Of a DNA stretch of 57,328 nt, positions 1 through 57,328 are shown piece after piece. This stretch comes from Salinisphaera hydrothermalis C41B8. GTDB taxonomy: Bacteria > Pseudomonadota > Gammaproteobacteria > Nevskiales > Salinisphaeraceae. The position numbers and the translations under genes are program-made. The notes below the pieces were generated by a model. That model had not been told where the DNA came from, made no database searches, and worked only from the letters and a program-made list of their open reading frames with translations. Position 1 is the first letter of the stretch, and each line of letters begins with the position of its first letter. The stretch is taken from positions 1 through 57,328 of the forward strand of contig NZ_APNK01000025.1 of assembly GCF_000732535.1 (NCBI RefSeq). Direction: 5' to 3'.

Positions 1-13
1 TCAAGAACAATCA

Positions 14-45
14 TCGTGATATCAATGTGTTATATTTTATCACGA
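14..45. promoter_or_regulatory. Dyad operator candidate upstream of cyoA
   Basis: Perfect 8-bp inverted repeat, TCGTGATA at 14-21 and TATCACGA at 38-45, in an AT-rich stretch about 130 bases before the cyoA start. The left arm also contains the palindrome TGATATCA. The position fits a transcription-factor operator overlapping the cyo promoter. The regulator cannot be named from sequence, and the left window edge hides the upstream gene. Confidence 0.4.
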
Positions 46-176
46 ATTAACGGTGACATAGCCCTCCCGAGTCATGGTCGGTATGGGGTTCCGGCCAAGC
101 CGTTTTCACGAGATTTGGCCGGTGGGCTGTGCTCGCCAGTGCCCGATCCGGTTTCGACTCCAAGGCATATAACGCA

Positions 177-1088
177 ATGCTAGGTAAGATTTTTCGATTC
201 TCATCGGGCGCTGCTGCCGCCGGTCTGCTTCTGCTGGTCAGCGGCTGTGGTGTGAGCCTGAGTACCATGATGCCGGTTGGCCCGGTCGGGGAGACCGAGC
301 GCAACATCACGATCTTCACGATCCTGTTGCTGTTGTTCGTGCTCATTCCGATCGTGGGGCTCACGCTCGGCATCGCTTGGCGCTATCGCAAGTCCAATAC
401 GGATTCGACGTACTCGCCGGACTGGGATCATTCCTGGTTGATCGAGTTCTTCGTCTGGGGGGGGCCGCTGGCGATTCTGATCATCCTGTCGGTGATGACC
501 TGGATCTCGACCCATAACCTGGATCCGTACAAAGCCATCAAGTCCGATGCGAAGCCCGTCACCATCCAGGCGGTGGCCACCGACTGGAAGTGGTTGTTCA
601 TCTATCCGGATGAACACGTCGCCTCCGTCAACGAATTCGCGTTCCCGAAGAACGTGCCGCTGAACATCAAGCTGACGTCCAATTCGGTGATGAACGCGTT
701 CATGATTCAGCGCATGGGCACGCAGATCTTCGCGATGTCGGGCATGCAGACCCAGCTGCATCTCATGTCGCACAAGACCGGTGATTTCGCCGGTGGCAAT
801 TACCAGTACAACGGTCATGGCTTTGCGAAGAACCGTTTCGTCGCGAAGGCGATGACCAAGCAGGGCTATCAGCAGTGGCTCGACAAGGTGCGTGCCCAGG
901 GCAAGCCGCTGGACATGAGCCAGTTCAAGCAGTTCGCCAAGCCCAGCGTGGTCAAGCATCCGATCTACTTCGCACCGGTGTCCTCCGGGCTGTTTGCCGA
1001 CGTGATCGGCCAGTTCCACGCACCGAAGGGGCCGGACATGAAGCCGGGCATGAAGGCCGAGCTCAAGCAGACGGCGGCGCACGAGTAG
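177..1088 (+). CDS. cyoA: Cytochrome bo3 ubiquinol oxidase subunit II (CyoA), lipoprotein
   Basis: Subunit II of the heme-copper quinol oxidase, which passes electrons from ubiquinol to oxygen while pumping protons. From ATG 177 the protein has 303 aa. It opens with a lipoprotein signal peptide whose lipobox LVSGC places the lipidated Cys at residue 24, followed by two transmembrane segments (about 40-65 and 85-110) and a periplasmic cupredoxin-like domain. The Cys ligands of a CuA centre are absent, as expected for a quinol rather than cytochrome c oxidase. An in-frame upstream start at 129 would put 16 residues before the signal peptide, so 177 is preferred. First gene of cyoABCD. Confidence 0.95.
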   Translation: MLGKIFRFSSGAAAAGLLLLVSGCGVSLSTMMPVGPVGETERNITIFTILLLLFVLIPIVGLTLGIAWRYRKSNTDSTYSPDWDHSWLIEFFVWGGPLAILIILSVMTWISTHNLDPYKAIKSDAKPVTIQAVATDWKWLFIYPDEHVASVNEFAFPKNVPLNIKLTSNSVMNAFMIQRMGTQIFAMSGMQTQLHLMSHKTGDFAGGNYQYNGHGFAKNRFVAKAMTKQGYQQWLDKVRAQGKPLDMSQFKQFAKPSVVKHPIYFAPVSSGLFADVIGQFHAPKGPDMKPGMKAELKQTAAHE

Positions 1089-1127
1089 CGCGGCCGGCGG
1101 CTTTGGCGAGACCAGCGAGATAACACC

Positions 1128-3116
1128 ATGGATATTTTTGGCAAGCTCACAATCCACGCGATCCCGTACGACAACGCGATCATCTTCAGCGCCGACATCC
1201 TCATGGCTGTGGTCGGGCTGTCGGTCATTGCGGCCATCACCTACTTCGGGCAGTGGAAGTATCTCTATAACGAGTGGCTGACCTCGGTCGACCACAAGAA
1301 GATCGGCGTGATGTACATCATCATCGCCTTCGTCTTCCTGTTACGCGGGTTTGTCGATGCGTTGATGATGCGGGCCCAGCAGGCCTTTGCCGGACCCGGC
1401 ATGTCGGGCTATCTGCCGCCGGACCATTTCGCCGAGCTGTTCACCGGCCACGGCACCATGATGATTTTCTTCATGGGCATGCCTTTCCTGATCGGCTTGA
1501 TGAATATCGCGGTGCCGACGCAGATTGGCGCACGTGACGTGGCGTTTCCGTATCTCAATGCCGTCAGTCTGTGGCTGACCGCTTCGGCCGGCATGCTGGT
1601 GATGGCATCGCTCGCCATCGGTCAGTTCTCCGAGGCGGGTTGGACCGGTTATGCCCCGTATTCGGGCATCAAGGCCAGCCCGGGTGTCGGCGTCGATTAC
1701 TGGATCTGGGCGCTACAGATATCCGGTATCGGGACCACGATCACCGGCATCAACTTCTTCGTAACCATCATCAAAGAGCGGGCCCCGGGCATGACGTTCA
1801 TGCGCATGCCGCTGTTCACCTGGACCACGCTCTGCACCAACATCCTGATGGTGCTGGCGTTCCCGGCACTGACCGTGGTGCTGGCGCTGCTCACGCTGGA
1901 TCGTTACGTCGGTACGCACTTCTTTACGTCGGGCGGCGGCGGCAACCAGATGATGTACGTCAACATGTTCTGGGTGTGGGGTCATCCGGAGGTGTACATC
2001 CTCATCCTGCCGGCCTTCGGTGTGTTCTCCGAGGTGGTGGCCACGTATTCCAACAAGCGCATCTTCGGCTACACATCGCTGGTCTACGCGACCATGGTGA
2101 TCGCCTTGCTGTCGTTCACGGTCTGGGTGCATCACTTCTTCACGATGGGCCAGGATCCGGTTCGTAACTCCATCTTCGCCATCGCGACCATGGTCATTGG
2201 CGTGCCGACCGGCGTGAAGATTTATGACTGGTTGTTCACGATGTTCCGCGGTCGGATCTCGTTCAACCTGCCGATGTTGTGGACGCTGGGCTTCATCATC
2301 ACGTTCACCATCGGTGGCATGACCGGCGTGATGCTCGCCATCCCGGGCATCGACTTCAAGATGCACAACAGTCTGTTCCTGGTCGCGCATTTCCATAATG
2401 TGCTGATCCCGGGGATGCTGTTCGGTCTGTTCGCGGGTTACCACTACTGGTTCCCGAAGGCGTTCGGCTTCCGTCTGGACGAGAAGTGGGGCGCCCGTTC
2501 CTTCTGGGGCTGGCTCATCGGTTTCTATCTGGCCTTCATGCCGCTGTACGTGCTGGGCCTGATGGGCATGCCGCGTCGAATGGTCACCTACAACGACCCG
2601 GCCTGGCAGCCGTTCCTGATCGTCGCGGCTATCGGTGCGCTGTTCGTGCTGTTCGGCGTCATCAGCATGATTATTCAGCTCATCGTAAGCGTGCGCGATC
2701 GCGAGCAGCTGCGTGATACCACCGGCGATCCGTGGAACGGCCGGACCCTGGAATGGTCGACGTCATCGCCGCCGGCGGACTATAACTTCGCGGTCATTCC
2801 GACGGTCGAAGACCGTGACGCCTTCGCCTATATGAAGGAGCACGGTACGGCCTACAAGCGGCCCGAGAAGTACAACGACATTCACATGCCGAAGAACACC
2901 ATCGCCGGGTTCGTGATTGGCGGGCTATCGTTCTTCCTCGGGTTTGCGCTGATCTGGCACATATGGTGGCTGGCGATCGCCTCCGGCCTCGGCATGCTGG
3001 CGACCGTGATCGCCCGCGGTTGCCAGGACGATGTCGAGTTCGTCATTCCGGCGGCCGAGGTCGAGCGCATCGAGAACGAGCGCTATCGCAGGCTGGAGGA
3101 GGCCGGCGTCGCCTAG
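1128..3116 (+). CDS. cyoB: Cytochrome bo3 ubiquinol oxidase subunit I (CyoB)
   Basis: Catalytic subunit holding low-spin heme, the heme-CuB centre and the proton channels. It has 662 aa, close to the family length, with about 15 membrane segments. The motif [15 protein letters not shown] (about residues 284-298) carries the CuB His and the cross-linked Tyr, [10 protein letters not shown] gives the two further CuB His ligands, and HFHNVLIPG carries the heme His ligands. It starts 39 bases after cyoA. Nothing looks truncated. Confidence 0.97.
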
Positions 3117-3170
3117 TGCGACGCCGCGTCCCCGGTCCTTTCAGGTTTCCGTGAGCGATTTGGAATAACT

Positions 3171-3773
3171 ATGACGAGTCATGCCGCCAGCGGTAACGAC
3201 GTTCATGCGGCATCCAACCCGAACACCTTGGTGAACTTCGGGTTCTGGGTGTACCTCATGAGCGACGTGATCATCTTTTCGATGCTGTTCACGATGTTCG
3301 TGACCGTGTCCACGCATTACAACGGCGGGCCCTCGGGCCGCGACCTATTCGAGCTGCGCGATGTTTTCTTCGAGACGATGGCGCTGCTGTTCTCCAGTAT
3401 CACCTTCGGTATGGCGATGCTGTCCATGCATGCCCGGCGCAAGTCGCAGGTGCTGCTCTGGTTGCTCATCACCTTCGTCTTCGGCGCCCTGTTCGTTGGG
3501 CTCGAGGTGCATGAGTTCCTGGGTTTGGTCCATGAAGGGGCCGGCCCGTGGACCAGCGCGTTCTTATCCGCGTTCTTCACTCTGGTAGGCACCCACGGTA
3601 CTCACGTGACCTTCGGTCTGATCTGGATCGCGGTGATGATCGGCCAAGTGGCCGTGAAGGGCGTGACCGCGCCGGTGGCCTCGCGCCTGATGCGCCTTGC
3701 GCTGTTCTGGCACTTTCTGGACATCGTGTGGATCGCGGTGTTCTCGACGGTCTATCTTTCGGGAGTCATGTAA
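3171..3773 (+). CDS. cyoC: Cytochrome bo3 ubiquinol oxidase subunit III (CyoC)
   Basis: Non-catalytic membrane subunit III of the quinol oxidase. It has 200 aa with five hydrophobic helices and typical stretches such as NFGFWVYLMSD near the N-terminus and GTHGTHVTFGLIW around residue 140. Its stop TAA overlaps the cyoD start in TAATG, which indicates translational coupling. Confidence 0.95.
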   Translation: MTSHAASGNDVHAASNPNTLVNFGFWVYLMSDVIIFSMLFTMFVTVSTHYNGGPSGRDLFELRDVFFETMALLFSSITFGMAMLSMHARRKSQVLLWLLITFVFGALFVGLEVHEFLGLVHEGAGPWTSAFLSAFFTLVGTHGTHVTFGLIWIAVMIGQVAVKGVTAPVASRLMRLALFWHFLDIVWIAVFSTVYLSGVM

Positions 3774-4108
3774 TGAGCACGTCCAGTCATGACGCACGTC
3801 TTGGGGGGCTGAACCTCAAGACCTATCTCACCGGCTTCGTTCTGGCCCTCATCCTTACCGCCATTCCGTTCGGCGCAGTGGCGTTCGGCTGGTTCTCCTC
3901 TGGCCTGACGTTGATCCTGGTCGCGGTGGCCGCGGTGGTCCAGATCCTGGTGCATCTGTTCTGTTTCCTGCATCTGGATTTCTCGGAAGAGAACGCCTGG
4001 AACACCGGTTCTGGCGCATTCTGCGTGCTGATTCTGGCGATCCTCGTTGGCGGCACCCTGTGGCTGATGTATAGCCTCGAAATGCGTACGATGATCGCGG
4101 GCGGATAA
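3773..4108 (+). CDS. cyoD: Cytochrome bo3 ubiquinol oxidase subunit IV (CyoD)
   Basis: Small subunit IV that assists CuB assembly and stability of the oxidase. It has 111 aa with three membrane helices and the family stretch QILVHLFCFLHLDFS. The ATG at 3773 shares its first base with the cyoC stop. The next gene on this strand would normally be cyoE (heme O synthase), but here a terminator follows and no farnesyltransferase gene is present in the window. Confidence 0.95.
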   Translation: MSTSSHDARLGGLNLKTYLTGFVLALILTAIPFGAVAFGWFSSGLTLILVAVAAVVQILVHLFCFLHLDFSEENAWNTGSGAFCVLILAILVGGTLWLMYSLEMRTMIAGG

Positions 4109-4162
4109 GCGGCCAGGCCGGAAGGGCGCGCCAGCGCGCCGCCGGCCTCGATCTAACGACCC

Positions 4163-4198
<36 letters not shown>

Positions 4199-4250
4199 GT
4201 CGGCCGGATTCGGCCGGGGCGGCGCCATGACGCCCGTTGGGCGCCATTGC

Positions 4251-5765
4251 TTAGTCGATATCACGCAGGGCGGGATACAGCCGGGTGAAACGCTGGTAAC
4301 GCGGTGCATACTCGGCAACCAGCTCGGCATCCGGCGCTTCGAAGGTTTCCGGTGCCGACACCATGGCTGCGACGGCCGCATCCACATCAGCATGCACGCC
4401 CGCGCCCACGGCGGCCAGTACGGTAGCGCCGTAAGCCGGGCCTTCCTGGTCTTCCTGCACGGCAACGGGCTTGTTCAACACGGCGGCCAGAATACGGCGC
4501 CAGACGTCGCTGTGTGCGCCGCCGCCGCCCAGAATGAGCTTGTCCGGCGTCACGCCCTGAGCTTCGATACGAACCAGCGAGTCGCGCAGAGAAAACGCTA
4601 CGCCCTCGAGAATGGCGCGCACCATGTGTCGGCGATCGTGCGACAGGGTCAGACCGATCCAGGCGCCGCGCGCGTTCGGATCCATATGCGGCGTGCGTTC
4701 GCCGGCGAGATAGGGCAGGAAATACAGATCGTCCGCCCCGGGCGCCACCGTATCCGCTTCGGCCGCGAGCAGTTCGTGCAGATTACGGCCCAGCCGTTGG
4801 GCCACCGCCGCTTCATCGCTGGCGATACGGTCGGCGAACCACTGCAGGCTGCCGCCCGAAGCCAGCGATACGCCCATCAGATGATAGGCGCCGGGCACGG
4901 CGTGGCAGAAGCAGTGCAGCTCGCCGCTGGTGTCCGGCGTGGCGGATTCGCTGTGCGCGAAGACCACGCCCGACGTGCCCACCGAAACGAAGGCGACGCC
5001 GGTTTTCACGATGCCGCCGCCGACGGCGGCCGCGGCGTTGTCGCCTGCACCGGCGACGATCGGCGTGCCGGCCACGAGGCCGGTCGTGCGCGCGCCGGTG
5101 TCCGAAACTTCGGCGGTGACCTCCGGGCTCTCGAAGACCTGGGGCAGCCATTCGCGCGGAATATCGAGCGCGGCCAGCACTTCGTCGGACCAGTCGCGCG
5201 CGGCGAGATCCAGCAGCAGCGTGCCGGCGGCATCCGAGACGTCGGTCGCGAACGCGCCGGACAGCCGGTAGCGGATGTAGTCCTTGGGCAGCAAGACATG
5301 CGCAAGGCGCGCGTAGTTGTCCGGCTCGTTGTCGCGCAGCCACAGAATCTTCGGCGCCTGGAAACCGGTCAGCGCCGGATTGCCGGTGATGCGGCGCAGC
5401 TTCTCGCTGCCGACGTCGCGTTCGATGGTTTCGCAGGCCGCGCCCGTGCGCTGGTCGTTCCAGAGAATGGCGGGGCGGATGACTTCACCCGCGGCGTCCA
5501 GAAAGACGGCACCGTGCATCTGGCCGGTGAGACCGATCGCCTCGATCGGCGTGTCGGCCGCCGCCACGAGAGTCTGCAGGACGCTCTCGGCCGCGCTCCA
5601 CCAGGCCTCCGGATCCTGCTCGGTCCAGCCGGGTCGCGGCACGAGCAGCGGGTAGTCGCCCGACGCCCGGGCGATGACCCGGCCGGCATCATCGACCAGT
5701 ACGCCCTTGGCGCTGCTGGTGCCGATATCCAGGCCAATGAAAAGTTTGCGCGCGTCGCCGACCAT
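4251..5765 (-). CDS. xylB: Xylulokinase (FGGY family)
   Basis: Phosphorylates D-xylulose to xylulose-5-phosphate for the pentose phosphate pathway. The 504-aa protein shows the FGGY/actin-like fold signatures: GLDIGTSSAKGVLVD near residue 11 (phosphate 1 loop), MHGAVF around 75, GAGDNAAAAVG around 225 (catalytic Asp) and LGGGGAHS around 395. ATG 5765 is preferred because GAGGAG lies 8 bases upstream; a GTG at 5786 would swallow that site. The gene is divergent from tal and the polyol operon. D-arabitol or xylitol oxidation would supply its substrate, so it fits the sugar-alcohol island. Confidence 0.93.
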   Translation of the reverse strand: MVGDARKLFIGLDIGTSSAKGVLVDDAGRVIARASGDYPLLVPRPGWTEQDPEAWWSAAESVLQTLVAAADTPIEAIGLTGQMHGAVFLDAAGEVIRPAILWNDQRTGAACETIERDVGSEKLRRITGNPALTGFQAPKILWLRDNEPDNYARLAHVLLPKDYIRYRLSGAFATDVSDAAGTLLLDLAARDWSDEVLAALDIPREWLPQVFESPEVTAEVSDTGARTTGLVAGTPIVAGAGDNAAAAVGGGIVKTGVAFVSVGTSGVVFAHSESATPDTSGELHCFCHAVPGAYHLMGVSLASGGSLQWFADRIASDEAAVAQRLGRNLHELLAAEADTVAPGADDLYFLPYLAGERTPHMDPNARGAWIGLTLSHDRRHMVRAILEGVAFSLRDSLVRIEAQGVTPDKLILGGGGAHSDVWRRILAAVLNKPVAVQEDQEGPAYGATVLAAVGAGVHADVDAAVAAMVSAPETFEAPDAELVAEYAPRYQRFTRLYPALRDID

Positions 5766-5883
5766 TGGGGCATTCTCCTCGTGCACGGGTTTGCGTTACC
5801 TTGCCATGTTTGGCACGGGCGATGATGGCGTTATCCTGAAAGCCCGAGCCCAAACCGGGTATTCTGGCCGAAACCATACACTA

Positions 5884-5904
5884 GGCGCACGTGTCCCGTG
5901 CGCC
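5884..5904 (+). promoter_or_regulatory. Hairpin in the tal leader / divergent promoter region
   Basis: GGCGCACG and CGTGCGCC form an 8-bp perfect stem with a 5-base loop about 30 bases before tal, in the 171-base xylB-tal divergent region. It could be a leader stem-loop or an operator dyad shared by the two promoters. No regulator gene for this island lies in the window. Confidence 0.35.
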
Positions 5905-5936
5905 GCTCGGCTTGAGAAATCAGTAAAGGATCCACC

Positions 5937-6593
5937 ATGAAATTCTTCGTCGATACCGCCAACGTGGACGAAATCCGCGAACTTGCCGACATGGGCATGC
6001 TCGATGGCGTGACCACCAACCCCAGCCTGATCAACAAGGCGGGCAAGGACTTCATCGAGACCATCACCGAGATCTGCAAGATCGTCGACGGTCCGGTGAG
6101 CGCGGAAGTGGCCGCGACCGACTACGAGACGATGATGAAGGAAGGCGAGAAGCTCGCCACGATCGCGGACAACGTCTGCGTGAAGGTGCCGCTGACCCCG
6201 GCCGGCCTGAAGGTCGGCAAGAACCTGGTCGACAATGGTCAGGAAATCAACGTCACGCTGTGCTTTTCGGCCGCGCAGGCGCTGCTGGCCGCCAAGATCG
6301 GCGCGACCTATGTCTCGCCCTTCATCGGCCGTTTGGACGACATCGGTCAGGAAGGCATGCAGCTGATTCGTGACATCAACACGATCTACAGCAGCTACGA
6401 CCGCATCAACACCCAGGTGCTGGCCGCGTCCGTGCGCGGTGCGCAACACGTGGTGCAGGCGGCGCTGGCCGGCGCCGACGTGGTGACCGTGCCGCCGGCC
6501 GTGCTGCATCAGATGTTCAAGCACCCGCTGACCGACAACGGTCTCGAGAAGTTCGTCTCCGACTGGAAGGCGACCGGGCAGTCGATCCTGTAG
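5937..6593 (+). CDS. tal: Short transaldolase (TalC/FSA-type)
   Basis: Class I aldolase that transfers dihydroxyacetone units between sugar phosphates. At 218 aa it belongs to the short transaldolase / fructose-6-phosphate aldolase branch. Conserved stretches are [15 protein letters not shown] at the N-terminus, DGVTTNPSL at about 24-32, [11 protein letters not shown] at about 82-92 with the Schiff-base Lys, and [11 protein letters not shown] around 128. A clear AGTAAAGGA ribosome site precedes the ATG. It opens the plus-strand polyol operon. Whether it acts as transaldolase or F6P aldolase cannot be settled by eye. Confidence 0.9.
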
Positions 6594-6616
6594 CGATCCG
6601 CCCGTCTCGATGATGA

Positions 6617-6644
6617 CGGCCCGCGAGCCCGGCTGCGCGGGCCG
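6617..6644 (+). terminator. Stem-loop between tal and the sugar kinase gene
   Basis: Nine-bp perfect stem CGGCCCGCG / CGCGGGCCG with a 10-base loop, followed by a weak T-rich tract (TTCTCGTT). It may be a weak terminator or attenuator inside the operon. Confidence 0.45.
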
Positions 6645-6689
6645 TTCTCGTTCCGGCCGTTTCCGTCATTCACTCCATCGCATTCGCAT

Positions 6690-7625
6690 ATGACCGATAT
6701 CGTGACCTTCGGCGAAGTCCTCGCCGAATTCATGGCCACCCGGATCAACCAGCGCCTCGGCGAAGCCGGGCAGTTCGCGGGGCCTTACCCGGGCGGCGCG
6801 CCGGCCATTTTCATCGACCAGGCCGCCAAACTCGGCTCGACGGCAGCGCTGGTGAGTGCGGTGGGGGATGACGACTTCGGGCGCATGCTCGTCGAGCGTC
6901 TGAAGGCCGATGGCGTGGATACCTCGTCCATCGCCACCCTGGCAGACGAGACCACCGCGAGTGCCTTCGTGACCTATTACGACGATGGCTCGCGGGATTT
7001 CATCTTCAATATAGCCAACGGCGCCTGTGCGAGGATCGCCGAGGCCCAGTTCGGGCCAGTGCTCGAAGGCTGCAAGCTGTTTCATGTCGCCGGCACGGCA
7101 TTGTTTTCGGAGCACATGATCGAGCTCGCGCGCGTCGCCATCGGGCGCGTGAAGGCCGGCGGCGGCCGGATTTCCTTCGACCCGAACGTGCGCAAGGAAA
7201 TGCTCGACCGGCCGGGCGTGCGCGAAGCGCTGACCGGCCTGCTGTCGTCGACCGATATCCTGTTGCCGAGCGACGACGAGTTGAATGTGCTCGTCGAACG
7301 CGAGGCCGAGAGTGAGGCCGTGGCGCGTGCCTTCGAGCTCGGTGTCAGCGAGATCGTGCTCAAGCGCGGCGGCGACGGTTGTCGTTACTACGACGGCAGC
7401 GGTATGCGCGAGCTGCCAGGCTTCGAGGTCGAGGAAGTCGACCCCACCGGTGCTGGCGATTCCTTCGGCGCAACGTTCTGCACGCTGCGCAGTCAAGGCA
7501 TGGCGGCTGCCGATGCGCTGGTCTACGCCAACGCGGCCGGCGCGAGCGCCGTATCCCGACAGGGCGCCATGGAAGGCACCTCGACACGCGAGCAGCTCGA
7601 CGCCTTTATTGCTTCGCACTCCTGA
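6690..7625 (+). CDS. PfkB-family sugar kinase (probable fructokinase)
   Basis: ATP-dependent ribokinase-type kinase of 311 aa. Visible features are the N-terminal GGAPA substrate-binding motif (about residues 34-38), and the C-terminal DPTGAGDSFGA motif (about 252-262) holding the anion hole and catalytic Asp. The neighbouring mannitol-type dehydrogenase would make fructose from mannitol, so fructokinase is the natural role. Tagatose kinase or 2-keto-3-deoxygluconate kinase cannot be excluded, because these subfamilies share the same signatures. Confidence 0.85.
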   Translation: MTDIVTFGEVLAEFMATRINQRLGEAGQFAGPYPGGAPAIFIDQAAKLGSTAALVSAVGDDDFGRMLVERLKADGVDTSSIATLADETTASAFVTYYDDGSRDFIFNIANGACARIAEAQFGPVLEGCKLFHVAGTALFSEHMIELARVAIGRVKAGGGRISFDPNVRKEMLDRPGVREALTGLLSSTDILLPSDDELNVLVEREAESEAVARAFELGVSEIVLKRGGDGCRYYDGSGMRELPGFEVEEVDPTGAGDSFGATFCTLRSQGMAAADALVYANAAGASAVSRQGAMEGTSTREQLDAFIASHS

Positions 7626-7751
7626 CACCTTCGTGCCGGGAGTCTGACTCTCGCCCCCACCGGCCCGACCGACGCCGCGTGGTCTCGAACGAGATCACGC
7701 GACGCGCGTTCGCCCCCACGGCCGGGTGCTTGCTCCGCGTATACGATTAAA

Positions 7752-7775
7752 GGCGAATTGCGCCCGGGGCGAATT
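7752..7775 (+). promoter_or_regulatory. Direct repeat upstream of the polyol binding-protein gene
   Basis: GGCGAATT occurs at 7752-7759 and 7768-7775, a period of 16 bases, within the 259-base gap before smoE. The gap also has an AT-rich TTAATTTTCATCATAAG patch that may hold a promoter. This suggests that smoEFG has its own regulated start. Low certainty. Confidence 0.3.
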
Positions 7776-7884
7776 AATTTTCATCATAAGAACAATATTG
7801 CAGGCGCCGGCGGTTCGGCACCTGTAGGAGGGCACCCTTGGGGGCCCGCTCGTCTACCGATAGACAACGAGGAGATGCTCCGTC

Positions 7885-9201
<1,317 letters not shown>

Positions 9202-9217
9202 GTCGGGCGCTGTAGAG

Positions 9218-9245
9218 GCCGGGCGGATCGAATGATCCGTCCGGC
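9218..9245 (+). promoter_or_regulatory. Stem-loop after the binding-protein gene
   Basis: GCCGGGCGGATC and GATCCGTCCGGC form a 12-bp stem with one G-U pair and a GAAT loop, 17 bases after the smoE stop. No T tract follows. Such hairpins often protect the binding-protein part of an ABC operon transcript, giving more binding protein than permease. Confidence 0.6.
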
Positions 9246-9288
9246 TCCTGTCGTTCGAAAGGCTCATCCCGATGAGGACGTTTGATCC

Positions 9289-10215
9289 GTGGCATCCATG
9301 ACAACCCGAAGCCCAGCCGCAGACGCCGCCAAGCGCGAAAAAGCCAAGCGCGCGCCTGCGAAGTGGTTGCTCGCCCCGGCCGTGATCTTCCTGCTGGTCT
9401 GGATGATCGTGCCGCTGGGCATGACGCTGTACTACTCGTTCCGCAACTACAACCTGATGATGCCCACGATGACCGGCTGGGCGGGCATCACCAATTACAG
9501 CATCCTGTTCACCGATCCCACGTTCTGGAGCGCCCTCAAGGTGACGCTACTGATCGTGCTGTGTTCGCTGATCATCACGGTGGGCTTCGGCCTCGCCTTC
9601 GCATTGCTGTTTCATCGAAATTTCTTCGGTCGCGGCGTGGCACGCACGCTGGCCGTGGCCCCGTTCTTCGTCATGCCGGTGGTAACCGGCCTGATCTGGA
9701 AGAACATGCTGTTTCACCCAGCCTTCGGCCTGTTGGCCTGGCTGTTCCGGTTGTTCGGCGCCACGCCGATCGACTGGCTGGCGCACTTCCCGCTGACCTC
9801 GATCATCATCATGATCAGCTGGGAGTGGACGCCCTTTGCCATGCTGGTGTTGCTGACCGGCCTGCAATCGCTGCCCGAAGACCAACTCGAGGCCGTGCGG
9901 CTCGACGGCGCCAACAAATGGCATGAATTCCGGCACATTGTGGTGCCGCATCTGGGGCAGGTGCTCTATGTCGTGGTCATGTTGGAATCGATCTTCTTTC
10001 TGACCTCCTTCGCCGAAATCTATACCACCACCAGCGGCGGGCCCGGCACGGCGACCACTAATCTGCCGTACTACATCTTCCAGGGCACGTTCGCCCAGTA
10101 CGACATCGGCACATCGTCGGCGGCGGCCATAGGCGCGGTGATCCTCGCCAATATCTTCGCCATATTCCTGATCCGGTTCGTGGCCGGCAATCTCAACGCG
10201 GGAGAGAACCGATGA
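9289..10215 (+). CDS. smoF: Polyol ABC transporter permease (SmoF-like)
   Basis: MalF-type inner-membrane permease, 308 aa, six predicted membrane helices, with the cytoplasmic EAA-loop signature EAVRLDGANKWHEF around residue 205 that docks with the ATPase. GTG 9289 is chosen because GAGGA at 9274-9278 sits at normal spacing; an ATG at 9298 would be too far. It is coupled to smoG by an ATGA overlap. Confidence 0.9.
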   Translation: MASMTTRSPAADAAKREKAKRAPAKWLLAPAVIFLLVWMIVPLGMTLYYSFRNYNLMMPTMTGWAGITNYSILFTDPTFWSALKVTLLIVLCSLIITVGFGLAFALLFHRNFFGRGVARTLAVAPFFVMPVVTGLIWKNMLFHPAFGLLAWLFRLFGATPIDWLAHFPLTSIIIMISWEWTPFAMLVLLTGLQSLPEDQLEAVRLDGANKWHEFRHIVVPHLGQVLYVVVMLESIFFLTSFAEIYTTTSGGPGTATTNLPYYIFQGTFAQYDIGTSSAAAIGAVILANIFAIFLIRFVAGNLNAGENR

Positions 10216-11048
10216 GTACTGCAACACGCAAGACTTCGTTCGGCGGTATCGCGCTGGGTATTCTGGGTTGGATCGTTGCGCTGCTGATGTTCTTTCCCAT
10301 CGCGTGGTTGTTGCTGACGTCTTTCAAGACCGAGGCCGAGGCGTTCACCATCACGCCGCACCTGTTTTTCACGCCGACGTTGCAGAGTTTCGAAACGGCC
10401 TTGTCGCAGGGCGGTGGCTATTGGCACTACGCCTGGAATTCAGCGGTCACCTCGGTGGTCTCAACCCTGTTCGGGCTAGTGCTGACGGTCCCGGCGGCGT
10501 ATGCCATGGCGTTCTACCCGTCCAAGCGAACCGATTTCACGCTGGTGTGGATGGTCTCGACCAAGTTCATCCCGGCGGTCGGCGTGCTAATCCCGATCTT
10601 TCTGGTCTACAAGAACCTCGACCTGCTGGATAACGTCTGGGGCCTGATCGCCCTGTATACGGCGATGAACCTGCCGATCATGGTGTGGATGGTCTATTCG
10701 TATTTCCGGGATATTCCCAAGGACCTTGTCGAAGCCGCGGACATCGACGGCGCGAGCATGATGCAGACCATGACGCGGGTGATCCTGCCCCTGGCGATGC
10801 CGGGGCTGGCTTCGACCTGCCTGCTGGCGTTGATCCTGGCGTGGAACGAGTCGTTCTGGTCGATCACGATGACCAACCACTCGGCCGCGACACTGGCCGT
10901 ATTCATCGCCTCGTTCAAATCGGCCGAGGGCCTGTTTTGGGCCAAGATGTCGGCCGCGTCGGTGCTGTCGATCGCCCCGATCGTCGTGCTCGGCTGGTTC
11001 GCCCAGCGGCAGATGGTTCGAGGCCTGACCTTCGGCGCAGTGAAGTGA
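10212..11048 (+). CDS. smoG: Polyol ABC transporter permease (SmoG-like)
   Basis: MalG-type permease, 278 aa, six predicted helices and the EAA motif LVEAADIDGASMMQ around residue 180. The ATG overlaps the smoF stop (ATGA). The expected next gene, smoK, is displaced by a 341-base spacer carrying repeat sequence. Confidence 0.9.
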   Translation: MSTATRKTSFGGIALGILGWIVALLMFFPIAWLLLTSFKTEAEAFTITPHLFFTPTLQSFETALSQGGGYWHYAWNSAVTSVVSTLFGLVLTVPAAYAMAFYPSKRTDFTLVWMVSTKFIPAVGVLIPIFLVYKNLDLLDNVWGLIALYTAMNLPIMVWMVYSYFRDIPKDLVEAADIDGASMMQTMTRVILPLAMPGLASTCLLALILAWNESFWSITMTNHSAATLAVFIASFKSAEGLFWAKMSAASVLSIAPIVVLGWFAQRQMVRGLTFGAVK

Positions 11049-11114
11049 TCCAGCACGGGTCGCCTGACTCAGGCGATCCGCTCACCAACACGAATACAAG
11101 CAAGACACCAAGAG

Positions 11115-11326
11115 TTATCTGCAGATCGACGTGGAACCGCGCCGATCGAATACAGACCCGAAAACGTTCATCCGCATATTGCACAGATTCAGCAGATTTG
11201 AAGACAGAGGTTGGGCGGTATCGATTCGGTGCCTCCGTTCGAGCCGACGCCAGCCGCGATGCCTCCGGTTCTGCAGCGCCTACCGCGCTTAATCTGCGTA
11301 TATCTGTGAAATCTGTGGATAAAACG
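11115..11326. repeat. ATCTG-type short repeats, inverted pair, in the smoG-smoK gap
   Basis: The 341-base gap 11049-11389 has no gene. It holds CACAGATTCAGCAGATTT at 11182-11199 and, about 90 bases on, the inverted counterpart AATCTGCGTATATCTGTG at 11291-11308, continuing ATCTGTGGAT. A further ATCTGCAGATCGACG lies at 11117-11131. The ATCTG cores recur every 9-10 bases. The same unit, reading GCAGAT, occurs at 55981-56019, so this is a dispersed repeat rather than a local accident. A small hairpin TCGCCTG/CAGGCGA (11060-11076) follows smoG. Confidence 0.6.
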
Positions 11327-11389
11327 TCGGTATTCATTCGTCGGTCGACGCCGATCCGCGGATAGACAGAGTTTTCAGAGGACAGACCC

Positions 11390-12505
11390 ATGGCAGTCGT
11401 AGAACTCAGCAAAGTCGGCAAGCAATACCCGGGCTCGGACGACCTGGCGGTCAAGGACTTCAACCTCGTGACCGAAGACGGCGAATTCGTCGTCCTGGTC
11501 GGCCCGTCGGGCTGTGGCAAGACCACCACCATGCGCATGATCGCCGGCCTGGAAGAACACACCCAGGGCGCGATCAAGATCGGCGGGCGCGACGTCACCG
11601 GGGTGGCCCCCAAGGATCGCGACATCGCCATGGTTTTCCAGAGCTATGCCCTGTACCCGCACATGACCGTGCGCGACAACATGGCCTTCTCGCTCAAGCT
11701 CAAGAAATACGACAAGGCCGACATCAAGAAACGCGTCGATGAAGCGGCCGAAGTGCTCGGCATCACCGCCTTGCTGGAGCGCAAGCCAAGAGCCCTGTCC
11801 GGCGGTCAGCGCCAGCGTGTCGCGCTCGGTCGGGCCATCGTGCGTCAGCCGCAGGTCTTTCTCATGGACGAACCGCTGTCCAACCTCGACGCCAAACTGC
11901 GCGTCGACATGCGGGCCGAGATCGTCAAACTGCATCGCAAGCTGGGCGTCACCACCTTCTACGTCACCCACGACCAGACCGAAGCCATGACCATGGGCCA
12001 GCGGATCGCGGTGATGAAGGACGGCATCGTCCAGCAGATCGACAGCCCCAACAATCTCTACCAGCGCCCGTCGAACGTGTTCGTGGCCGGTTTCATCGGC
12101 ACGCCGTCGATGAATTTCCTGGATGCCGATATCGACGGCGAGCGGGCGACCGGCACCAGCTTCGAGCTGGCGTTGGACGAAGCTCATCGTCAGGCCGCCG
12201 GCGATCGTTCGCGTATCCGGATCGGCATTCGGCCTGAGCATCTGCATCTGGCCAGCGCCGACGACTCGCGTTGTCGTCTGTCCGGGGCAGTGGAAGTGGT
12301 CGAGCCCCTCGGGTCGCTCACCATGATTCAGGTCAAGGTCGGTGAGACTACGCTCACCGCTCAGATCGAACCACACCAGCAGGTTGCCATGGGCGACGAC
12401 GTCACCCTGACGTGCGCGCCCGACAAGCTGTATCTGTTCGATCCGGAATCCGAGGCCGCGCTGATCGGTATCGATTCCGGCGTCGCCGACAGCCCCAAAC
12501 ACTGA
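11390..12505 (+). CDS. smoK: Polyol ABC transporter ATP-binding protein (SmoK/MalK-like)
   Basis: Powers the SmoEFG importer. It has 371 aa, with Walker A GPSGCGKT at residues 38-45, signature LSGGQRQRV around 135, Walker B with VFLMDEPLSNLD around 155, the H-loop in YVTHDQTEAM around 190, and a C-terminal MalK-type regulatory (TOBE) domain. An A/G-rich leader precedes the ATG. It follows the repeat-filled spacer and so may be transcribed separately from smoEFG. Confidence 0.92.
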   Translation: MAVVELSKVGKQYPGSDDLAVKDFNLVTEDGEFVVLVGPSGCGKTTTMRMIAGLEEHTQGAIKIGGRDVTGVAPKDRDIAMVFQSYALYPHMTVRDNMAFSLKLKKYDKADIKKRVDEAAEVLGITALLERKPRALSGGQRQRVALGRAIVRQPQVFLMDEPLSNLDAKLRVDMRAEIVKLHRKLGVTTFYVTHDQTEAMTMGQRIAVMKDGIVQQIDSPNNLYQRPSNVFVAGFIGTPSMNFLDADIDGERATGTSFELALDEAHRQAAGDRSRIRIGIRPEHLHLASADDSRCRLSGAVEVVEPLGSLTMIQVKVGETTLTAQIEPHQQVAMGDDVTLTCAPDKLYLFDPESEAALIGIDSGVADSPKH

Positions 12506-12567
12506 ATTCGAATGATCCGCGCAGGCCGGGGCGCCCGAGCGGCGGCCCGGCATCGAGAGAGACTGTC

Positions 12568-14037
12568 ATGCCTGCACTGAACAATACTTCGCTCGCCGAA
12601 ATCGACGGCGCCGTTCCCACGCCGAGCTACGATCGCAGCCGGGTCGCGACCGGCATCGTGCATTTCGGGGTGGGCGGGTTCCATCGCGCGCATCAGGCGA
12701 TGTATCTCGATGCGCTCATGAACGACGGCAAGGCCCTGGAGTGGGGTATTTGCGGCGTCGGCGTGATGCCGTCGGACAAGCGTATGGCCGAGGTCATGGC
12801 CGATCAGGACGGCCTGTATACGCTGGTATTGAAACACGCCGACGGCACCTACGAACCGCGTGTGATCGGCTCCATCGTCGACTACAAGTTCGCGCCGGAC
12901 GATCCGGAGGACGTGATCGAGACCATGGCGGCCGAAACCACGCGCATTGTGTCGTTGACGGTGACCGAGGGCGGCTACAACTTTCACCACGTCACCGGCG
13001 AATTCAATTTCGACAACCCGGACGTCCAGCATGACCTGGCCGACGGCGCGACGCCGAAGACGACCTTCGGTCTGGTGACCGAAGCCTTGCGCCGACGTCG
13101 GGAGCGGGGCACTACGCCGTTCACGCTGATGTCCTGCGACAACATCCAGGGCAATGGCGACGTGGCGCGCAAGATGTTCACGGCCTACGCCAAAGCCAAG
13201 GATGCCGAGCTCGGCGCCTGGATCGACGACAACGTGCAGTTCCCGAACTCGATGGTCGATCGCATCACCCCGGTGACGACCGACGCCGATCGGGCCGAAG
13301 TACGGGATCGTTTCGGTATCGACGATGCCTGGCCCGTGGTCTGCGAGCCGTTCACGCAGTGGGTGCTGGAAGACCACTTCAACCTCGGGCGGCCGCCCTA
13401 TGAAGACGTGGGCGTACAGATCGTCGACGACGTCATGCCCTACGAACTGATGAAGCTGCGCCTGCTGAATGCCAGCCATCAGGCGCTGACGTATTTCGGT
13501 TATCTGGCCGGCTATCGCTATGCCCATGAAGTCTGCCAGGACCAGCTGTTCGCCGATTTCCTGATGGACTACATGACCCACGAGGGGCAGCCGACGCTGC
13601 GTCCCGTACCGGGCGTGGATCTCGAGGACTACAAGCGCACGCTGATCGAGCGTTTCTCCAACCCCGAGATTCGCGACACGCTGGCCCGGCTGTGTGCCGA
13701 GTCGTCGGATCGCATCCCGAAATGGCTGCTGCCGGTGATTCGCGAACAGCTCGCGGCGGGCGGCGAGATCCAGCGTTCGGCCGCCGTGGTAGCCAGCTGG
13801 GCACGCTATGCCGAGGGCACCGACGAGGCTGGCGAGCCGATCGAGATCGTCGATCGGCTGGCCGACGAACTCAAGGCCATCGCGCAGCACAACCGCGACA
13901 ACCCGACCGCCTTCATCGAGAACCGCGAGCTCTTCGGCGATCTGGTCGACGACGAACGCTTCGTCACCGCCTATACCGAAACCTTGGCGCTACTTCACGA
14001 GCGCGGTGCGCGTGCAGCGCTCGAAGCCCTGAAGTAA
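12568..14037 (+). CDS. mtlK: Mannitol 2-dehydrogenase family polyol dehydrogenase
   Basis: NAD-dependent long-chain polyol dehydrogenase, 489 aa, oxidising mannitol to fructose, or arabitol/sorbitol to the matching ketose. The N-terminal Rossmann segment GIVHFGVGGFHRAHQA is at about 27-42. The catalytic K-x4-N-x2-H motif appears as KLRLLNASH around residue 295, and MSCDNIQGNG around 190 is typical. Start ATG 12568 follows GAGAGAGAC. It is the last gene of the island; its product ketoses would go to the PfkB kinase or, for xylulose, to XylB. Confidence 0.92.
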   Translation: MPALNNTSLAEIDGAVPTPSYDRSRVATGIVHFGVGGFHRAHQAMYLDALMNDGKALEWGICGVGVMPSDKRMAEVMADQDGLYTLVLKHADGTYEPRVIGSIVDYKFAPDDPEDVIETMAAETTRIVSLTVTEGGYNFHHVTGEFNFDNPDVQHDLADGATPKTTFGLVTEALRRRRERGTTPFTLMSCDNIQGNGDVARKMFTAYAKAKDAELGAWIDDNVQFPNSMVDRITPVTTDADRAEVRDRFGIDDAWPVVCEPFTQWVLEDHFNLGRPPYEDVGVQIVDDVMPYELMKLRLLNASHQALTYFGYLAGYRYAHEVCQDQLFADFLMDYMTHEGQPTLRPVPGVDLEDYKRTLIERFSNPEIRDTLARLCAESSDRIPKWLLPVIREQLAAGGEIQRSAAVVASWARYAEGTDEAGEPIEIVDRLADELKAIAQHNRDNPTAFIENRELFGDLVDDERFVTAYTETLALLHERGARAALEALK

Positions 14038-14061
14038 GCGCGTTCTGCTGCCGGGAGCGAT

Positions 14062-14097
14062 AAGACGCCGGTCGTCAAAGAGGACGGCCGGTGTCTT
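14062..14097 (+). terminator. Stem-loop after the polyol operon
   Basis: AAGACGCCGGTCGTC pairs with GACGGCCGGTGTCTT, 15 positions including two G-U pairs, around a 6-base loop. The T tract is poor. Probable operon terminator. Confidence 0.55.
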
Positions 14098-14137
14098 GTC
14101 GCGCTGGCGATACGCGATCATCCCGCGCTCCGTTTGC

Positions 14138-14159
14138 AAATGAGAACGATTATCATTAC
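14138..14159 (+). promoter_or_regulatory. Fur box upstream of siderophore receptor gene
   Basis: The site AATGAGAACGATTATCATTA (from 14139) closely resembles the Fur consensus built from GATAAT units, about 90 bases before the receptor ATG. It predicts repression by Fur when iron is plentiful. The same pattern recurs at 22487, 22552 and 29646. Confidence 0.8.
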
Positions 14160-14247
14160 ATTTCTGCCTCGAATTTGATGGGCGTCGGCGCTTTGCCGAA
14201 ACATGCCCAGCCGTCGGCTTGTTTGGCCGACATGACGAGGACAGGGA

Positions 14248-16560
14248 ATGAAGGCAGCACGGGGCAGGGTCGCGACGTCTGTTGGACGTTTGCAACGAGT
14301 CGGGACGGTCTTCGGGGTCTGTGTAGGGGTGGCCTCGCTGCCGGCCTGGGCCGCGTCGTCGAGCACGGATACCGGCCATCGCGCGGACGCGCCCGCGCCG
14401 GCGGCACCCGCGGCGCCGGCCGATGCCGCGGCGCCTGCACCGAGCGAACCGACGACGCAGTTCGGCACGGTCCATGTCCAAGGTCAGGTCACCGGGGGTG
14501 ATCGCGTGCCGCCTGCGTATGCCGGCGGCCAGATTGCCACGGGCGGTCGTATCGGCGTGCTGGGGGAGAAGAATGCCGCCAACGTGCCGTTTTCGGTGGT
14601 CAGTTTTACCTCGCAGCTCATCAACAACCAACAGGACGGCACGCTCGCCGGCGTGCTGGAGAACGATGCCGCCGTGCAGAGCTCGAACGGCTACGGCAAC
14701 TTCGCTCAGACGTTCCAGATTCGCGGTTTCAACTTCGACGGCGACGATGTGTCGTTCGGCGGCCTGTACGGCGTGCTGCCGCGTCAGATCGTGCAGACGA
14801 ACTACGTCAACCGGGTCGAGCTGTTCAAGGGCGCCAATGCTTTCGCCAAAGGCGTCGGACCCGGTGGCTCGGGTGTCGGCGGCGCGGTCAATCTCGAGCC
14901 CAAACGGGCCACGGATAAGCCGATAACGCGTCTGCGCCTGGGTTATGCCTCCGATTCGCAGTTCGAGCAGTCGCTGGACGTCGGGCGCCGATACGGCCGC
15001 AACGACCAGTACGGCGCGCGGCTCAACGTCCAGCACGAGAGCGGCGACACGGCCATCAACAAGGAAAACGCCAACGATACCTCCGCGGCCATCGCGCTGG
15101 ATTATCGGGGCGGGCGCGGTCATGTCGCGCTCGATTTCGGCTATCAGCGCCAGCACATCGACCACGGTCGTTCGACCGTACGGGTCGGCGACGCCACGAC
15201 GATACCCGCCGCGCCGGACGCCGAGACCAACTACTGGCCCGAGTTCGCCAATACCGAATTGAAATCCGAGTTCGGCATGCTCAGCGGCGCGTTCGATATC
15301 ACCGACGACTGGACGGCCTACGCAGCGTTCGGCGGCAATCACAGCCACGAATCCGGAGACTATGGCCAACCGGTCCTCAGCAGTCCCGACAGCACGGGCT
15401 ATCAGGTCGGTGATGCCACGGTGTCGCGCCTGACGGTCGTGCGGGCAACGCAGACTTATACCGGCCAGGCCGGTTTCCGCGGCCATTTCGATACCGGCCC
15501 GATCAGCCACGACGTGAATCTCGGGTATTCGGGCTATTACCAGCGGGCCGACAGTGCCTACAACTACTCCGGCAGCGTCGATACCAATCTCTACCAGCCG
15601 GCAACCATCGACAGTCTGCCCACCATTGGCAGCGCGGGCGATCTGAACGATCCGAACGTGGTGAGCCGCACCCACGCCAACGGCTGGGCCCTGTCGGACA
15701 CGGCCGGTCTTTTCGACGATCGGCTGTTGGTCACGGTCGGTGCGCGGTATCAGAGCCTGTCGATCCGGAACTACGACTACAACAATGCCGATCAGGCCAG
15801 CGGCAAGCCGATCATCGGGCATCGTGTGTCGCCGGTCTACGGCGTGGTCTACAAGCCGACCTCCTGGCTGTCGTTGTATGCCAACCATATCGAGGCCCTG
15901 CAGCCGGGCGATACCGCGCCGGCGACAGCTCAGAATCCGGGGCAGACGCTGGGTATTCTGCATGCCAAGCAGGACGAAGTTGGCGCCAAGCTGGATTTCG
16001 GGCGCATCGGCGGCAGCCTCGCGCTCTATCAGATCAAAAAGCCCAACGCCTATCTCGACCCGAAGACCCAGCAATATGGTTATTTCGGCGAACAGCGTAA
16101 CCGTGGCGTCGAACTCAATATCCACGGCCAGCCGACCCGGCGTCTCAAGCTACTGGCCAGCGCCACCTATGTGGACCCGAGGCTCACGCAGACCCCGGGT
16201 GATCAGTTCAACGGCAACGATGCAGTCGGGGTGCCGAATTATCGCGTGGCCCTGTCGGGTGACTGGCAGTTGCCGGGCGCGCCGCACTGGCACGCCAATG
16301 CCCGCGTGATTCGGACCGGGTCGCAGTACGCCGACCAGGCCAACGATCTCAAGGTGGATGCCTGGACGCGCGTGGATCTCGGTCTGCGCTACAACATGCC
16401 GTGGGGCAACGACGGCCGGTCGATCGTCTGGCGCGCGAACGTGGAGAACGTGGCGAACAGCAGTTACTGGTCGTCGGTGCGCCGCATCGCGAGTACGAAC
16501 TATCTCACCCAGGGTGATCCGCGCACCTTCAAGTTGTCGGCGACCTTCAATTTCGACTGA
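14248..16560 (+). CDS. TonB-dependent siderophore receptor
   Basis: Outer-membrane ferric-siderophore receptor, 770 aa. A signal peptide ends near residue 36 (AWA), followed by an Ala/Pro-rich stretch (about 48-68) and a TonB-box-like FGTVHVQGQ (72-80). Plug-domain segments are QIRGFNFDGDDVSFGGLYG around 160 and VELFKGANAFAKGVGPGGSG around 190, then a 22-strand-type barrel. The protein ends in TFNFD; the terminal Asp is unusual, since barrels normally end in Phe or Trp. It is likely the partner of the FhuCDB-type importer 6 kb downstream. The siderophore is unknown; the hydroxamate type is favoured by fhuF and fhuCDB. Confidence 0.9.
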   Translation: MKAARGRVATSVGRLQRVGTVFGVCVGVASLPAWAASSSTDTGHRADAPAPAAPAAPADAAAPAPSEPTTQFGTVHVQGQVTGGDRVPPAYAGGQIATGGRIGVLGEKNAANVPFSVVSFTSQLINNQQDGTLAGVLENDAAVQSSNGYGNFAQTFQIRGFNFDGDDVSFGGLYGVLPRQIVQTNYVNRVELFKGANAFAKGVGPGGSGVGGAVNLEPKRATDKPITRLRLGYASDSQFEQSLDVGRRYGRNDQYGARLNVQHESGDTAINKENANDTSAAIALDYRGGRGHVALDFGYQRQHIDHGRSTVRVGDATTIPAAPDAETNYWPEFANTELKSEFGMLSGAFDITDDWTAYAAFGGNHSHESGDYGQPVLSSPDSTGYQVGDATVSRLTVVRATQTYTGQAGFRGHFDTGPISHDVNLGYSGYYQRADSAYNYSGSVDTNLYQPATIDSLPTIGSAGDLNDPNVVSRTHANGWALSDTAGLFDDRLLVTVGARYQSLSIRNYDYNNADQASGKPIIGHRVSPVYGVVYKPTSWLSLYANHIEALQPGDTAPATAQNPGQTLGILHAKQDEVGAKLDFGRIGGSLALYQIKKPNAYLDPKTQQYGYFGEQRNRGVELNIHGQPTRRLKLLASATYVDPRLTQTPGDQFNGNDAVGVPNYRVALSGDWQLPGAPHWHANARVIRTGSQYADQANDLKVDAWTRVDLGLRYNMPWGNDGRSIVWRANVENVANSSYWSSVRRIASTNYLTQGDPRTFKLSATFNFD

Positions 16561-16581
16561 GGATAGAGCGCAGGCGTTCAT

Positions 16582-16611
16582 AAAAAAGCCGGCCTCGGGG
16601 CCGGCTTTTTT
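16582..16611. terminator. Bidirectional intrinsic terminator
   Basis: The stem GCCGGCC / GGCCGGC around TCGG is flanked by A6 and T6 runs. It ends the receptor gene and the opposing FabH-like gene. Confidence 0.92.
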
Positions 16612-16655
16612 ATGGCTCCGGTGCGGGCCCGAAGCCTGTGGGGCAGGCCTTGGAT

Positions 16656-17702
16656 TCAGTCCGGCTCGCTCAGCACGAAATCCGAGGGCAGGCGCACGAG
16701 GGTGGCCCCCCAGGACAGTCCGACGCCGAACCCGACCAGCAGCACCAGCGCGCCCGGGCCGATCTGGCCGGACAGCACTGCGCGCTTGAGCGCGATCGGC
16801 ACGCTGCAGGAGACGGTATTGCCGATGTCTTCCATGCAGACGACGAATTTCTCTTTCGGCAGTTTCAGGCGTTCCCGGATGCCTTCCAGCACCATGGCGC
16901 TGGCCTGATGCGGCACGACGGCATCGACGTCGTCGAGCGTGATGCCGGCTTTCGCACAGGTCTCGTGTATGGCTTTCGGCACTTCGCGCAGCGTGAACTC
17001 GACCACGGCGCGACCGTTCATGAAGATATTGTGGTCAGAACGCACGTTGCCGTGCCGGTCGGTATATTCCTCAACCGGATTGTGTGAAGCGCGACGGCGC
17101 ATGCCGCTGGTCGGCACAATCAGGTCCTTGGCGCCGGATCCATCCGTGCCGTAGACGAACGGGCCGATCTTGGGATCGCCGTCGGCGGCTCGATCGCTGA
17201 GCAGTGTGGCGGCCGCCGCGTCGCCGAACAGGGCGCGTACGCTCTTGTCGCCCGGGTGCACGAACTTGCTGTAGGTATCGGCAGTGATCAGCAGCAGGCG
17301 CCTGGCCTGACCCGATTCGATCAGCGCCTTGGCCACGCCCAGCGCGTAGATATAGCCCGAACAGCCGAGATTGATGTCGAGGGCGCCGATATGCTTATTC
17401 AGCCCCAGCCGTTCCTGGACCAGGCACGCCGTCGTGGGTGCCAGATAATCCGGCGTCTGGGTGGTAAAGATCAGGTAATCGATCTCGTCGCGGGCGATAC
17501 CGGTCTTGTCGAACAACCGCTCGGCGGCGATCACACCGAAATCCGAGGCGCATTCCTCCTCGCTGGCTACATGGCGAGCCCGGATGCCGGTTTTTTCGGC
17601 GATACGTTCCAGCGGCCAGTTGGGAAAACGCGCGGCGATCTCCTCGATCGATTCCGTGCGCGCCGGCAGCATATATTCGATGGCGTCAATGACAGCAGGC
17701 AT
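16656..17702 (-). CDS. 3-oxoacyl-ACP synthase III family protein (FabH-like)
   Basis: Condensing enzyme of the KAS III fold, 348 aa. The catalytic triad is complete: Cys114 in NLGCSGYIYAL, His265 in VPHQAS and Asn295 in DIGNTVSCS. The closing glycine motif LLVGFGVGLSWG is present. It stands alone, with no plsX, fabD, acpP or other fatty-acid genes beside it, so the housekeeping FabH is probably elsewhere. It may prime special acyl chains, act on quinolone- or hydroxamate-type precursors, or make long-chain ketones. Substrate not deducible. Confidence 0.85.
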   Translation of the reverse strand: MPAVIDAIEYMLPARTESIEEIAARFPNWPLERIAEKTGIRARHVASEEECASDFGVIAAERLFDKTGIARDEIDYLIFTTQTPDYLAPTTACLVQERLGLNKHIGALDINLGCSGYIYALGVAKALIESGQARRLLLITADTYSKFVHPGDKSVRALFGDAAAATLLSDRAADGDPKIGPFVYGTDGSGAKDLIVPTSGMRRRASHNPVEEYTDRHGNVRSDHNIFMNGRAVVEFTLREVPKAIHETCAKAGITLDDVDAVVPHQASAMVLEGIRERLKLPKEKFVVCMEDIGNTVSCSVPIALKRAVLSGQIGPGALVLLVGFGVGLSWGATLVRLPSDFVLSEPD

Positions 17703-17854
17703 CGGACCTCGCTTTACGCATGAACGGGTGGAGCGGTCGGTCGCAGGATCGGCCGCCGGCGCGAATCGGCGCGTCCAAACGGACGGTCCGATTCGTTAAA
17801 GTCGCACAATATCCGGGTCAACGCCTGTCACGTCAACGCCTGGACGGGCCAAGC

Positions 17855-18154
17855 CTATTCCGTTGGGTATCCGGCGGCACGCCAGTCTTCGAACCCTCCG
17901 CGCATCGCGCGCACGTTCGCGTAGCCGGCCGCCTCCAGGACTTCGGCGGCTCGCTGGGCACGGCCCCCGGCCTTGCAATACGTCACGATCGGCGTAGTGG
18001 GGTCGACATCGACGTCCGGATCGCTGGAGATACGCGTGACCGGATAGAACAGGGCCCCGGCCACATGGCCCGCCTCCCATTCATCGCGCTCGCGCACATC
18101 GATGAGAGCCGCGCCGTTCTCCTGCGCTTCACGGGCTTCGTGATGATCGATCAT
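17855..18154 (-). CDS. Rhodanese-like domain protein
   Basis: Single rhodanese domain of 99 aa. The active-site loop CKAGGRA (Cys near residue 66) follows IVTY, and LIDVRERDEWEAGHVAGA gives the N-terminal CH2-type motif. Proteins of this kind carry sulfane sulfur on the Cys (GlpE/PspE-like). ATG 18154 is chosen because GGAG lies 8 bases upstream and the domain begins there; an in-frame start at 18238 would add 28 residues without homology. It lies 152 bases after the FabH-like gene on the same strand. Confidence 0.85.
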   Translation of the reverse strand: MIDHHEAREAQENGAALIDVRERDEWEAGHVAGALFYPVTRISSDPDVDVDPTTPIVTYCKAGGRAQRAAEVLEAAGYANVRAMRGGFEDWRAAGYPTE

Positions 18155-18336
18155 AAGACGGTCTCCAATACGTTCCGATGTCGCATTAGTGGTGCCACGA
18201 TGCACCAGAATCAAGTCGTCCGACGGTCGCGACGTCATGGCACGGCCGGCCTACAACGGCAGCGCGCCGTGGGTTACGATCTGATTACGCAGGATTTATA
18301 AAAATACCAGCCCGCGCATTGACCCGAGGGCCGCGC

Positions 18337-20025
18337 ATGACCGCTGCACGTCCGTCCGCCCCCGATCGCGATCACCGGCGCGTGCCACGCCCCGCGCTGG
18401 GTGTGCCGAGCCTCACGTTGTTGGCCGCGGCATTCATCATCGGCTTCGACAACGTCGCCTTCTGGCACCAACTGGCGTCGGTTTCCCGTGTCGGCACCAC
18501 GGCGGGTCTGGGCTTTGCTTCAGCCACTGCGGTGTTTCTCGTCAGCGCCCTGGCGCTGATGATGTCGGTGTTCGCCTTTCGCTGGATCTACAAGCCGTTT
18601 CTGATCGGGCTGTTGATCGTGGCGGCCGTGGTCGGCTATTTCATGCAGACCTACGGCGTGGTCATCGACGACACGATGATTCGCAACACGCTGGATACGG
18701 ACACCGGCGAAGCCGAAGGCCTGTTCAATTTCACCCTGGTCTGGCACATCGTGGTGTTCGGGTTGCTGCCGGCGGCGTTTGTGGCCTGGGTGCGCATCAA
18801 GCGCGCGGTATGGTGGCGCCAGGCGTTGATTCGCGTCCTGTTCGGCGTGGTGCTGGCAGCGATCGCGGTCGGGGCGCTGGCCTCGCATTACAAGGAATTC
18901 TCGTTGACCCTGCGCCAGCATCGCGAGCTGCGCATGTACATCAACCCGACTTATGCCATCTACTCGGCTGCGGAGCTTGCCCATGGCGAGGCCGATGTGG
19001 CTGATCACCCGCTGGTGACCATCGCCCCGCATGCGCATCGCACGGCTGCGGCCAGACGGATCAAGCGTCGCAAGATCGTGATCGTGGTCGTGGGCGAGAC
19101 CACGCGCGCCACGGACTGGGGCATGGACGGCTATCACCGCCAGACCACGCCGGAGCTGGCGGCGCTGCCTAATCTGATCAATTTCCCCAACGCGCACTCC
19201 TGTGGCACGTCCACCGCCATATCCGTGCCCTGCATGTTCTCGGCCAAGTCGCGCGCCGATTTCAATGCCGATACCGCGGGCTATACGGAAAACCTGCTCG
19301 ATGTGCTCAAGCGGGCCGGCATCACCGTGCGCTGGGAAGAAAACCAGGCCGGGGGCTGCAAGGGCGTATGTGACCGCGTGCCAACCCAGAACATGCGCAA
19401 GATGCGTATTCCGGGCGTCTGCGGCGATGGCCATTGTCTGGACAGTGTGTTCCTGCACGGGCTGGCCGATCGGATCAACGCCACCTCGGGCGATCTGCTG
19501 CTGGTGATGCACACCATGGGCAGCCACGGGCCGAGTTATTTCGAGCGTTATCCCAAGGCGTTCGAGAAATACAAGCCGATCTGTCACTCCAATCGCCCGC
19601 AGGACTGCTCGACCCAGACGCTTACCAACAGCTACGACAACACCGTGCGCTACGTCGACCACGTGCTGGCGTCACTGATCGGCGTGCTCAAGACCAAAGA
19701 ATCCGACGCCGACACCGCGCTGATCTATATGTCCGACCACGGCGAATCGCTGGGCGAGGACGGCATCTACCTGCACGGCTTTCCCTACATGCTGGCACCG
19801 TCCCAGCAGACGCATATCCCGATGATTCTCTGGCTGTCGCCGGACTGGCGCCACGACAACCAGCTGTCGAACGCCTGTCTGAGCGGTCTCAAAAAGCAGC
19901 GCGTGGGGCAGGACAACCTGTTTTCGACCGTCATGGGCATGTTCGACGTGCGCGCCGACGTCTACCAGCCGAAGCTCGATCTGCTGGCGCCCTGCCGGGG
20001 GCAGGGCAGCGTCGCGTCGAACTAG
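18337..20025 (+). CDS. eptA: Lipid A phosphoethanolamine transferase (EptA-like)
   Basis: Inner-membrane enzyme with a periplasmic sulfatase-type domain that adds phosphoethanolamine to lipid A, lowering the surface charge and polymyxin affinity. It has 562 aa, with five N-terminal membrane helices up to about residue 183. The catalytic domain contains VVGETTRATDWG (Glu254 as zinc ligand), SCGTSTAISVPCMF around 288-301 with the nucleophilic Thr, and MSDHGESLGE around 460. The several Cys match the family's disulfides. ATG 18337 has GAGGG 6 bases upstream and is preferred over TTG 18319. No PmrAB-like regulator is adjacent. Confidence 0.9.
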   Translation: MTAARPSAPDRDHRRVPRPALGVPSLTLLAAAFIIGFDNVAFWHQLASVSRVGTTAGLGFASATAVFLVSALALMMSVFAFRWIYKPFLIGLLIVAAVVGYFMQTYGVVIDDTMIRNTLDTDTGEAEGLFNFTLVWHIVVFGLLPAAFVAWVRIKRAVWWRQALIRVLFGVVLAAIAVGALASHYKEFSLTLRQHRELRMYINPTYAIYSAAELAHGEADVADHPLVTIAPHAHRTAAARRIKRRKIVIVVVGETTRATDWGMDGYHRQTTPELAALPNLINFPNAHSCGTSTAISVPCMFSAKSRADFNADTAGYTENLLDVLKRAGITVRWEENQAGGCKGVCDRVPTQNMRKMRIPGVCGDGHCLDSVFLHGLADRINATSGDLLLVMHTMGSHGPSYFERYPKAFEKYKPICHSNRPQDCSTQTLTNSYDNTVRYVDHVLASLIGVLKTKESDADTALIYMSDHGESLGEDGIYLHGFPYMLAPSQQTHIPMILWLSPDWRHDNQLSNACLSGLKKQRVGQDNLFSTVMGMFDVRADVYQPKLDLLAPCRGQGSVASN

Positions 20026-20101
20026 AGTTTCAGGGCGTCGCGGGGCAAGCGTCGCCGGCGGCCGATGACGACAGCGAGGCCTGCATTGGCCGGTGGGGCG
20101 G

Positions 20102-20383
20102 CTAGCGTTCCGGACGCGTCAGGCGCGCTTTCAGGTCGCAGCCGCGACAGGCGCTGCAGCCCCCGGTATCGCAGCCGCTGGATTGGGCCTGGATGCCCGG
20201 CGTGATCCGTCGGGCTATGGCCTGGCGCCAATCGGCACTCGCCGGCGTCGGCGCGATCCGATAGGCCGCGATCATGCGAAGACGATGCGTGATCCGCGGT
20301 GCGAAGCGATGGGCGACGTGCACCAGGCAGGCGAGGCCCACCAGCGCCAGCAGGATCCCCTGGATGATATCGAACGCGCTCAT
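20102..20383 (-). CDS. FeoC-position small membrane protein, Cys-rich tail
   Basis: A 93-aa protein whose ATG overlaps the feoB stop (ATGA), so it is probably translated by coupling. It has one membrane helix (about residues 5-24) followed by a basic region and a C-terminal cluster SGCDTGGCSACRGC with four Cys. It sits where FeoC is found in other operons but has no winged-helix FeoC sequence. It resembles small DUF6587-type proteins linked to FeoB; this name is from memory. It could bind iron or an Fe-S cluster and tune the FeoB channel. Confidence 0.75.
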   Translation of the reverse strand: MSAFDIIQGILLALVGLACLVHVAHRFAPRITHRLRMIAAYRIAPTPASADWRQAIARRITPGIQAQSSGCDTGGCSACRGCDLKARLTRPER

Positions 20384-22224
20384 CCGGCCCCCAGGGCGGC
20401 GGCGATCTGATAGGTCGCCAGCGACGCCAGATAAGCCAGCCCGAACAGATACACCAGCGCGATGATCACCACCCGCCACGAATTGGTCTCGCGGCGCATC
20501 ACCGCCAGCGTGGAAATACACTGCGGCGCGAATACATACCAGGCCAGCAGCGACAGCGCCGTGCCCAGCGCCCATTGCTGACCGATCAAGGTGCCGAGCT
20601 GATGGCTGATACCGGCCGGATTACCTGACATCGAGTAGACCGTGCCCAGCGCCGAGACCGCGACTTCGCGAGCGGCCATGCCCGGCACCAGCGCCACGCA
20701 GATCTGCCAGTTGAAGCCGAGCGGCGCGAGCAAGTAATGCAGGTAGTGGCCAATGAAGCCGACCACGCTGTATTCGATCGCCGGGCCGGTGGCACCGGCC
20801 GGCGGCTGCGGAAAACTCGCCAGGAACCAGAGCAGCACCGTGACCGTGAAGATGATGCCGCCAACACGCTTGAGGAATATTCGAGCGCGCTGCCACAACC
20901 CCAGCGCGATATCGCGCGGGTTGGGCATGCGATACGCCGGCAGTTCCATCAGCAGGGCATGATCGGAACTGTCGCGGCGGACGTGTTTCATCACGAACGC
21001 CACGGCCATCGCGCCCACGATGCCGAAGATATACAGACCGAACAGCACGATGCCCTGCAGATTGAACAGATCGAGCACGGTGCGATGCGGAATGAAGGCG
21101 GCGATCAGCAGGGTGTAGACCGGCAATCGGGCCGAACAGGTCATCAGCGGCGCGACCAGGATGGTCGCCAGCCGATCGCGTGAATCGGCCATGCTGCGCG
21201 TGGCCATGATGCCGGGGATCGCGCAGGCGAAACTCGACAACAGGGGAATGAAGGCCCGGCCGGTGAGCCCGACCTTGAACATCAGCCGGTCGAGAAGAAA
21301 CGCCGCGCGCGGCAGATAGCCTGATTCCTCGAGCATCAGAATGAACAGAAACAGGATCAGGATTTGCGGCAGGAACACCAGCACGCCGCCAACCCCGGCC
21401 ACGATGCCATCGGTCACCAGGCTATGCAGGGCGGAATGCACCGGCAACAGGCTCGCCACCGTGCCCCCGACGAGGTTCACCCCGGCATCGATCGCGTCCA
21501 TGAGGGGCACGGCCCAGGAGAATACCGCCTGGAATATCAGGAACATCAGAACGGCGAGGATCGCCGGGCCGGCCACTGGGTGCAGGGTCCATGCGTCGAT
21601 GCGGTCTTCGAGCGTCGGGCCTGGATTCGTAAGGCGGACCGTGGCGTCCATGATCACGCGCGCGGCGGTATGAATATCGTCGTGATCGGCGCGCAGCGTC
21701 GGCGGCGCGGGTGGTGTGCCGTCGAGATGGGCGATCAGGGCGGCTGCGCCTTCGCGATGTACGGCCACGGTCTCGATCACCGGCACGCCCAACTCGGCGG
21801 CCAGCCGCGTGCTGTCGATCTCGACGCCGCGCCGGCGGGCCGCGTCCATCATGTTCAGAGCCACGATCATCGGCCGGCCGAGCCGCGCGACTTCCAGCAC
21901 GAAACGCAGGTGCAGCCGCAGGTTGGTGGCATCGACCACGCATACGATCACATCAGGCGCGGCTTCACTGGCATGGGTGCCGGCGCAGATGGACGCGGTG
22001 ATTGCTTCGTCCGGGCTGGCGGCGGCCAGGCTGTAGGCGCCCGGCAGATCGAGCACATCGAATTCGCGCCCCGCTACCGTGGTCATGCGCCCACTCTTGC
22101 GCTCGACCGTCACGCCGGCGTAGTTGGCCACCTTCTGGCGGCTGCCGGTGAGTCGATTGAACAGGGCTGTCTTGCCACAGTTCGGATTACCGACCATGGC
22201 GATGCGTGAAACCGCGGTGCTCAT
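20380..22224 (-). CDS. feoB: Ferrous iron transporter FeoB
   Basis: GTP-driven ferrous iron channel of the inner membrane. At 614 aa it is shorter than the roughly 770-aa E. coli form but complete for the short class. The N-terminal G domain has G1 GNPNCGKT (12-19), G2 near VT at 38-39, G3 DLPGAYSL and G4 NMMD. The membrane half has two Gate domains, with segments such as GYLPRAAFLLDRLMFKVGL and GMAAREVAVSALGTVYS. The start overlaps the feoA stop (TGATG). Confidence 0.93.
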   Translation of the reverse strand: MSTAVSRIAMVGNPNCGKTALFNRLTGSRQKVANYAGVTVERKSGRMTTVAGREFDVLDLPGAYSLAAASPDEAITASICAGTHASEAAPDVIVCVVDATNLRLHLRFVLEVARLGRPMIVALNMMDAARRRGVEIDSTRLAAELGVPVIETVAVHREGAAALIAHLDGTPPAPPTLRADHDDIHTAARVIMDATVRLTNPGPTLEDRIDAWTLHPVAGPAILAVLMFLIFQAVFSWAVPLMDAIDAGVNLVGGTVASLLPVHSALHSLVTDGIVAGVGGVLVFLPQILILFLFILMLEESGYLPRAAFLLDRLMFKVGLTGRAFIPLLSSFACAIPGIMATRSMADSRDRLATILVAPLMTCSARLPVYTLLIAAFIPHRTVLDLFNLQGIVLFGLYIFGIVGAMAVAFVMKHVRRDSSDHALLMELPAYRMPNPRDIALGLWQRARIFLKRVGGIIFTVTVLLWFLASFPQPPAGATGPAIEYSVVGFIGHYLHYLLAPLGFNWQICVALVPGMAAREVAVSALGTVYSMSGNPAGISHQLGTLIGQQWALGTALSLLAWYVFAPQCISTLAVMRRETNSWRVVIIALVYLFGLAYLASLATYQIAAALGAG

Positions 22225-22472
22225 CAGAATTCCGGAATATCGGGTTCGACGGTAATACGGGCGGCCTCTACGCGCCGTAGCGCGAATCGAGTGCCACCGA
22301 TGCGCACCAGCAGCGGATCGCCGCCGAACGGTGCACGGGCCACGATGCAGATGCGTTCGCCCGCGATGAATCCCAGGTCGCGCAGTCGCTGCGCGATCGG
22401 ATCGCCCTCGCGTTCGTCCCGTATGGTGGCCACGCGTGCCGGGCGGTTCTTGGGGAGTTCGGTGAGCTGCAC
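22224..22472 (-). CDS. feoA: Ferrous iron transport protein FeoA
   Basis: Small SH3-like cytoplasmic partner of FeoB, 82 aa from GTG 22472. Typical features are RLRDLGFIAGERICIVARAP and PLLVRIGGTRFALRR. An in-frame start at 22553 would add 27 unrelated residues and run through the Fur-box-like site, so the GTG is favoured, although no clear ribosome site is visible. Operon feoA-feoB-small Cys protein. Confidence 0.85.
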   Translation of the reverse strand: MQLTELPKNRPARVATIRDEREGDPIAQRLRDLGFIAGERICIVARAPFGGDPLLVRIGGTRFALRRVEAARITVEPDIPEF

Positions 22473-22486
22473 GGGCGGGTAGTCAA

Positions 22487-22503
22487 TTGAGAACCATTTG
22501 CAT
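22487..22503 (-). promoter_or_regulatory. Fur box for feoAB
   Basis: TTGAGAACCATTTGCAT matches the receptor Fur box (ATGAGAACGATTATCAT) at 13 of 17 positions. It lies just upstream of the feoA GTG. Confidence 0.65.
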
Positions 22504-22551
22504 CGGAGCCGATATCGTGCGCTTGAAGTACTGCCGATGCAACATATCGTC

Positions 22552-22570
22552 ATTGATACTCATTCGTATT
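22552..22570 (+). promoter_or_regulatory. Fur box for the fhuCDB-type operon
   Basis: ATTGATACTCATTCGTATT, read on the opposite strand as AATACGAATGAGTATCAAT, matches the fhuF-side box (AATGCGAATGGTTATCGAT) at most positions. It lies 60 bases before the ABC ATPase gene, so the divergent feoA and fhuC units each have a site. Confidence 0.65.
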
Positions 22571-22629
22571 TAGCTTATTCTCGGCCCGGTCAAACGCGAT
22601 GCGCGCGACCCGCGTAGTCGGAGAAATCG

Positions 22630-23397
22630 ATGTTCGAAGTCAATGACTGCCGTTTCGAGGTGCAAGGGCGCTGTCTCCTGGAGGCATCGGATCTGCGTTT
22701 CGAGGAAGGCAAGGTCTATGGCCTGATCGGACACAACGGCTCCGGCAAGTCGACGCTGCTCAAGCTGCTGGCGCGTCAGCAATGCGCCAGCTGCGGCGAA
22801 ATCTGTCTCAACGGTCGGGCCGTAGACCACTGGGGGCCCCGAGAGTTCGCACGCAACGTCGCGTATCTGCCGCAGCACCTGCCGAGCGCGGCCAGCCTCA
22901 CGGTGCGTGAACTGGTCACCTTCGGCCGCTATCCCTGGCATGGGTTGCTCGGGCGCATGTCGAAGCAGGACAAGGCCCAGATCGACCGGGCGATGACGCT
23001 GACCGATACCACTGAATTCGCCGAGCGCATGGTCGATACGCTGTCGGGCGGTGAACGCCAGCGCGTGTGGCTGGCGATGCTGCTGGCTCAGGGGAGTCGT
23101 TTCCTGTTGCTCGACGAGCCGCTGTCGGCGCTCGATATCGCCCATCAGGTCGACACGTTGTCGCTGATTCGCAATCTGTGTCGCGACCTGGGGATCGGTG
23201 TGATCATCGTCCTGCACGATGTGAACATGGTCTCGCGCTATTGCGATCAGCTCGTGGCCCTGCGTGACGGGCGCCTGCTGGCGCAGGGCACGCCCGACGA
23301 ACTCATGAACGACGCCACGCTCGAGGCCATCTATGGCATCCGCATGAACGTGATGCCTCATCCGACCGACCACCGCCCGATCGCCGTCGTACAGTGA
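22630..23397 (+). CDS. fhuC: Ferric siderophore ABC transporter ATP-binding protein (FhuC/FepC-like)
   Basis: ATPase of a type II (FecCD) importer, 255 aa. Walker A GHNGSGKST is at about 35-43, signature LSGGERQRVWLAML around 140, Walker B FLLLDEPLSALD around 160, and the H-loop His in IVLHDVNMV. Its stop overlaps the next gene's GTG start (GTGA). First gene of a three-gene operon behind a Fur box. Confidence 0.92.
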   Translation: MFEVNDCRFEVQGRCLLEASDLRFEEGKVYGLIGHNGSGKSTLLKLLARQQCASCGEICLNGRAVDHWGPREFARNVAYLPQHLPSAASLTVRELVTFGRYPWHGLLGRMSKQDKAQIDRAMTLTDTTEFAERMVDTLSGGERQRVWLAMLLAQGSRFLLLDEPLSALDIAHQVDTLSLIRNLCRDLGIGVIIVLHDVNMVSRYCDQLVALRDGRLLAQGTPDELMNDATLEAIYGIRMNVMPHPTDHRPIAVVQ

Positions 23398-24374
23398 GGC
23401 CCGGCCGTTTCGGCGTCGGGGCCCGGCGATGCGCCGGGCGGCGAGCTCTGCGGTGGTTTGCTGGGGCGCTTGGCATCATCCTGCTCGCCGCCGCGATCCC
23501 CGTACTGGCCGCCGATGCGACGAGCGGCCCGTCCGCCGGGTCGACGCCGCGCCTGGCGACAGTGGACTGGGGGCTCGCCCAGGATTTGATCGCCATGGGG
23601 GTGACGCCTTTGGCCGTTGGCCAGACGAGCGGCTACGAGACCTGGGTCGGCCAGCCGAAACTGCCGCCGGGCACGCATAACCTCGGGCTGCGTTCGCAGC
23701 CGAACCTCGAGCTGTTGTCCCAGCTCGATCCCGACCGGATCCTGATCACCGGGATGTATGCGGCGCTCAAGCCGAAGCTGGCCGCGGTGGCGCCGGTGAC
23801 CACGGTCGATGTCTACTTCACGCCCGGCCCGGTCTGGGACAAAACCGTGGCCGCGGCGAAAAAGCTGGGGCGCATCACGCATCGCCCACAGGCGGCCCAG
23901 GCGCTGATCCAGCGGACCGAGGAGGCCGTTCGCCATGCCGCCCAGCGCCTGCCGGATGATGTGGCGCCGTTGCTGGTTATCCAGTTTTCTGACGCCCAGC
24001 ACGTCTATGTGTTCGGCCGGGGCAGCCTGATTGGCGCGACCCTGCAGCGTATGGGGCTGACGAATGCCTGGCAGGGTGAGACCTCTCGTTGGGGCTCGGC
24101 TCAGATCCCGTTGTCGCGTCTGGCCTCAGTTCAGACCGGCCGGGTGGTGGTGATGGGGCCGATACCGGTCGGATTGCGCCAACGACTGGCCCATAACCGG
24201 CTGTGGCAAAGCCTGGCCACCGTGCGCAACGCGCCGGTGGTTTATATCCCGGGCGTCTGGAGCTTCGGCGGCCTGCCGTCGGCCAGTCGTTTCGCGCGTC
24301 TGGTAACCGCGGCATTGCGCTCGGCGCCGGCCAGCGGCCCGGGGTGGCCGGAACAGACCGAGCGTTCGTCGTGA
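23394..24374 (+). CDS. fhuD: Iron-siderophore ABC transporter substrate-binding protein (FhuD-like)
   Basis: Periplasmic binding protein of the FhuD/FepB clan, 326 aa. A long basic N-terminus and hydrophobic core (about 22-38) end in LAADA. The family segments RLATVDWGLAQDLIAMGVTPLAVG (about 53-76) and LELLSQLDPDRILIT (about 105-120) are present. GTG start overlaps the ATPase stop. The FhuD identity over other siderophore binders is supported by the fused permease downstream. Confidence 0.87.
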   Translation: MRPGRFGVGARRCAGRRALRWFAGALGIILLAAAIPVLAADATSGPSAGSTPRLATVDWGLAQDLIAMGVTPLAVGQTSGYETWVGQPKLPPGTHNLGLRSQPNLELLSQLDPDRILITGMYAALKPKLAAVAPVTTVDVYFTPGPVWDKTVAAAKKLGRITHRPQAAQALIQRTEEAVRHAAQRLPDDVAPLLVIQFSDAQHVYVFGRGSLIGATLQRMGLTNAWQGETSRWGSAQIPLSRLASVQTGRVVVMGPIPVGLRQRLAHNRLWQSLATVRNAPVVYIPGVWSFGGLPSASRFARLVTAALRSAPASGPGWPEQTERSS

Positions 24375-26350
24375 ACGCCGGCACGCTCGTTACGCCGGCG
24401 CGATTGTGCGGCACGATCGCGCTGATCGTGATCGGGCTGGCCGTGGCCGCCTTGCATGCCGTGGCCGGTAGCGACGGGTTCGGCGTATTGACGAGCCGCG
24501 CGGGCCCCGATGTTCACCAGATTCTGGTGCACTACAGCTGGCTGCCGCGGCTAACCGTCTCGCTGATCGGCGGGGCCGGACTGGCCCTCGCGGGCGTGCT
24601 CATGCAGCAGACGCTGCGCAATCCGCTCGCGTCGCCGACGACACTCGGCGTAGCCACCGGGGCCCAGGTCGCGTTGCTCGCGGCGACGTTGTTCGCGCCC
24701 TGGCTGCTGGGCTACGGGCGCAGTGCGATCGCGTTCGTCGGCGGCGCGCTCGCGGTGGCGCTGGTCTTCGCGCTGGCCTGGCGGCGCGGGCTGGCGCCGA
24801 CCGTGCTGGTGCTGGCCGGGCTGGTGGTCAATCTCTATCTCGGGGCGGTTTCGCTGGCGCTGATCCTGCTCAATCAGGAAAAACTGCACGGTCTGATGAT
24901 CTGGGGTGCGGGCTCGCTGGCGCAAGACAACTGGGCCGACGTGATCGACCTGGCGCCGCGGCTGGCGATCACCGGTATCGGTGCGGTGGTGCTGGCGCGC
25001 GCGCTCGCGTTGCTCGACCTCGACGAGCTCAACGCCCGCAATCTTGGCGTGTCGCTGGCCTGGCTACGGCTGGCGAGTCTCGGCCTCGGTGTGTTCATCA
25101 CGGCCAGCATCGTGTCGGATCTGGGGGTGATCGGTTTCATCGGCCTGGCCGCGCCGGCCGTGGTGCGCCTCGCCGGCGCGCGTACGCTCGGCGCCCGACT
25201 GCTCTGGGCGCCTGTGTTCGGTGCGTTACTGCTCGCGGCGACTGATCTGCTGTTACAGCTGATCAGTGGCAGCAACGCCGCGCTGATTCCGACCGGCGCG
25301 ACCACCGCCGCCCTCGGCGCGCCGTTGTTGTTGTGGCTCGTGCCCCGGCTGTCGGCCGCGCGCAGCGCGCCACGCCCGACCGCGCCGCCGCCGATCCCGC
25401 GCCGCGCCGCGCCCTGGCGTCTCATCGGCGGCGGCATGCTCGCGCTGGCCGGGATGATTATTGTGGCGTTGTTTGCCGGGCGCGGGCTGCACGGCTGGAA
25501 CGCGCCGTTCGCCTTGCCTTGGTCGGAAACCGGCGTCTGGCGGGCGCCGCGGGTGTTGGCTGCCGGTGCGGCCGGTGCGCTGCTGGCCCTGGCCGGCACT
25601 ATTATCCAGCGGGTCTCCGGCAACCCGATGGCCAGCCCCGAAGTGCTCGGGGTGAGCGCGGGCACCGGCATGGGGTTGTTGGCCCTGATCTGGTTCGTGC
25701 CGGGCGCCAGCACGCCGGCGCTGCTCGGCGCCGGCACGGCCGGCGCGCTGGCGACGCTGGTCGTGCTGATTGCGATCAACGCCCGCTCGCGCTTCGAGCC
25801 CGAGCAGCTGCTGCTGACCGGCATCGCCGTGATGTTCGCCTTCGACGCGATCCAGCGCATCGTGCTGGCCGGCAACGATCCGCGCACGCAGTCCATGCTG
25901 GCCTGGGTGTCGGGTTCGACCTACTTCGTGACCATGCATACCGCCGTGCTTATTACCGCCGTGGGCGCGGTGTTGGTTGCGCTCGCCTGGCCGCTGGGGC
26001 GCTGGCTGGATGTGCTGCCGCTCGGCGAATCGGTCTCGCGCGCGCTCGGCCTGCACGTCACGATCAGCCGGTTGGCGCTGCTGGCCCTGGTGGCGGTGCT
26101 TACGGCGGCGGCGACGCTGATCGTTGGGCCATTGTCGTTCGTGGGCCTGCTCGCGCCGCATCTCGCGCGGCTTTCCGGGCTGGCCCGGGCGCGTACGCAG
26201 ATGGCTGGCGCCATGGTGTTCGGCGCGCTGCTGATGATCGCCGCGGACTGGGTCGGCCGCGAGATTTTGTTCCCGGTGGAGCTGCCGGCCGGGCTGGTGG
26301 CCACGCTGATCGGGGGCAGTTATTTCATGTGGCGGCTGCGTCGGATATAG
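24371..26350 (+). CDS. fhuB: Ferric hydroxamate ABC permease, fused double domain (FhuB-like)
   Basis: Inner-membrane permease of 659 aa made of two FecCD-type halves in tandem, a hallmark of FhuB. Each half contributes about ten helices; matching landmarks are GAGLALAGVLMQQTLRNPLASPT split across about 75-98 in half one and GTIIQRVSGNPMASPE around 413-428 in half two, plus GLAAPAVVRL and GLLAPHLARL. GTG 24371 overlaps the fhuD stop (GTGA), although the frame stays open further upstream. Confidence 0.9.
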   Translation: MNAGTLVTPARLCGTIALIVIGLAVAALHAVAGSDGFGVLTSRAGPDVHQILVHYSWLPRLTVSLIGGAGLALAGVLMQQTLRNPLASPTTLGVATGAQVALLAATLFAPWLLGYGRSAIAFVGGALAVALVFALAWRRGLAPTVLVLAGLVVNLYLGAVSLALILLNQEKLHGLMIWGAGSLAQDNWADVIDLAPRLAITGIGAVVLARALALLDLDELNARNLGVSLAWLRLASLGLGVFITASIVSDLGVIGFIGLAAPAVVRLAGARTLGARLLWAPVFGALLLAATDLLLQLISGSNAALIPTGATTAALGAPLLLWLVPRLSAARSAPRPTAPPPIPRRAAPWRLIGGGMLALAGMIIVALFAGRGLHGWNAPFALPWSETGVWRAPRVLAAGAAGALLALAGTIIQRVSGNPMASPEVLGVSAGTGMGLLALIWFVPGASTPALLGAGTAGALATLVVLIAINARSRFEPEQLLLTGIAVMFAFDAIQRIVLAGNDPRTQSMLAWVSGSTYFVTMHTAVLITAVGAVLVALAWPLGRWLDVLPLGESVSRALGLHVTISRLALLALVAVLTAAATLIVGPLSFVGLLAPHLARLSGLARARTQMAGAMVFGALLMIAADWVGREILFPVELPAGLVATLIGGSYFMWRLRRI

Positions 26351-26369
26351 GGCCTTCCCTGGGACCCGG

Positions 26370-27128
26370 TCAGCGCCGGCGAAAGCAATGGATGCGGCCG
26401 GAAAAACGCAGCGTTCGGGGCTCGCCGACGAAGAAATCGTCCACCGAGTTGCGAATCCAGGCCGCGATCGTGTCGAAGGTCTCGCCACGCGCCGTAGCGG
26501 CGATGGCGTTGCTCTGGCTGGTGAGATAAGCCACGAAATCTTCGCGCGTCATGATCAGGTCGTGGGCGAACGATTCACGGTGTTGTAGAGCCAGCCGGGC
26601 GCGCGCGGCCTGTTTGTGGCTGATTTCGCCGCCCGCCCGCGGTGGCCGCGGGTAGCGTGCGTAGTAGGCCTGCACCCAGTCGCCGAATCGAGGCTGGCCG
26701 ACCATCTCGCCGCGAAAACCGCTGTCGTAGATCACGAGATGCCCGCCTGGCCTGAGCACGCGGCTCGCCTCGGCCAGAAATCGGCGGCGATCGAACCAGT
26801 GCAGGGCCAGGGCTACGTTGACCAGCTCGAAGCGGGCGTCGGCAAACGGCAGGGCTTCGGCACGAGCCGCCGCGTAGCCGGTGCCTGCCAGCGACGGCGC
26901 GGCGGCCAGCATGCCCGGCGCGGCATCGACGCCGATGACGTGCTTGGCCAGGGCGCGCAGCGCGCGCGTCGACTGGCCGGTGCCGCAGGCAATATCCAGC
27001 GCCCGGTCGAGTGGGCCGTCGGGGGCGACCCGCAGGCCGACGCGCTCGATCACGCGGGCATGGAAATCCGGACGGCCGGCGGCATAGCGATCGGCCGCCC
27101 CGGGGCAATCGAACGGGTTGTCGTTCAC
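26370..27128 (-). CDS. SAM-dependent class I methyltransferase
   Basis: 252-aa methyltransferase of the UbiE/BioC-like fold. Motif I DIACGTGQSTRAL is near residue 43, the post-I Asp is in HVIGVDAAPGML, and motif III region LRPGGHLVIYDSG is near 120. GTG 27128 overlaps the stop of the PvdE-like exporter gene (GTGA), so the two are coupled. Its place after an exporter and FhuF reductase suggests a role linked to siderophore or metallophore chemistry. Substrate unknown. Confidence 0.82.
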   Translation of the reverse strand: MNDNPFDCPGAADRYAAGRPDFHARVIERVGLRVAPDGPLDRALDIACGTGQSTRALRALAKHVIGVDAAPGMLAAAPSLAGTGYAAARAEALPFADARFELVNVALALHWFDRRRFLAEASRVLRPGGHLVIYDSGFRGEMVGQPRFGDWVQAYYARYPRPPRAGGEISHKQAARARLALQHRESFAHDLIMTREDFVAYLTSQSNAIAATARGETFDTIAAWIRNSVDDFFVGEPRTLRFSGRIHCFRRR

Positions 27129-28792
27129 GTGCGGTGCGCGGTGCGGTCGATACGCGCCACGGCATCGCGGCTCGCCGCGTCGCGTTCCTGCCCTGTGAGT
27201 TCGATGAGCTGCCCGGCGCGCATCTCCAGCAGGCGATCGGCGGCGGCGAAGTAAGTGTCGTCGTGGCTGATCGCAACCACGGTATGACCCATGTCGCGAA
27301 ACGCCGGCAGCAACTCGTGGTAGAACACGCGCCGAAAGATCGGGTCCTGGTCGGCGGCCCATTCGTCGAGCAGCAGAATGTCGCGCCGTTCGGCCAGCGC
27401 AACCAGCATGGCGACGCGCTTGCGCTGGCCCTGCGAGAGCTGGGTGTCGAGCAGCCGTGCGCCCTCGCGCGAGAGCTTGCCATCGAGCTGCAGCCGGCGG
27501 CACCAGCGTTCGATGAAAGCCTCGTCGGCGTGCGTGCCGTCCGCGCCGAGCAGGCGATCGAACAGATAAAAATCGGTGAACACCGACGAGAACAGGCGCC
27601 GCAGGCGGGCCCGGTCCGCGGTGACGTCGTCGCCGTCGATCGTCAGGGGCCCGCTACTGGGGGCCGACAGGCCGCACAGCAGCCGGGCGAAGGTGGTTTT
27701 GCCGGAGCCGTTGCCGCCGATGATGAACACCAGTTCGCCGCGCTTGAGCGTGAAGTCGATCGGTCCGATGGCAAACCCGGGGCCATCGGTCTTGTCATAG
27801 GCAAAACACGCGTTCTCGACTCGGATCGCTTGCCACGCCGATTCGGCGGGCGCGGTATCGAATGCCGCGCGATAGGGGGCGAGATCCAGCGCGGCCAGCT
27901 TGTTGAAGGCGACCTGGGCATTGAGCAGCGTTGGCAGCGCGCCGACGGCGCCGATCATGGGTGTGCGCAGGAACAACAGCGTGAGGGCATAGGTGGCGGC
28001 CGTGGCGGTATCCGCCCAGGCCAGCGTGTTGGCGAGAAAGAACACCAGCCCGATCGCGCCGAGCATCATGATGTTGGCCCAGTTGTTGGCCGATAGATGG
28101 AACGTGTCCGCGCGGATGATGTGGCGCCGATAGCGTTTGGCGTTGTCGGTATAGCGGGTCCGGTAGAGCTCGCGGGCCCGGGCTCGGTTGAGCGCGAGCT
28201 CCTTGCGACCATGAATGACCGTTTCATAGTCCGCGTATAGCGCGTCCTCGGCTTCGCGGACTTCGGTCAAGTGGGCATAGACACGCTGGATCAGCCAGTT
28301 GCCGATCATCAATGTCACCGCGATCCAGGCCGCGGTCACCATCAGCAGCGGCAGCGACAGCCAGCCGAGATAGGCCGCGCAGGCCACGGTGAGGACGAGC
28401 CCCTGCACCAGCTCGGGCAGGCGAACGAACGCGATGGTGACGTTGCGGATATCGGCCGAGAGGCTGGCGATCAGCGCGGCGCTGCCGATGGCCTCCTGGC
28501 GCCCGATATCGGTGTCGAGAATGCGTTTGACCAGCCGCGAGCGTAGAGCGAAGACGAAATGATGCCCGAGCGTGGTCAACCCGAGCTGGGCCACCAGTGC
28601 GATCACCAGCAGTAGCCCGATCAGGCCGAAGAATTCCGGCAGGGCCGAGAGCGCGGCATCCTGATGGGCGATCAGGCGCTGATTGATGAAGGCGATCACG
28701 CCCACGCCGAGCCCGGCGTTGGCCAGACTCGCCAGCATCACGCCGCAAAACGGCAGGCGATAGTCGCGAACGATCAGGCGGATCAGGTCCAT
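27125..28792 (-). CDS. Cyclic-peptide / siderophore export ABC transporter (PvdE/SyrD-like)
   Basis: Half-size exporter of 555 aa with an N-terminal six-helix membrane domain (about 10-300) and a C-terminal ATPase. Walker A GGNGSGKTT is near 370, the signature is the variant LSQGQRKRVAML, and Walker B ends LLLDEWAADQDP; these last two are typical of the PvdE/SyrD group that moves peptide siderophores or lipopeptides. ATG 28792 begins MDLIRL, where the membrane domain starts; the frame is open further upstream. No peptide synthetase is in the window, so the cargo gene is elsewhere or the substrate differs. Confidence 0.85.
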   Translation of the reverse strand: MDLIRLIVRDYRLPFCGVMLASLANAGLGVGVIAFINQRLIAHQDAALSALPEFFGLIGLLLVIALVAQLGLTTLGHHFVFALRSRLVKRILDTDIGRQEAIGSAALIASLSADIRNVTIAFVRLPELVQGLVLTVACAAYLGWLSLPLLMVTAAWIAVTLMIGNWLIQRVYAHLTEVREAEDALYADYETVIHGRKELALNRARARELYRTRYTDNAKRYRRHIIRADTFHLSANNWANIMMLGAIGLVFFLANTLAWADTATAATYALTLLFLRTPMIGAVGALPTLLNAQVAFNKLAALDLAPYRAAFDTAPAESAWQAIRVENACFAYDKTDGPGFAIGPIDFTLKRGELVFIIGGNGSGKTTFARLLCGLSAPSSGPLTIDGDDVTADRARLRRLFSSVFTDFYLFDRLLGADGTHADEAFIERWCRRLQLDGKLSREGARLLDTQLSQGQRKRVAMLVALAERRDILLLDEWAADQDPIFRRVFYHELLPAFRDMGHTVVAISHDDTYFAAADRLLEMRAGQLIELTGQERDAASRDAVARIDRTAHRT

Positions 28793-28850
28793 GGGCGGGT
28801 CGGCGTCTTGTCGGCGGAACAGGCAAGCCGGCCGGCGGCCGGCCCGGCGC

Positions 28851-29624
28851 TCAGGATACGCGCTCGGGGGCGGCTTCGCCGGCCGGGTTCGGTGGGCTCG
28901 GATAGGTGATCGCCCGCGGGCAGTTCGCGCACAGACCCAGGCTCGGGTCGAGATCGCGCACGCAACACAGGCGACGACATTCACGCGTGGGCTCGCCGTT
29001 GCCGTCGCGCGCGCCGGGTTCGAGCGTTTTGAACGGGGCGTGAAAAGGATTGGCGCCGCCGTCGGGTCGACGCGGGGCATCCATCAGCGCCCGGGCGGGT
29101 GCCAATCGTCGAGCCGGCAGGTGGCCCTGCTCGGCGAGCTGATCCAGCGCCCAGGCGTAATACATGGCCGCGTTGGAGCCGAATACACGCGGCGACAATC
29201 GGTATTCGCCCACGAGGGCCGCGGTGACCGGCGTCATCACGTCGTCGACCAGCGAGCGAATATCGCCGTCGGCGGGCCGCGTGCCGAGCGGGTCCTGATC
29301 GAACACGAAGCGGTCGACGGTGCCGTCGGGATGGCAGTACGCCTGCCAGTGGGCCGGGGCAAGATCGAGCGCGCGGCGCGTGCTGCACTGAATCACCACC
29401 AGCGGAATAATCAGGCGTGCGAAGAAGAACTTCGACCATTCGGTGGCTGCGGCGCGGCGATCGTCGATCGCGCGCGAGTTCGCATAACGGCGGACCAGAT
29501 CGTCGAGCGCGCTCCCGTCCACCATGGCGCGTCCGTCGATCACTGGGCCGTGGTCGTCGGGTGCGGTGTCAGACAGCGCATTGGCGGCGAATTCGAGCCG
29601 GTCGTGAAAGAAACGCGCGTACAT
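28851..29624 (-). CDS. fhuF: FhuF-type ferric siderophore reductase
   Basis: Fe-S protein that reduces siderophore-bound iron in the cytoplasm. From ATG 29624 it has 257 aa, near the usual 262. The C-terminal CC-x10-C-x2-C motif is intact as CCVRDLDPSLGLCANC (about residues 222-237). AAGGCGG sits just before this ATG, and the Fur box at 29646-29666 lies directly upstream. A GTG at 29756 would make 301 aa but would place the Fur box inside the gene, so the shorter form is chosen. Likely first gene of fhuF - exporter - methyltransferase. Confidence 0.88.
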   Translation of the reverse strand: MYARFFHDRLEFAANALSDTAPDDHGPVIDGRAMVDGSALDDLVRRYANSRAIDDRRAAATEWSKFFFARLIIPLVVIQCSTRRALDLAPAHWQAYCHPDGTVDRFVFDQDPLGTRPADGDIRSLVDDVMTPVTAALVGEYRLSPRVFGSNAAMYYAWALDQLAEQGHLPARRLAPARALMDAPRRPDGGANPFHAPFKTLEPGARDGNGEPTRECRRLCCVRDLDPSLGLCANCPRAITYPSPPNPAGEAAPERVS

Positions 29625-29645
29625 GCCGCCTTGATGGGTCGCGTG

Positions 29646-29666
29646 AATGCGAATGGTTATCGATAC
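29646..29666 (-). promoter_or_regulatory. Fur box for the fhuF operon
   Basis: AATGCGAATGGTTATCGATA matches the receptor Fur box at about 16 of 21 positions and sits about 22 bases upstream of the chosen fhuF ATG. Confidence 0.7.
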
Positions 29667-29747
29667 GGTAACGCGGGCCGCGGTCCGAGGAAAGCGCGAA
29701 GTCCCGCGGGGCTCGGCTGGATCGAGGCCGGCCAACGCTTGTCGCAA

Positions 29748-29771
29748 TTCTGACACGGCTTCTTGTCAGAA
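29748..29771. promoter_or_regulatory. Dyad in the fhuF / monooxygenase divergent region
   Basis: Perfect 8-bp arms TTCTGACA and TGTCAGAA are separated by 8 bases, about 70 bases before the monooxygenase ATG. It has the form of a homodimer operator (TetR or GntR size). No cognate regulator gene is adjacent. Confidence 0.4.
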
Positions 29772-29843
29772 ATGCCGCGCGTTGCTATGTTGCCGCCATG
29801 GCCGTGTACCGCGCGGCGCCCATTCCTAGTCACGGAGGCCGTC

Positions 29844-31391
29844 ATGGCCGCGATCAGCCTGCTATCCCAGTTCAATCCGCTGGCGAATCGGACCATCGAC
29901 ACCGATATGGATATCGCCATCGTCGGGGCCGGTTTTTCCGGACTGGGCATGGCGATTCAGCTCAAGGAAGCCGGGGTCGAGAATTTCACCCTGATCGAGC
30001 GCGGCGACGAAGTGGGTGGCACCTGGCGCGATAATCATTATCCCGGCGCGGCCTGCGACGTAGCCTCGCATCTGTATTCGTTCTCGTTCGAGCAGAACCC
30101 GAACTGGTCGCGGGCCTTCGGCCAGCAGCCCGAGATCTTCGATTACATCAAGCGCGTCGCGGCCAAGTACGATCTTTATCGTCATATCCGCTTCAATACG
30201 GCGATCCGTGAAGCGCGTTTCGACGAGGACGCCGGCATCTGGCATGCGACCACCGATGGCGGTGAAGAGATCACCGCTCGTGTGATGATCTCGGCGGTCG
30301 GCGCCCTGTCCGATCCGGCCTATCCGAAGATCGAGGGGCTGGAGCACTTCCGCGGCAAGCTCATGCACACCGCGCAGTGGGACGACGATTACGATCTCAC
30401 CGGCAAGCGCGTGGCGGTGATCGGCTCGGGCGCTTCGGCGATCCAGGTCGTGCCCGAGATTCAGAAACAGGCCGGGCAGATGACAGTGTTCCAGCGCACG
30501 CCGAGCTGGATCATGCCCAAGCCGGATCGGCCGATTCCGGAAAAAGAGCAGTCCGAATATCGCGAGTCGCCGTTCAAGCTGTCCAAGCGGCGCTATCGCA
30601 TCTACTGGATGAGCGAGCTGTTCGCGCCGTTCATCATTTCCGATCGCCCGTTCTTCAAGAAGCGGGCTGCGCAGATCGCGAAAAGCCATATCCGCAAGCA
30701 GGTCGCCGATCCGGCGCTACGCGAGACCGTGACCCCGGACTATGCGATTGGCTGCAAGCGCATCCTGATTTCCAACGACTGGTACCCGGCGATCCAGGCC
30801 GACAACGCCGAGCTGATTGCCGACGGGCCGGCACGCATTACCGAACACAGCATCATTACGAAAGACGGCCGCGAGATCGAGGTCGATGCGATCGTCTGTG
30901 CCACCGGGTTCAAGGTGCCGTCCCGGGCCGCGCCGTTTCCGGTGAAGGGGCTGGGTGGCAACGACCTGAATGCGGCCTGGGCCGACGGGGCGGAAGCGTA
31001 CAAGGGCGTGACCGTGTCGGGCTTTCCCAATCTGTTTTTCCTGATGGGGCCGAACACCGGCCCGAGTCATACCTCGGTGCTCGCCTTTACCGAAATGCAG
31101 ATGGAATACATCGCCAAGGCCATCGGCCACATGGCCCGCCACGATCTGAAGTGGATGACGGTGAAGAAATCAGTTCAGGACCGCTTTAACCGCGGTATCC
31201 AGAAGCGCATGAAACACACCTCGTGGACTTCGGGGTGCAACAGCTGGTATCTCACCGACTCCGGCAAGAACACAACGCTCTACCCCGGCTTCAACTGGGA
31301 GTATCGGATGCGGTTGTGGCTGTTCCGGCCGAGCGAGTACGAATCCGCGCCCATGCGGCGCGGCGCGGAGTCGTCGCGCGCCGCGGCCTGA
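29844..31391 (+). CDS. Baeyer-Villiger-type flavin monooxygenase
   Basis: FAD- and NADPH-dependent monooxygenase of 515 aa that would insert oxygen into ketones or hydroxylate related substrates. It has two dinucleotide folds, GAGFSG near residue 27 and GSGASA near 195, and the fingerprint FRGKLMHTAQWD near 170 fitting FxGxxxHxxxW. GGAGG lies 5 bases before ATG 29844. The family is broad and substrate is not readable. It is a single gene, convergent with the next. Confidence 0.88.
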   Translation: MAAISLLSQFNPLANRTIDTDMDIAIVGAGFSGLGMAIQLKEAGVENFTLIERGDEVGGTWRDNHYPGAACDVASHLYSFSFEQNPNWSRAFGQQPEIFDYIKRVAAKYDLYRHIRFNTAIREARFDEDAGIWHATTDGGEEITARVMISAVGALSDPAYPKIEGLEHFRGKLMHTAQWDDDYDLTGKRVAVIGSGASAIQVVPEIQKQAGQMTVFQRTPSWIMPKPDRPIPEKEQSEYRESPFKLSKRRYRIYWMSELFAPFIISDRPFFKKRAAQIAKSHIRKQVADPALRETVTPDYAIGCKRILISNDWYPAIQADNAELIADGPARITEHSIITKDGREIEVDAIVCATGFKVPSRAAPFPVKGLGGNDLNAAWADGAEAYKGVTVSGFPNLFFLMGPNTGPSHTSVLAFTEMQMEYIAKAIGHMARHDLKWMTVKKSVQDRFNRGIQKRMKHTSWTSGCNSWYLTDSGKNTTLYPGFNWEYRMRLWLFRPSEYESAPMRRGAESSRAAA

Positions 31392-31412
31392 TCAGCGCGG
31401 CGCAAACAGACC

Positions 31413-32687
31413 CTAGTTGTGGCGGTAAGTAATGCGATAGATCGTGCTGCCTTGATCATCGCTCACATACAGTGCGCCCTTGGGCCCGACGGCGAGACCG
31501 GCGGGCCGGTGGGCGGCGCTGCCCGGCGAGCGCACGATTTTCTCGCCGGTAAAGCCGGTTGGGCCCGCGAAGGTCTGGTATGACGCCGTTGGTTGGCCGC
31601 CGTCGAACGGCTGGTAAATCACCCGGAAGCCTTGCTGTGGTTCGGGTGAGCGGTCCCAGGAGCCGTGAAACGCGATGAACGCGCCACCTCGATAAGCTTT
31701 CGGAAACATCTTGGCATGGTAGAAGACCACGGCCATGGGGGCCCAATGGGCCGGGTAAGCCGTCATCGGCGCATCCTTGTACTTGGCGCAGCGCCCGACT
31801 TTTTGGCCGTCGCCGCCGTACTCCGGATTCAGGCGTCGCAGACGCGCCTCGCCGTCGTAGTAGCAATAGGGCCAGCCGAAATCACTGCCCTGTTTGACGT
31901 TCAGGAGAGCCTCGGCTGGCAGGTTTACGCTTTGTTCGGTCGAGAATATCTTGGGCCAGAGCGACGCCAGTTGATCCCGGCCCATCTGGGCGCCGATCAG
32001 CCGGCCGCTCGGCGCATCCCAGGTGAGCGCGAACATATTGCGAATACCCGTGGCATAGCGCGCCTGCGGGGTGAACTTCTGGTTCGGTTTATCGGCGACG
32101 AAACGCCAGATGCCGCCATGTGTCTTGAGTAGCGGGCACGGATCCTGCCCGGGCGAACCCGGCTTACGATCGTCTTCCTGGCAAGCGTTCGAGGGCGCGC
32201 CGATCGAGACATACAGATGATCGCTATCGTCGACGGCCAGCCCGCGCGCGCTGTGGGCGTCCTGCTCGGGCAGATCGGTGACGATGAGTTCGCCGTCGCC
32301 CGGCGGTACGGCGGCTTCGCCGAGTTTATAGCGCCGTACGCTATCGGCGGAGGCGGCGTACAACCAGCCGTCATGGATCACCAGGCCGGTGGCGCCACCG
32401 CGGCCGAACAACTGGCGCTTGTCGGCAACGCCGTCACCGTTGCTGTCGGTCAGGGCCATCAGGTCGTGCTTACCATCGCCGCGGTTGAGGTTGGCGTAGA
32501 CCGTGCCGTTCGCGGCCACGGCAATATGCCGCGGCTGGCGCGCGTTCTTGGCGAAAACCGTGGCACAGAAATGCGGTGGCAGATCGAGACCGGCTGTCTT
32601 GCAGGCTGCGGCCGCACTACCCGAGCCGGCCAGTGCCAACAACGCGAGCGGCGTGCCCAGTAGCGGGATATTCGATCGACGACTCAT
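31413..32687 (-). CDS. Sorbosone dehydrogenase-like periplasmic beta-propeller protein
   Basis: A 424-aa secreted protein (signal peptide about 1-28) of the PQQ-dependent sugar dehydrogenase / L-sorbosone dehydrogenase family. Typical parts are GLDLPPHFCATVFA, a Ca-binding-like TDSNGDGVAD near residue 83, the GSDFGWPYCYY segment and a C-terminal RPAGLAVGPKGALYVSDD. Cofactor binding and substrate cannot be confirmed. ATG 32687 is used; TTG 32705 in frame is an alternative. Confidence 0.82.
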   Translation of the reverse strand: MSRRSNIPLLGTPLALLALAGSGSAAAACKTAGLDLPPHFCATVFAKNARQPRHIAVAANGTVYANLNRGDGKHDLMALTDSNGDGVADKRQLFGRGGATGLVIHDGWLYAASADSVRRYKLGEAAVPPGDGELIVTDLPEQDAHSARGLAVDDSDHLYVSIGAPSNACQEDDRKPGSPGQDPCPLLKTHGGIWRFVADKPNQKFTPQARYATGIRNMFALTWDAPSGRLIGAQMGRDQLASLWPKIFSTEQSVNLPAEALLNVKQGSDFGWPYCYYDGEARLRRLNPEYGGDGQKVGRCAKYKDAPMTAYPAHWAPMAVVFYHAKMFPKAYRGGAFIAFHGSWDRSPEPQQGFRVIYQPFDGGQPTASYQTFAGPTGFTGEKIVRSPGSAAHRPAGLAVGPKGALYVSDDQGSTIYRITYRHN

Positions 32688-33096
32688 CGGCGTGTTGTGG
32701 CGCAAACCTGCCTGCGCTTATAGCAGGCAGGCGAGGGCGGCGCTATCCGCAGCAATACGCAGTGTGTTGCAGCCTCGACCGGCGCGGAAATTCCTCCCCG
32801 CGATGCGACAGCGATGAACCGATCGTGCGGGGCAGGCGGACGGCGACGGCCGGCGGCTGCTATTCGGGACGGGAGCGTCGACTTCAGCGTCGACTGACCT
32901 GGGCTCGGCGATCAGACGGCCGGAGTTCGCGACCGGGATGCGCCGCAGGACGCGAACTGAATCCCGGCGGTTCGGGCTGACATCGCTCGCGCCAATGACG
33001 CCGATAGGCAGAATCACACGTCGCGGGTCTTGAAGTCATGCATGATGCACCGATCTAGAATGCTTACTGAATTATTGCGTCCAATCGGAGTGCTGC
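32688..33096. other. Gene-free region before the Old Yellow Enzyme gene
   Basis: About 400 bases without a convincing gene. A 10-base direct repeat AGCGTCGACT occurs at 32874-32883 and 32886-32895, each copy holding the palindrome GTCGAC, which could be an operator. A weak promoter (TAGAAT at 33056) precedes the next gene. Nothing else is seen. Confidence 0.4.
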
Positions 33097-34170
33097 ATGC
33101 CTGATCTGTTCAAACCCTGGACCATTGGCGACGTGACCTTTCGCAATCGCATCTTCGTGTCGCCGATGTGTCAGTACTCGGCCGACGACGGTTACCCGAA
33201 CGACTGGCATTTCGTGCATCTGGGCTCGCGTGCCGTCGGTGGTGCCGGTCTGGTCATGATGGAAGCCACGGCCGTGACCCCCGAAGGCCGGATCACGCCG
33301 GGCGATCTGGGGATCTGGAGCGACGATCACGTTGCCGAGTTCAAGCGCAACGCGGACTTCATCCATGCCCAGGGCGGGGCTGCGGGGGTCCAGCTGGCCC
33401 ACGCCGGGCGTAAGGCCTCTTGTGCGGCGCCGTGGGTTGATGGCGGGCGTGCGCTCACGGCCGATGAAGGCGCGTGGCAGACCGTCGCCCCCAGCGCGAT
33501 TCCGTTTTCGGACAATGCGCCCACGCCACATGCGTTGACCGCCGATGAGATGCAGGAGATCGTCGATGCATTCGTGGCGGCAGCTCGTCGTGCCGATGCC
33601 GCCGGCATGGACATGATCGAAGTGCACGGTGCCCACGGTTATCTGTTGCACGAGTTCGTCTCGCCGCTATCCAACCAGCGCACCGACGAATATGGCGGCA
33701 GCCTTGAAAATCGCTGTCGTTTCCCGCTGGAGGTCGTACGCGCCGTGCGGGCGGTCTGGCCGGAGAACAAGCCGTTGTTCTATCGCGTATCCGCCAGCGA
33801 CTGGGAAGACGGCGGCTGGGACATCGACCAGACCGTTCAACTGGCCCAATGGCTCAAGGCCGAGGGCGTGGACGTGCTCGACTGCTCCGGCGGTGGTAAC
33901 ACGCCGTCTGCGAAAATCCCGGTCGGCCCGGGCTACCAGACCGAGTTCGCGGCCCGCGTGCGACGCGAAACCGGCCTGGCGACCGGCGCGGTCGGCATGA
34001 TCACCGAGCCGGTTCAGGCCGAGCATATTGTGCACTCCGGTCAGGCCGACTGTGTGCTGCTGGCTCGTGAACTGCTGCGTGACCCGTATTTCCCCTTGCG
34101 GGCCGCGGCCGAACTGCACGGCGACGATAATCAGGCGCCGCCGGTGCAGTATGCGCGTGCCTTCACTTAA
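33097..34170 (+). CDS. NADPH dehydrogenase, Old Yellow Enzyme family (YqjM-like)
   Basis: FMN-containing ene-reductase, 357 aa, of the thermophilic-like YqjM class. The redox-tuning Cys is in SPMCQYS (about 23-29), the substrate-binding His pair is in HGAHGYLLHEFVSP around 173-186, and TDEYGGSLENR is the classic phosphate loop. CGGAG precedes the ATG. It reduces activated C=C bonds, often under electrophile or oxidative stress. It stands alone. Confidence 0.93.
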   Translation: MPDLFKPWTIGDVTFRNRIFVSPMCQYSADDGYPNDWHFVHLGSRAVGGAGLVMMEATAVTPEGRITPGDLGIWSDDHVAEFKRNADFIHAQGGAAGVQLAHAGRKASCAAPWVDGGRALTADEGAWQTVAPSAIPFSDNAPTPHALTADEMQEIVDAFVAAARRADAAGMDMIEVHGAHGYLLHEFVSPLSNQRTDEYGGSLENRCRFPLEVVRAVRAVWPENKPLFYRVSASDWEDGGWDIDQTVQLAQWLKAEGVDVLDCSGGGNTPSAKIPVGPGYQTEFAARVRRETGLATGAVGMITEPVQAEHIVHSGQADCVLLARELLRDPYFPLRAAAELHGDDNQAPPVQYARAFT

Positions 34171-34210
34171 GACGCGCCCTCGGGCGTCGCGACGCCGCTA
34201 GGCGGCGACC

Positions 34211-34245
34211 GGGCCGGCGACATCGCGAGTCGGTGTCGCCGGCCC
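34211..34245 (+). terminator. Strong stem-loop after the Old Yellow Enzyme gene
   Basis: Perfect 12-bp stem GGGCCGGCGACA / TGTCGCCGGCCC with an 11-base loop, 40 bases after the stop. There is no T tract, so it may mark an RNA 3' end or a repetitive palindrome rather than a classical terminator. Confidence 0.45.
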
Positions 34246-34352
34246 GATTCATGATCAGGTCGACCGTTTCCGGTCACGTTGCAATTGAAGCGGCATTCAT
34301 CGAAATCGACGCGCAGTCGGCAGGGCACGCGATCGCCGGTTAGAATTGCACG

Positions 34353-35336
34353 ATGCAGCGACCTCGTTTCTTGCCCGACAATTTCATCCTCGCGCTAATC
34401 TCGGCGATCGTGCTGGCGACGTTCCTGCCGATCCGTGGCGGTATGGCCACGATCTACGAGCACGCCACGACCGTAGCGATCGCATTGTTGTTCTTCCTGC
34501 ATGGGGCCAAGCTCTCGCGCGAGGCGGTGATCGCCGGGGCGTCGAACTGGCGCCTGCATCTTTGCGTGTTGGCGGCGACCTTTGTCTTGTTCCCGGCGCT
34601 AGGGCTGGCGGCGCATCCGTTGTTGTCGGATCTGCTGACGCCGGGCCTGGCCGCCGGCGTGCTGTTCGTCTGCTTGCTGCCGTCGACCGTGCAGTCCTCG
34701 ATCGCCTTCACGTCCATCGCCGGCGGTAACGTATCGGCGGCGGTGTGCAGCGCGAGCTTATCCAATCTGCTGGGCGTGTTCTTGACCCCGGTGCTTGCCG
34801 GCCTGTTTCTGTCGCAGGCCGGGCATGCCGGCGGCTCGATGCCGGCCGTGGTGCATATCGTCAGCGAGATCGTGCTGCCGTTCGCGGCCGGTCAGGTCGC
34901 CCGGCGCTGGATTGGCGGCTGGGTGAAAGCCCATCCGAAGGTCGTCAAATTCGTGGACCAAGGCTCGATCGTCCTCGTGGTCTACGGCGCGTTCTCGGCC
35001 TCGGTGGTTCAGGGGCTGTGGCATCAGATTCCGCCTCAGGCGCTGGCCTGGTTGTTCGTAGCCGATGCGGTACTGCTGGCGATTGTGCTCGCGGTGACTT
35101 ACGGGGTGGGGCGCGCCTTGTTTTCGCGCGAGGACGCACTGGTCCTGTTGTTCTGTGGTTCCAAGAAATCGCTGGCTAGCGGTATTCCCATCGCCAAGGT
35201 GCTGTTCGCCTCGAGCGCATTGGGTGCCATCGTGCTGCCGCTCATGATCTTTCATCAGATTCAGCTGATCGCCTGCGCGGCCATCGCACGGCGCGCGGCC
35301 CGCCACGCCCCGGACGCCGAACCCGTTCGCGGATGA
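34353..35336 (+). CDS. Bile acid:sodium symporter-like transporter (YfeH type)
   Basis: Inner-membrane secondary transporter of the BASS superfamily, 327 aa with about nine to ten helices. Family landmarks are LFFLHGAKLSREAV near residue 47, CLLPSTVQSSIAFTSIAGGN near 108-127 and FCGSKKSLASGIPIAKVLF near 268-286. Substrates of such bacterial proteins are mostly unknown organic anions. Its stop overlaps the MFS gene start (ATGA), so they are co-translated. Confidence 0.88.
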   Translation: MQRPRFLPDNFILALISAIVLATFLPIRGGMATIYEHATTVAIALLFFLHGAKLSREAVIAGASNWRLHLCVLAATFVLFPALGLAAHPLLSDLLTPGLAAGVLFVCLLPSTVQSSIAFTSIAGGNVSAAVCSASLSNLLGVFLTPVLAGLFLSQAGHAGGSMPAVVHIVSEIVLPFAAGQVARRWIGGWVKAHPKVVKFVDQGSIVLVVYGAFSASVVQGLWHQIPPQALAWLFVADAVLLAIVLAVTYGVGRALFSREDALVLLFCGSKKSLASGIPIAKVLFASSALGAIVLPLMIFHQIQLIACAAIARRAARHAPDAEPVRG

Positions 35337-36544
35337 CGCGAACCCGGCAAAGCTGGGCGATCGCGGCGATCGCTTTCACCGGTGGCGTGGGCGGCGGCGT
35401 GGTGTTTCCCATCCTGCCCGTGGTGGGCGTGCAGCTCGGTATCGGCGGCGCCATGATCGGGCTGATTCTGTCGGCGAATCGGATCGCGCGGTTGGTATTC
35501 AATCCGGCGACCGGTTCGCTGCTCGATCGCTTCGGCGCGCGCTGGCCGGTGGTCTTCGGTCTGTTGCTGGAGACGGTGGGTACCGGTGCGTATTCGATGG
35601 CCTTGTCGGCCGATCGGCCTGCGCTATGGTTCCTGCTTGGTCGCATTATCTGGGGGCTGGGGTCGTCGCTGCTGCTGGTGGGGGCGCTGGCGGCGATCAT
35701 GTCGATCAGCCAGGACGCTTCCCGCGGCGGCATGACGGCGCGCGTGCGAACCGCCATCAGTCTCGGCTTTCCCGGCGGGCTCGTCATCGGCGGCCTGGTG
35801 GCCGATACCGTCTCCGACAACGCGGCGTTTCTGGTAGCGACGGGTTTGAGTCTCGCGGCAGCGATCGGAGCTGCCTGCGTCATGTCCGAGCATGCCGAGC
35901 CGCGTCGCCGGGCGCCGGCCGCGAACGGCTCGCGCTGGGTCGCCTGGGGCGAGGTGCTGTCGCTGCGGACACTGCGCATCATTTTTGCCGCCAACGCGCT
36001 GTTGTTCTTCGCCGTGTCCGGCGTATTACTGGCCACGGTCGCGCTCGCCGTCGACGCGCGTCATCTGTTGTTGTTTGGCCTCGGGGCGCAAGGCAGCGCC
36101 GGGTTGTTGATGGCGGTGCTGATGGGGGCCCGCGCTTCCGCGTCGCTGGCCTGCGGGCGTTATCTGGACCGCTCGGCCTCGCGTACGCGTCTGCTGTTGC
36201 CGGCCATGGCCGGGGTGGCGATCGGTTTCGTTGTGTTCGGGCTGGCGACCAATCTCGGGCTGGCGATCATTGGGCTGCTGTGTATCGGCGCCGGGGCGGG
36301 TGGGCTGACGATCCCGATGCTCACGTTGCTTGGCGATGTGGCGCCGTCGCATATCCACGGCCGGGCACTGTCCGTGTACCAATGGGCGTCCGATCTGGGC
36401 GGTGCGCTCGGGCCGATTCTCGGGCTGATGGCCGGACGCTGGATCGGCTACGGGCCGAGTTATGTGGCGGTCGGTCTGCTCATTCTGTCGATGGTGCTCC
36501 CGCTGCGTTACTTGGCCGCCGACGAGCAATCGCGCCACGCCTGA
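35333..36544 (+). CDS. MFS transporter
   Basis: Major facilitator of 403 aa with about 12 helices. The A-motif-like loop NPATGSLLDRFGARWP between helices 2 and 3 (around 58-73) and SHIHGRALSVYQWASDLGGALGP in the second half are visible. It has the look of a drug or metabolite efflux pump. Coupled to the BASS-type transporter by ATGA, suggesting both act on the same compound or its products. Substrate unknown. Confidence 0.85.
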   Translation: MTRTRQSWAIAAIAFTGGVGGGVVFPILPVVGVQLGIGGAMIGLILSANRIARLVFNPATGSLLDRFGARWPVVFGLLLETVGTGAYSMALSADRPALWFLLGRIIWGLGSSLLLVGALAAIMSISQDASRGGMTARVRTAISLGFPGGLVIGGLVADTVSDNAAFLVATGLSLAAAIGAACVMSEHAEPRRRAPAANGSRWVAWGEVLSLRTLRIIFAANALLFFAVSGVLLATVALAVDARHLLLFGLGAQGSAGLLMAVLMGARASASLACGRYLDRSASRTRLLLPAMAGVAIGFVVFGLATNLGLAIIGLLCIGAGAGGLTIPMLTLLGDVAPSHIHGRALSVYQWASDLGGALGPILGLMAGRWIGYGPSYVAVGLLILSMVLPLRYLAADEQSRHA

Positions 36545-36885
36545 GCCGCACGGTCCGCCCCGGCGAAACCGCATGGGGGGTCTGGCGATCGATGCCCGCT
36601 GCCGTTGCAGCGGATCAAACGTGTCATTCCGGCCGCCGTATCACGTTCGAAAGGTGGGGTTCCCAAGTTTGAGCTTCGAACGCGGATGTGGCGTTTGTTA
36701 GATTATCGTTATATTGGTCGTTTTTTTGGGTTTTTATTGCTTAGTGCATCAAAATTAAAGAATGGGTTTGCCGGGTCGATAGAGTGACGGCTGCGTCGAC
36801 GCCAGTGGCGCCGCGAAGCTATTGGGGCGTGTCGTCACAAGGGGCGCTCCAGTGAAGCCGATCCTTCCTTCTATCGTGGTGCGCT
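36545..36885. other. AT-richer gene-free region before the chemoreceptor gene
   Basis: About 340 bases without a supported gene, noticeably richer in A and T than the surroundings (36690-36770). It holds an inverted repeat CGTTCGAA (36644-36651) / TTCGAACG (36675-36682) and a FliA-type promoter candidate at 36756-36782. Confidence 0.5.
36756..36782 (+). promoter_or_regulatory. Candidate sigma-28 (FliA) promoter
   Basis: TAAA at 36756-36759 and GTCGATAG at 36775-36782 are separated by exactly 15 bases, against the consensus TAAA-N15-GCCGATAA; six of eight -10 positions agree. It lies about 100 bases before the chemoreceptor start, a gene class classically driven by FliA. Confidence 0.55.
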
Positions 36886-38571
36886 GTGGTGTTCAGGAAA
36901 TCCAAATTGAAGACTCGTTTCAATAAAATCAGCGTCAAGTACGCGGTTGTTTTCGTAGGCGTTGCTCTGTCGCTGCTGATCGTATTCGCGACCGGCGTGA
37001 TGCTTGCGCATTTGCTGAAGCAGCGCATGGCGGAGTTCAGCGGCCCCTTCAGCGAGGCGACGAGTCTCGTGCTGAACGCCGATCGCGATCTCTATCAGGC
37101 GCGTGTTGCCGAGCTGGAGTATCTGAATCTCTCGCCCGGTTCGAGTCCGGCCAAGAAAGCGCTCTCGGATTACCAGGAAAACGCGCAGCAGGCGCATGAC
37201 CGCATGCAGAAATTCGTGCAAACGATGGCTGCCTATCCTGATGTCGTGGCTTCGGCGGATGGGTTTAAGCAGCGTTACGACCGATGGCAATCCGAGTCGC
37301 AGAAGGTTTTCGATCTGTACGATGGCGGCGACCGGGCGGCGGCGGTGACGCAGCTCAATGGCGTATCGGCTCAGGCATTCCAGCAGTTGCGTGCGCTCTA
37401 TAATGCGGGCGGCGAAGCGACCCAGGCCAGGATTGCCAAGCTGCAGTCGCAGACGTTCGCCGAGGTTGGGCATCAGCAGCTCATCGCCGGCATTTTTTCG
37501 CTGGTGGTGGCCGTCCTGGCGATGCTCGTGGCCATCGTCGGGCCGTTGACGATGTCGCGGGCGATTCGCCGGGTGACGAACCGGATTCAGGAAATCACCG
37601 ACGGTGACGGCGATCTGACGGCGCGCATCACGACCACGCGGGGTGATGAGATCGGTGATCTGGCCCATCATTTCAATCGTTTCATCGCGCGTATGGACCG
37701 CACCCTGGGTTCGGTTCGGGATAGTTCCGAGAGCGTGCAGACAGCCTCCGGTGAAATTGCCCAGGGCAGTCAGGCGCTGGCTTCCCGTACCGAACAGTCG
37801 GCGGCGAACCTGGAGGAGACGTCGGCGGCGATGGAACAGATCACCGCGACCGTTCGCAACACCGCCGAGGCAGCAGAGCAGGGCAACACGCTCGCCCAGT
37901 CGACCGCGGAAATCGCGGGTCGCGGCGCCAGCGCCATGCGTGACATGGAAGAGAACATGGCGGAGATCAGCGGCTCGGCCTCGGAAATATCGGCCATCAC
38001 CACATTGATCGACGACATCGCTTTTCAGACCAATCTGCTGGCGCTCAACGCATCGGTCGAAGCAGCCCGAGCTGGCGAGCACGGGCGCGGGTTTGCCGTC
38101 GTGGCGCAGGAGGTCCGGGCGTTGGCCAGCCGGGCCGCGAATGCGTCGGGCGATATCCGCAAGCAGATCGAGCGGGCGGTGAGTCGCAGCCGTTCGGGCA
38201 CCGACATCGTGCAGGCCACGGTCGCCACGATCAGCGAGATCGTGACGAGCGTGAACCAGCTCAACGAGGTCATCGGCCAGATTAGCCACGGCGCACGGGA
38301 ACAGAGTCAGGGCCTGGGCCAGGTCCATACCGCCGTGACCGAACTCGACAACGCCACCCAGCAGAACGCCGCGATGGTGGAACAGACCAGTGCTGCCGCG
38401 GTGCACATGCGAGAGCAGGCAGCCCAACTCAACGCGCTGCTGTCATCGTTCCGCCTTAGCGAAACGCTCGGCGGGCCGGAGACGGCCTACGCTGATATCC
38501 GCGACGCCAAGCCGGCCGGCGAGCCGCGACCGGGCTACGATAATCCGGCCGGCAGATCGCTCGCAGTGTGA
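36886..38571 (+). CDS. Methyl-accepting chemotaxis protein
   Basis: Transmembrane chemoreceptor, 561 aa: TM1 about 17-40, a helical periplasmic ligand domain about 41-200, TM2 about 203-226, then HAMP and a long coiled-coil signalling domain. The hairpin tip that binds CheA/CheW contains DDIAFQTNLLALNASVEAA split around residue 382. Methylation-region sequences rich in ASRTEQSAANLEET are present. No CheR-binding pentapeptide closes the protein. Start is GTG 36886 or 36889; neither has a good ribosome site. No other chemotaxis genes are nearby. Confidence 0.93.
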   Translation: MVFRKSKLKTRFNKISVKYAVVFVGVALSLLIVFATGVMLAHLLKQRMAEFSGPFSEATSLVLNADRDLYQARVAELEYLNLSPGSSPAKKALSDYQENAQQAHDRMQKFVQTMAAYPDVVASADGFKQRYDRWQSESQKVFDLYDGGDRAAAVTQLNGVSAQAFQQLRALYNAGGEATQARIAKLQSQTFAEVGHQQLIAGIFSLVVAVLAMLVAIVGPLTMSRAIRRVTNRIQEITDGDGDLTARITTTRGDEIGDLAHHFNRFIARMDRTLGSVRDSSESVQTASGEIAQGSQALASRTEQSAANLEETSAAMEQITATVRNTAEAAEQGNTLAQSTAEIAGRGASAMRDMEENMAEISGSASEISAITTLIDDIAFQTNLLALNASVEAARAGEHGRGFAVVAQEVRALASRAANASGDIRKQIERAVSRSRSGTDIVQATVATISEIVTSVNQLNEVIGQISHGAREQSQGLGQVHTAVTELDNATQQNAAMVEQTSAAAVHMREQAAQLNALLSSFRLSETLGGPETAYADIRDAKPAGEPRPGYDNPAGRSLAV

Positions 38572-38610
38572 TCGACGTGCGTGACGGCGGCGGTGTGGCT
38601 AGCGTCGTCG

Positions 38611-39492
38611 TCACGACTCGCCCAGCGGCAGACGCTCGATTGTCCGGCCGGCGTCGTCGATCCAGACGGTCTCCGCGCGCACGCTGATGTCTTCGAGCGA
38701 CAGGCAGACATGATGACGCCGCCCGCCGCCCTGTTCGATACGGGGCACACGGGCGGCGTTGATGTATAGCGTGTCGTCCTGGCGCGCCCAGGTTCGGCGC
38801 CAGGCGCCGGAGTGCTTGCTTTGATGATGCATGTGCCCGGCGATGACCGCGCGTACGCGATGGCCGGTGGCGCGGGCGTGTGCCAGCGCATCCCGCAGGT
38901 CCGGGTCGCCGAAATCGCCAAGCGTGGGATCGAAATCGCAACCGAACGGGTCCGTGGGCGCGTCTCCGAGCCCGGCCGGGCCATTGTGCGCCAGGACAAT
39001 CAGATCGCGTGGGGCTGTATCGATCAGCGCACACAGCCGGTCACGGCTGTCGGCGAAGCTGGATACGTTGAAAGCGTGTTTGAGGTAAGGCCGGAAATAC
39101 AGCCGGTTGCCGCCCATGGCATGCGGGCGCGCAATGATCAGGCCGAGATCGGCGGCCAGCGCGTGGCGACTGAAGCCGCCGAGCGTGACCGGCCCGAGGT
39201 CGGCCTCGAGCCGGGCGACACGTCGCCGCATGCCGATGGCGCCCCAGCGGGTTGCCCAGCGCCGACCGCGGATTTCGGCGATGAGCTGCGGCAGGGTGGT
39301 CGCGTCGTGATTGCCCGGAATGGCCCATGCCGGCAGCGTAAGCCGCGCCAGCCGCTGCGCGACCGGTCGACTGTTCACCACGCGTGCGAAATCGCCCACG
39401 AACAGCAGCGCATCGTAGCCCGATGCATTGAAGAACGCGGTGTCGCGCTCGTCCCAGGCGCCGTGGATATCGCCGATGATGCCGATCTGCAT
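38611..39492 (-). CDS. Calcineurin-like metallophosphoesterase
   Basis: A 293-aa metal-dependent phosphoesterase. The metal-binding motifs run in order: GDIHGAWDE (about 7-15), LFVGDFARV (about 30-38), IPGNHDATT (about 58-66) and later VLAHNGPAGLG and IAGHMHHQS. Substrate class (nucleotide, protein or other) is unknown. It is convergent with the chemoreceptor gene and divergent from the TonB receptor gene. Confidence 0.85.
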   Translation of the reverse strand: MQIGIIGDIHGAWDERDTAFFNASGYDALLFVGDFARVVNSRPVAQRLARLTLPAWAIPGNHDATTLPQLIAEIRGRRWATRWGAIGMRRRVARLEADLGPVTLGGFSRHALAADLGLIIARPHAMGGNRLYFRPYLKHAFNVSSFADSRDRLCALIDTAPRDLIVLAHNGPAGLGDAPTDPFGCDFDPTLGDFGDPDLRDALAHARATGHRVRAVIAGHMHHQSKHSGAWRRTWARQDDTLYINAARVPRIEQGGGRRHHVCLSLEDISVRAETVWIDDAGRTIERLPLGES

Positions 39493-39497
39493 CCGAT

Positions 39498-39509
39498 GTT
39501 TTTAAAAAC
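39498..39509. promoter_or_regulatory. AT palindrome in the phosphoesterase / receptor divergent region
   Basis: GTTTTTAAAAAC is a perfect 12-base palindrome immediately upstream of the phosphoesterase start and about 110 bases before the receptor gene. It may be part of a promoter or operator. Weak evidence. Confidence 0.25.
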
Positions 39510-39620
39510 ACGGATTTCGCGCGTCAAGTCGCCGCGACCGCGACGATATGTCGCATAGGGTGGGGCGCCTGGCCCGGCTAGTCTTGGCGCCGTTTTCAAA
39601 TCGTTTTTCGGGGGCAGACG

Positions 39621-41774
39621 ATGTGGCGTTATTCGACCATGGTGTGGGGCGGCTTGTGCCTGAGTGCGGCCACGCCGGTGCTGGCGCAGGGCGAGCCGTC
39701 GGGGCATCCCGCGGCCGGGCCGGTGCCCGCTTCGAGTGCGAGCGTCACGCAGCTCGCGCCGTTGACCGTGGAGGGCATGATCAGCCGGGCCGATCTCGTC
39801 CAGCCGCCCATCGCGTCTTCGATCGTGGATACGGCCGCAGCGATGACGGACGTGCCCGGTGGCGCCTTGATCGACAATGGTGGGCTGTCGGGCCAGGTCC
39901 AGTTCCGTGGGCTCACCGGTTATCGCAACCAGACCACGATCGACGGCATGGGCGTGGCCCCGGGCGGGCCGAACTGGATGGACCCGCCGCTACACTATGC
40001 GCCGGCCGCGTTGGTCGAGTCGCTGACGGTGACACGCGGTATTCCATCGGTGGCGGACAGCGTGGACACGATCGGCACGGCCGTGAACGCGACGACGCGA
40101 CAGAGCCATTACGCCCGCGGCGAAAATTACGAGTGGCACGGCTGGGGCGAAGCCACGACCCAAACGGTCGACGACGGCTATAGCCTGTCCGGCCAGACGA
40201 GTCTGGCCAACGACATCAATCGCCTGGGTTTGACCGCGGTGACGGATCAGGCGGGGAATCGGCGCACGCCCTACGGCAAGCTGAGGGCCTCGTCCTATGA
40301 TCGCAAGCAGTACGGGCTCGACTTCGGGCATCGCGAAGCCTGGGGCGAGAGCTCTGGCTTCGTGCGTATGCAACGCACCGGCGATACCGGCAATCTGGAT
40401 TTGCCGCTCGACGTGCATTATTTCCATAGCGCGCTGGCCGAGTTGAAGCAGCGTGCCGATATTGGCCGGACCCATCTCACCGCTCAGCTCGATTTCAACC
40501 ATGTCGAGCACCAAATGGATAACTATATTCTGCGTCCGACGCCGAATTTCTCGCCGCTCAATGGCGATATGTCCGACCCGCGCTACATTCGGGCACGCAG
40601 TCAGCGTTATGCCGCGAAGTTGCATGCGGCGCATCCGCTGGCCGGCGGCACGTTCAAGGCCGGCTTCGACGGCCGCTGGGGGCAGCACGATGCGTTCGTC
40701 GGCCATCCTAAAATGGCCGTGTTCCGGGTCGACGCCTTCGACGCTATCCGCCGCGACACCTACAGCCTGTTCAGCCAATGGGCGGGCCCGATCAGCGGGC
40801 CATGGCATGGCGAGTTGGGTGTTCGTGACAGTCTCGTGCATACCTCGGCCGGGCCGGGCGGCGTGGCGTCTTCGCTGCCGGTGCCGGCACAGCGCCTGGC
40901 CGCCGATTTCGCGGCTCGCGATCGCAATCAGACCGACAACAACATCGATGTGGTGGCGAAGCTGTCGCGCGATATCGGCCGGCGCTGGCAGGCGCAACTC
41001 GGCCTGGCCCGCAAGACGCGCTCGCCTTATTACACCGAGCGTTATGCCTATATCCCGCTGCAGGCCACGGCCGGTTCGGCGGACGGCAATAATACGATCG
41101 GCGATACCCGGCTGTCGCCGGAAGTGGCCTATATGGCGGATCTAGGCTTGAGCTTTACGGGCCGCCGGCTGAGCTTCTCGCCCGAGGTGTATTACCACCG
41201 GATCCATGATTACATCACCGCCGTGCCCTACGACGGCGGCAACCCGGACGTGATCCGGGTGTCGACCGTCAACGGCGACCCGACGCCGCTGCAATACGCC
41301 AACATCCAAGCCGAGATATACGGGGCCGACATCGCCGCCGCCTACAAGCTCGCCCCGGCGTGGACACTGTCGGGCGGCGCCGGCTACACGCGCGGCCGTC
41401 GCACCGATACGAGCGATAATCTGTATCGCATCGCGCCCGCCAATATGCGCGCGCAGCTGGTCTACGATCGAGCGGCCTGGCGGTTGTCGGTAGCCGAGCG
41501 TTATGTCTTCGCACAGCATCACATCGCCGAGTCGCATCGCGATGCGAGGTTCGGCGATCCGGACACCGGCGGCTATGCCCTGACCGATATCGCGGCCCGT
41601 TATCGGGCCACAGCGCATGTCTGGGTCGAAGTGGGCGTGGATAATCTGTTCGATCGCCGCTATCGCGACTTCATGAGCGGGTTCAACCGCGTCGACGACA
41701 GCGCCGTGCCGGTTGGCGCGCGCCTTCCGGGTGCGGGGCGCAATGCGCATGCGACGGTGCATGTGTCGTTCTGA
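39621..41774 (+). CDS. TonB-dependent receptor, OprC/NosA-like copper receptor candidate
   Basis: Outer-membrane receptor of 717 aa with a signal peptide (to about residue 22), a TonB-box-like APLTVEG (46-52), a plug with QVQFRGLTGYRNQTTIDGMG and a barrel ending in VHVSF. Two features match the OprC copper site: GPNWMDPP with Met120 and HQM at 297-299. OprC, as I recall, uses a CxxxM and HxM pair about 176 residues apart; here the spacing is 177, but the Cys is replaced by Gly116. Length also fits OprC. Copper is therefore the leading substrate, unproven. It is followed by a RegB/RegA-like pair on the same strand. Confidence 0.8.
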   Translation: MWRYSTMVWGGLCLSAATPVLAQGEPSGHPAAGPVPASSASVTQLAPLTVEGMISRADLVQPPIASSIVDTAAAMTDVPGGALIDNGGLSGQVQFRGLTGYRNQTTIDGMGVAPGGPNWMDPPLHYAPAALVESLTVTRGIPSVADSVDTIGTAVNATTRQSHYARGENYEWHGWGEATTQTVDDGYSLSGQTSLANDINRLGLTAVTDQAGNRRTPYGKLRASSYDRKQYGLDFGHREAWGESSGFVRMQRTGDTGNLDLPLDVHYFHSALAELKQRADIGRTHLTAQLDFNHVEHQMDNYILRPTPNFSPLNGDMSDPRYIRARSQRYAAKLHAAHPLAGGTFKAGFDGRWGQHDAFVGHPKMAVFRVDAFDAIRRDTYSLFSQWAGPISGPWHGELGVRDSLVHTSAGPGGVASSLPVPAQRLAADFAARDRNQTDNNIDVVAKLSRDIGRRWQAQLGLARKTRSPYYTERYAYIPLQATAGSADGNNTIGDTRLSPEVAYMADLGLSFTGRRLSFSPEVYYHRIHDYITAVPYDGGNPDVIRVSTVNGDPTPLQYANIQAEIYGADIAAAYKLAPAWTLSGGAGYTRGRRTDTSDNLYRIAPANMRAQLVYDRAAWRLSVAERYVFAQHHIAESHRDARFGDPDTGGYALTDIAARYRATAHVWVEVGVDNLFDRRYRDFMSGFNRVDDSAVPVGARLPGAGRNAHATVHVSF

Positions 41775-41854
41775 AGGCGGGCGCCGCTGACCGTGCGTGC
41801 CACGGCCGGGCATAGGACAATCGCTGGTGTGATTGCTTACAGCCCGAACGCGCC

Positions 41855-43114
41855 ATGACGCGCATGCTGCCTGCTCATGTGTTCTCGTTGGAACCTGCCG
41901 CGGTGATGCGCGTGCTGGCCGGGCTACGTTATCTGGCGGTCGCGCTGATGGGGATCGCCGTGGTGCTCATGGCGGTGGCCGGGCGGGATCTGCCGCCGGT
42001 GTTGTGGAGCCTGCCGGCAATACTGCTGGCGTTCAACCTGGGCGTCGCGTGGCGGCTGCGGCGTCTCGCGCAGCCGAGCGCGCTCGAGCTGGTCGGCCAT
42101 CTGGCGGTCGACACCCTCGCCTTGTTCGTTTTGTTCTGGACAGTCGGCGGGGCGACCAATCCGTTCGTCTCGTTGTTTCTCGTGCCGGTCGCGCTGGCGG
42201 CCACCGCCCTGTCGATCCGCCATGCGATCGCGGTGACGCTGCTCGCCGTGGCGGCGTATACCGCCTTGCTTTTGCGTTATCTCTGGCGGATTCAGGACCC
42301 GGAGGCCTTCGTCGGCTTCGAGCGTCATGTGGTCGGCATGTGGGGCAATTTTCTCTTGGCGGCGGCGCTATTGTGCGGTTTTCTGCTGGTGCTGGCTGCC
42401 GTGCTGCGTGCCCGCGAGCGCGAACTGGCCGCTCAGCGCGAGCGCCTGATGCGCGACGATGCCGTGGTGTCGGTTGCGACCGTGGCCGCGGGCGCGGCCC
42501 ATGCGCTCAACACACCGTTGTCGACGATCGCGGTCGCGGCCGAATCGCTGGCCGAGCATCCGGACCTGCCGGCGGATATGCGCGAGGAGGTCGCCACCAT
42601 CCGTAGTCAGGCCGAATTATGCGCGACCGAATTGCGGCGTTTGGTCGCTGCCCGCGATCCGAAGGCGCAGGAGGTCACGTCGCTGCAGCGCTATATCGCC
42701 CGGCTGGTCTCGGACTGGCGGGCGCGCCGGCCCGAGATCGATCTCATCGAGCATGGCCGGGAAACGCTCGACAAGCGCGCGCTGCGTAACGATCCAGCGC
42801 TCACGCAAGCGTTGGCCAACCTGCTCGACAACGCGGCCGATGCCGCGATCGCGGCGGGCGACCAACGCTTGTGGTTGACGTGGGCACGCGAATCGGCCGT
42901 TCTCGAAGTGGGTATCGATGATCCGGGTCGCGGGTTGGCCCGCGGCGCCGGCAACGGTTCGGCCAAGTCGGGCGGGCTTGGGCTCGGGCTTACGCTGGCT
43001 CGCGCGAGTCTGTCGCGGCTGGGCGGTGACCTGGTATTTACGGCGTCGGCCCGTGGCGGTACGCGAACTCTGGTGCATTTGCCGCTCGATGCACTGGAAG
43101 CGGAGGCGGCATGA
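41855..43114 (+). CDS. regB: Redox sensor histidine kinase, RegB/PrrB/ActS family
   Basis: Membrane kinase of 419 aa. Six helices (about 20-185) carry the quinone-site heptapeptide GGATNPF at 99-105, fitting the RegB motif GGxxNPF. The phospho-acceptor is His216 in AAHALNTPLSTIAVAAE. Cys257 lies 41 residues later, close to the 40 between the RegB His and its redox Cys. N box NLLDNAADAA and G box GLGLGLTLARA complete the ATPase. It senses quinone redox state or oxygen and controls respiration genes. Its stop overlaps the regulator start (ATGA). Confidence 0.9.
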   Translation: MTRMLPAHVFSLEPAAVMRVLAGLRYLAVALMGIAVVLMAVAGRDLPPVLWSLPAILLAFNLGVAWRLRRLAQPSALELVGHLAVDTLALFVLFWTVGGATNPFVSLFLVPVALAATALSIRHAIAVTLLAVAAYTALLLRYLWRIQDPEAFVGFERHVVGMWGNFLLAAALLCGFLLVLAAVLRARERELAAQRERLMRDDAVVSVATVAAGAAHALNTPLSTIAVAAESLAEHPDLPADMREEVATIRSQAELCATELRRLVAARDPKAQEVTSLQRYIARLVSDWRARRPEIDLIEHGRETLDKRALRNDPALTQALANLLDNAADAAIAAGDQRLWLTWARESAVLEVGIDDPGRGLARGAGNGSAKSGGLGLGLTLARASLSRLGGDLVFTASARGGTRTLVHLPLDALEAEAA

Positions 43115-43644
43115 AGCTGCTCATCGTCGACGACGATGCGATCTTTGCCCGGACATTGGTGCGGGCGTTGGATCGTCTCGGTCACCCGGCCTGTGCCGCC
43201 GACACGCCGGAGGCCGCCCTGGCGCTGGCGCGAGATCGCCGCTTCGATGCCGCGATCGTAGACCTGCGGCTCGGCGAGCGCAGCGGCCTGGCACTGATCG
43301 AACCGCTGCTTGGGGTCGATGCCGGGTTACGTATTCTGATGCTCACCGGCTACGCCAGCATCGCCACCGCGATCGAAGCGATCAAGCGCGGTGCGTTCAA
43401 TTACCTGCCGAAGCCGGCCACGGCCCGGCAGATTCTCGCCGCGCTGGCACACGACGCTACGGCCGACGAGGGCTCGATGGTCGAACCTCCGGCAACGCCG
43501 ACCTCGCTACGGCGGCTGGAATGGGAGCATATTCAGCACGTACTGGCCGAGCACGACGGCAATATCTCGGCCACGGCCCGTGCGCTTGGCATGCACCGGC
43601 GCACCCTGCAGCGCAAGCTGGCCAAGAAACCGGTGCAGGAATGA
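43111..43644 (+). CDS. regA: Response regulator, RegA/PrrA/ActR family
   Basis: A 177-aa regulator: receiver domain with acidic VDDD at 6-9, phospho-acceptor Asp51 in IVDLRLGERSGL, and Lys in YLPKPA near 106-111; then a short linker and a C-terminal Fis-type helix-turn-helix ISATARALGMHRRTLQRKL. The size and Fis-like end are typical of RegA rather than OmpR or NarL types. Co-translated with the kinase. Natural targets would be oxidases such as cyo and copper handling. Confidence 0.92.
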   Translation: MKLLIVDDDAIFARTLVRALDRLGHPACAADTPEAALALARDRRFDAAIVDLRLGERSGLALIEPLLGVDAGLRILMLTGYASIATAIEAIKRGAFNYLPKPATARQILAALAHDATADEGSMVEPPATPTSLRRLEWEHIQHVLAEHDGNISATARALGMHRRTLQRKLAKKPVQE

Positions 43645-43717
43645 AGGCGTTTGTATCAGAACGCGTCCGACAGCACCTGGAACGGCGTCGTTACGTTCCG
43701 CTCAGGAGGCAGCAGTC

Positions 43718-43813
43718 ATGACCGGCATTGTCATTTTCGCCATTGCGATGGTGCCTTTTTTTGGCCTGATCGGCTGGCTCGGCTACAAGGTGTTCACCAG
43801 CGGCCGACGTTAG
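43718..43813 (+). CDS. 31-aa single-helix membrane peptide
   Basis: A small gene with an excellent ribosome site, AGGAGG at 43704-43709, 8 bases before the ATG. The product begins MTGIVIFAIAMVPFFG and has one membrane helix (about 3-27) ending in SGRR, so the C-terminus is probably cytoplasmic. It starts 73 bases after regA and is likely in the same transcript. Size and topology recall accessory peptides of oxidases (CydX, CcoQ) and kinase-modulating micro-proteins, but no sequence match is recognised. Confidence 0.6.
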   Translation: MTGIVIFAIAMVPFFGLIGWLGYKVFTSGRR

Positions 43814-43948
43814 CCGCAGTCCGAGCGCAAGCCGAGCGCCGCACGGCGCCCGGCCGTCGCTGCGGTCGTTGCGACATCGGGCCGTGCCGCGGCCCGCCCG
43901 GGCGCGCGCGTGGACGCCGAACGCTGCAGCGGCGACAATCGGGCGGTT

Positions 43949-44224
43949 GCTAGGGTCTGTTGAGGTTTCGTGCGAGTCCGCGCCAAGCGCTGTTTTGCGG
44001 CAAGACGAGGCGTAGCGAACGTGGCGTAGTTGTTCTACGCGAGAGAGCGACAACGCTGTATTGCCGCAAAACAGCGCTTGTCCCTTGGGGTTGGGCCGCA
44101 AATCGCGCCCGGCGGCGTTGCGAGTCTGGGTCGTGGCACGCCACAACGCGGCGACTCGCGCCTTGCCGGACACGATTTGCGGACGCCAACGCGGCGCTCT
44201 CACGAAACCTCAACAGACCCTAGC
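43949..44224. mobile_element. MITE-like element with terminal inverted repeats
   Basis: About 274 bases bounded by perfect inverted ends, TAGGGTCTGTTGAGGTTTCG at 43951-43970 and its complement ending at 44222, each meeting CTAG, which may be the target duplication. Inside are two hairpins: a 20-of-20 inverted repeat starting CAAGCGCTGTTTTGCGG (43984-44003 / 44061-44080) and CCGCAAATCG / CGATTTGCGG (44096-44105 / 44173-44182). It has no credible coding sequence. It occupies most of the gap between 43813 and 44255, ending about 30 bases before the TraB-family gene. Confidence 0.85.
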
Positions 44225-44255
44225 GCGTCATGCTTCATTCCCGGTGATTTGTCCT

Positions 44256-45491
44256 ATGTCCGAGTTGTCGATGTCGAACGAGATCGCGTCTGCCCCGGAG
44301 CCCGCGGTCGAGGCCGGGCCGCGTCGTATTGTCCAGCGTGGCCCGCGGCGTTTCGTGCTGCTCGGCACGGCGCATGTTTCCAAAGCCAGTGCCGACGAAG
44401 TCCGCGCCGAAATCGAAAGCGGTGACTACGACCACGTGGCGATCGAGCTCTGCGATGCGCGGCACGCGGCGCTGACCCGCCAGTCCGAGATGGCGGATAT
44501 GGATCTGTTCGCCGTGATCAAGAACGGCCAGGCCGGTATGGTCGCGGCCAATCTGGCGCTCGGCGCCTACCAGCAACGTCTGGCCGACCAGTTCGGCATC
44601 GAGCCGGGCGCGGAAATGCGTGCGGCGATCGCGGCGGCCGAGGCCGGCGATACGCCGCTCACGCTCATCGATCGCAATATCGGCATCACGCTCAAGCGGG
44701 TCTATCGCAAGATCCCCTGGTGGCAGCGCGCCACGGTGCTGGCCGGACTGGCGGCCAGCCTGGTGTCGTCGGACAAGATCAAGGAAGAAGACATCGAGCA
44801 GTTGAAGGAAGGCGACATGCTCGAAGCCACCTTCAACGAGTTCGCCGAACAGTCGGAGCACATGCATGCTGCGCTCATCGACGAACGCGATCAGTACATG
44901 GCGGCCAAGCTGCTCGAACAAGACGAGACACCGGGCTCGACGCTGGTGGTGGTGGGCGCCGGCCATCTGAAGGGCCTGGCGCGCTATCTAGAAGCCGGTA
45001 TGGACGATCCGGCCGGGCGCGTGTCTGAGCTGGATAGCGTGCCGTCGGGCGCCCGCTGGGTGAAGTGGATCCCTTGGATCGTGGTAGCGGTCATCGTGGT
45101 CGGCTTCGCGCTGGGTTTTTCGCGTAGCACGGGTCTGGGCCAGCAGATGGTCGTGGAATGGGTGGTTATCAACGGTGCGCTCTCGGCGCTGGGTGCGCTG
45201 ATCGCGCTCGGGCATCCGTTGACGATCGTTACGGCCTTCGTCGCCGCGCCGATCACTTCGCTCAACCCGACCATCGGCGCCGGCATGGTCACGGCCGCGG
45301 CCGAACTGTGGTTGCGTAAACCGCGGGTGGGCGATTTCTCGACCCTGAAAACCGACGTAACCAGCGTGCGCGGCTGGTGGCGCAACCGGGTGTCGCGGAC
45401 GTTGCTGGTGTTCCTGTTCTCGACCATCGGCTCGGCAATCGGGACTTATGTCGCCGGGTTCCGGATTTTCGGGCAGTTGTTCGGGAGTTGA
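44256..45491 (+). CDS. TraB/PrgY family membrane protein
   Basis: A 411-aa protein with an N-terminal TraB domain and a C-terminal membrane domain. The N-terminal GTAHVSKAS (about 37-45), IELCDARHAAL (about 64-74) and GAGHLKG (about 233-239) are the conserved TraB/Tiki-type positions with Glu and His expected to bind metal. About four helices follow from residue 269 to the end, including TSLNPTIGAGMV. Tiki relatives are metal-dependent proteases, and PrgY lowers peptide pheromone activity; the role in proteobacteria is unknown. ATG 44256 is used, with 44271 possible. A MITE lies immediately upstream and a MITE fragment downstream. Confidence 0.85.
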   Translation: MSELSMSNEIASAPEPAVEAGPRRIVQRGPRRFVLLGTAHVSKASADEVRAEIESGDYDHVAIELCDARHAALTRQSEMADMDLFAVIKNGQAGMVAANLALGAYQQRLADQFGIEPGAEMRAAIAAAEAGDTPLTLIDRNIGITLKRVYRKIPWWQRATVLAGLAASLVSSDKIKEEDIEQLKEGDMLEATFNEFAEQSEHMHAALIDERDQYMAAKLLEQDETPGSTLVVVGAGHLKGLARYLEAGMDDPAGRVSELDSVPSGARWVKWIPWIVVAVIVVGFALGFSRSTGLGQQMVVEWVVINGALSALGALIALGHPLTIVTAFVAAPITSLNPTIGAGMVTAAAELWLRKPRVGDFSTLKTDVTSVRGWWRNRVSRTLLVFLFSTIGSAIGTYVAGFRIFGQLFGS

Positions 45492-45552
45492 CGACACTCT
45501 GACCAGTGACTCGGAGCGACCGCGCTCCTGCCGGGCCCAGAGTCTGTCGGGT

Positions 45553-45588
45553 TTGGCGCGGGCTCGCACGAAACCTCAACAGACCCTA
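45553..45588. repeat. Truncated inverted copy of the MITE end
   Basis: These 36 bases match the complement of the MITE left end (43951-43986) with a single mismatch, including CGAAACCTCAACAGACCCTA. The rest of the element is absent, so it is a remnant or solo end, placed 62 bases after the TraB-family stop. Confidence 0.8.
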
Positions 45589-45647
45589 CCGCTTACGCGA
45601 CGCTCATGTCGTGGCGCGCCGGCGAGACGGCGCGGCCGCGGATCGGC

Positions 45648-46664
45648 TCAGGGCCGATCTCGTAGCACTCGGTCGCCGGTGCGAGCCACGTGATTCGGCT
45701 GACGCTGTACATTCTCGGTGGCCTGGGCCAGGTTGAGCACTGTCTGGGCGATCGATTGCGTGGTGGCCAGCGTATCGATCGCGCCGGTGCGCAGGGCGCC
45801 GAGGATGCCGGTGACCTTGGTCGGCTCGCTGGCGGTGGCGATGACGTCGGGGATATGACGCAGGTGATCGATGGTCAGCCCGATCACTCGGCCGAGCAAC
45901 TGGGTTTCGGCGAGGTTGCCGTCGATATCGATGAAATCGTAGCCCATGATGTCGCCGACCACCCCGAGCTGGCGTAACGCGGTGATTTCGTCGTTGGTGA
46001 ACCAGCCCATGCGCACCATGTTGCTGTCTTCGAGAATATCGCCGACGCCCACCACGGCCACGTCGGCGTGCTGGGCCTTGGCCAGCGACTGGCGCACGGT
46101 ATCGTTGGCGAGCAGGGCATCGCGGATATGCGTGTCGGAGACGATGGCCGGCGCATAGAGCGTCACGCTTTCGCCGCCGAAGCGCATGGCCATCTGGCGA
46201 CAGATCTGGTCGGCGTTCATGGTCTCGCCGCCGCGATACGAGCCGCCGATGGCGCAGACGAAGCTGCAATGCCGGCGTTGATTGGACACCACATGCTCGG
46301 GCACCGCGCTCACGTTACGACCCATGCCGACCGCGACCACGCTGGTGTCGGTCAGCGTCTGGTCTAGATAGCGGGCCACCAGGCCAGCGAGCAACTCGCG
46401 CTGTCGTTCCGGGTCCTTGTGATCCACAGAGATGATCGCGCGCCGGATGCCGAAGCGTTCGATCAACGCTTTTTCCAGCGCGGCCGTGGTGTTCGGCGGG
46501 TGCTGGAGCCGGACACGGATCTCGACGATGCCATCGGCGACTGCGCGCTTGAGCAGCCGCCCGACTTTAACGCGCGAGACTTCGAAACGGCTGGCCAGCT
46601 CTTCCTGGGTCCAACCGTCGATGTGATAGAGCTTGGCCAGCTCGGTCAGTTCATCAGGTGACAT
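45648..46664 (-). CDS. SorC/EryD-family transcriptional regulator
   Basis: A 338-aa sugar-responsive regulator. The N-terminal helix-turn-helix is WTQEELASRFEVSRVKVGRLL (split around 18-38), and the C-terminal sugar-phosphate-binding domain contains GMGRNVSAV, DVAVVGVGD and GYDFIDIDG. The family includes EryD, the repressor of erythritol genes. It is divergent from the tetritol operon and is the obvious local regulator, probably binding the AATGAAC/GTTCATT sites in the 445-base gap. Confidence 0.9.
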   Translation of the reverse strand: MSPDELTELAKLYHIDGWTQEELASRFEVSRVKVGRLLKRAVADGIVEIRVRLQHPPNTTAALEKALIERFGIRRAIISVDHKDPERQRELLAGLVARYLDQTLTDTSVVAVGMGRNVSAVPEHVVSNQRRHCSFVCAIGGSYRGGETMNADQICRQMAMRFGGESVTLYAPAIVSDTHIRDALLANDTVRQSLAKAQHADVAVVGVGDILEDSNMVRMGWFTNDEITALRQLGVVGDIMGYDFIDIDGNLAETQLLGRVIGLTIDHLRHIPDVIATASEPTKVTGILGALRTGAIDTLATTQSIAQTVLNLAQATENVQRQPNHVARTGDRVLRDRP

Positions 46665-46732
46665 AGATTTTGTCTTTCACCCCTCGTGCCTCGGCTGAAC
46701 GCCTGAACAGTCTGCCCCGACGCTGGTGCGAT

Positions 46733-46757
46733 CATATGTTCGATTAATGTTCATATG
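46733..46757. promoter_or_regulatory. Operator candidate near the SorC-type regulator gene
   Basis: CATATGTTCGATTAATGTTCATATG-type dyad: CATATG occurs at both ends (46733-46738, 46752-46757) with two TGTTC units inside. It lies about 70 bases upstream of the regulator start and may serve autoregulation. Confidence 0.45.
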
Positions 46758-46944
46758 CACTAGACCTTTATCCTACGGCCTCATCCCGGTCTGTCCAGTA
46801 CCATGCTCGGCTATCAGCGCGCAATATTTCAGTATTCGCAGGAATTTGAGACCTAAGTCGTATCGACCAAAGTCTAGGTATGGAAAAGAGGGTTTCGCGT
46901 TGACCGCCCTCGGAGCGCGAAATAATATCGATCACGAATAAACA

Positions 46945-46974
46945 AATGAACCGTGAATGATCAGATGTTCATTC
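46945..46974. promoter_or_regulatory. Operator candidate upstream of the tetritol operon
   Basis: AATGAAC (46945-46951) and GTTCATT (46967-46973) are a perfect 7-bp inverted pair, with a nested GAATGA / TCATTC pair (46955-46960, 46969-46974). The GTTCAT core is shared with the dyad at 46733, suggesting one regulator binds both. Confidence 0.5.
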
Positions 46975-47109
46975 GCGACTGGCCGGAACTGAAACGCTTG
47001 ATACGAGCGTGGTCGGCGGCATCGGGCATACGAACCGCCCGGTGCGGAGGACGAGGACCGGCCATGGCGTGCCCCGCGGCGCGAAAGTCACATTGAGGAG
47101 TCAGCCGTC

Positions 47110-48237
47110 ATGTCTGATGTTACCGATCGTCCCGAAACCGCCGCCCAGCTGGGCGATATCCCCAAAACCATGCAGGCCGTCGTCTGCTACGCGCCGGGCG
47201 ACTATCGACTCGAGGAAGTGGAAGTGCCCACGCCGGGCCCGGGCGAGATCCTGTGCCGGGTGGAAATGGTCGGCATCTGTATGTCGGACGTGAAGGTCTA
47301 CCACGGCGCGCCGTCCTTCTGGGGCGACGACACCCAGCCGCGCTACGTCAAGCCGCCGATGATCCCGGGCCACGAGTTCGTCTGCCACGTAGTCGCCCTC
47401 GGTGAGGGCGCCGGTGAGGCCAAGAACGTCAAGATCGGCGATCGCGTGATCTCCGAGCAGATCGTGCCGTGCTGGGATTGCCGCTACTGCAACCGCGGCC
47501 AGTACTGGATGTGCGAAAAGCACGACCTGTACGGTTTCCAGAGCAACGTGAACGGCGCGTTCGCGCAGTACATGATCTTCACCAAGGAAGGCATCGTGCA
47601 TCACGTGCCCGATCATGTGCCGGCCGAGGAAGCCGTGCTGGTCGAGCCGCTGGCCTGCTCGCTGCACGCCGCCGACCGCGCTCAGGTCACGCCCGATGAT
47701 GTGGTCGTCGTCGCCGGCGCCGGCACGCTGGGGCTGGGCATCATCGGCCAGGTTGCGCTGTCCAACCCGAAAAAATTGATCGTGCTGGATCTCAAGCCCG
47801 AGCGGGCCAAGTTCGCCAAGCAGCTGGGCGCGCACGAAGTCTGGAACCCGGCCGAGGAAGACGTGATCGAGAAGATCAAGTCGATCACCGACGGCTATGG
47901 TTGCGATATCTACATCGAGGCCACCGGTTACCACAAGGCGGTGAATCAGGGCATTCACATGCTGCGCAAGCTGGGCCGCTTCGTGGAGTTCTCGGTGTTC
48001 GGTTCCGAGGTCACGCTCGACTGGTCGATCATCAGCGACCGCAAGGAACTGGATGTTCTGGGGTCGCATCTCGGTCCCTATACCTATCCGCGCGCGATCG
48101 ATTTCGTCGCCACTCGCAAGCTCGACATGCGGGGCGTGGTCACCCACACCTACCCGATGTCGAAATTCCACGAGGCGCTCGAGGTCATGGAGCGCGGCGA
48201 GAATTCGATGAAGGTTGCGCTCGACCCGCACAGCTGA
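47110..48237 (+). CDS. Zinc-dependent polyol dehydrogenase (erythritol/L-threitol dehydrogenase-like)
   Basis: Medium-chain dehydrogenase of 375 aa. GHEF near residue 98 and an early Cys in VGICMSDVK (about 54-62) give the catalytic zinc site, PCWDCRYCNRGQYWMC (about 120-135) holds the four structural-zinc Cys, and GAGTLGLG near 204 starts the NAD fold. With a C4-type downstream pathway the expected reaction is erythritol or L-threitol to L-erythrulose, as for EltD in Mycobacterium smegmatis. The substrate call is inferred from context; L-iditol-type activity is the alternative. Confidence 0.87.
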   Translation: MSDVTDRPETAAQLGDIPKTMQAVVCYAPGDYRLEEVEVPTPGPGEILCRVEMVGICMSDVKVYHGAPSFWGDDTQPRYVKPPMIPGHEFVCHVVALGEGAGEAKNVKIGDRVISEQIVPCWDCRYCNRGQYWMCEKHDLYGFQSNVNGAFAQYMIFTKEGIVHHVPDHVPAEEAVLVEPLACSLHAADRAQVTPDDVVVVAGAGTLGLGIIGQVALSNPKKLIVLDLKPERAKFAKQLGAHEVWNPAEEDVIEKIKSITDGYGCDIYIEATGYHKAVNQGIHMLRKLGRFVEFSVFGSEVTLDWSIISDRKELDVLGSHLGPYTYPRAIDFVATRKLDMRGVVTHTYPMSKFHEALEVMERGENSMKVALDPHS

Positions 48238-48331
48238 TCAGGACAGGCCGTCGCGCTGCCGGTGCATGGGTGGCGTGACGGTGACCGACCATTCGCAAGG
48301 CCGTGCGGCCGCCCGGCACAAGAGCGCAGAA

Positions 48332-48363
48332 GCGCCGGCCTGGCGGGACGCGCGGGCCGGCGC
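48332..48363 (+). promoter_or_regulatory. Stem-loop between dehydrogenase and small ORF
   Basis: Perfect 9-bp stem GCGCCGGCC / GGCCGGCGC around a 14-base loop, without a T tract, ending about 20 bases before the ribosome site of the 29-aa ORF. It could affect RNA decay or the translation start of the downstream genes. Confidence 0.4.
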
Positions 48364-48396
48364 TCGATTCTCGGATCGGTTGCCCGGGAGGATGCC

Positions 48397-48486
48397 ATGA
48401 CTAGCCAAACCATCGTGCCGCGCGAGATCTCGCACGGCTTCACCCACGAAGCAGACAACGCCCTCGCGGCGGGGAGTTCCGCATGA
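48397..48486 (+). CDS. 29-aa ORF overlapping the DUF2291 gene
   Basis: A short reading frame with GGGAGG 5-6 bases before its ATG and a stop overlapping the DUF2291 start (ATGA). The peptide begins MTSQTIVPREISHGFTH, is polar, and lacks a signal or membrane segment. It may be a leader that delivers ribosomes to the DUF2291 gene, which has no strong site of its own, or a real small protein. No homology recognised. Confidence 0.45.
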   Translation: MTSQTIVPREISHGFTHEADNALAAGSSA

Positions 48487-49148
48487 CCGCGGCCACCAGT
48501 TCGAATCGCCCGGGCGCCAGCAAGATGTCGCCGATGGTCAAGCGCGGGATCGGTGCTGCCGTCGTCGTCGCGCTGCTTATCGCCATGGGTCTGGATACGA
48601 CAGTCGTGCCGATCGGCTCCGACATCGGCGCCTCTGCGGACCAGTTCTCGCCGGAGAAATACGGCAAGTCCGAGTTCCCCAAGGTGCAGCAGAAGATCGA
48701 GCAGCGCGCGGCGCCAGCGCCGGTGCTGGTCAAGGCGCTCAAGGACAACAAGGACACCGCGGTCAAGAAATACGGCGTGCCCAACGACATCGGGCCGATC
48801 CTGTCGGTGAAGTTCACCGGCACCGTGGGTGACGGCCAGGACGGGATCTATAACGTGAAGGTGCCGGGCGTGCCCGACGATCTGACGATCCGCGTGCAGA
48901 CCGGTCCGGCCGTGATGGGCACCGTCCTGCGCGATGGCGCCGGCGATATCAGCTTCGGCGATTTCACCAACCAGATTCAGTATCAGAACGCCGGCGCGGC
49001 CATCAATAACGAGATGAAAAAGGAAGTGCTCTCCGGCCTCAAACGCGACGCGCTGAAGGGCAAGAAAGTCACCGTTGTCGGCGCCTTCCAGTTGATCAAC
49101 CCGAGCAACTGGCTGGTGACCCCCGTACGTTTCAGTGTGCAGCAATGA
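48483..49148 (+). CDS. DUF2291 family membrane-anchored periplasmic protein
   Basis: A 221-aa protein with one N-terminal membrane anchor (about 20-37) and a periplasmic domain. Family-typical segments are QTGPAVMGTVLRDGAGDISFGDFTNQI, spanning about residues 139-165, and NPSNWLVTPVRFSV at the end. DUF2291 genes recur inside ribose-type ABC loci for polyols and C4/C5 sugars, always beside the ATPase gene, so it is probably an accessory of the transporter or its binding protein. Function unproven. It overlaps the ATPase start (ATGA). Confidence 0.8.
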   Translation: MTAATSSNRPGASKMSPMVKRGIGAAVVVALLIAMGLDTTVVPIGSDIGASADQFSPEKYGKSEFPKVQQKIEQRAAPAPVLVKALKDNKDTAVKKYGVPNDIGPILSVKFTGTVGDGQDGIYNVKVPGVPDDLTIRVQTGPAVMGTVLRDGAGDISFGDFTNQIQYQNAGAAINNEMKKEVLSGLKRDALKGKKVTVVGAFQLINPSNWLVTPVRFSVQQ

Positions 49149-50683
49149 GTGATACCCAGCGGACATCCGGAGGCGATGCGCCGGTGCTCTCCGCGCGCAA
49201 CGTGGTCAAGCACTACGGCGGCGTGCAGGCGCTCAAGGGTGTGGACTTCGATATCTATCGCGGCACCGTGACCACGCTGTTCGGGGAGAACGGCGCGGGC
49301 AAGTCCACGTTGATGAAGATCCTGTCCGGCGTCGAGCAGCCGACCGACGGCCAGCTCATTCTCGATGGTGAGCCGGTGCGCTTCGCCTCGACCGTTGAGG
49401 CTCAGCACCGCGGAATCTCGATCATCCACCAGGAGCTGTCGCTGGCGCCGAATATGTCGGTACGCGACAACATTTTCATGGGCCGCGAGCTGCGACGCGC
49501 CGGTGGAGTGGATTATGCCGAAGAGGCCCGTCAGGCCGCCGCGCTGATGACGGAACTCGAGGAAGATATCCACCCGTTGACCAAGGTCGGCGATCTGCGC
49601 GTCGGTCAGCAGCAGATCGTGGAAATCGCGCGTGCGCTGTCGGTGGACGCCCGCATTCTGATCATGGACGAGCCGACCTCGGCGCTGTCTGCCACCGAGG
49701 TGGAAGTGCTGTTCAAGGTGATTCGCGATCTCACCGCGCGCGGCGTGGCAATCGTGTATATCTCACACCATCTCGAGGAGGCGCTGGAGATCACCGACCA
49801 CGCCGTGGTGCTGCGCGACGGCAGCATGACGGCCAAGGCCGAGCGCGCGGATATCGATCTGGCGTGGATCGTGCGCAACATGGTCGGCGAGAACTTCGAT
49901 CTGGGCTCGCCGCCGACCGGCTATGAGTTCGGCGATACGCTGTTGTCGGTGCAGTCGCTGACCGTGCCGGACGATTCCAACGTCGACCGGGCCGCCGTGG
50001 ATCATCTGTCGCTGGATGTGCGCGCCGGTGAAGTCGTGTGTATCTACGGCCTGATGGGCGCCGGGCGCACCGAACTGCTGGAAGCCCTGGCCGGGGCCTC
50101 GCAGGTCAGCGATGGCAAGGTGATGCTGGAAGGCCGCGACGTGACCCATATGGATATCGCGCAGCGTATTGCCGCCGGTTTGGTGCTCGTGCCGGAGGAT
50201 CGGCAGCGTGACGGTCTGGTCCAGACCATGACTGTGGGCCGCAATCTCTCGCTGGCGAGCATCGGCGCCTTCGTCAAGAACCTGTTTCTTTCCAATTCCG
50301 GCGAGCGCGGCCTGGTCGACGATTCGATCCGCGACGTGCACGTCAAGACCGACGGGCCGGGCGCGATGATTGGGTCGCTGTCCGGCGGCAACCAGCAGAA
50401 GGTCGTCATCGGCAAGATGGTGACCACCGATCCGAAGGTGATCCTGCTCGACGAACCCAGCCGCGGCATCGACATCGGCGCCAAGGCCGAAGTGTTCAAG
50501 CTGCTCGCCGAGCGGGCGAAGCAGGGGCTGGGCGTCGTCTACTCGACCTCCGAGGTCAACGAGTGTCTGTCGATCGCCCACCGCATCATCGTCATGGGCC
50601 GTGGCCGCATCGTCGCCGAATTCGGGCCCGATGTCTCCAAGGAACAGATCATGGCCGCCTCGGGCGAGTCCGTGGCCGCGTAA
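49145..50683 (+). CDS. Sugar ABC transporter ATP-binding protein, double domain (RbsA-like)
   Basis: A 512-aa fused double ATPase of the ribose/galactose class. The first half has Walker A GENGAGKST near 46 and Walker B ILIMDEPTSAL near 170. The second half lacks an ordinary Walker A, reading GLMGAGRTEL, as usual for RbsA, but keeps signature LSGGNQQKV near 412 and ILLDEPSRGID near 436. Energises the following permease; expected cargo is a C4 polyol. Confidence 0.92.
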   Translation: MSDTQRTSGGDAPVLSARNVVKHYGGVQALKGVDFDIYRGTVTTLFGENGAGKSTLMKILSGVEQPTDGQLILDGEPVRFASTVEAQHRGISIIHQELSLAPNMSVRDNIFMGRELRRAGGVDYAEEARQAAALMTELEEDIHPLTKVGDLRVGQQQIVEIARALSVDARILIMDEPTSALSATEVEVLFKVIRDLTARGVAIVYISHHLEEALEITDHAVVLRDGSMTAKAERADIDLAWIVRNMVGENFDLGSPPTGYEFGDTLLSVQSLTVPDDSNVDRAAVDHLSLDVRAGEVVCIYGLMGAGRTELLEALAGASQVSDGKVMLEGRDVTHMDIAQRIAAGLVLVPEDRQRDGLVQTMTVGRNLSLASIGAFVKNLFLSNSGERGLVDDSIRDVHVKTDGPGAMIGSLSGGNQQKVVIGKMVTTDPKVILLDEPSRGIDIGAKAEVFKLLAERAKQGLGVVYSTSEVNECLSIAHRIIVMGRGRIVAEFGPDVSKEQIMAASGESVAA

Positions 50684-50707
50684 GCCTTACGACCAGGAAT
50701 TACAAAC

Positions 50708-51865
50708 ATGAGCGATACACGCGCTGCAACCAACACGAAGGGCAAGAGCGGGCTGTTTGCCAACGGTTTCGACCCGGTCGGCCTGCTGCTTGAAGGACGG
50801 GCGTTCTTCGGCCTGATCGCGATCATCGTGGTCTTTTCCTATCTGTCGCCGAATTACTTCACGTTCGACAACCTGCTGACCATGTCCTCGCATGTGGCCA
50901 TTTACGGCCTGCTCGGTCTGGGCATGCTGTTGGTGATTTTGAACGGCGGCATCGATCTGTCGGTGGGCTCCACGCTGGGACTTTGCGGGGTCATGGCCGG
51001 CTTTTTCATCCACGGCGTAGAACTCGCGCCGCTTGGTGTGACGCTGTATCCGCCGATCTGGGTGGTCGCCGTGCTGGTCTGCGGCGTTGGCGCGTTCGTC
51101 GGGTTGGTTAACGGTATCCTGATTGCCCGCTTCAAGGTGCCGCCGTTCGTGGCCACCCTGGGCTCGCTGTACGCCGTGCGCGGTATCGCGCTGCTGATCA
51201 CCGGCGGCCTGACCTACAACAACCTGGGCGGTAAGGAAGCGCTGGGCAACACCGGCTTCGACTGGCTGGGCTTCAATCGGCTGTTCGACATTCCGATCGG
51301 CGTGCTGGTGATGATTGTGGTCGCGCTCATTCTGAGCGTGGTGCTCAACAAGACCGCGTTCGGCCGCTGGTTGTATGCCTCGGGCGGCAACGAGCGCGCT
51401 GCGCGTCTGTCGGGCGTACCGGTCAAGCGGGTCAAGATTTCGGTGTATGTGCTGTCGGGCATCTGTGCCGCCATCGCCGGTCTGGTGCTGACCTCCGAGC
51501 TGACCTCGGCCGGGCCGACCGCGGGTACCACCTATGAACTGACCGCTATCGCCACGGTGGTGATTGGCGGGGCGGCGCTGACCGGCGGTATCGGTAACGT
51601 GCGCGGCACCTTGCTGGGCGCATTCGTGATCGGCTTTCTGTCCGATGGCCTGGTCATCGTGGGTGTGTCGGCCTATTGGCAAATGGTGTTCACCGGCGCC
51701 GTGATCGTGCTCGCTGTCCTGCTGAACTCGATCGAATACAGCGGCCGTGCCAAGAAGAAGAGCTCGAACGACGGCGGTGCCACGCCGTCGCCGCAGAAAA
51801 CCGAATCCGCCGGAACCGCCGCATCGGGCGGCGCCCGACAGGTTCCACAAAAGACCGCCGGCTGA
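50708..51865 (+). CDS. Sugar ABC transporter permease (RbsC-like)
   Basis: A 385-aa inner-membrane permease with about eight to ten helices. Landmarks are GLLGLGMLLVILNGGIDLSVGS split near 72-93, the G-rich loop ANGGN-type ASGGNERAARLSGV near 226-239, and GGAALTGGIGNVRGTLLGA near 287. The C-terminal tail (from about 350) is hydrophilic and low-complexity, which is longer than in E. coli RbsC. Confidence 0.92.
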   Translation: MSDTRAATNTKGKSGLFANGFDPVGLLLEGRAFFGLIAIIVVFSYLSPNYFTFDNLLTMSSHVAIYGLLGLGMLLVILNGGIDLSVGSTLGLCGVMAGFFIHGVELAPLGVTLYPPIWVVAVLVCGVGAFVGLVNGILIARFKVPPFVATLGSLYAVRGIALLITGGLTYNNLGGKEALGNTGFDWLGFNRLFDIPIGVLVMIVVALILSVVLNKTAFGRWLYASGGNERAARLSGVPVKRVKISVYVLSGICAAIAGLVLTSELTSAGPTAGTTYELTAIATVVIGGAALTGGIGNVRGTLLGAFVIGFLSDGLVIVGVSAYWQMVFTGAVIVLAVLLNSIEYSGRAKKKSSNDGGATPSPQKTESAGTAASGGARQVPQKTAG

Positions 51866-51901
51866 CCGGGGGATGCAACCAAAGAGAAGGAGATGCAAGC
51901 A

Positions 51902-52885
51902 ATGCTACGCAGAACAATAATCCTGGCCGGTGCCGCCATGGTCGCCGCCGCGGCCTTCACCGGCCTGTCCACGGCGTCCGCGGCCGATTCCGGCAACGGT
52001 AAGCTGATCAGTATTATCGTCAACGATCCGTCGAATCCGTACTGGCGCACCGAGGGCCAGGTGGCGGCCACGGAAGCCCGCTCGCTGGGCTACAAGGCCA
52101 ACGTGTCGGCGCATAAGGGTGATACCAACACCGAGCGCAACCTGATCGACACCGCCATCACCAACCACTCGGCGGCGATCATCCTGGACCCGGCCAACGC
52201 CGACGGTTCCATCGGTTCGGTAAAGAAGGCCGTACAGGCCGGTATCCCGGTGTTCCTGGTCAACGCCGAGATCAACCAGAAGGGTCTGGCCAAGGCGCAG
52301 CTGGTGTCCAACAACGCGCAGGGCGCGGCGCTGGGTGCGCAGCAGTTCGTCAAAGCCATTGGCGGCAAGGGCAAGTACGTCGAGCTCAAGGGCGCGCCGT
52401 CGGATAACAACGCGGCCACGCGTTCCAACGGTTATCGCACTGTGCTGTCGCAGTACCCGGACCTGAAACGGGTCGCCCATCAGGTTGCCAACTGGGACCG
52501 CACCCAGGGCCACGACAAGATGCAGGGCATGCTGCAGGCGCACCCGAACATCAACGGTGTGCTCAGCGGTAACGACGAAATGGCCCTCGGCGCCATTGCC
52601 GCGCTCAAGGAAGCCGGCAAGCTCAAGGGCGTGACGGTTGGCGGTTTCGACGGTTCCCCGGACGCCGTGGATGCGGTCAAGTCGGGTGAGCTGGCCTACA
52701 CCGTGCTGCAGCCGGTTGCCGTGTTCGCGAAGAAGGCGGTCGACGAAGCCGACCACTACATCAAGCATGGCAACACCGGTGTTGATCACGAGAAGCAGCT
52801 GTTCGACTGCGTCCTGATCACCAAGAAGAACGCCGACGACTTCGTCGCCCCGTTCACCCTGAAGAGCATGACCAGCAGCTCGTAA
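51902..52885 (+). CDS. Sugar ABC transporter substrate-binding protein (RbsB-like)
   Basis: Periplasmic-binding-protein-like domain 4 (ribose type), 327 aa. The signal peptide ends near residue 26 (ASA-A). The domain begins KLISIIVNDPSNPYW and contains AIILDPANADG near 91 and VLSGNDEMALGAIAAL near 217. ATG 51902 is preferred because AAGGAG (51887-51892) touches the alternative ATG 51893 and can only serve 51902. Expected ligand is erythritol or threitol by context. Confidence 0.9.
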   Translation: MLRRTIILAGAAMVAAAAFTGLSTASAADSGNGKLISIIVNDPSNPYWRTEGQVAATEARSLGYKANVSAHKGDTNTERNLIDTAITNHSAAIILDPANADGSIGSVKKAVQAGIPVFLVNAEINQKGLAKAQLVSNNAQGAALGAQQFVKAIGGKGKYVELKGAPSDNNAATRSNGYRTVLSQYPDLKRVAHQVANWDRTQGHDKMQGMLQAHPNINGVLSGNDEMALGAIAALKEAGKLKGVTVGGFDGSPDAVDAVKSGELAYTVLQPVAVFAKKAVDEADHYIKHGNTGVDHEKQLFDCVLITKKNADDFVAPFTLKSMTSSS

Positions 52886-52913
52886 ACCCGCTACGGCATC
52901 AAGCCGACGAGTG

Positions 52914-52942
52914 CGCGCGGGCCGTGGTGGCCCGCGCGTTTT
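52914..52942 (+). terminator. Terminator-like attenuator between binding protein and kinase genes
   Basis: Perfect 10-bp stem CGCGCGGGCC / GGCCCGCGCG with a 5-base loop followed by TTTTGTT. It lies 28 bases after the binding-protein stop and directly before the kinase ribosome site GAGGAG. A partial terminator here would lower the enzyme genes relative to the transport genes. Confidence 0.75.
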
Positions 52943-52957
52943 GTTGAGGAGTTCCCC

Positions 52958-54691
52958 ATGACGTACCTAGTGAATAATCCCGCCGATTTCGTCGATGAGA
53001 GCATCGACGGTTTCGTTGCCGCCAACAGCAATCTGGTGCGCCGCGTGCCCGGCGGCGTGGTGCGTGCCACTCGAACCCCGCCTGGACAGGTTGCCGTGGT
53101 CATCGGCGGCGGTTCCGGTCACTATCCGGCGTTTGCCGGGCTGGTTGGCCAGGGCCTGGCCCACGGGGCGGCCATGGGCAACGTCTTCGCTTCGCCGTCG
53201 GCACAACAGATTTATTCCGTGGCCAAGGCCGCGGCTTCCGATTCGGGTGTGCTGCTGTCGTTCGGCAACTATGCCGGCGACGTGCTCAACTTCGGCATCG
53301 CCGAGGAACGCCTGAAAGCGGAAGGGATTCCCTGTCGCTGTTTTGCTGTCACCGACGACATCTGCAGCGGCCCCGCCGACAAGGCCAGCGAGCGTCGCGG
53401 CATTGCCGGTGATCTGACCGTGTTCCGTGCGGCTGCGCTGGCTGCGGCCGAGGGCAAGTCGCTGGACGAGGTGTATGAATTCGCAAGCCACGCCAACGAT
53501 CGTACGCGCTCGTTCGGCGTGGCCTTTTCCGGCTGCACGCTGCCCGGCGCCAGCCAGCCGTTGTTCACCGTGCCCAAGGGCCGCATGGGCGTGGGCATGG
53601 GTATCCACGGCGAGCAGGGTATCGAGGAAGTCGATATGCCGAGCGCGTCGGATCTGGCCGACATGCTGGTCGATCGCCTGCTCGATGAACGTCCGGACGG
53701 CGCGGCGTCGCCGCGCGTGGGCGTGATGCTCAACGGCCTGGGCTCGGTCAAGTACGAAGAACTGTTCGTACTCTACAAGCGCGTCTCCGAGCGGCTGGAA
53801 GCCGCGGGCCTGACGTTGGTGCAACCCGAAGTGGGCGAACTGGTCACCAGTTTCGAGATGGCCGGCGTATCGCTGACCCTGTTCTGGCTCGACGACGCGC
53901 TGGAGCAAGCCTGGACCGCGCCTGCTACCACGCCGGCGTATTGTCGCGGCGGTGTGGCGCTGGAAGGCGAGCCGCGCGATGACGCCGATCTGGCCGCAGC
54001 GCACGAAGAAGAAACGCCGGACGCGAGCGAGGACTCCAAGTCCGATGCCGCCGGCATGCTGGCCGTGATCGAGACCATTCAGGCCAAGATCGAGGCCGAG
54101 GCCGAGGATCTCGGCAAGCTCGACGCCATCTCGGGCGACGGCGACCACGGCATCGGCATGGACACCGGCGCCCGTGCGGCGCTGTCCGCCGCCCGGCGGG
54201 CGGTTGAAAAAGGCTGTGGTGCCGGCACTGTCCTGATGCGGGCCGGCGATGCCTGGGCCAACGAGGCTGGCGGCACGTCGGGCGCCCTGTGGGGCCTCGG
54301 CCTGCGCAGTGTCGGCGCCTGCATCGGCGACGAGAACAGCGTGGCCGCTCCGGTCGTGGCCGAGGGCGTGGTTGAAGCGACCGACGCCATTATGCGCCTG
54401 GGCGGCGCCGAGATCGGCGACAAGACCATGCTCGACTCGATGAAGCCGTTCTCGGACAAGCTGGCCGAAGAAGTGAAGGCCGGTACGCCTTTGCGCCAGG
54501 CCTGGCGCCGCGCGGCGGAAGCCTCGCAGCAGGCCGCCGACGCGACCGCAAACCTGGCCCCGAAGAAGGGCCGGGCCAAGAACCACAGCGACAAGAGCAT
54601 AGGCCACGCCGATCCGGGCGCCATTTCGTTCGCCATGATCGTTTCGGCGGTCGCTGACACACTCGAATCCCTGCATGAGGACGCAGCATGA
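52958..54691 (+). CDS. DhaK-DhaL fused kinase (probable L-erythrulose kinase)
   Basis: ATP-dependent ketose kinase of 577 aa. The N-terminal DhaK domain holds [12 protein letters not shown] (50-61) and the substrate-binding His217 in [11 protein letters not shown]. An acidic linker (about 347-365, [11 protein letters not shown]) leads to the DhaL ATP domain with [14 protein letters not shown] near 389 binding Mg-ATP, and DPGAISFAM near the end. Dihydroxyacetone kinase is the parent activity; with the two isomerases after it, L-erythrulose 1-phosphorylation (LerK type) is the better prediction. Confidence 0.88.
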
Positions 54692-55170
54692 GCGACAAAC
54701 TTCGAATCATCCTCGGGTCCGACGAAGCGGGCTACGAGTACAAGGAAGCCCTCAAGGCCGATATGCAAGCCAGCGACTATGTGTCGTCGGTCGAGGACAT
54801 GGGCGTGGACGAGGCGGCGAAGACGCCGTACCCGACGGTCGCCATCGCGGCCGCTCAGAAGATTGCGGCCGGTGAAGCCGATCGGGCGTTGCTGATCTGC
54901 GGTACCGGGCTGGGCGTGGCGATTTCGGCCAACAAGGTGCCCGGCATTCGTGCCGTGACCGCGCACGACGGCTACTCGGTCGAGCGCAGTATCCTGTCCA
55001 ACAATGCCCAAGTGCTGTGCTTCGGCCAGCGCGTGATTGGTCTGGAGCTGGCGCGCAAACTGGCCCGCGAGTGGCTGACCTATCGTTTCGACGAAAACTC
55101 CTCGTCGGCCAAGAAAGTGGCCGTCATCAAGCAGTACGAGGAAACGGGCGACCACAGCCCCGTGGAGTGA
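54688..55170 (+). CDS. RpiB/LacAB family isomerase (probable D-erythrulose-4-P isomerase)
   Basis: A 160-aa sugar-phosphate isomerase. The catalytic Cys is in [14 protein letters not shown] (about 70-83), the ring-opening His in [11 protein letters not shown] (about 91-101), and [10 protein letters not shown] is at the N-terminus, where RpiB has GSDHAG; the His is replaced by Glu. ATG overlaps the kinase stop. In known tetritol pathways this class (DerI, EryI) turns D-erythrulose-4-P into D-erythrose-4-P. Confidence 0.88.
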
Positions 55171-55211
55171 CGCCATAATAGACGCCGATTGATTCAGCGT
55201 TGGATTCTTCC

Positions 55212-55961
55212 ATGCATATCGGCGTCAGTTTCAAGATGTATCTCGACCGGCCGCGTACCCGCCAGTGGTGCGCGGCGGCCGCCGAGATCGCTCGTCGGCA
55301 TCGCGCGGTGGCGTCTGGCGCCGTCGAACTCTCCGTTTTTCCCACCCTGCCGGCCATGGAACTGGCCATGGCGGCCTGTGCCGATAGCCCGATCCGCTTC
55401 GGCGCCCAGGATTTGTTCTGGCATGACCGCGGCGCTTATACCGGCGCGGTCTCCGGCGCCGATCTGGCGGAGATGGGCTGTTTCTATGCCGAGATTGGTC
55501 ACGCCGAACGTCGTCGAGTGTTCGGCGACGATGACACCATCGTGGCTCGAAAAGTGGCCGCAGCCGTGCGCAACGGTCTTACCCCCTGGTTATGCATCGG
55601 CGAACCCGAAGAGGGCCCGGTAGACGCCGCCACGGCGTTCTGCCTGGAACAGCTCATGGCGTCTCTGGCCGAGTTGTACGAGCCGGTTCCGCTGGTCATT
55701 GCCTACGAGCCGGTCTGGGCGATCGGGCAATCCGATGCCGCGAGCGCCGCGCATGTCGCCGAGGTGGCCGAAGGCCTCAAGACCGGTCTTGCCGAGCGCA
55801 CCGGCCAGCGTGATGTGCCCGTGGTTTATGGCGGCAGTGCCGCGCCGGGAACGCTTAGCGAGCTCGGCCACGGCATCGACGGCCTGTTCCTGGGCCGCTT
55901 CGCGCACGACACGACGGCCTTCGAGGCCATTCTCGATGAGGCTGCCGAGCTGGCGAACTAG
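55212..55961 (+). CDS. Triose-phosphate-isomerase-like protein (probable L-erythrulose-1-P isomerase)
   Basis: TIM-barrel protein of 249 aa from ATG 55212. The catalytic His is in IGHAERR and the Glu in AYEPVWAIG; the Lys is in VSFKMYL near residue 8, but the Asn two residues before it in true TIM (NWK) is replaced. GGSAAPGT gives the phosphate loop. It resembles the LerI/EryH branch acting on L-erythrulose-1-P rather than the glycolytic TpiA. A TTG at 55200 in frame is a less likely start. Last gene of the island. Confidence 0.87.
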   Translation: MHIGVSFKMYLDRPRTRQWCAAAAEIARRHRAVASGAVELSVFPTLPAMELAMAACADSPIRFGAQDLFWHDRGAYTGAVSGADLAEMGCFYAEIGHAERRRVFGDDDTIVARKVAAAVRNGLTPWLCIGEPEEGPVDAATAFCLEQLMASLAELYEPVPLVIAYEPVWAIGQSDAASAAHVAEVAEGLKTGLAERTGQRDVPVVYGGSAAPGTLSELGHGIDGLFLGRFAHDTTAFEAILDEAAELAN

Positions 55962-55980
55962 TTTTTCAAGACAATTGTCC

Positions 55981-56019
55981 GCAGATCGACGCAGATTTGC
56001 GCAGATGCAAGAAGATCTG
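55981..56019. repeat. Ten-base GCAGAT repeats after the tetritol island
   Basis: GCAGATCGAC, GCAGATTTGC, GCAGATGCAA and GAAGATCTGG follow one another without gap, a strict 10-base period. The same unit occurs inverted at 11115-11326. The surrounding 55962-56282 holds no gene; it also has GGGTCA/TGACCC (56222-56238) before the transposase remnant. Confidence 0.6.
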
Positions 56020-56282
56020 GTTCCCTGCCCGAGAGGCATTCGCCGGCCGATCGAGCCGGCTCAATCGCGATTCGTCCAAAATAAGAATGACCCGGCGTTT
56101 TCTTCTTCTGCGCGCGGCGCGGCCATCGATTGCTCGCGCCTGTATAAGGTCCGATGTCATCGGCGTCGGTCTGCAGACGATCGGTCTTAAGAGTCTACCT
56201 GATTATGGATGAAGCTCAGCGGGGTCATGACCTGACCCACCGACGGCGGATAATCGAGCCATGACGCTAACGGAGATTTGTC

Positions 56283-57083
56283 ATGGCGATCAATCAGGTC
56301 CAGATGCGACCCGGCCTGTCGCTGGTTGACTTCATGCAGCAGTATGGTACCGAAGCACAATGCGCACAGGCATTGGCCGCAGGGCTTTGTCTACGCAGCG
56401 TGCCTCTGCCGGTTGCACACGACGTTTGAACGCGCGGGCCGCGGTTATTGGCCGTGTCGACGTTGTCGACACCAGACCACGGTCACCGCCGGCACACTCT
56501 TCGATTCGAGGAAACTCCACCTGACGACCTGGTTTCTGGCCATGCATTTGTTGCCGCAAGCCAAGAACAACGTCTCCGCCCTGGCACTGCGGCGCCAGCT
56601 CGGGGTCAACTGACGCATGGCCTGGCGCATCAGACACAAGCTCATGACCGTCATGGCTGAACGCAAGCCGCATCAGACCGTGATCCGCTGTATGCCCTTC
56701 ACATCAAAGGCGGTGGCCGGCTGGCCAACGACGCCTTAACAGCAGACACCGACGCCGTATCGGACGGGCTGCCGGTGTTTTGGCTATTGCGCGCGGAAGC
56801 CGCAAATCACCTCGGGATTGTCACCGGCTCGGGCCGGGCGTCGGCCGAGCATCCCGAATTCCGGTGGGCCAATATCATGCTGGGTAATCTGAAGACCGCC
56901 ATCCATGGCACCTATCACGCCTTCAAGTTCGCCAAGTACGCACCGCGTTACCTGGCCGAGTTTCAGTACCGCTTCAACCGGCGTTATAACCTGCGTTCCA
57001 TACTGCCGCGGCTGCGGCGCGCCGCCGCGACCACCGCGCTGCGGCCCGAGTATCGACTGATGCGGGCTGAGCTTTGTACATAA
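56283..57083 (+). pseudogene. Decayed IS1595-type transposase
   Basis: The first part reads MAINQVQMRPGLSLVDFMQQ and YGTEAQCAQALAA in one frame, then shifts near 56370 into WPQGFV, RHQTTVTAGTLF, LTTWFLAMHLLPQAKNNVSA, which ends at a stop at 56611. Traces (RMAWRIRHKLMTVMAER) continue after the stop, then the middle, including most of the DDE core, is missing. The C-terminus resumes in a third frame (AEHPEFRWANIMLGNLK, YLAEFQYRFNRRYNL) to 57083. The protein type is IS1595 with an N-terminal zinc ribbon that has lost Cys. Ends of the IS were not identified. Confidence 0.85.
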
Positions 57084-57166
57084 TCAAGAAGCATGATGGC
57101 CGTGCTCCACGTCTAAGCAGCCGCGCCAGCAATCTCGATAGGTGATTTGACATGTAATGAATCCTT

Positions 57167-57193
57167 GTTCAATTCTATGCGCAGATATTGAAC
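57167..57193. promoter_or_regulatory. Dyad upstream of the thioesterase gene
   Basis: GTTCAAT (57167-57173) and ATTGAAC (57187-57193) form a perfect 7-bp inverted repeat in an AT-rich stretch, followed by another TTCAATTC half-site (57200 region), 45-70 bases before the thioesterase start. It looks like a promoter-operator for a TetR-type regulator, possibly beyond the window. Confidence 0.4.
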
Positions 57194-57235
57194 CTTGATT
57201 CAATTCTTCGTTGTCGTTAGTTCCGGGAGAGGGCA

Positions 57236-57328
57236 ATGACCATAGATGAACAATTCGAGATCGGCCAGCAGGCACTCAAGGCCCAGGCATTCAGCCAGCT
57301 CGTCGGCGCCGAACTTACCGCTTTTGAT
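57236..57328 (+). CDS. PaaI-family thioesterase, N-terminus only
   Basis: The first 31 codons of a gene cut by the window edge. GGGAGAGGG precedes ATG 57236. The segment AFSQLVGAELTAFD matches the usual start of hotdog-fold PaaI/YigI-type acyl-CoA thioesterases (FSRLLGAEL pattern). The identification rests on this short stretch only. Confidence 0.55.
   Translation, partial: MTIDEQFEIGQQALKAQAFSQLVGAELTAFD

Follow-up and report, generated by a model that had tools for sequence, protein, structure and literature searches.

A nine-gene island in Salinisphaera

The window analyzed here, 57,328 nucleotides of a Salinisphaera hydrothermalis C41B8 contig (NZ_APNK01000025.1), carries at 45648-55961 a group of genes that raises the question of whether this bacterium takes up and degrades erythritol, and which known systems such a pathway would resemble. 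We checked the open reading frames at these positions and found nine, all full-length. A divergent SorC-type regulator is followed by eight genes in the order listed, with intergenic gaps from the dehydrogenase to the last gene of 245, -4, 24, 27, 72, -4 and 29 bases.

45648..46664, minus strand: SorC-type (Sugar-bind) transcriptional regulator, divergent (PF04198, 241 bits)
47110..48237, plus strand: zinc-dependent medium-chain polyol dehydrogenase, EltD-like (Pfam ADH_N, ADH_zinc_N)
48483..49148, plus strand: DUF2291 protein, leading gene of the eryEFG unit (PF10054, 150 bits)
49145..50683, plus strand: EryE-type ABC ATPase, CUT2 (ABC_tran, two stretches; identity to EryE of Rhizobium johnstonii 3841)
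50708..51865, plus strand: EryF-type permease (BPD_transp_2; identity to EryF of 3841)
51893..52885, plus strand: EryG-type periplasmic binding protein (Peripla_BP_4; identity to EryG of 3841)
52958..54691, plus strand: DhaK-DhaL fusion kinase, predicted erythrulose kinase (Dak1 and Dak2; PRK14479, 733.7 bits, cut-off 492)
54688..55170, plus strand: RpiB-type isomerase, predicted D-erythrulose-4-phosphate isomerase (LacAB_rpiB; TIGR02133, 199.4 bits, cut-off 168.2)
55200..55961, plus strand: TIM-type isomerase, predicted L-erythrulose-1-phosphate isomerase (PF00121)

The full-length frames, their Pfam and NCBIfam names and the short gaps bear out the gene content and tight coupling given in a preliminary description of this DNA. 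The arrangement is more than chance, as five other members of the genus carry all nine genes colinearly (identities of 76-85% for the binding protein, 72-92% for the kinase and 87-94% for RpiB); altogether the island is present in 6 of the 14 Salinisphaera genomes examined, with all nine genes in a single order. Base composition gave no signal of recent transfer, the G+C content of the island (61.6-65.6%) lying within the range of the window (58.4-70.5%). The same description had called such a set uncommon in a gammaproteobacterium, which agrees with the detection of the kinase (E <= 1e-120) in 4 of 369 sampled gammaproteobacterial genomes, two of them Salinisphaera, including that of C41B8 itself. 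The set is not unique, however, and related gammaproteobacterial loci were found in Salinicola, Halotalea, Pseudomonas viridiflava, Pantoea and Serratia. Our literature search, which had most subscription journals outside its reach, found no published report of the Salinisphaera island or of a hybrid of the kind proposed below.

An EryEFG-type importer with a DUF2291 companion

In R. johnstonii 3841, a four-gene importer unit adjoins eryABCD on pRL12. The ATPase, permease, binding protein and DUF2291 protein of the island are 76.0%, 72.7%, 78.0% and 51.6% identical to those of this unit, and the order of an unnamed leading gene, ATPase, permease and binding protein recurs as DUF2291-EryE-EryF-EryG in both organisms. 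For the binding protein the alignment to EryG spans 286 amino acids, leaving out 37 residues at the N-terminus and 7 at the C-terminus; for the DUF2291 protein it spans 184 amino acids of the gene preceding eryE (52%). Erythritol growth depends on eryEFG according to PMC3599248, and the binding protein, at 78.0%, passes the 73% identity cut-off for EryG used there. An eryF mutant of 3841 is reported in PMC2364660 to lack erythritol uptake. Erythritol is the particular substrate suggested by the importer, because its three proteins are 73-78% identical to EryEFG of 3841 and are accompanied by the matching extra leading gene. By sequence, then, the island importer is EryEFG, DUF2291 is its regular companion, and erythritol uptake is predicted. 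The preliminary description, which called the importer RbsACB-like, had recognized neither the EryEFG identity nor this companionship.

The idea that DUF2291 is peculiar to the Salinisphaera island was rejected. Our search found no literature on this family. The predicted model of the protein consists of an N-terminal helix and an OB-fold-like domain and matches TM0957, and the helix is probably a membrane anchor. The gene starts at 48483 or at an alternative internal ATG at 48525.

The predicted structure of the binding protein is closest to RHE_PF00037 (52% in the Foldseek alignment), which among solved binding proteins is also the nearest in sequence (5ibq/4ry0, 284-285 bits) and was deposited as a ribose transporter protein. 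Ribose-type proteins have an Asp-Arg pair in the pocket, whereas Asn-Ala occupies these positions in 14 of 14 EryG-like rows (13 distinct). EryG of 3841 likewise has Asn-Ala, as do 4rsm, 4rs3 and 5hko from M. smegmatis.

Phylogeny of the enzymes

In all trees, mycobacterial-type loci served as stand-ins for EltD, LerK, LerI and DerI of Mycolicibacterium smegmatis. We take these loci to be from Mycobacterium on the basis of the size of their genus (more than 396 species), of their operon layout, which fits that of the M. smegmatis tetritol route, and of the near match of a binding protein to 4rsm (MSMEG_3599). The TIM, kinase, RpiB and first dehydrogenase trees were quick searches of chosen subsets of loci with SH-aLRT support only, and long branches meet in several of them, including the dehydrogenase and kinase trees. 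A more careful method was applied to the dehydrogenase tree and a traB-like tree only. Open frames in some comparison loci came from a crude caller and serve for orientation only. Supports marked with a star in our trees are called starred below.

The dehydrogenase is 52-54% identical to its counterparts in seven mycobacterial-type loci containing regulator, dehydrogenase, importer, kinase and RpiB. It falls with these operon enzymes into a 21-row clade, apart from threonine dehydrogenase (Tdh), with starred support of 100 in the quick tree and 99/97 in the careful tree, which leaves out seven rows of the quick tree, including two of its three PDB rows. Four loci (L014, L016, L062 and L085) combine a matching importer and kinase with a different dehydrogenase (26-28% identical to that of the island).

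The RpiB-type protein is 68-71% identical to those of the seven mycobacterial-type loci and 67.6% identical to PDB entry 3qd5 from Coccidioides. In a quick tree it joins the mycobacterial-type operon RpiB and 3qd5 in a 43-row clade (starred, 99), apart from ordinary RpiB, and TIGR02133 exceeds its cut-off in both the Salinisphaera and the mycobacterial-type proteins. On the model of the rhizobial-type DerI (NF051858) the island protein scores 149.6 bits, under the cut-off of 240, and the 3841 protein 257.7. The TIM-type tree splits (starred, 98) into 16 triosephosphate isomerases on one side and 43 kinase-locus rows with 11ef and 3s6d on the other, and the island protein lies with the latter. 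Entry 11ef is named L-erythrulose-1-phosphate isomerase; the island protein does not share a subclade with 11ef and the mycobacterial-type proteins, to which it is 34-35% identical. On the TIM model the island protein reaches 182 bits, against 303 for a separate triosephosphate isomerase encoded on contig 19. On these trees, the island isomerases group with tetrulose-phosphate-type isomerases and not with housekeeping enzymes. If their predicted functions are correct, they would add divergent enzymes to those available for building synthetic C4 pathways. For the TIM-type gene the start is TTG 55200 or an alternative ATG 12 bases on.

The kinase is 51-52% identical to those of the seven mycobacterial-type loci. 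In the quick tree it lies in a separate 46-row clade (starred, 99) and is nested in neither of the two mycobacterial-type kinase groups, and cousins at 52-54% identity in rhizobia sit in an unrelated PdxA/tripartite-transporter setting; family membership therefore does not fix its specificity. The other DhaK-DhaL protein of the genome, on another contig, is 34% identical to it, and a second protein of this kind (34-37%) is found in 13 of the 14 Salinisphaera genomes, whether or not they have the island. Both the island kinase and the TIM-type protein thus differ from the general ones of the genome. Near neighbors from Actinomycetota were recovered for the kinase (L016 and L062, support 89) and the TIM-type protein (L016, support 88); because these supports are below the star level, they give only a hint of an actinobacterial origin.

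The preliminary description had proposed comparing each enzyme with those of M. smegmatis, and against the stand-ins the outcome was divided: the dehydrogenase and RpiB grouped with the mycobacterial-type enzymes, whereas the kinase and the TIM-type protein were sisters to them and not nested. Its reading of the locus as a tetritol uptake and catabolism island gains support from the dehydrogenase clade and the 73-78% identity of the importer.

Regulator and control region

The island regulator is 28% identical to rhizobial EryD and 56-60% identical to regulators adjoining related kinases in Salinicola and Halotalea. Alignment of the six Salinisphaera intergenic regions, read by eye without motif statistics, delimits a putative promoter/operator:

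46865..46972, plus strand: conserved control region
46865-46878: block containing AAAGTCTA
46900-46928: sigma70-like TTGACC-17-TAATAT
46940-46972: imperfect inverted repeat

The divergent SorC-type protein may sense the substrate or a phosphorylated intermediate and act on this shared region.

Comparison with known erythritol systems

The locus of Rhizobium leguminosarum/johnstonii 3841, which occurs in Brucella too, comprises eryABCD, eryEFG and eryR-tpiB-rpiB. It has in common with the island the DUF2291-led importer in the same order, a SorC-type regulator and TIM-type and RpiB-type isomerases, the island pair being 35% (TIM-type) and 54% (RpiB-type) identical to the rhizobial pair. Unlike the 3841 locus, the island lacks EryA, EryB and EryC, and oxidation would precede phosphorylation. 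No EryA was found in the island, and the best match in the whole genome is 30% identical, under the 46% cut-off given in PMC3599248; the open frame at this match scores as a xylulokinase.

Dehydrogenase-first logic and four enzyme kinds are shared with the EltD-LerK-LerI-DerI route of M. smegmatis, whose enzymes are used in PMC10733421. The mycobacterial-type importer differs, however, locus L210 having a CUT1 (Pfam) and a CUT2 importer, the latter with a binding protein near 4rsm, and no DUF2291 match; the island kinase and TIM-type protein also belong to other clades. The Yarrowia lipolytica cluster (EYD1, EYK1, EYL2, EYL1) is eukaryotic and was compared by description; it has the same four steps and enzyme kinds, and PMC9835291 and PMC5992420 describe the yeast erythritol route as using these four kinds, clustered. 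Salinicola loci (L026, L030, L048 and L076) share the EryEFG-type importer, DUF2291, dehydrogenase (59-61%), kinase, TIM-type isomerase and regulator with the island, but their genes are split over both strands and their RpiB, 46-49% identical to that of the island, belongs to a different type. In L030 the isomerase gene has a transketolase gene as its neighbor, a point in favor of the erythritol reading.

Predicted pathway and alternative substrates

We consider it quite probable, on sequence evidence, that the Salinisphaera island serves erythritol uptake and catabolism and was built from two known modules. Because an EryEFG importer occurs with no EryA, a dehydrogenase of mycobacterial-type grouping and tetrulose-phosphate-type isomerases, the island looks like a hybrid of an importer known from root-nodule bacteria and enzyme kinds of mycobacteria and yeast. 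EryEFG and its DUF2291 partner would import erythritol, perhaps L-threitol too; the EltD-like dehydrogenase would oxidize the imported erythritol to erythrulose, the DhaK-DhaL kinase would phosphorylate it, and these dehydrogenase-first enzymes would feed D-erythrose-4-phosphate. Gene content, order, conservation, importer identity and the clades of the dehydrogenase and isomerases come from the sequences themselves; the reactions, the substrate and the role of the regulator are our inference. If correct, erythritol use is assembled from swappable modules, with one importer working in the kinase-first routes of rhizobia and in the dehydrogenase-first routes of actinobacteria and Salinisphaera, and a halophile is predicted to use a compound that serves fungi and algae as an osmolyte.

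In an alternative that we judge unlikely, erythritol is a minor substrate, and the main role of the island is the use of a different C4 compound (threitol, as the L or D form, or free L-erythrulose) or of polyols more broadly. The Asn-Ala pocket pair common to the island binding protein and MSMEG_3598/3599, whose ligands are xylitol and D-threitol, would fit this explanation, as would the description of EltD as an erythritol/L-threitol dehydrogenase. According to PMC10733421, EltD and LerK convert L-threitol to L-erythrulose-1-phosphate and erythritol to D-erythrulose-4-phosphate, so the TIM-type step would be needed more for L-threitol than for erythritol. Against this alternative stands the 73-78% identity of the importer to EryEFG, a system reported, in the papers cited above, for erythritol.

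A system for ribose, apiose or a like sugar, with a dihydroxyacetone-type kinase and with RpiB and TIM as pentose-5-phosphate and triose-phosphate isomerases, seems very improbable. The ribose annotation of 5ibq/4ry0 and the NCBIfam name of TIGR02133, ribose-5-phosphate isomerase, are in its favor, but EryG of 3841 is much closer to the binding protein (78%) than RHE_PF00037 is (52%), Asn-Ala replaces Asp-Arg in the pocket, the TIM-type protein does not fall among the triosephosphate isomerases in its tree, and there is no pentulose kinase among the nine genes. The apiose/ribose substrate suggested by the 5ibq/4ry0 match was rejected on EryG at 78%. We give almost no credence to a dihydroxyacetone or glycerol system: the Dak1-Dak2 domains would suit it, but the genome has its separate DhaK-DhaL protein (34% identical; 34-37% in the 13 of 14 genomes), and RpiB and EryEFG are not known to take part in dihydroxyacetone use.

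Points that sit less easily with the erythritol reading are the kinase lying apart from the mycobacterial groups, the TIM subclade, the differing dehydrogenases of four loci, the low identity of the regulator to EryD and the ribose label of the closest solved binding protein.

A possible role for DUF2291

A broader proposal, which we regard as doubtful, is that one subfamily of CUT2 importers has DUF2291 as a constant functional component, a membrane-anchored periplasmic OB-fold subunit acting with the ATPase and permease or handing over ligand, and that the replacement of Asp-Arg by Asn-Ala in the EryG-type ribose pocket marks ligands that are polyols and not sugars. The hybrid island would then be an erythritol locus of a third kind, put together separately. 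If the erythritol reading is correct, the Salinisphaera island would offer a clean case for learning the role of DUF2291.

The nine-gene island and its importer

The nine-gene island is real. Its genes are all complete, the eight rightward ones being no more than 245 bases apart, and the window that holds them spans all of contig 25 in a genome of 4.28 Mb.

45648..55961, whole island
leftward: SorC-type regulator
rightward (eight genes): zinc-dependent medium-chain dehydrogenase; DUF2291 protein; CUT2-type ATPase, permease and binding protein; DhaK-DhaL kinase; RpiB-type isomerase (54688..55170); TIM-type isomerase

The strongest result of the analysis is an importer match from plasmid records. 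Relatives of the binding protein (E <= 1e-40) were found in 264 such records, including 139 from Rhizobium and 76 from Sinorhizobium, with 124 at 60-80% identity. In R. ruizarguesonis TA1 and R. johnstonii 3841 (taken, from strain number and plasmid name, to be the R. leguminosarum 3841 of papers), the match is adjoined by genes for an FGGY kinase, a glycerol-3-phosphate-type dehydrogenase, a TIM barrel, SorC and DeoR regulators, and triosephosphate-isomerase-type and RpiB proteins, an arrangement that matches the known erythritol locus. Identities to 3841 are 78.0% over 286 aa for EryG, 76.0% for EryE, 72.7% for EryF and 51.6% over 184 aa for DUF2291. The island had been described preliminarily as one for tetritol uptake and catabolism, and the EryEFG identities bear this out as an erythritol reading, which is well supported; the island is a new combination of known modules. 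According to PMC3599248, eryEFG is required for growth on erythritol, and the 19 proteobacterial erythritol loci reported there, with Escherichia fergusonii the sole gammaproteobacterium named, were found via eryA; such a search would miss the Salinisphaera island.

The pocket pair of the window binding protein is Asn-Ala; that of PDB entries 5ibq, 4ry0, 2fn8 and 2ioy is Asp-Arg, in a comparison that rests on a small sample of solved proteins. We take these positions to be sugar-contacting residues in RbsB. Asn-Ala is also present in EryG of 3841, 4rsm (MSMEG_3599), 5hko (MSMEG_3598) and 4rs3, and the M. smegmatis structures were presumably solved with D-threitol and xylitol. Among 22 scored rows, all 14 EryG-like ones (13 of them distinct; identity to the window protein 51% or more) carry the pair, the partially retrieved EryG-like proteins of loci L026 and L076 having been left out of the scoring; the other eight rows are DR (two, one being 5ibq), DS (two), DT, NS, NT and NA (one each, the last from mycobacterial-type locus L210).

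DUF2291 occurs in 14 of 249 sampled genomes of the phylum as 15 copies, one of which (in locus L239) was missed by tblastn with the window protein and placed by its Pfam match; Thermotoga maritima and Bacillus subtilis were positive in a family control. An RbsA-type ATPase gene lies directly downstream of all 15 copies, and this constant position makes it likely that DUF2291 takes part in transport. The predicted model (mean pLDDT 83) matches T. maritima TM0957 (2f4i; E 2.1e-10), a solved OB-fold protein. A literature search, with most subscription journals outside its reach, found no paper naming DUF2291.

The divergent gap upstream of the island genes (445 bases) contains a TTGACC-17-TAATAT element, conserved at its TTGA[CT] and TA..AT positions across the six aligned genomes, a AAAGTCTA core kept in 6/6, and an imperfect inverted repeat with a similar form in five.

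Catabolic enzymes and proposed route

Enzyme phylogenies were run against Mycobacterium-type loci, stand-ins for M. smegmatis EltD, LerK, LerI and DerI. Seven of these (L196, L199, L201, L203, L205, L206 and L210) carry regulator, dehydrogenase, two ATPases, kinase and RpiB genes in a row. A CUT1 importer (by Pfam) lies in between in L210, an arrangement that we take to be the M. smegmatis eltD to derI layout; a CUT2 importer follows, its binding protein very near MSMEG_3599. The expected grouping held for the dehydrogenase and the RpiB-type protein but failed for the kinase. The window dehydrogenase, which scored above the cut-off of no NCBIfam model, shares one clade with Mycobacterium-type and Salinicola dehydrogenases, apart from threonine dehydrogenase, whereas the kinase falls in a separate 46-row clade (support 99) outside both mycobacterial-type groups.

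The RpiB-type protein lies in a 43-row clade (support 99) with mycobacterial-type operon proteins and 3qd5, to which it is 67.6% identical (5ifz, 42%; 3ph3, 39%); among the loci sampled in this tree, those from Salinicola and Enterobacterales have an RpiB of a different type. It exceeded the cut-offs of TIGR02133 and two subfamily models and fell below that of the NCBIfam model for rhizobial D-erythrulose-4-phosphate isomerase. We take 3qd5 and 3s6d to be Coccidioides proteins, and the sequence closeness to 3qd5 perhaps reflects transfer between bacteria and fungi. As proposed, the TIM-type protein appears to be of the tetrulose-phosphate kind: it falls off the triosephosphate isomerase side (support 98), and its loop-8 string, FLGRFAHD, is common to 3s6d. 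Of 16 triosephosphate isomerase rows, 15 were readable here, all with GGA; of 43 kinase-locus rows, 27 were readable, all with GR. On its side of the tree the protein is nearer 3s6d than 11ef, a named L-erythrulose-1-phosphate isomerase 83% identical to rhizobial TpiB.

In the proposed route, erythritol would be imported via EryEFG and oxidised to erythrulose, which would be phosphorylated and then isomerised, handing on D-erythrose-4-phosphate. PMC9835291 gives an identical step order for Yarrowia. According to PMC10733421, EltD and LerK convert erythritol to D-erythrulose-4-phosphate and L-threitol to L-erythrulose-1-phosphate, and the four enzymes let an E. coli strain grow on either tetritol; given these products, use of L-threitol or L-erythrulose may depend more on the TIM-type step than use of erythritol does.

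Distribution

The kinase (E <= 1e-120) was found in 4 of 369 sampled Gammaproteobacteria genomes (the window's own, S. japonica and two of one other family), so the set is uncommon there, as had been anticipated, yet not confined to the window. Among loci around the best 80 of at least 578 kinase relatives in named genomes, some of which stop at contig ends, an RpiB-type gene is present in 67 and a TIM-type gene in 66, the latter arguing that a 1-phosphate is formed in the pathway. Nine of the 80 (L008, L014, L016, L026, L030, L048, L062, L076 and L085) have an EryEFG-type importer (ATPase 61-80% identical), and in five of these, L008 and four Salinicola, the dehydrogenase is at least 58% identical. 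Four actinobacterial loci (L014 4433..5521, L016 4412..5509, L062 4455..5495, L085 3263..4315) are alike in importer and kinase but have a different zinc dehydrogenase, which shares 26-28% identity with that of the window and perhaps serves another tetritol.

Elsewhere, a kinase 52% identical accompanies PdxA, a tripartite tricarboxylate transporter and a sugar-phosphate isomerase in Pararhizobium (L006 6783..13719, L005 6666..13719); Sinorhizobium meliloti pSymB, as read from its unannotated frames, has the same PdxA/tripartite-transporter layout (kinase 54%). In this setting the kinase family would take part in a different pathway. Five Nitrosomonas records (L032, L050, L052, L060, L067) have a kinase 52-54% identical, with RpiB and TIM partners absent from the retrieved flanks.

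Within Salinisphaera, 6 of 14 genomes carry the kinase at 72-100% identity, and all six have the nine genes in unchanged order; the best named-genome kinase match among those listed is S. japonica YTM-1 (NZ_AYKG01000007.1, 72%). The island follows regB-regA-traB-like genes in five carriers, the exception being genome G012, with the island at another site and the traB-like gene on a separate contig. In all six non-carriers inspected (of eight; G006 and G007 were left out), a gene with 41-53% identity to D3 begins the stretch after the traB-like gene, at most 0.9 kb from it, and D8 (80-85%) comes next, D3 and D8 being two genes beyond the island in G009. One branch of the traB-like protein tree (support 99/98), which covers 13 of 14 genomes, the gene not being found in G007, separates carriers from non-carriers; a single gain or a single loss therefore suffices.

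Two further features lie on the island's contig.

56195..57091, just downstream of the island: IS-like element with inverted ends of 26 bases (81% complementary) and two open-frame pieces, the second matching an IS1595 transposase domain
4251..14037: second polyol-type cluster, with a xylulokinase (TIGR01312, 556 bits), a transaldolase/FSA-type protein, a PfkB kinase, a CUT1-type binding protein and permease, and a mannitol/arabinitol-type dehydrogenase
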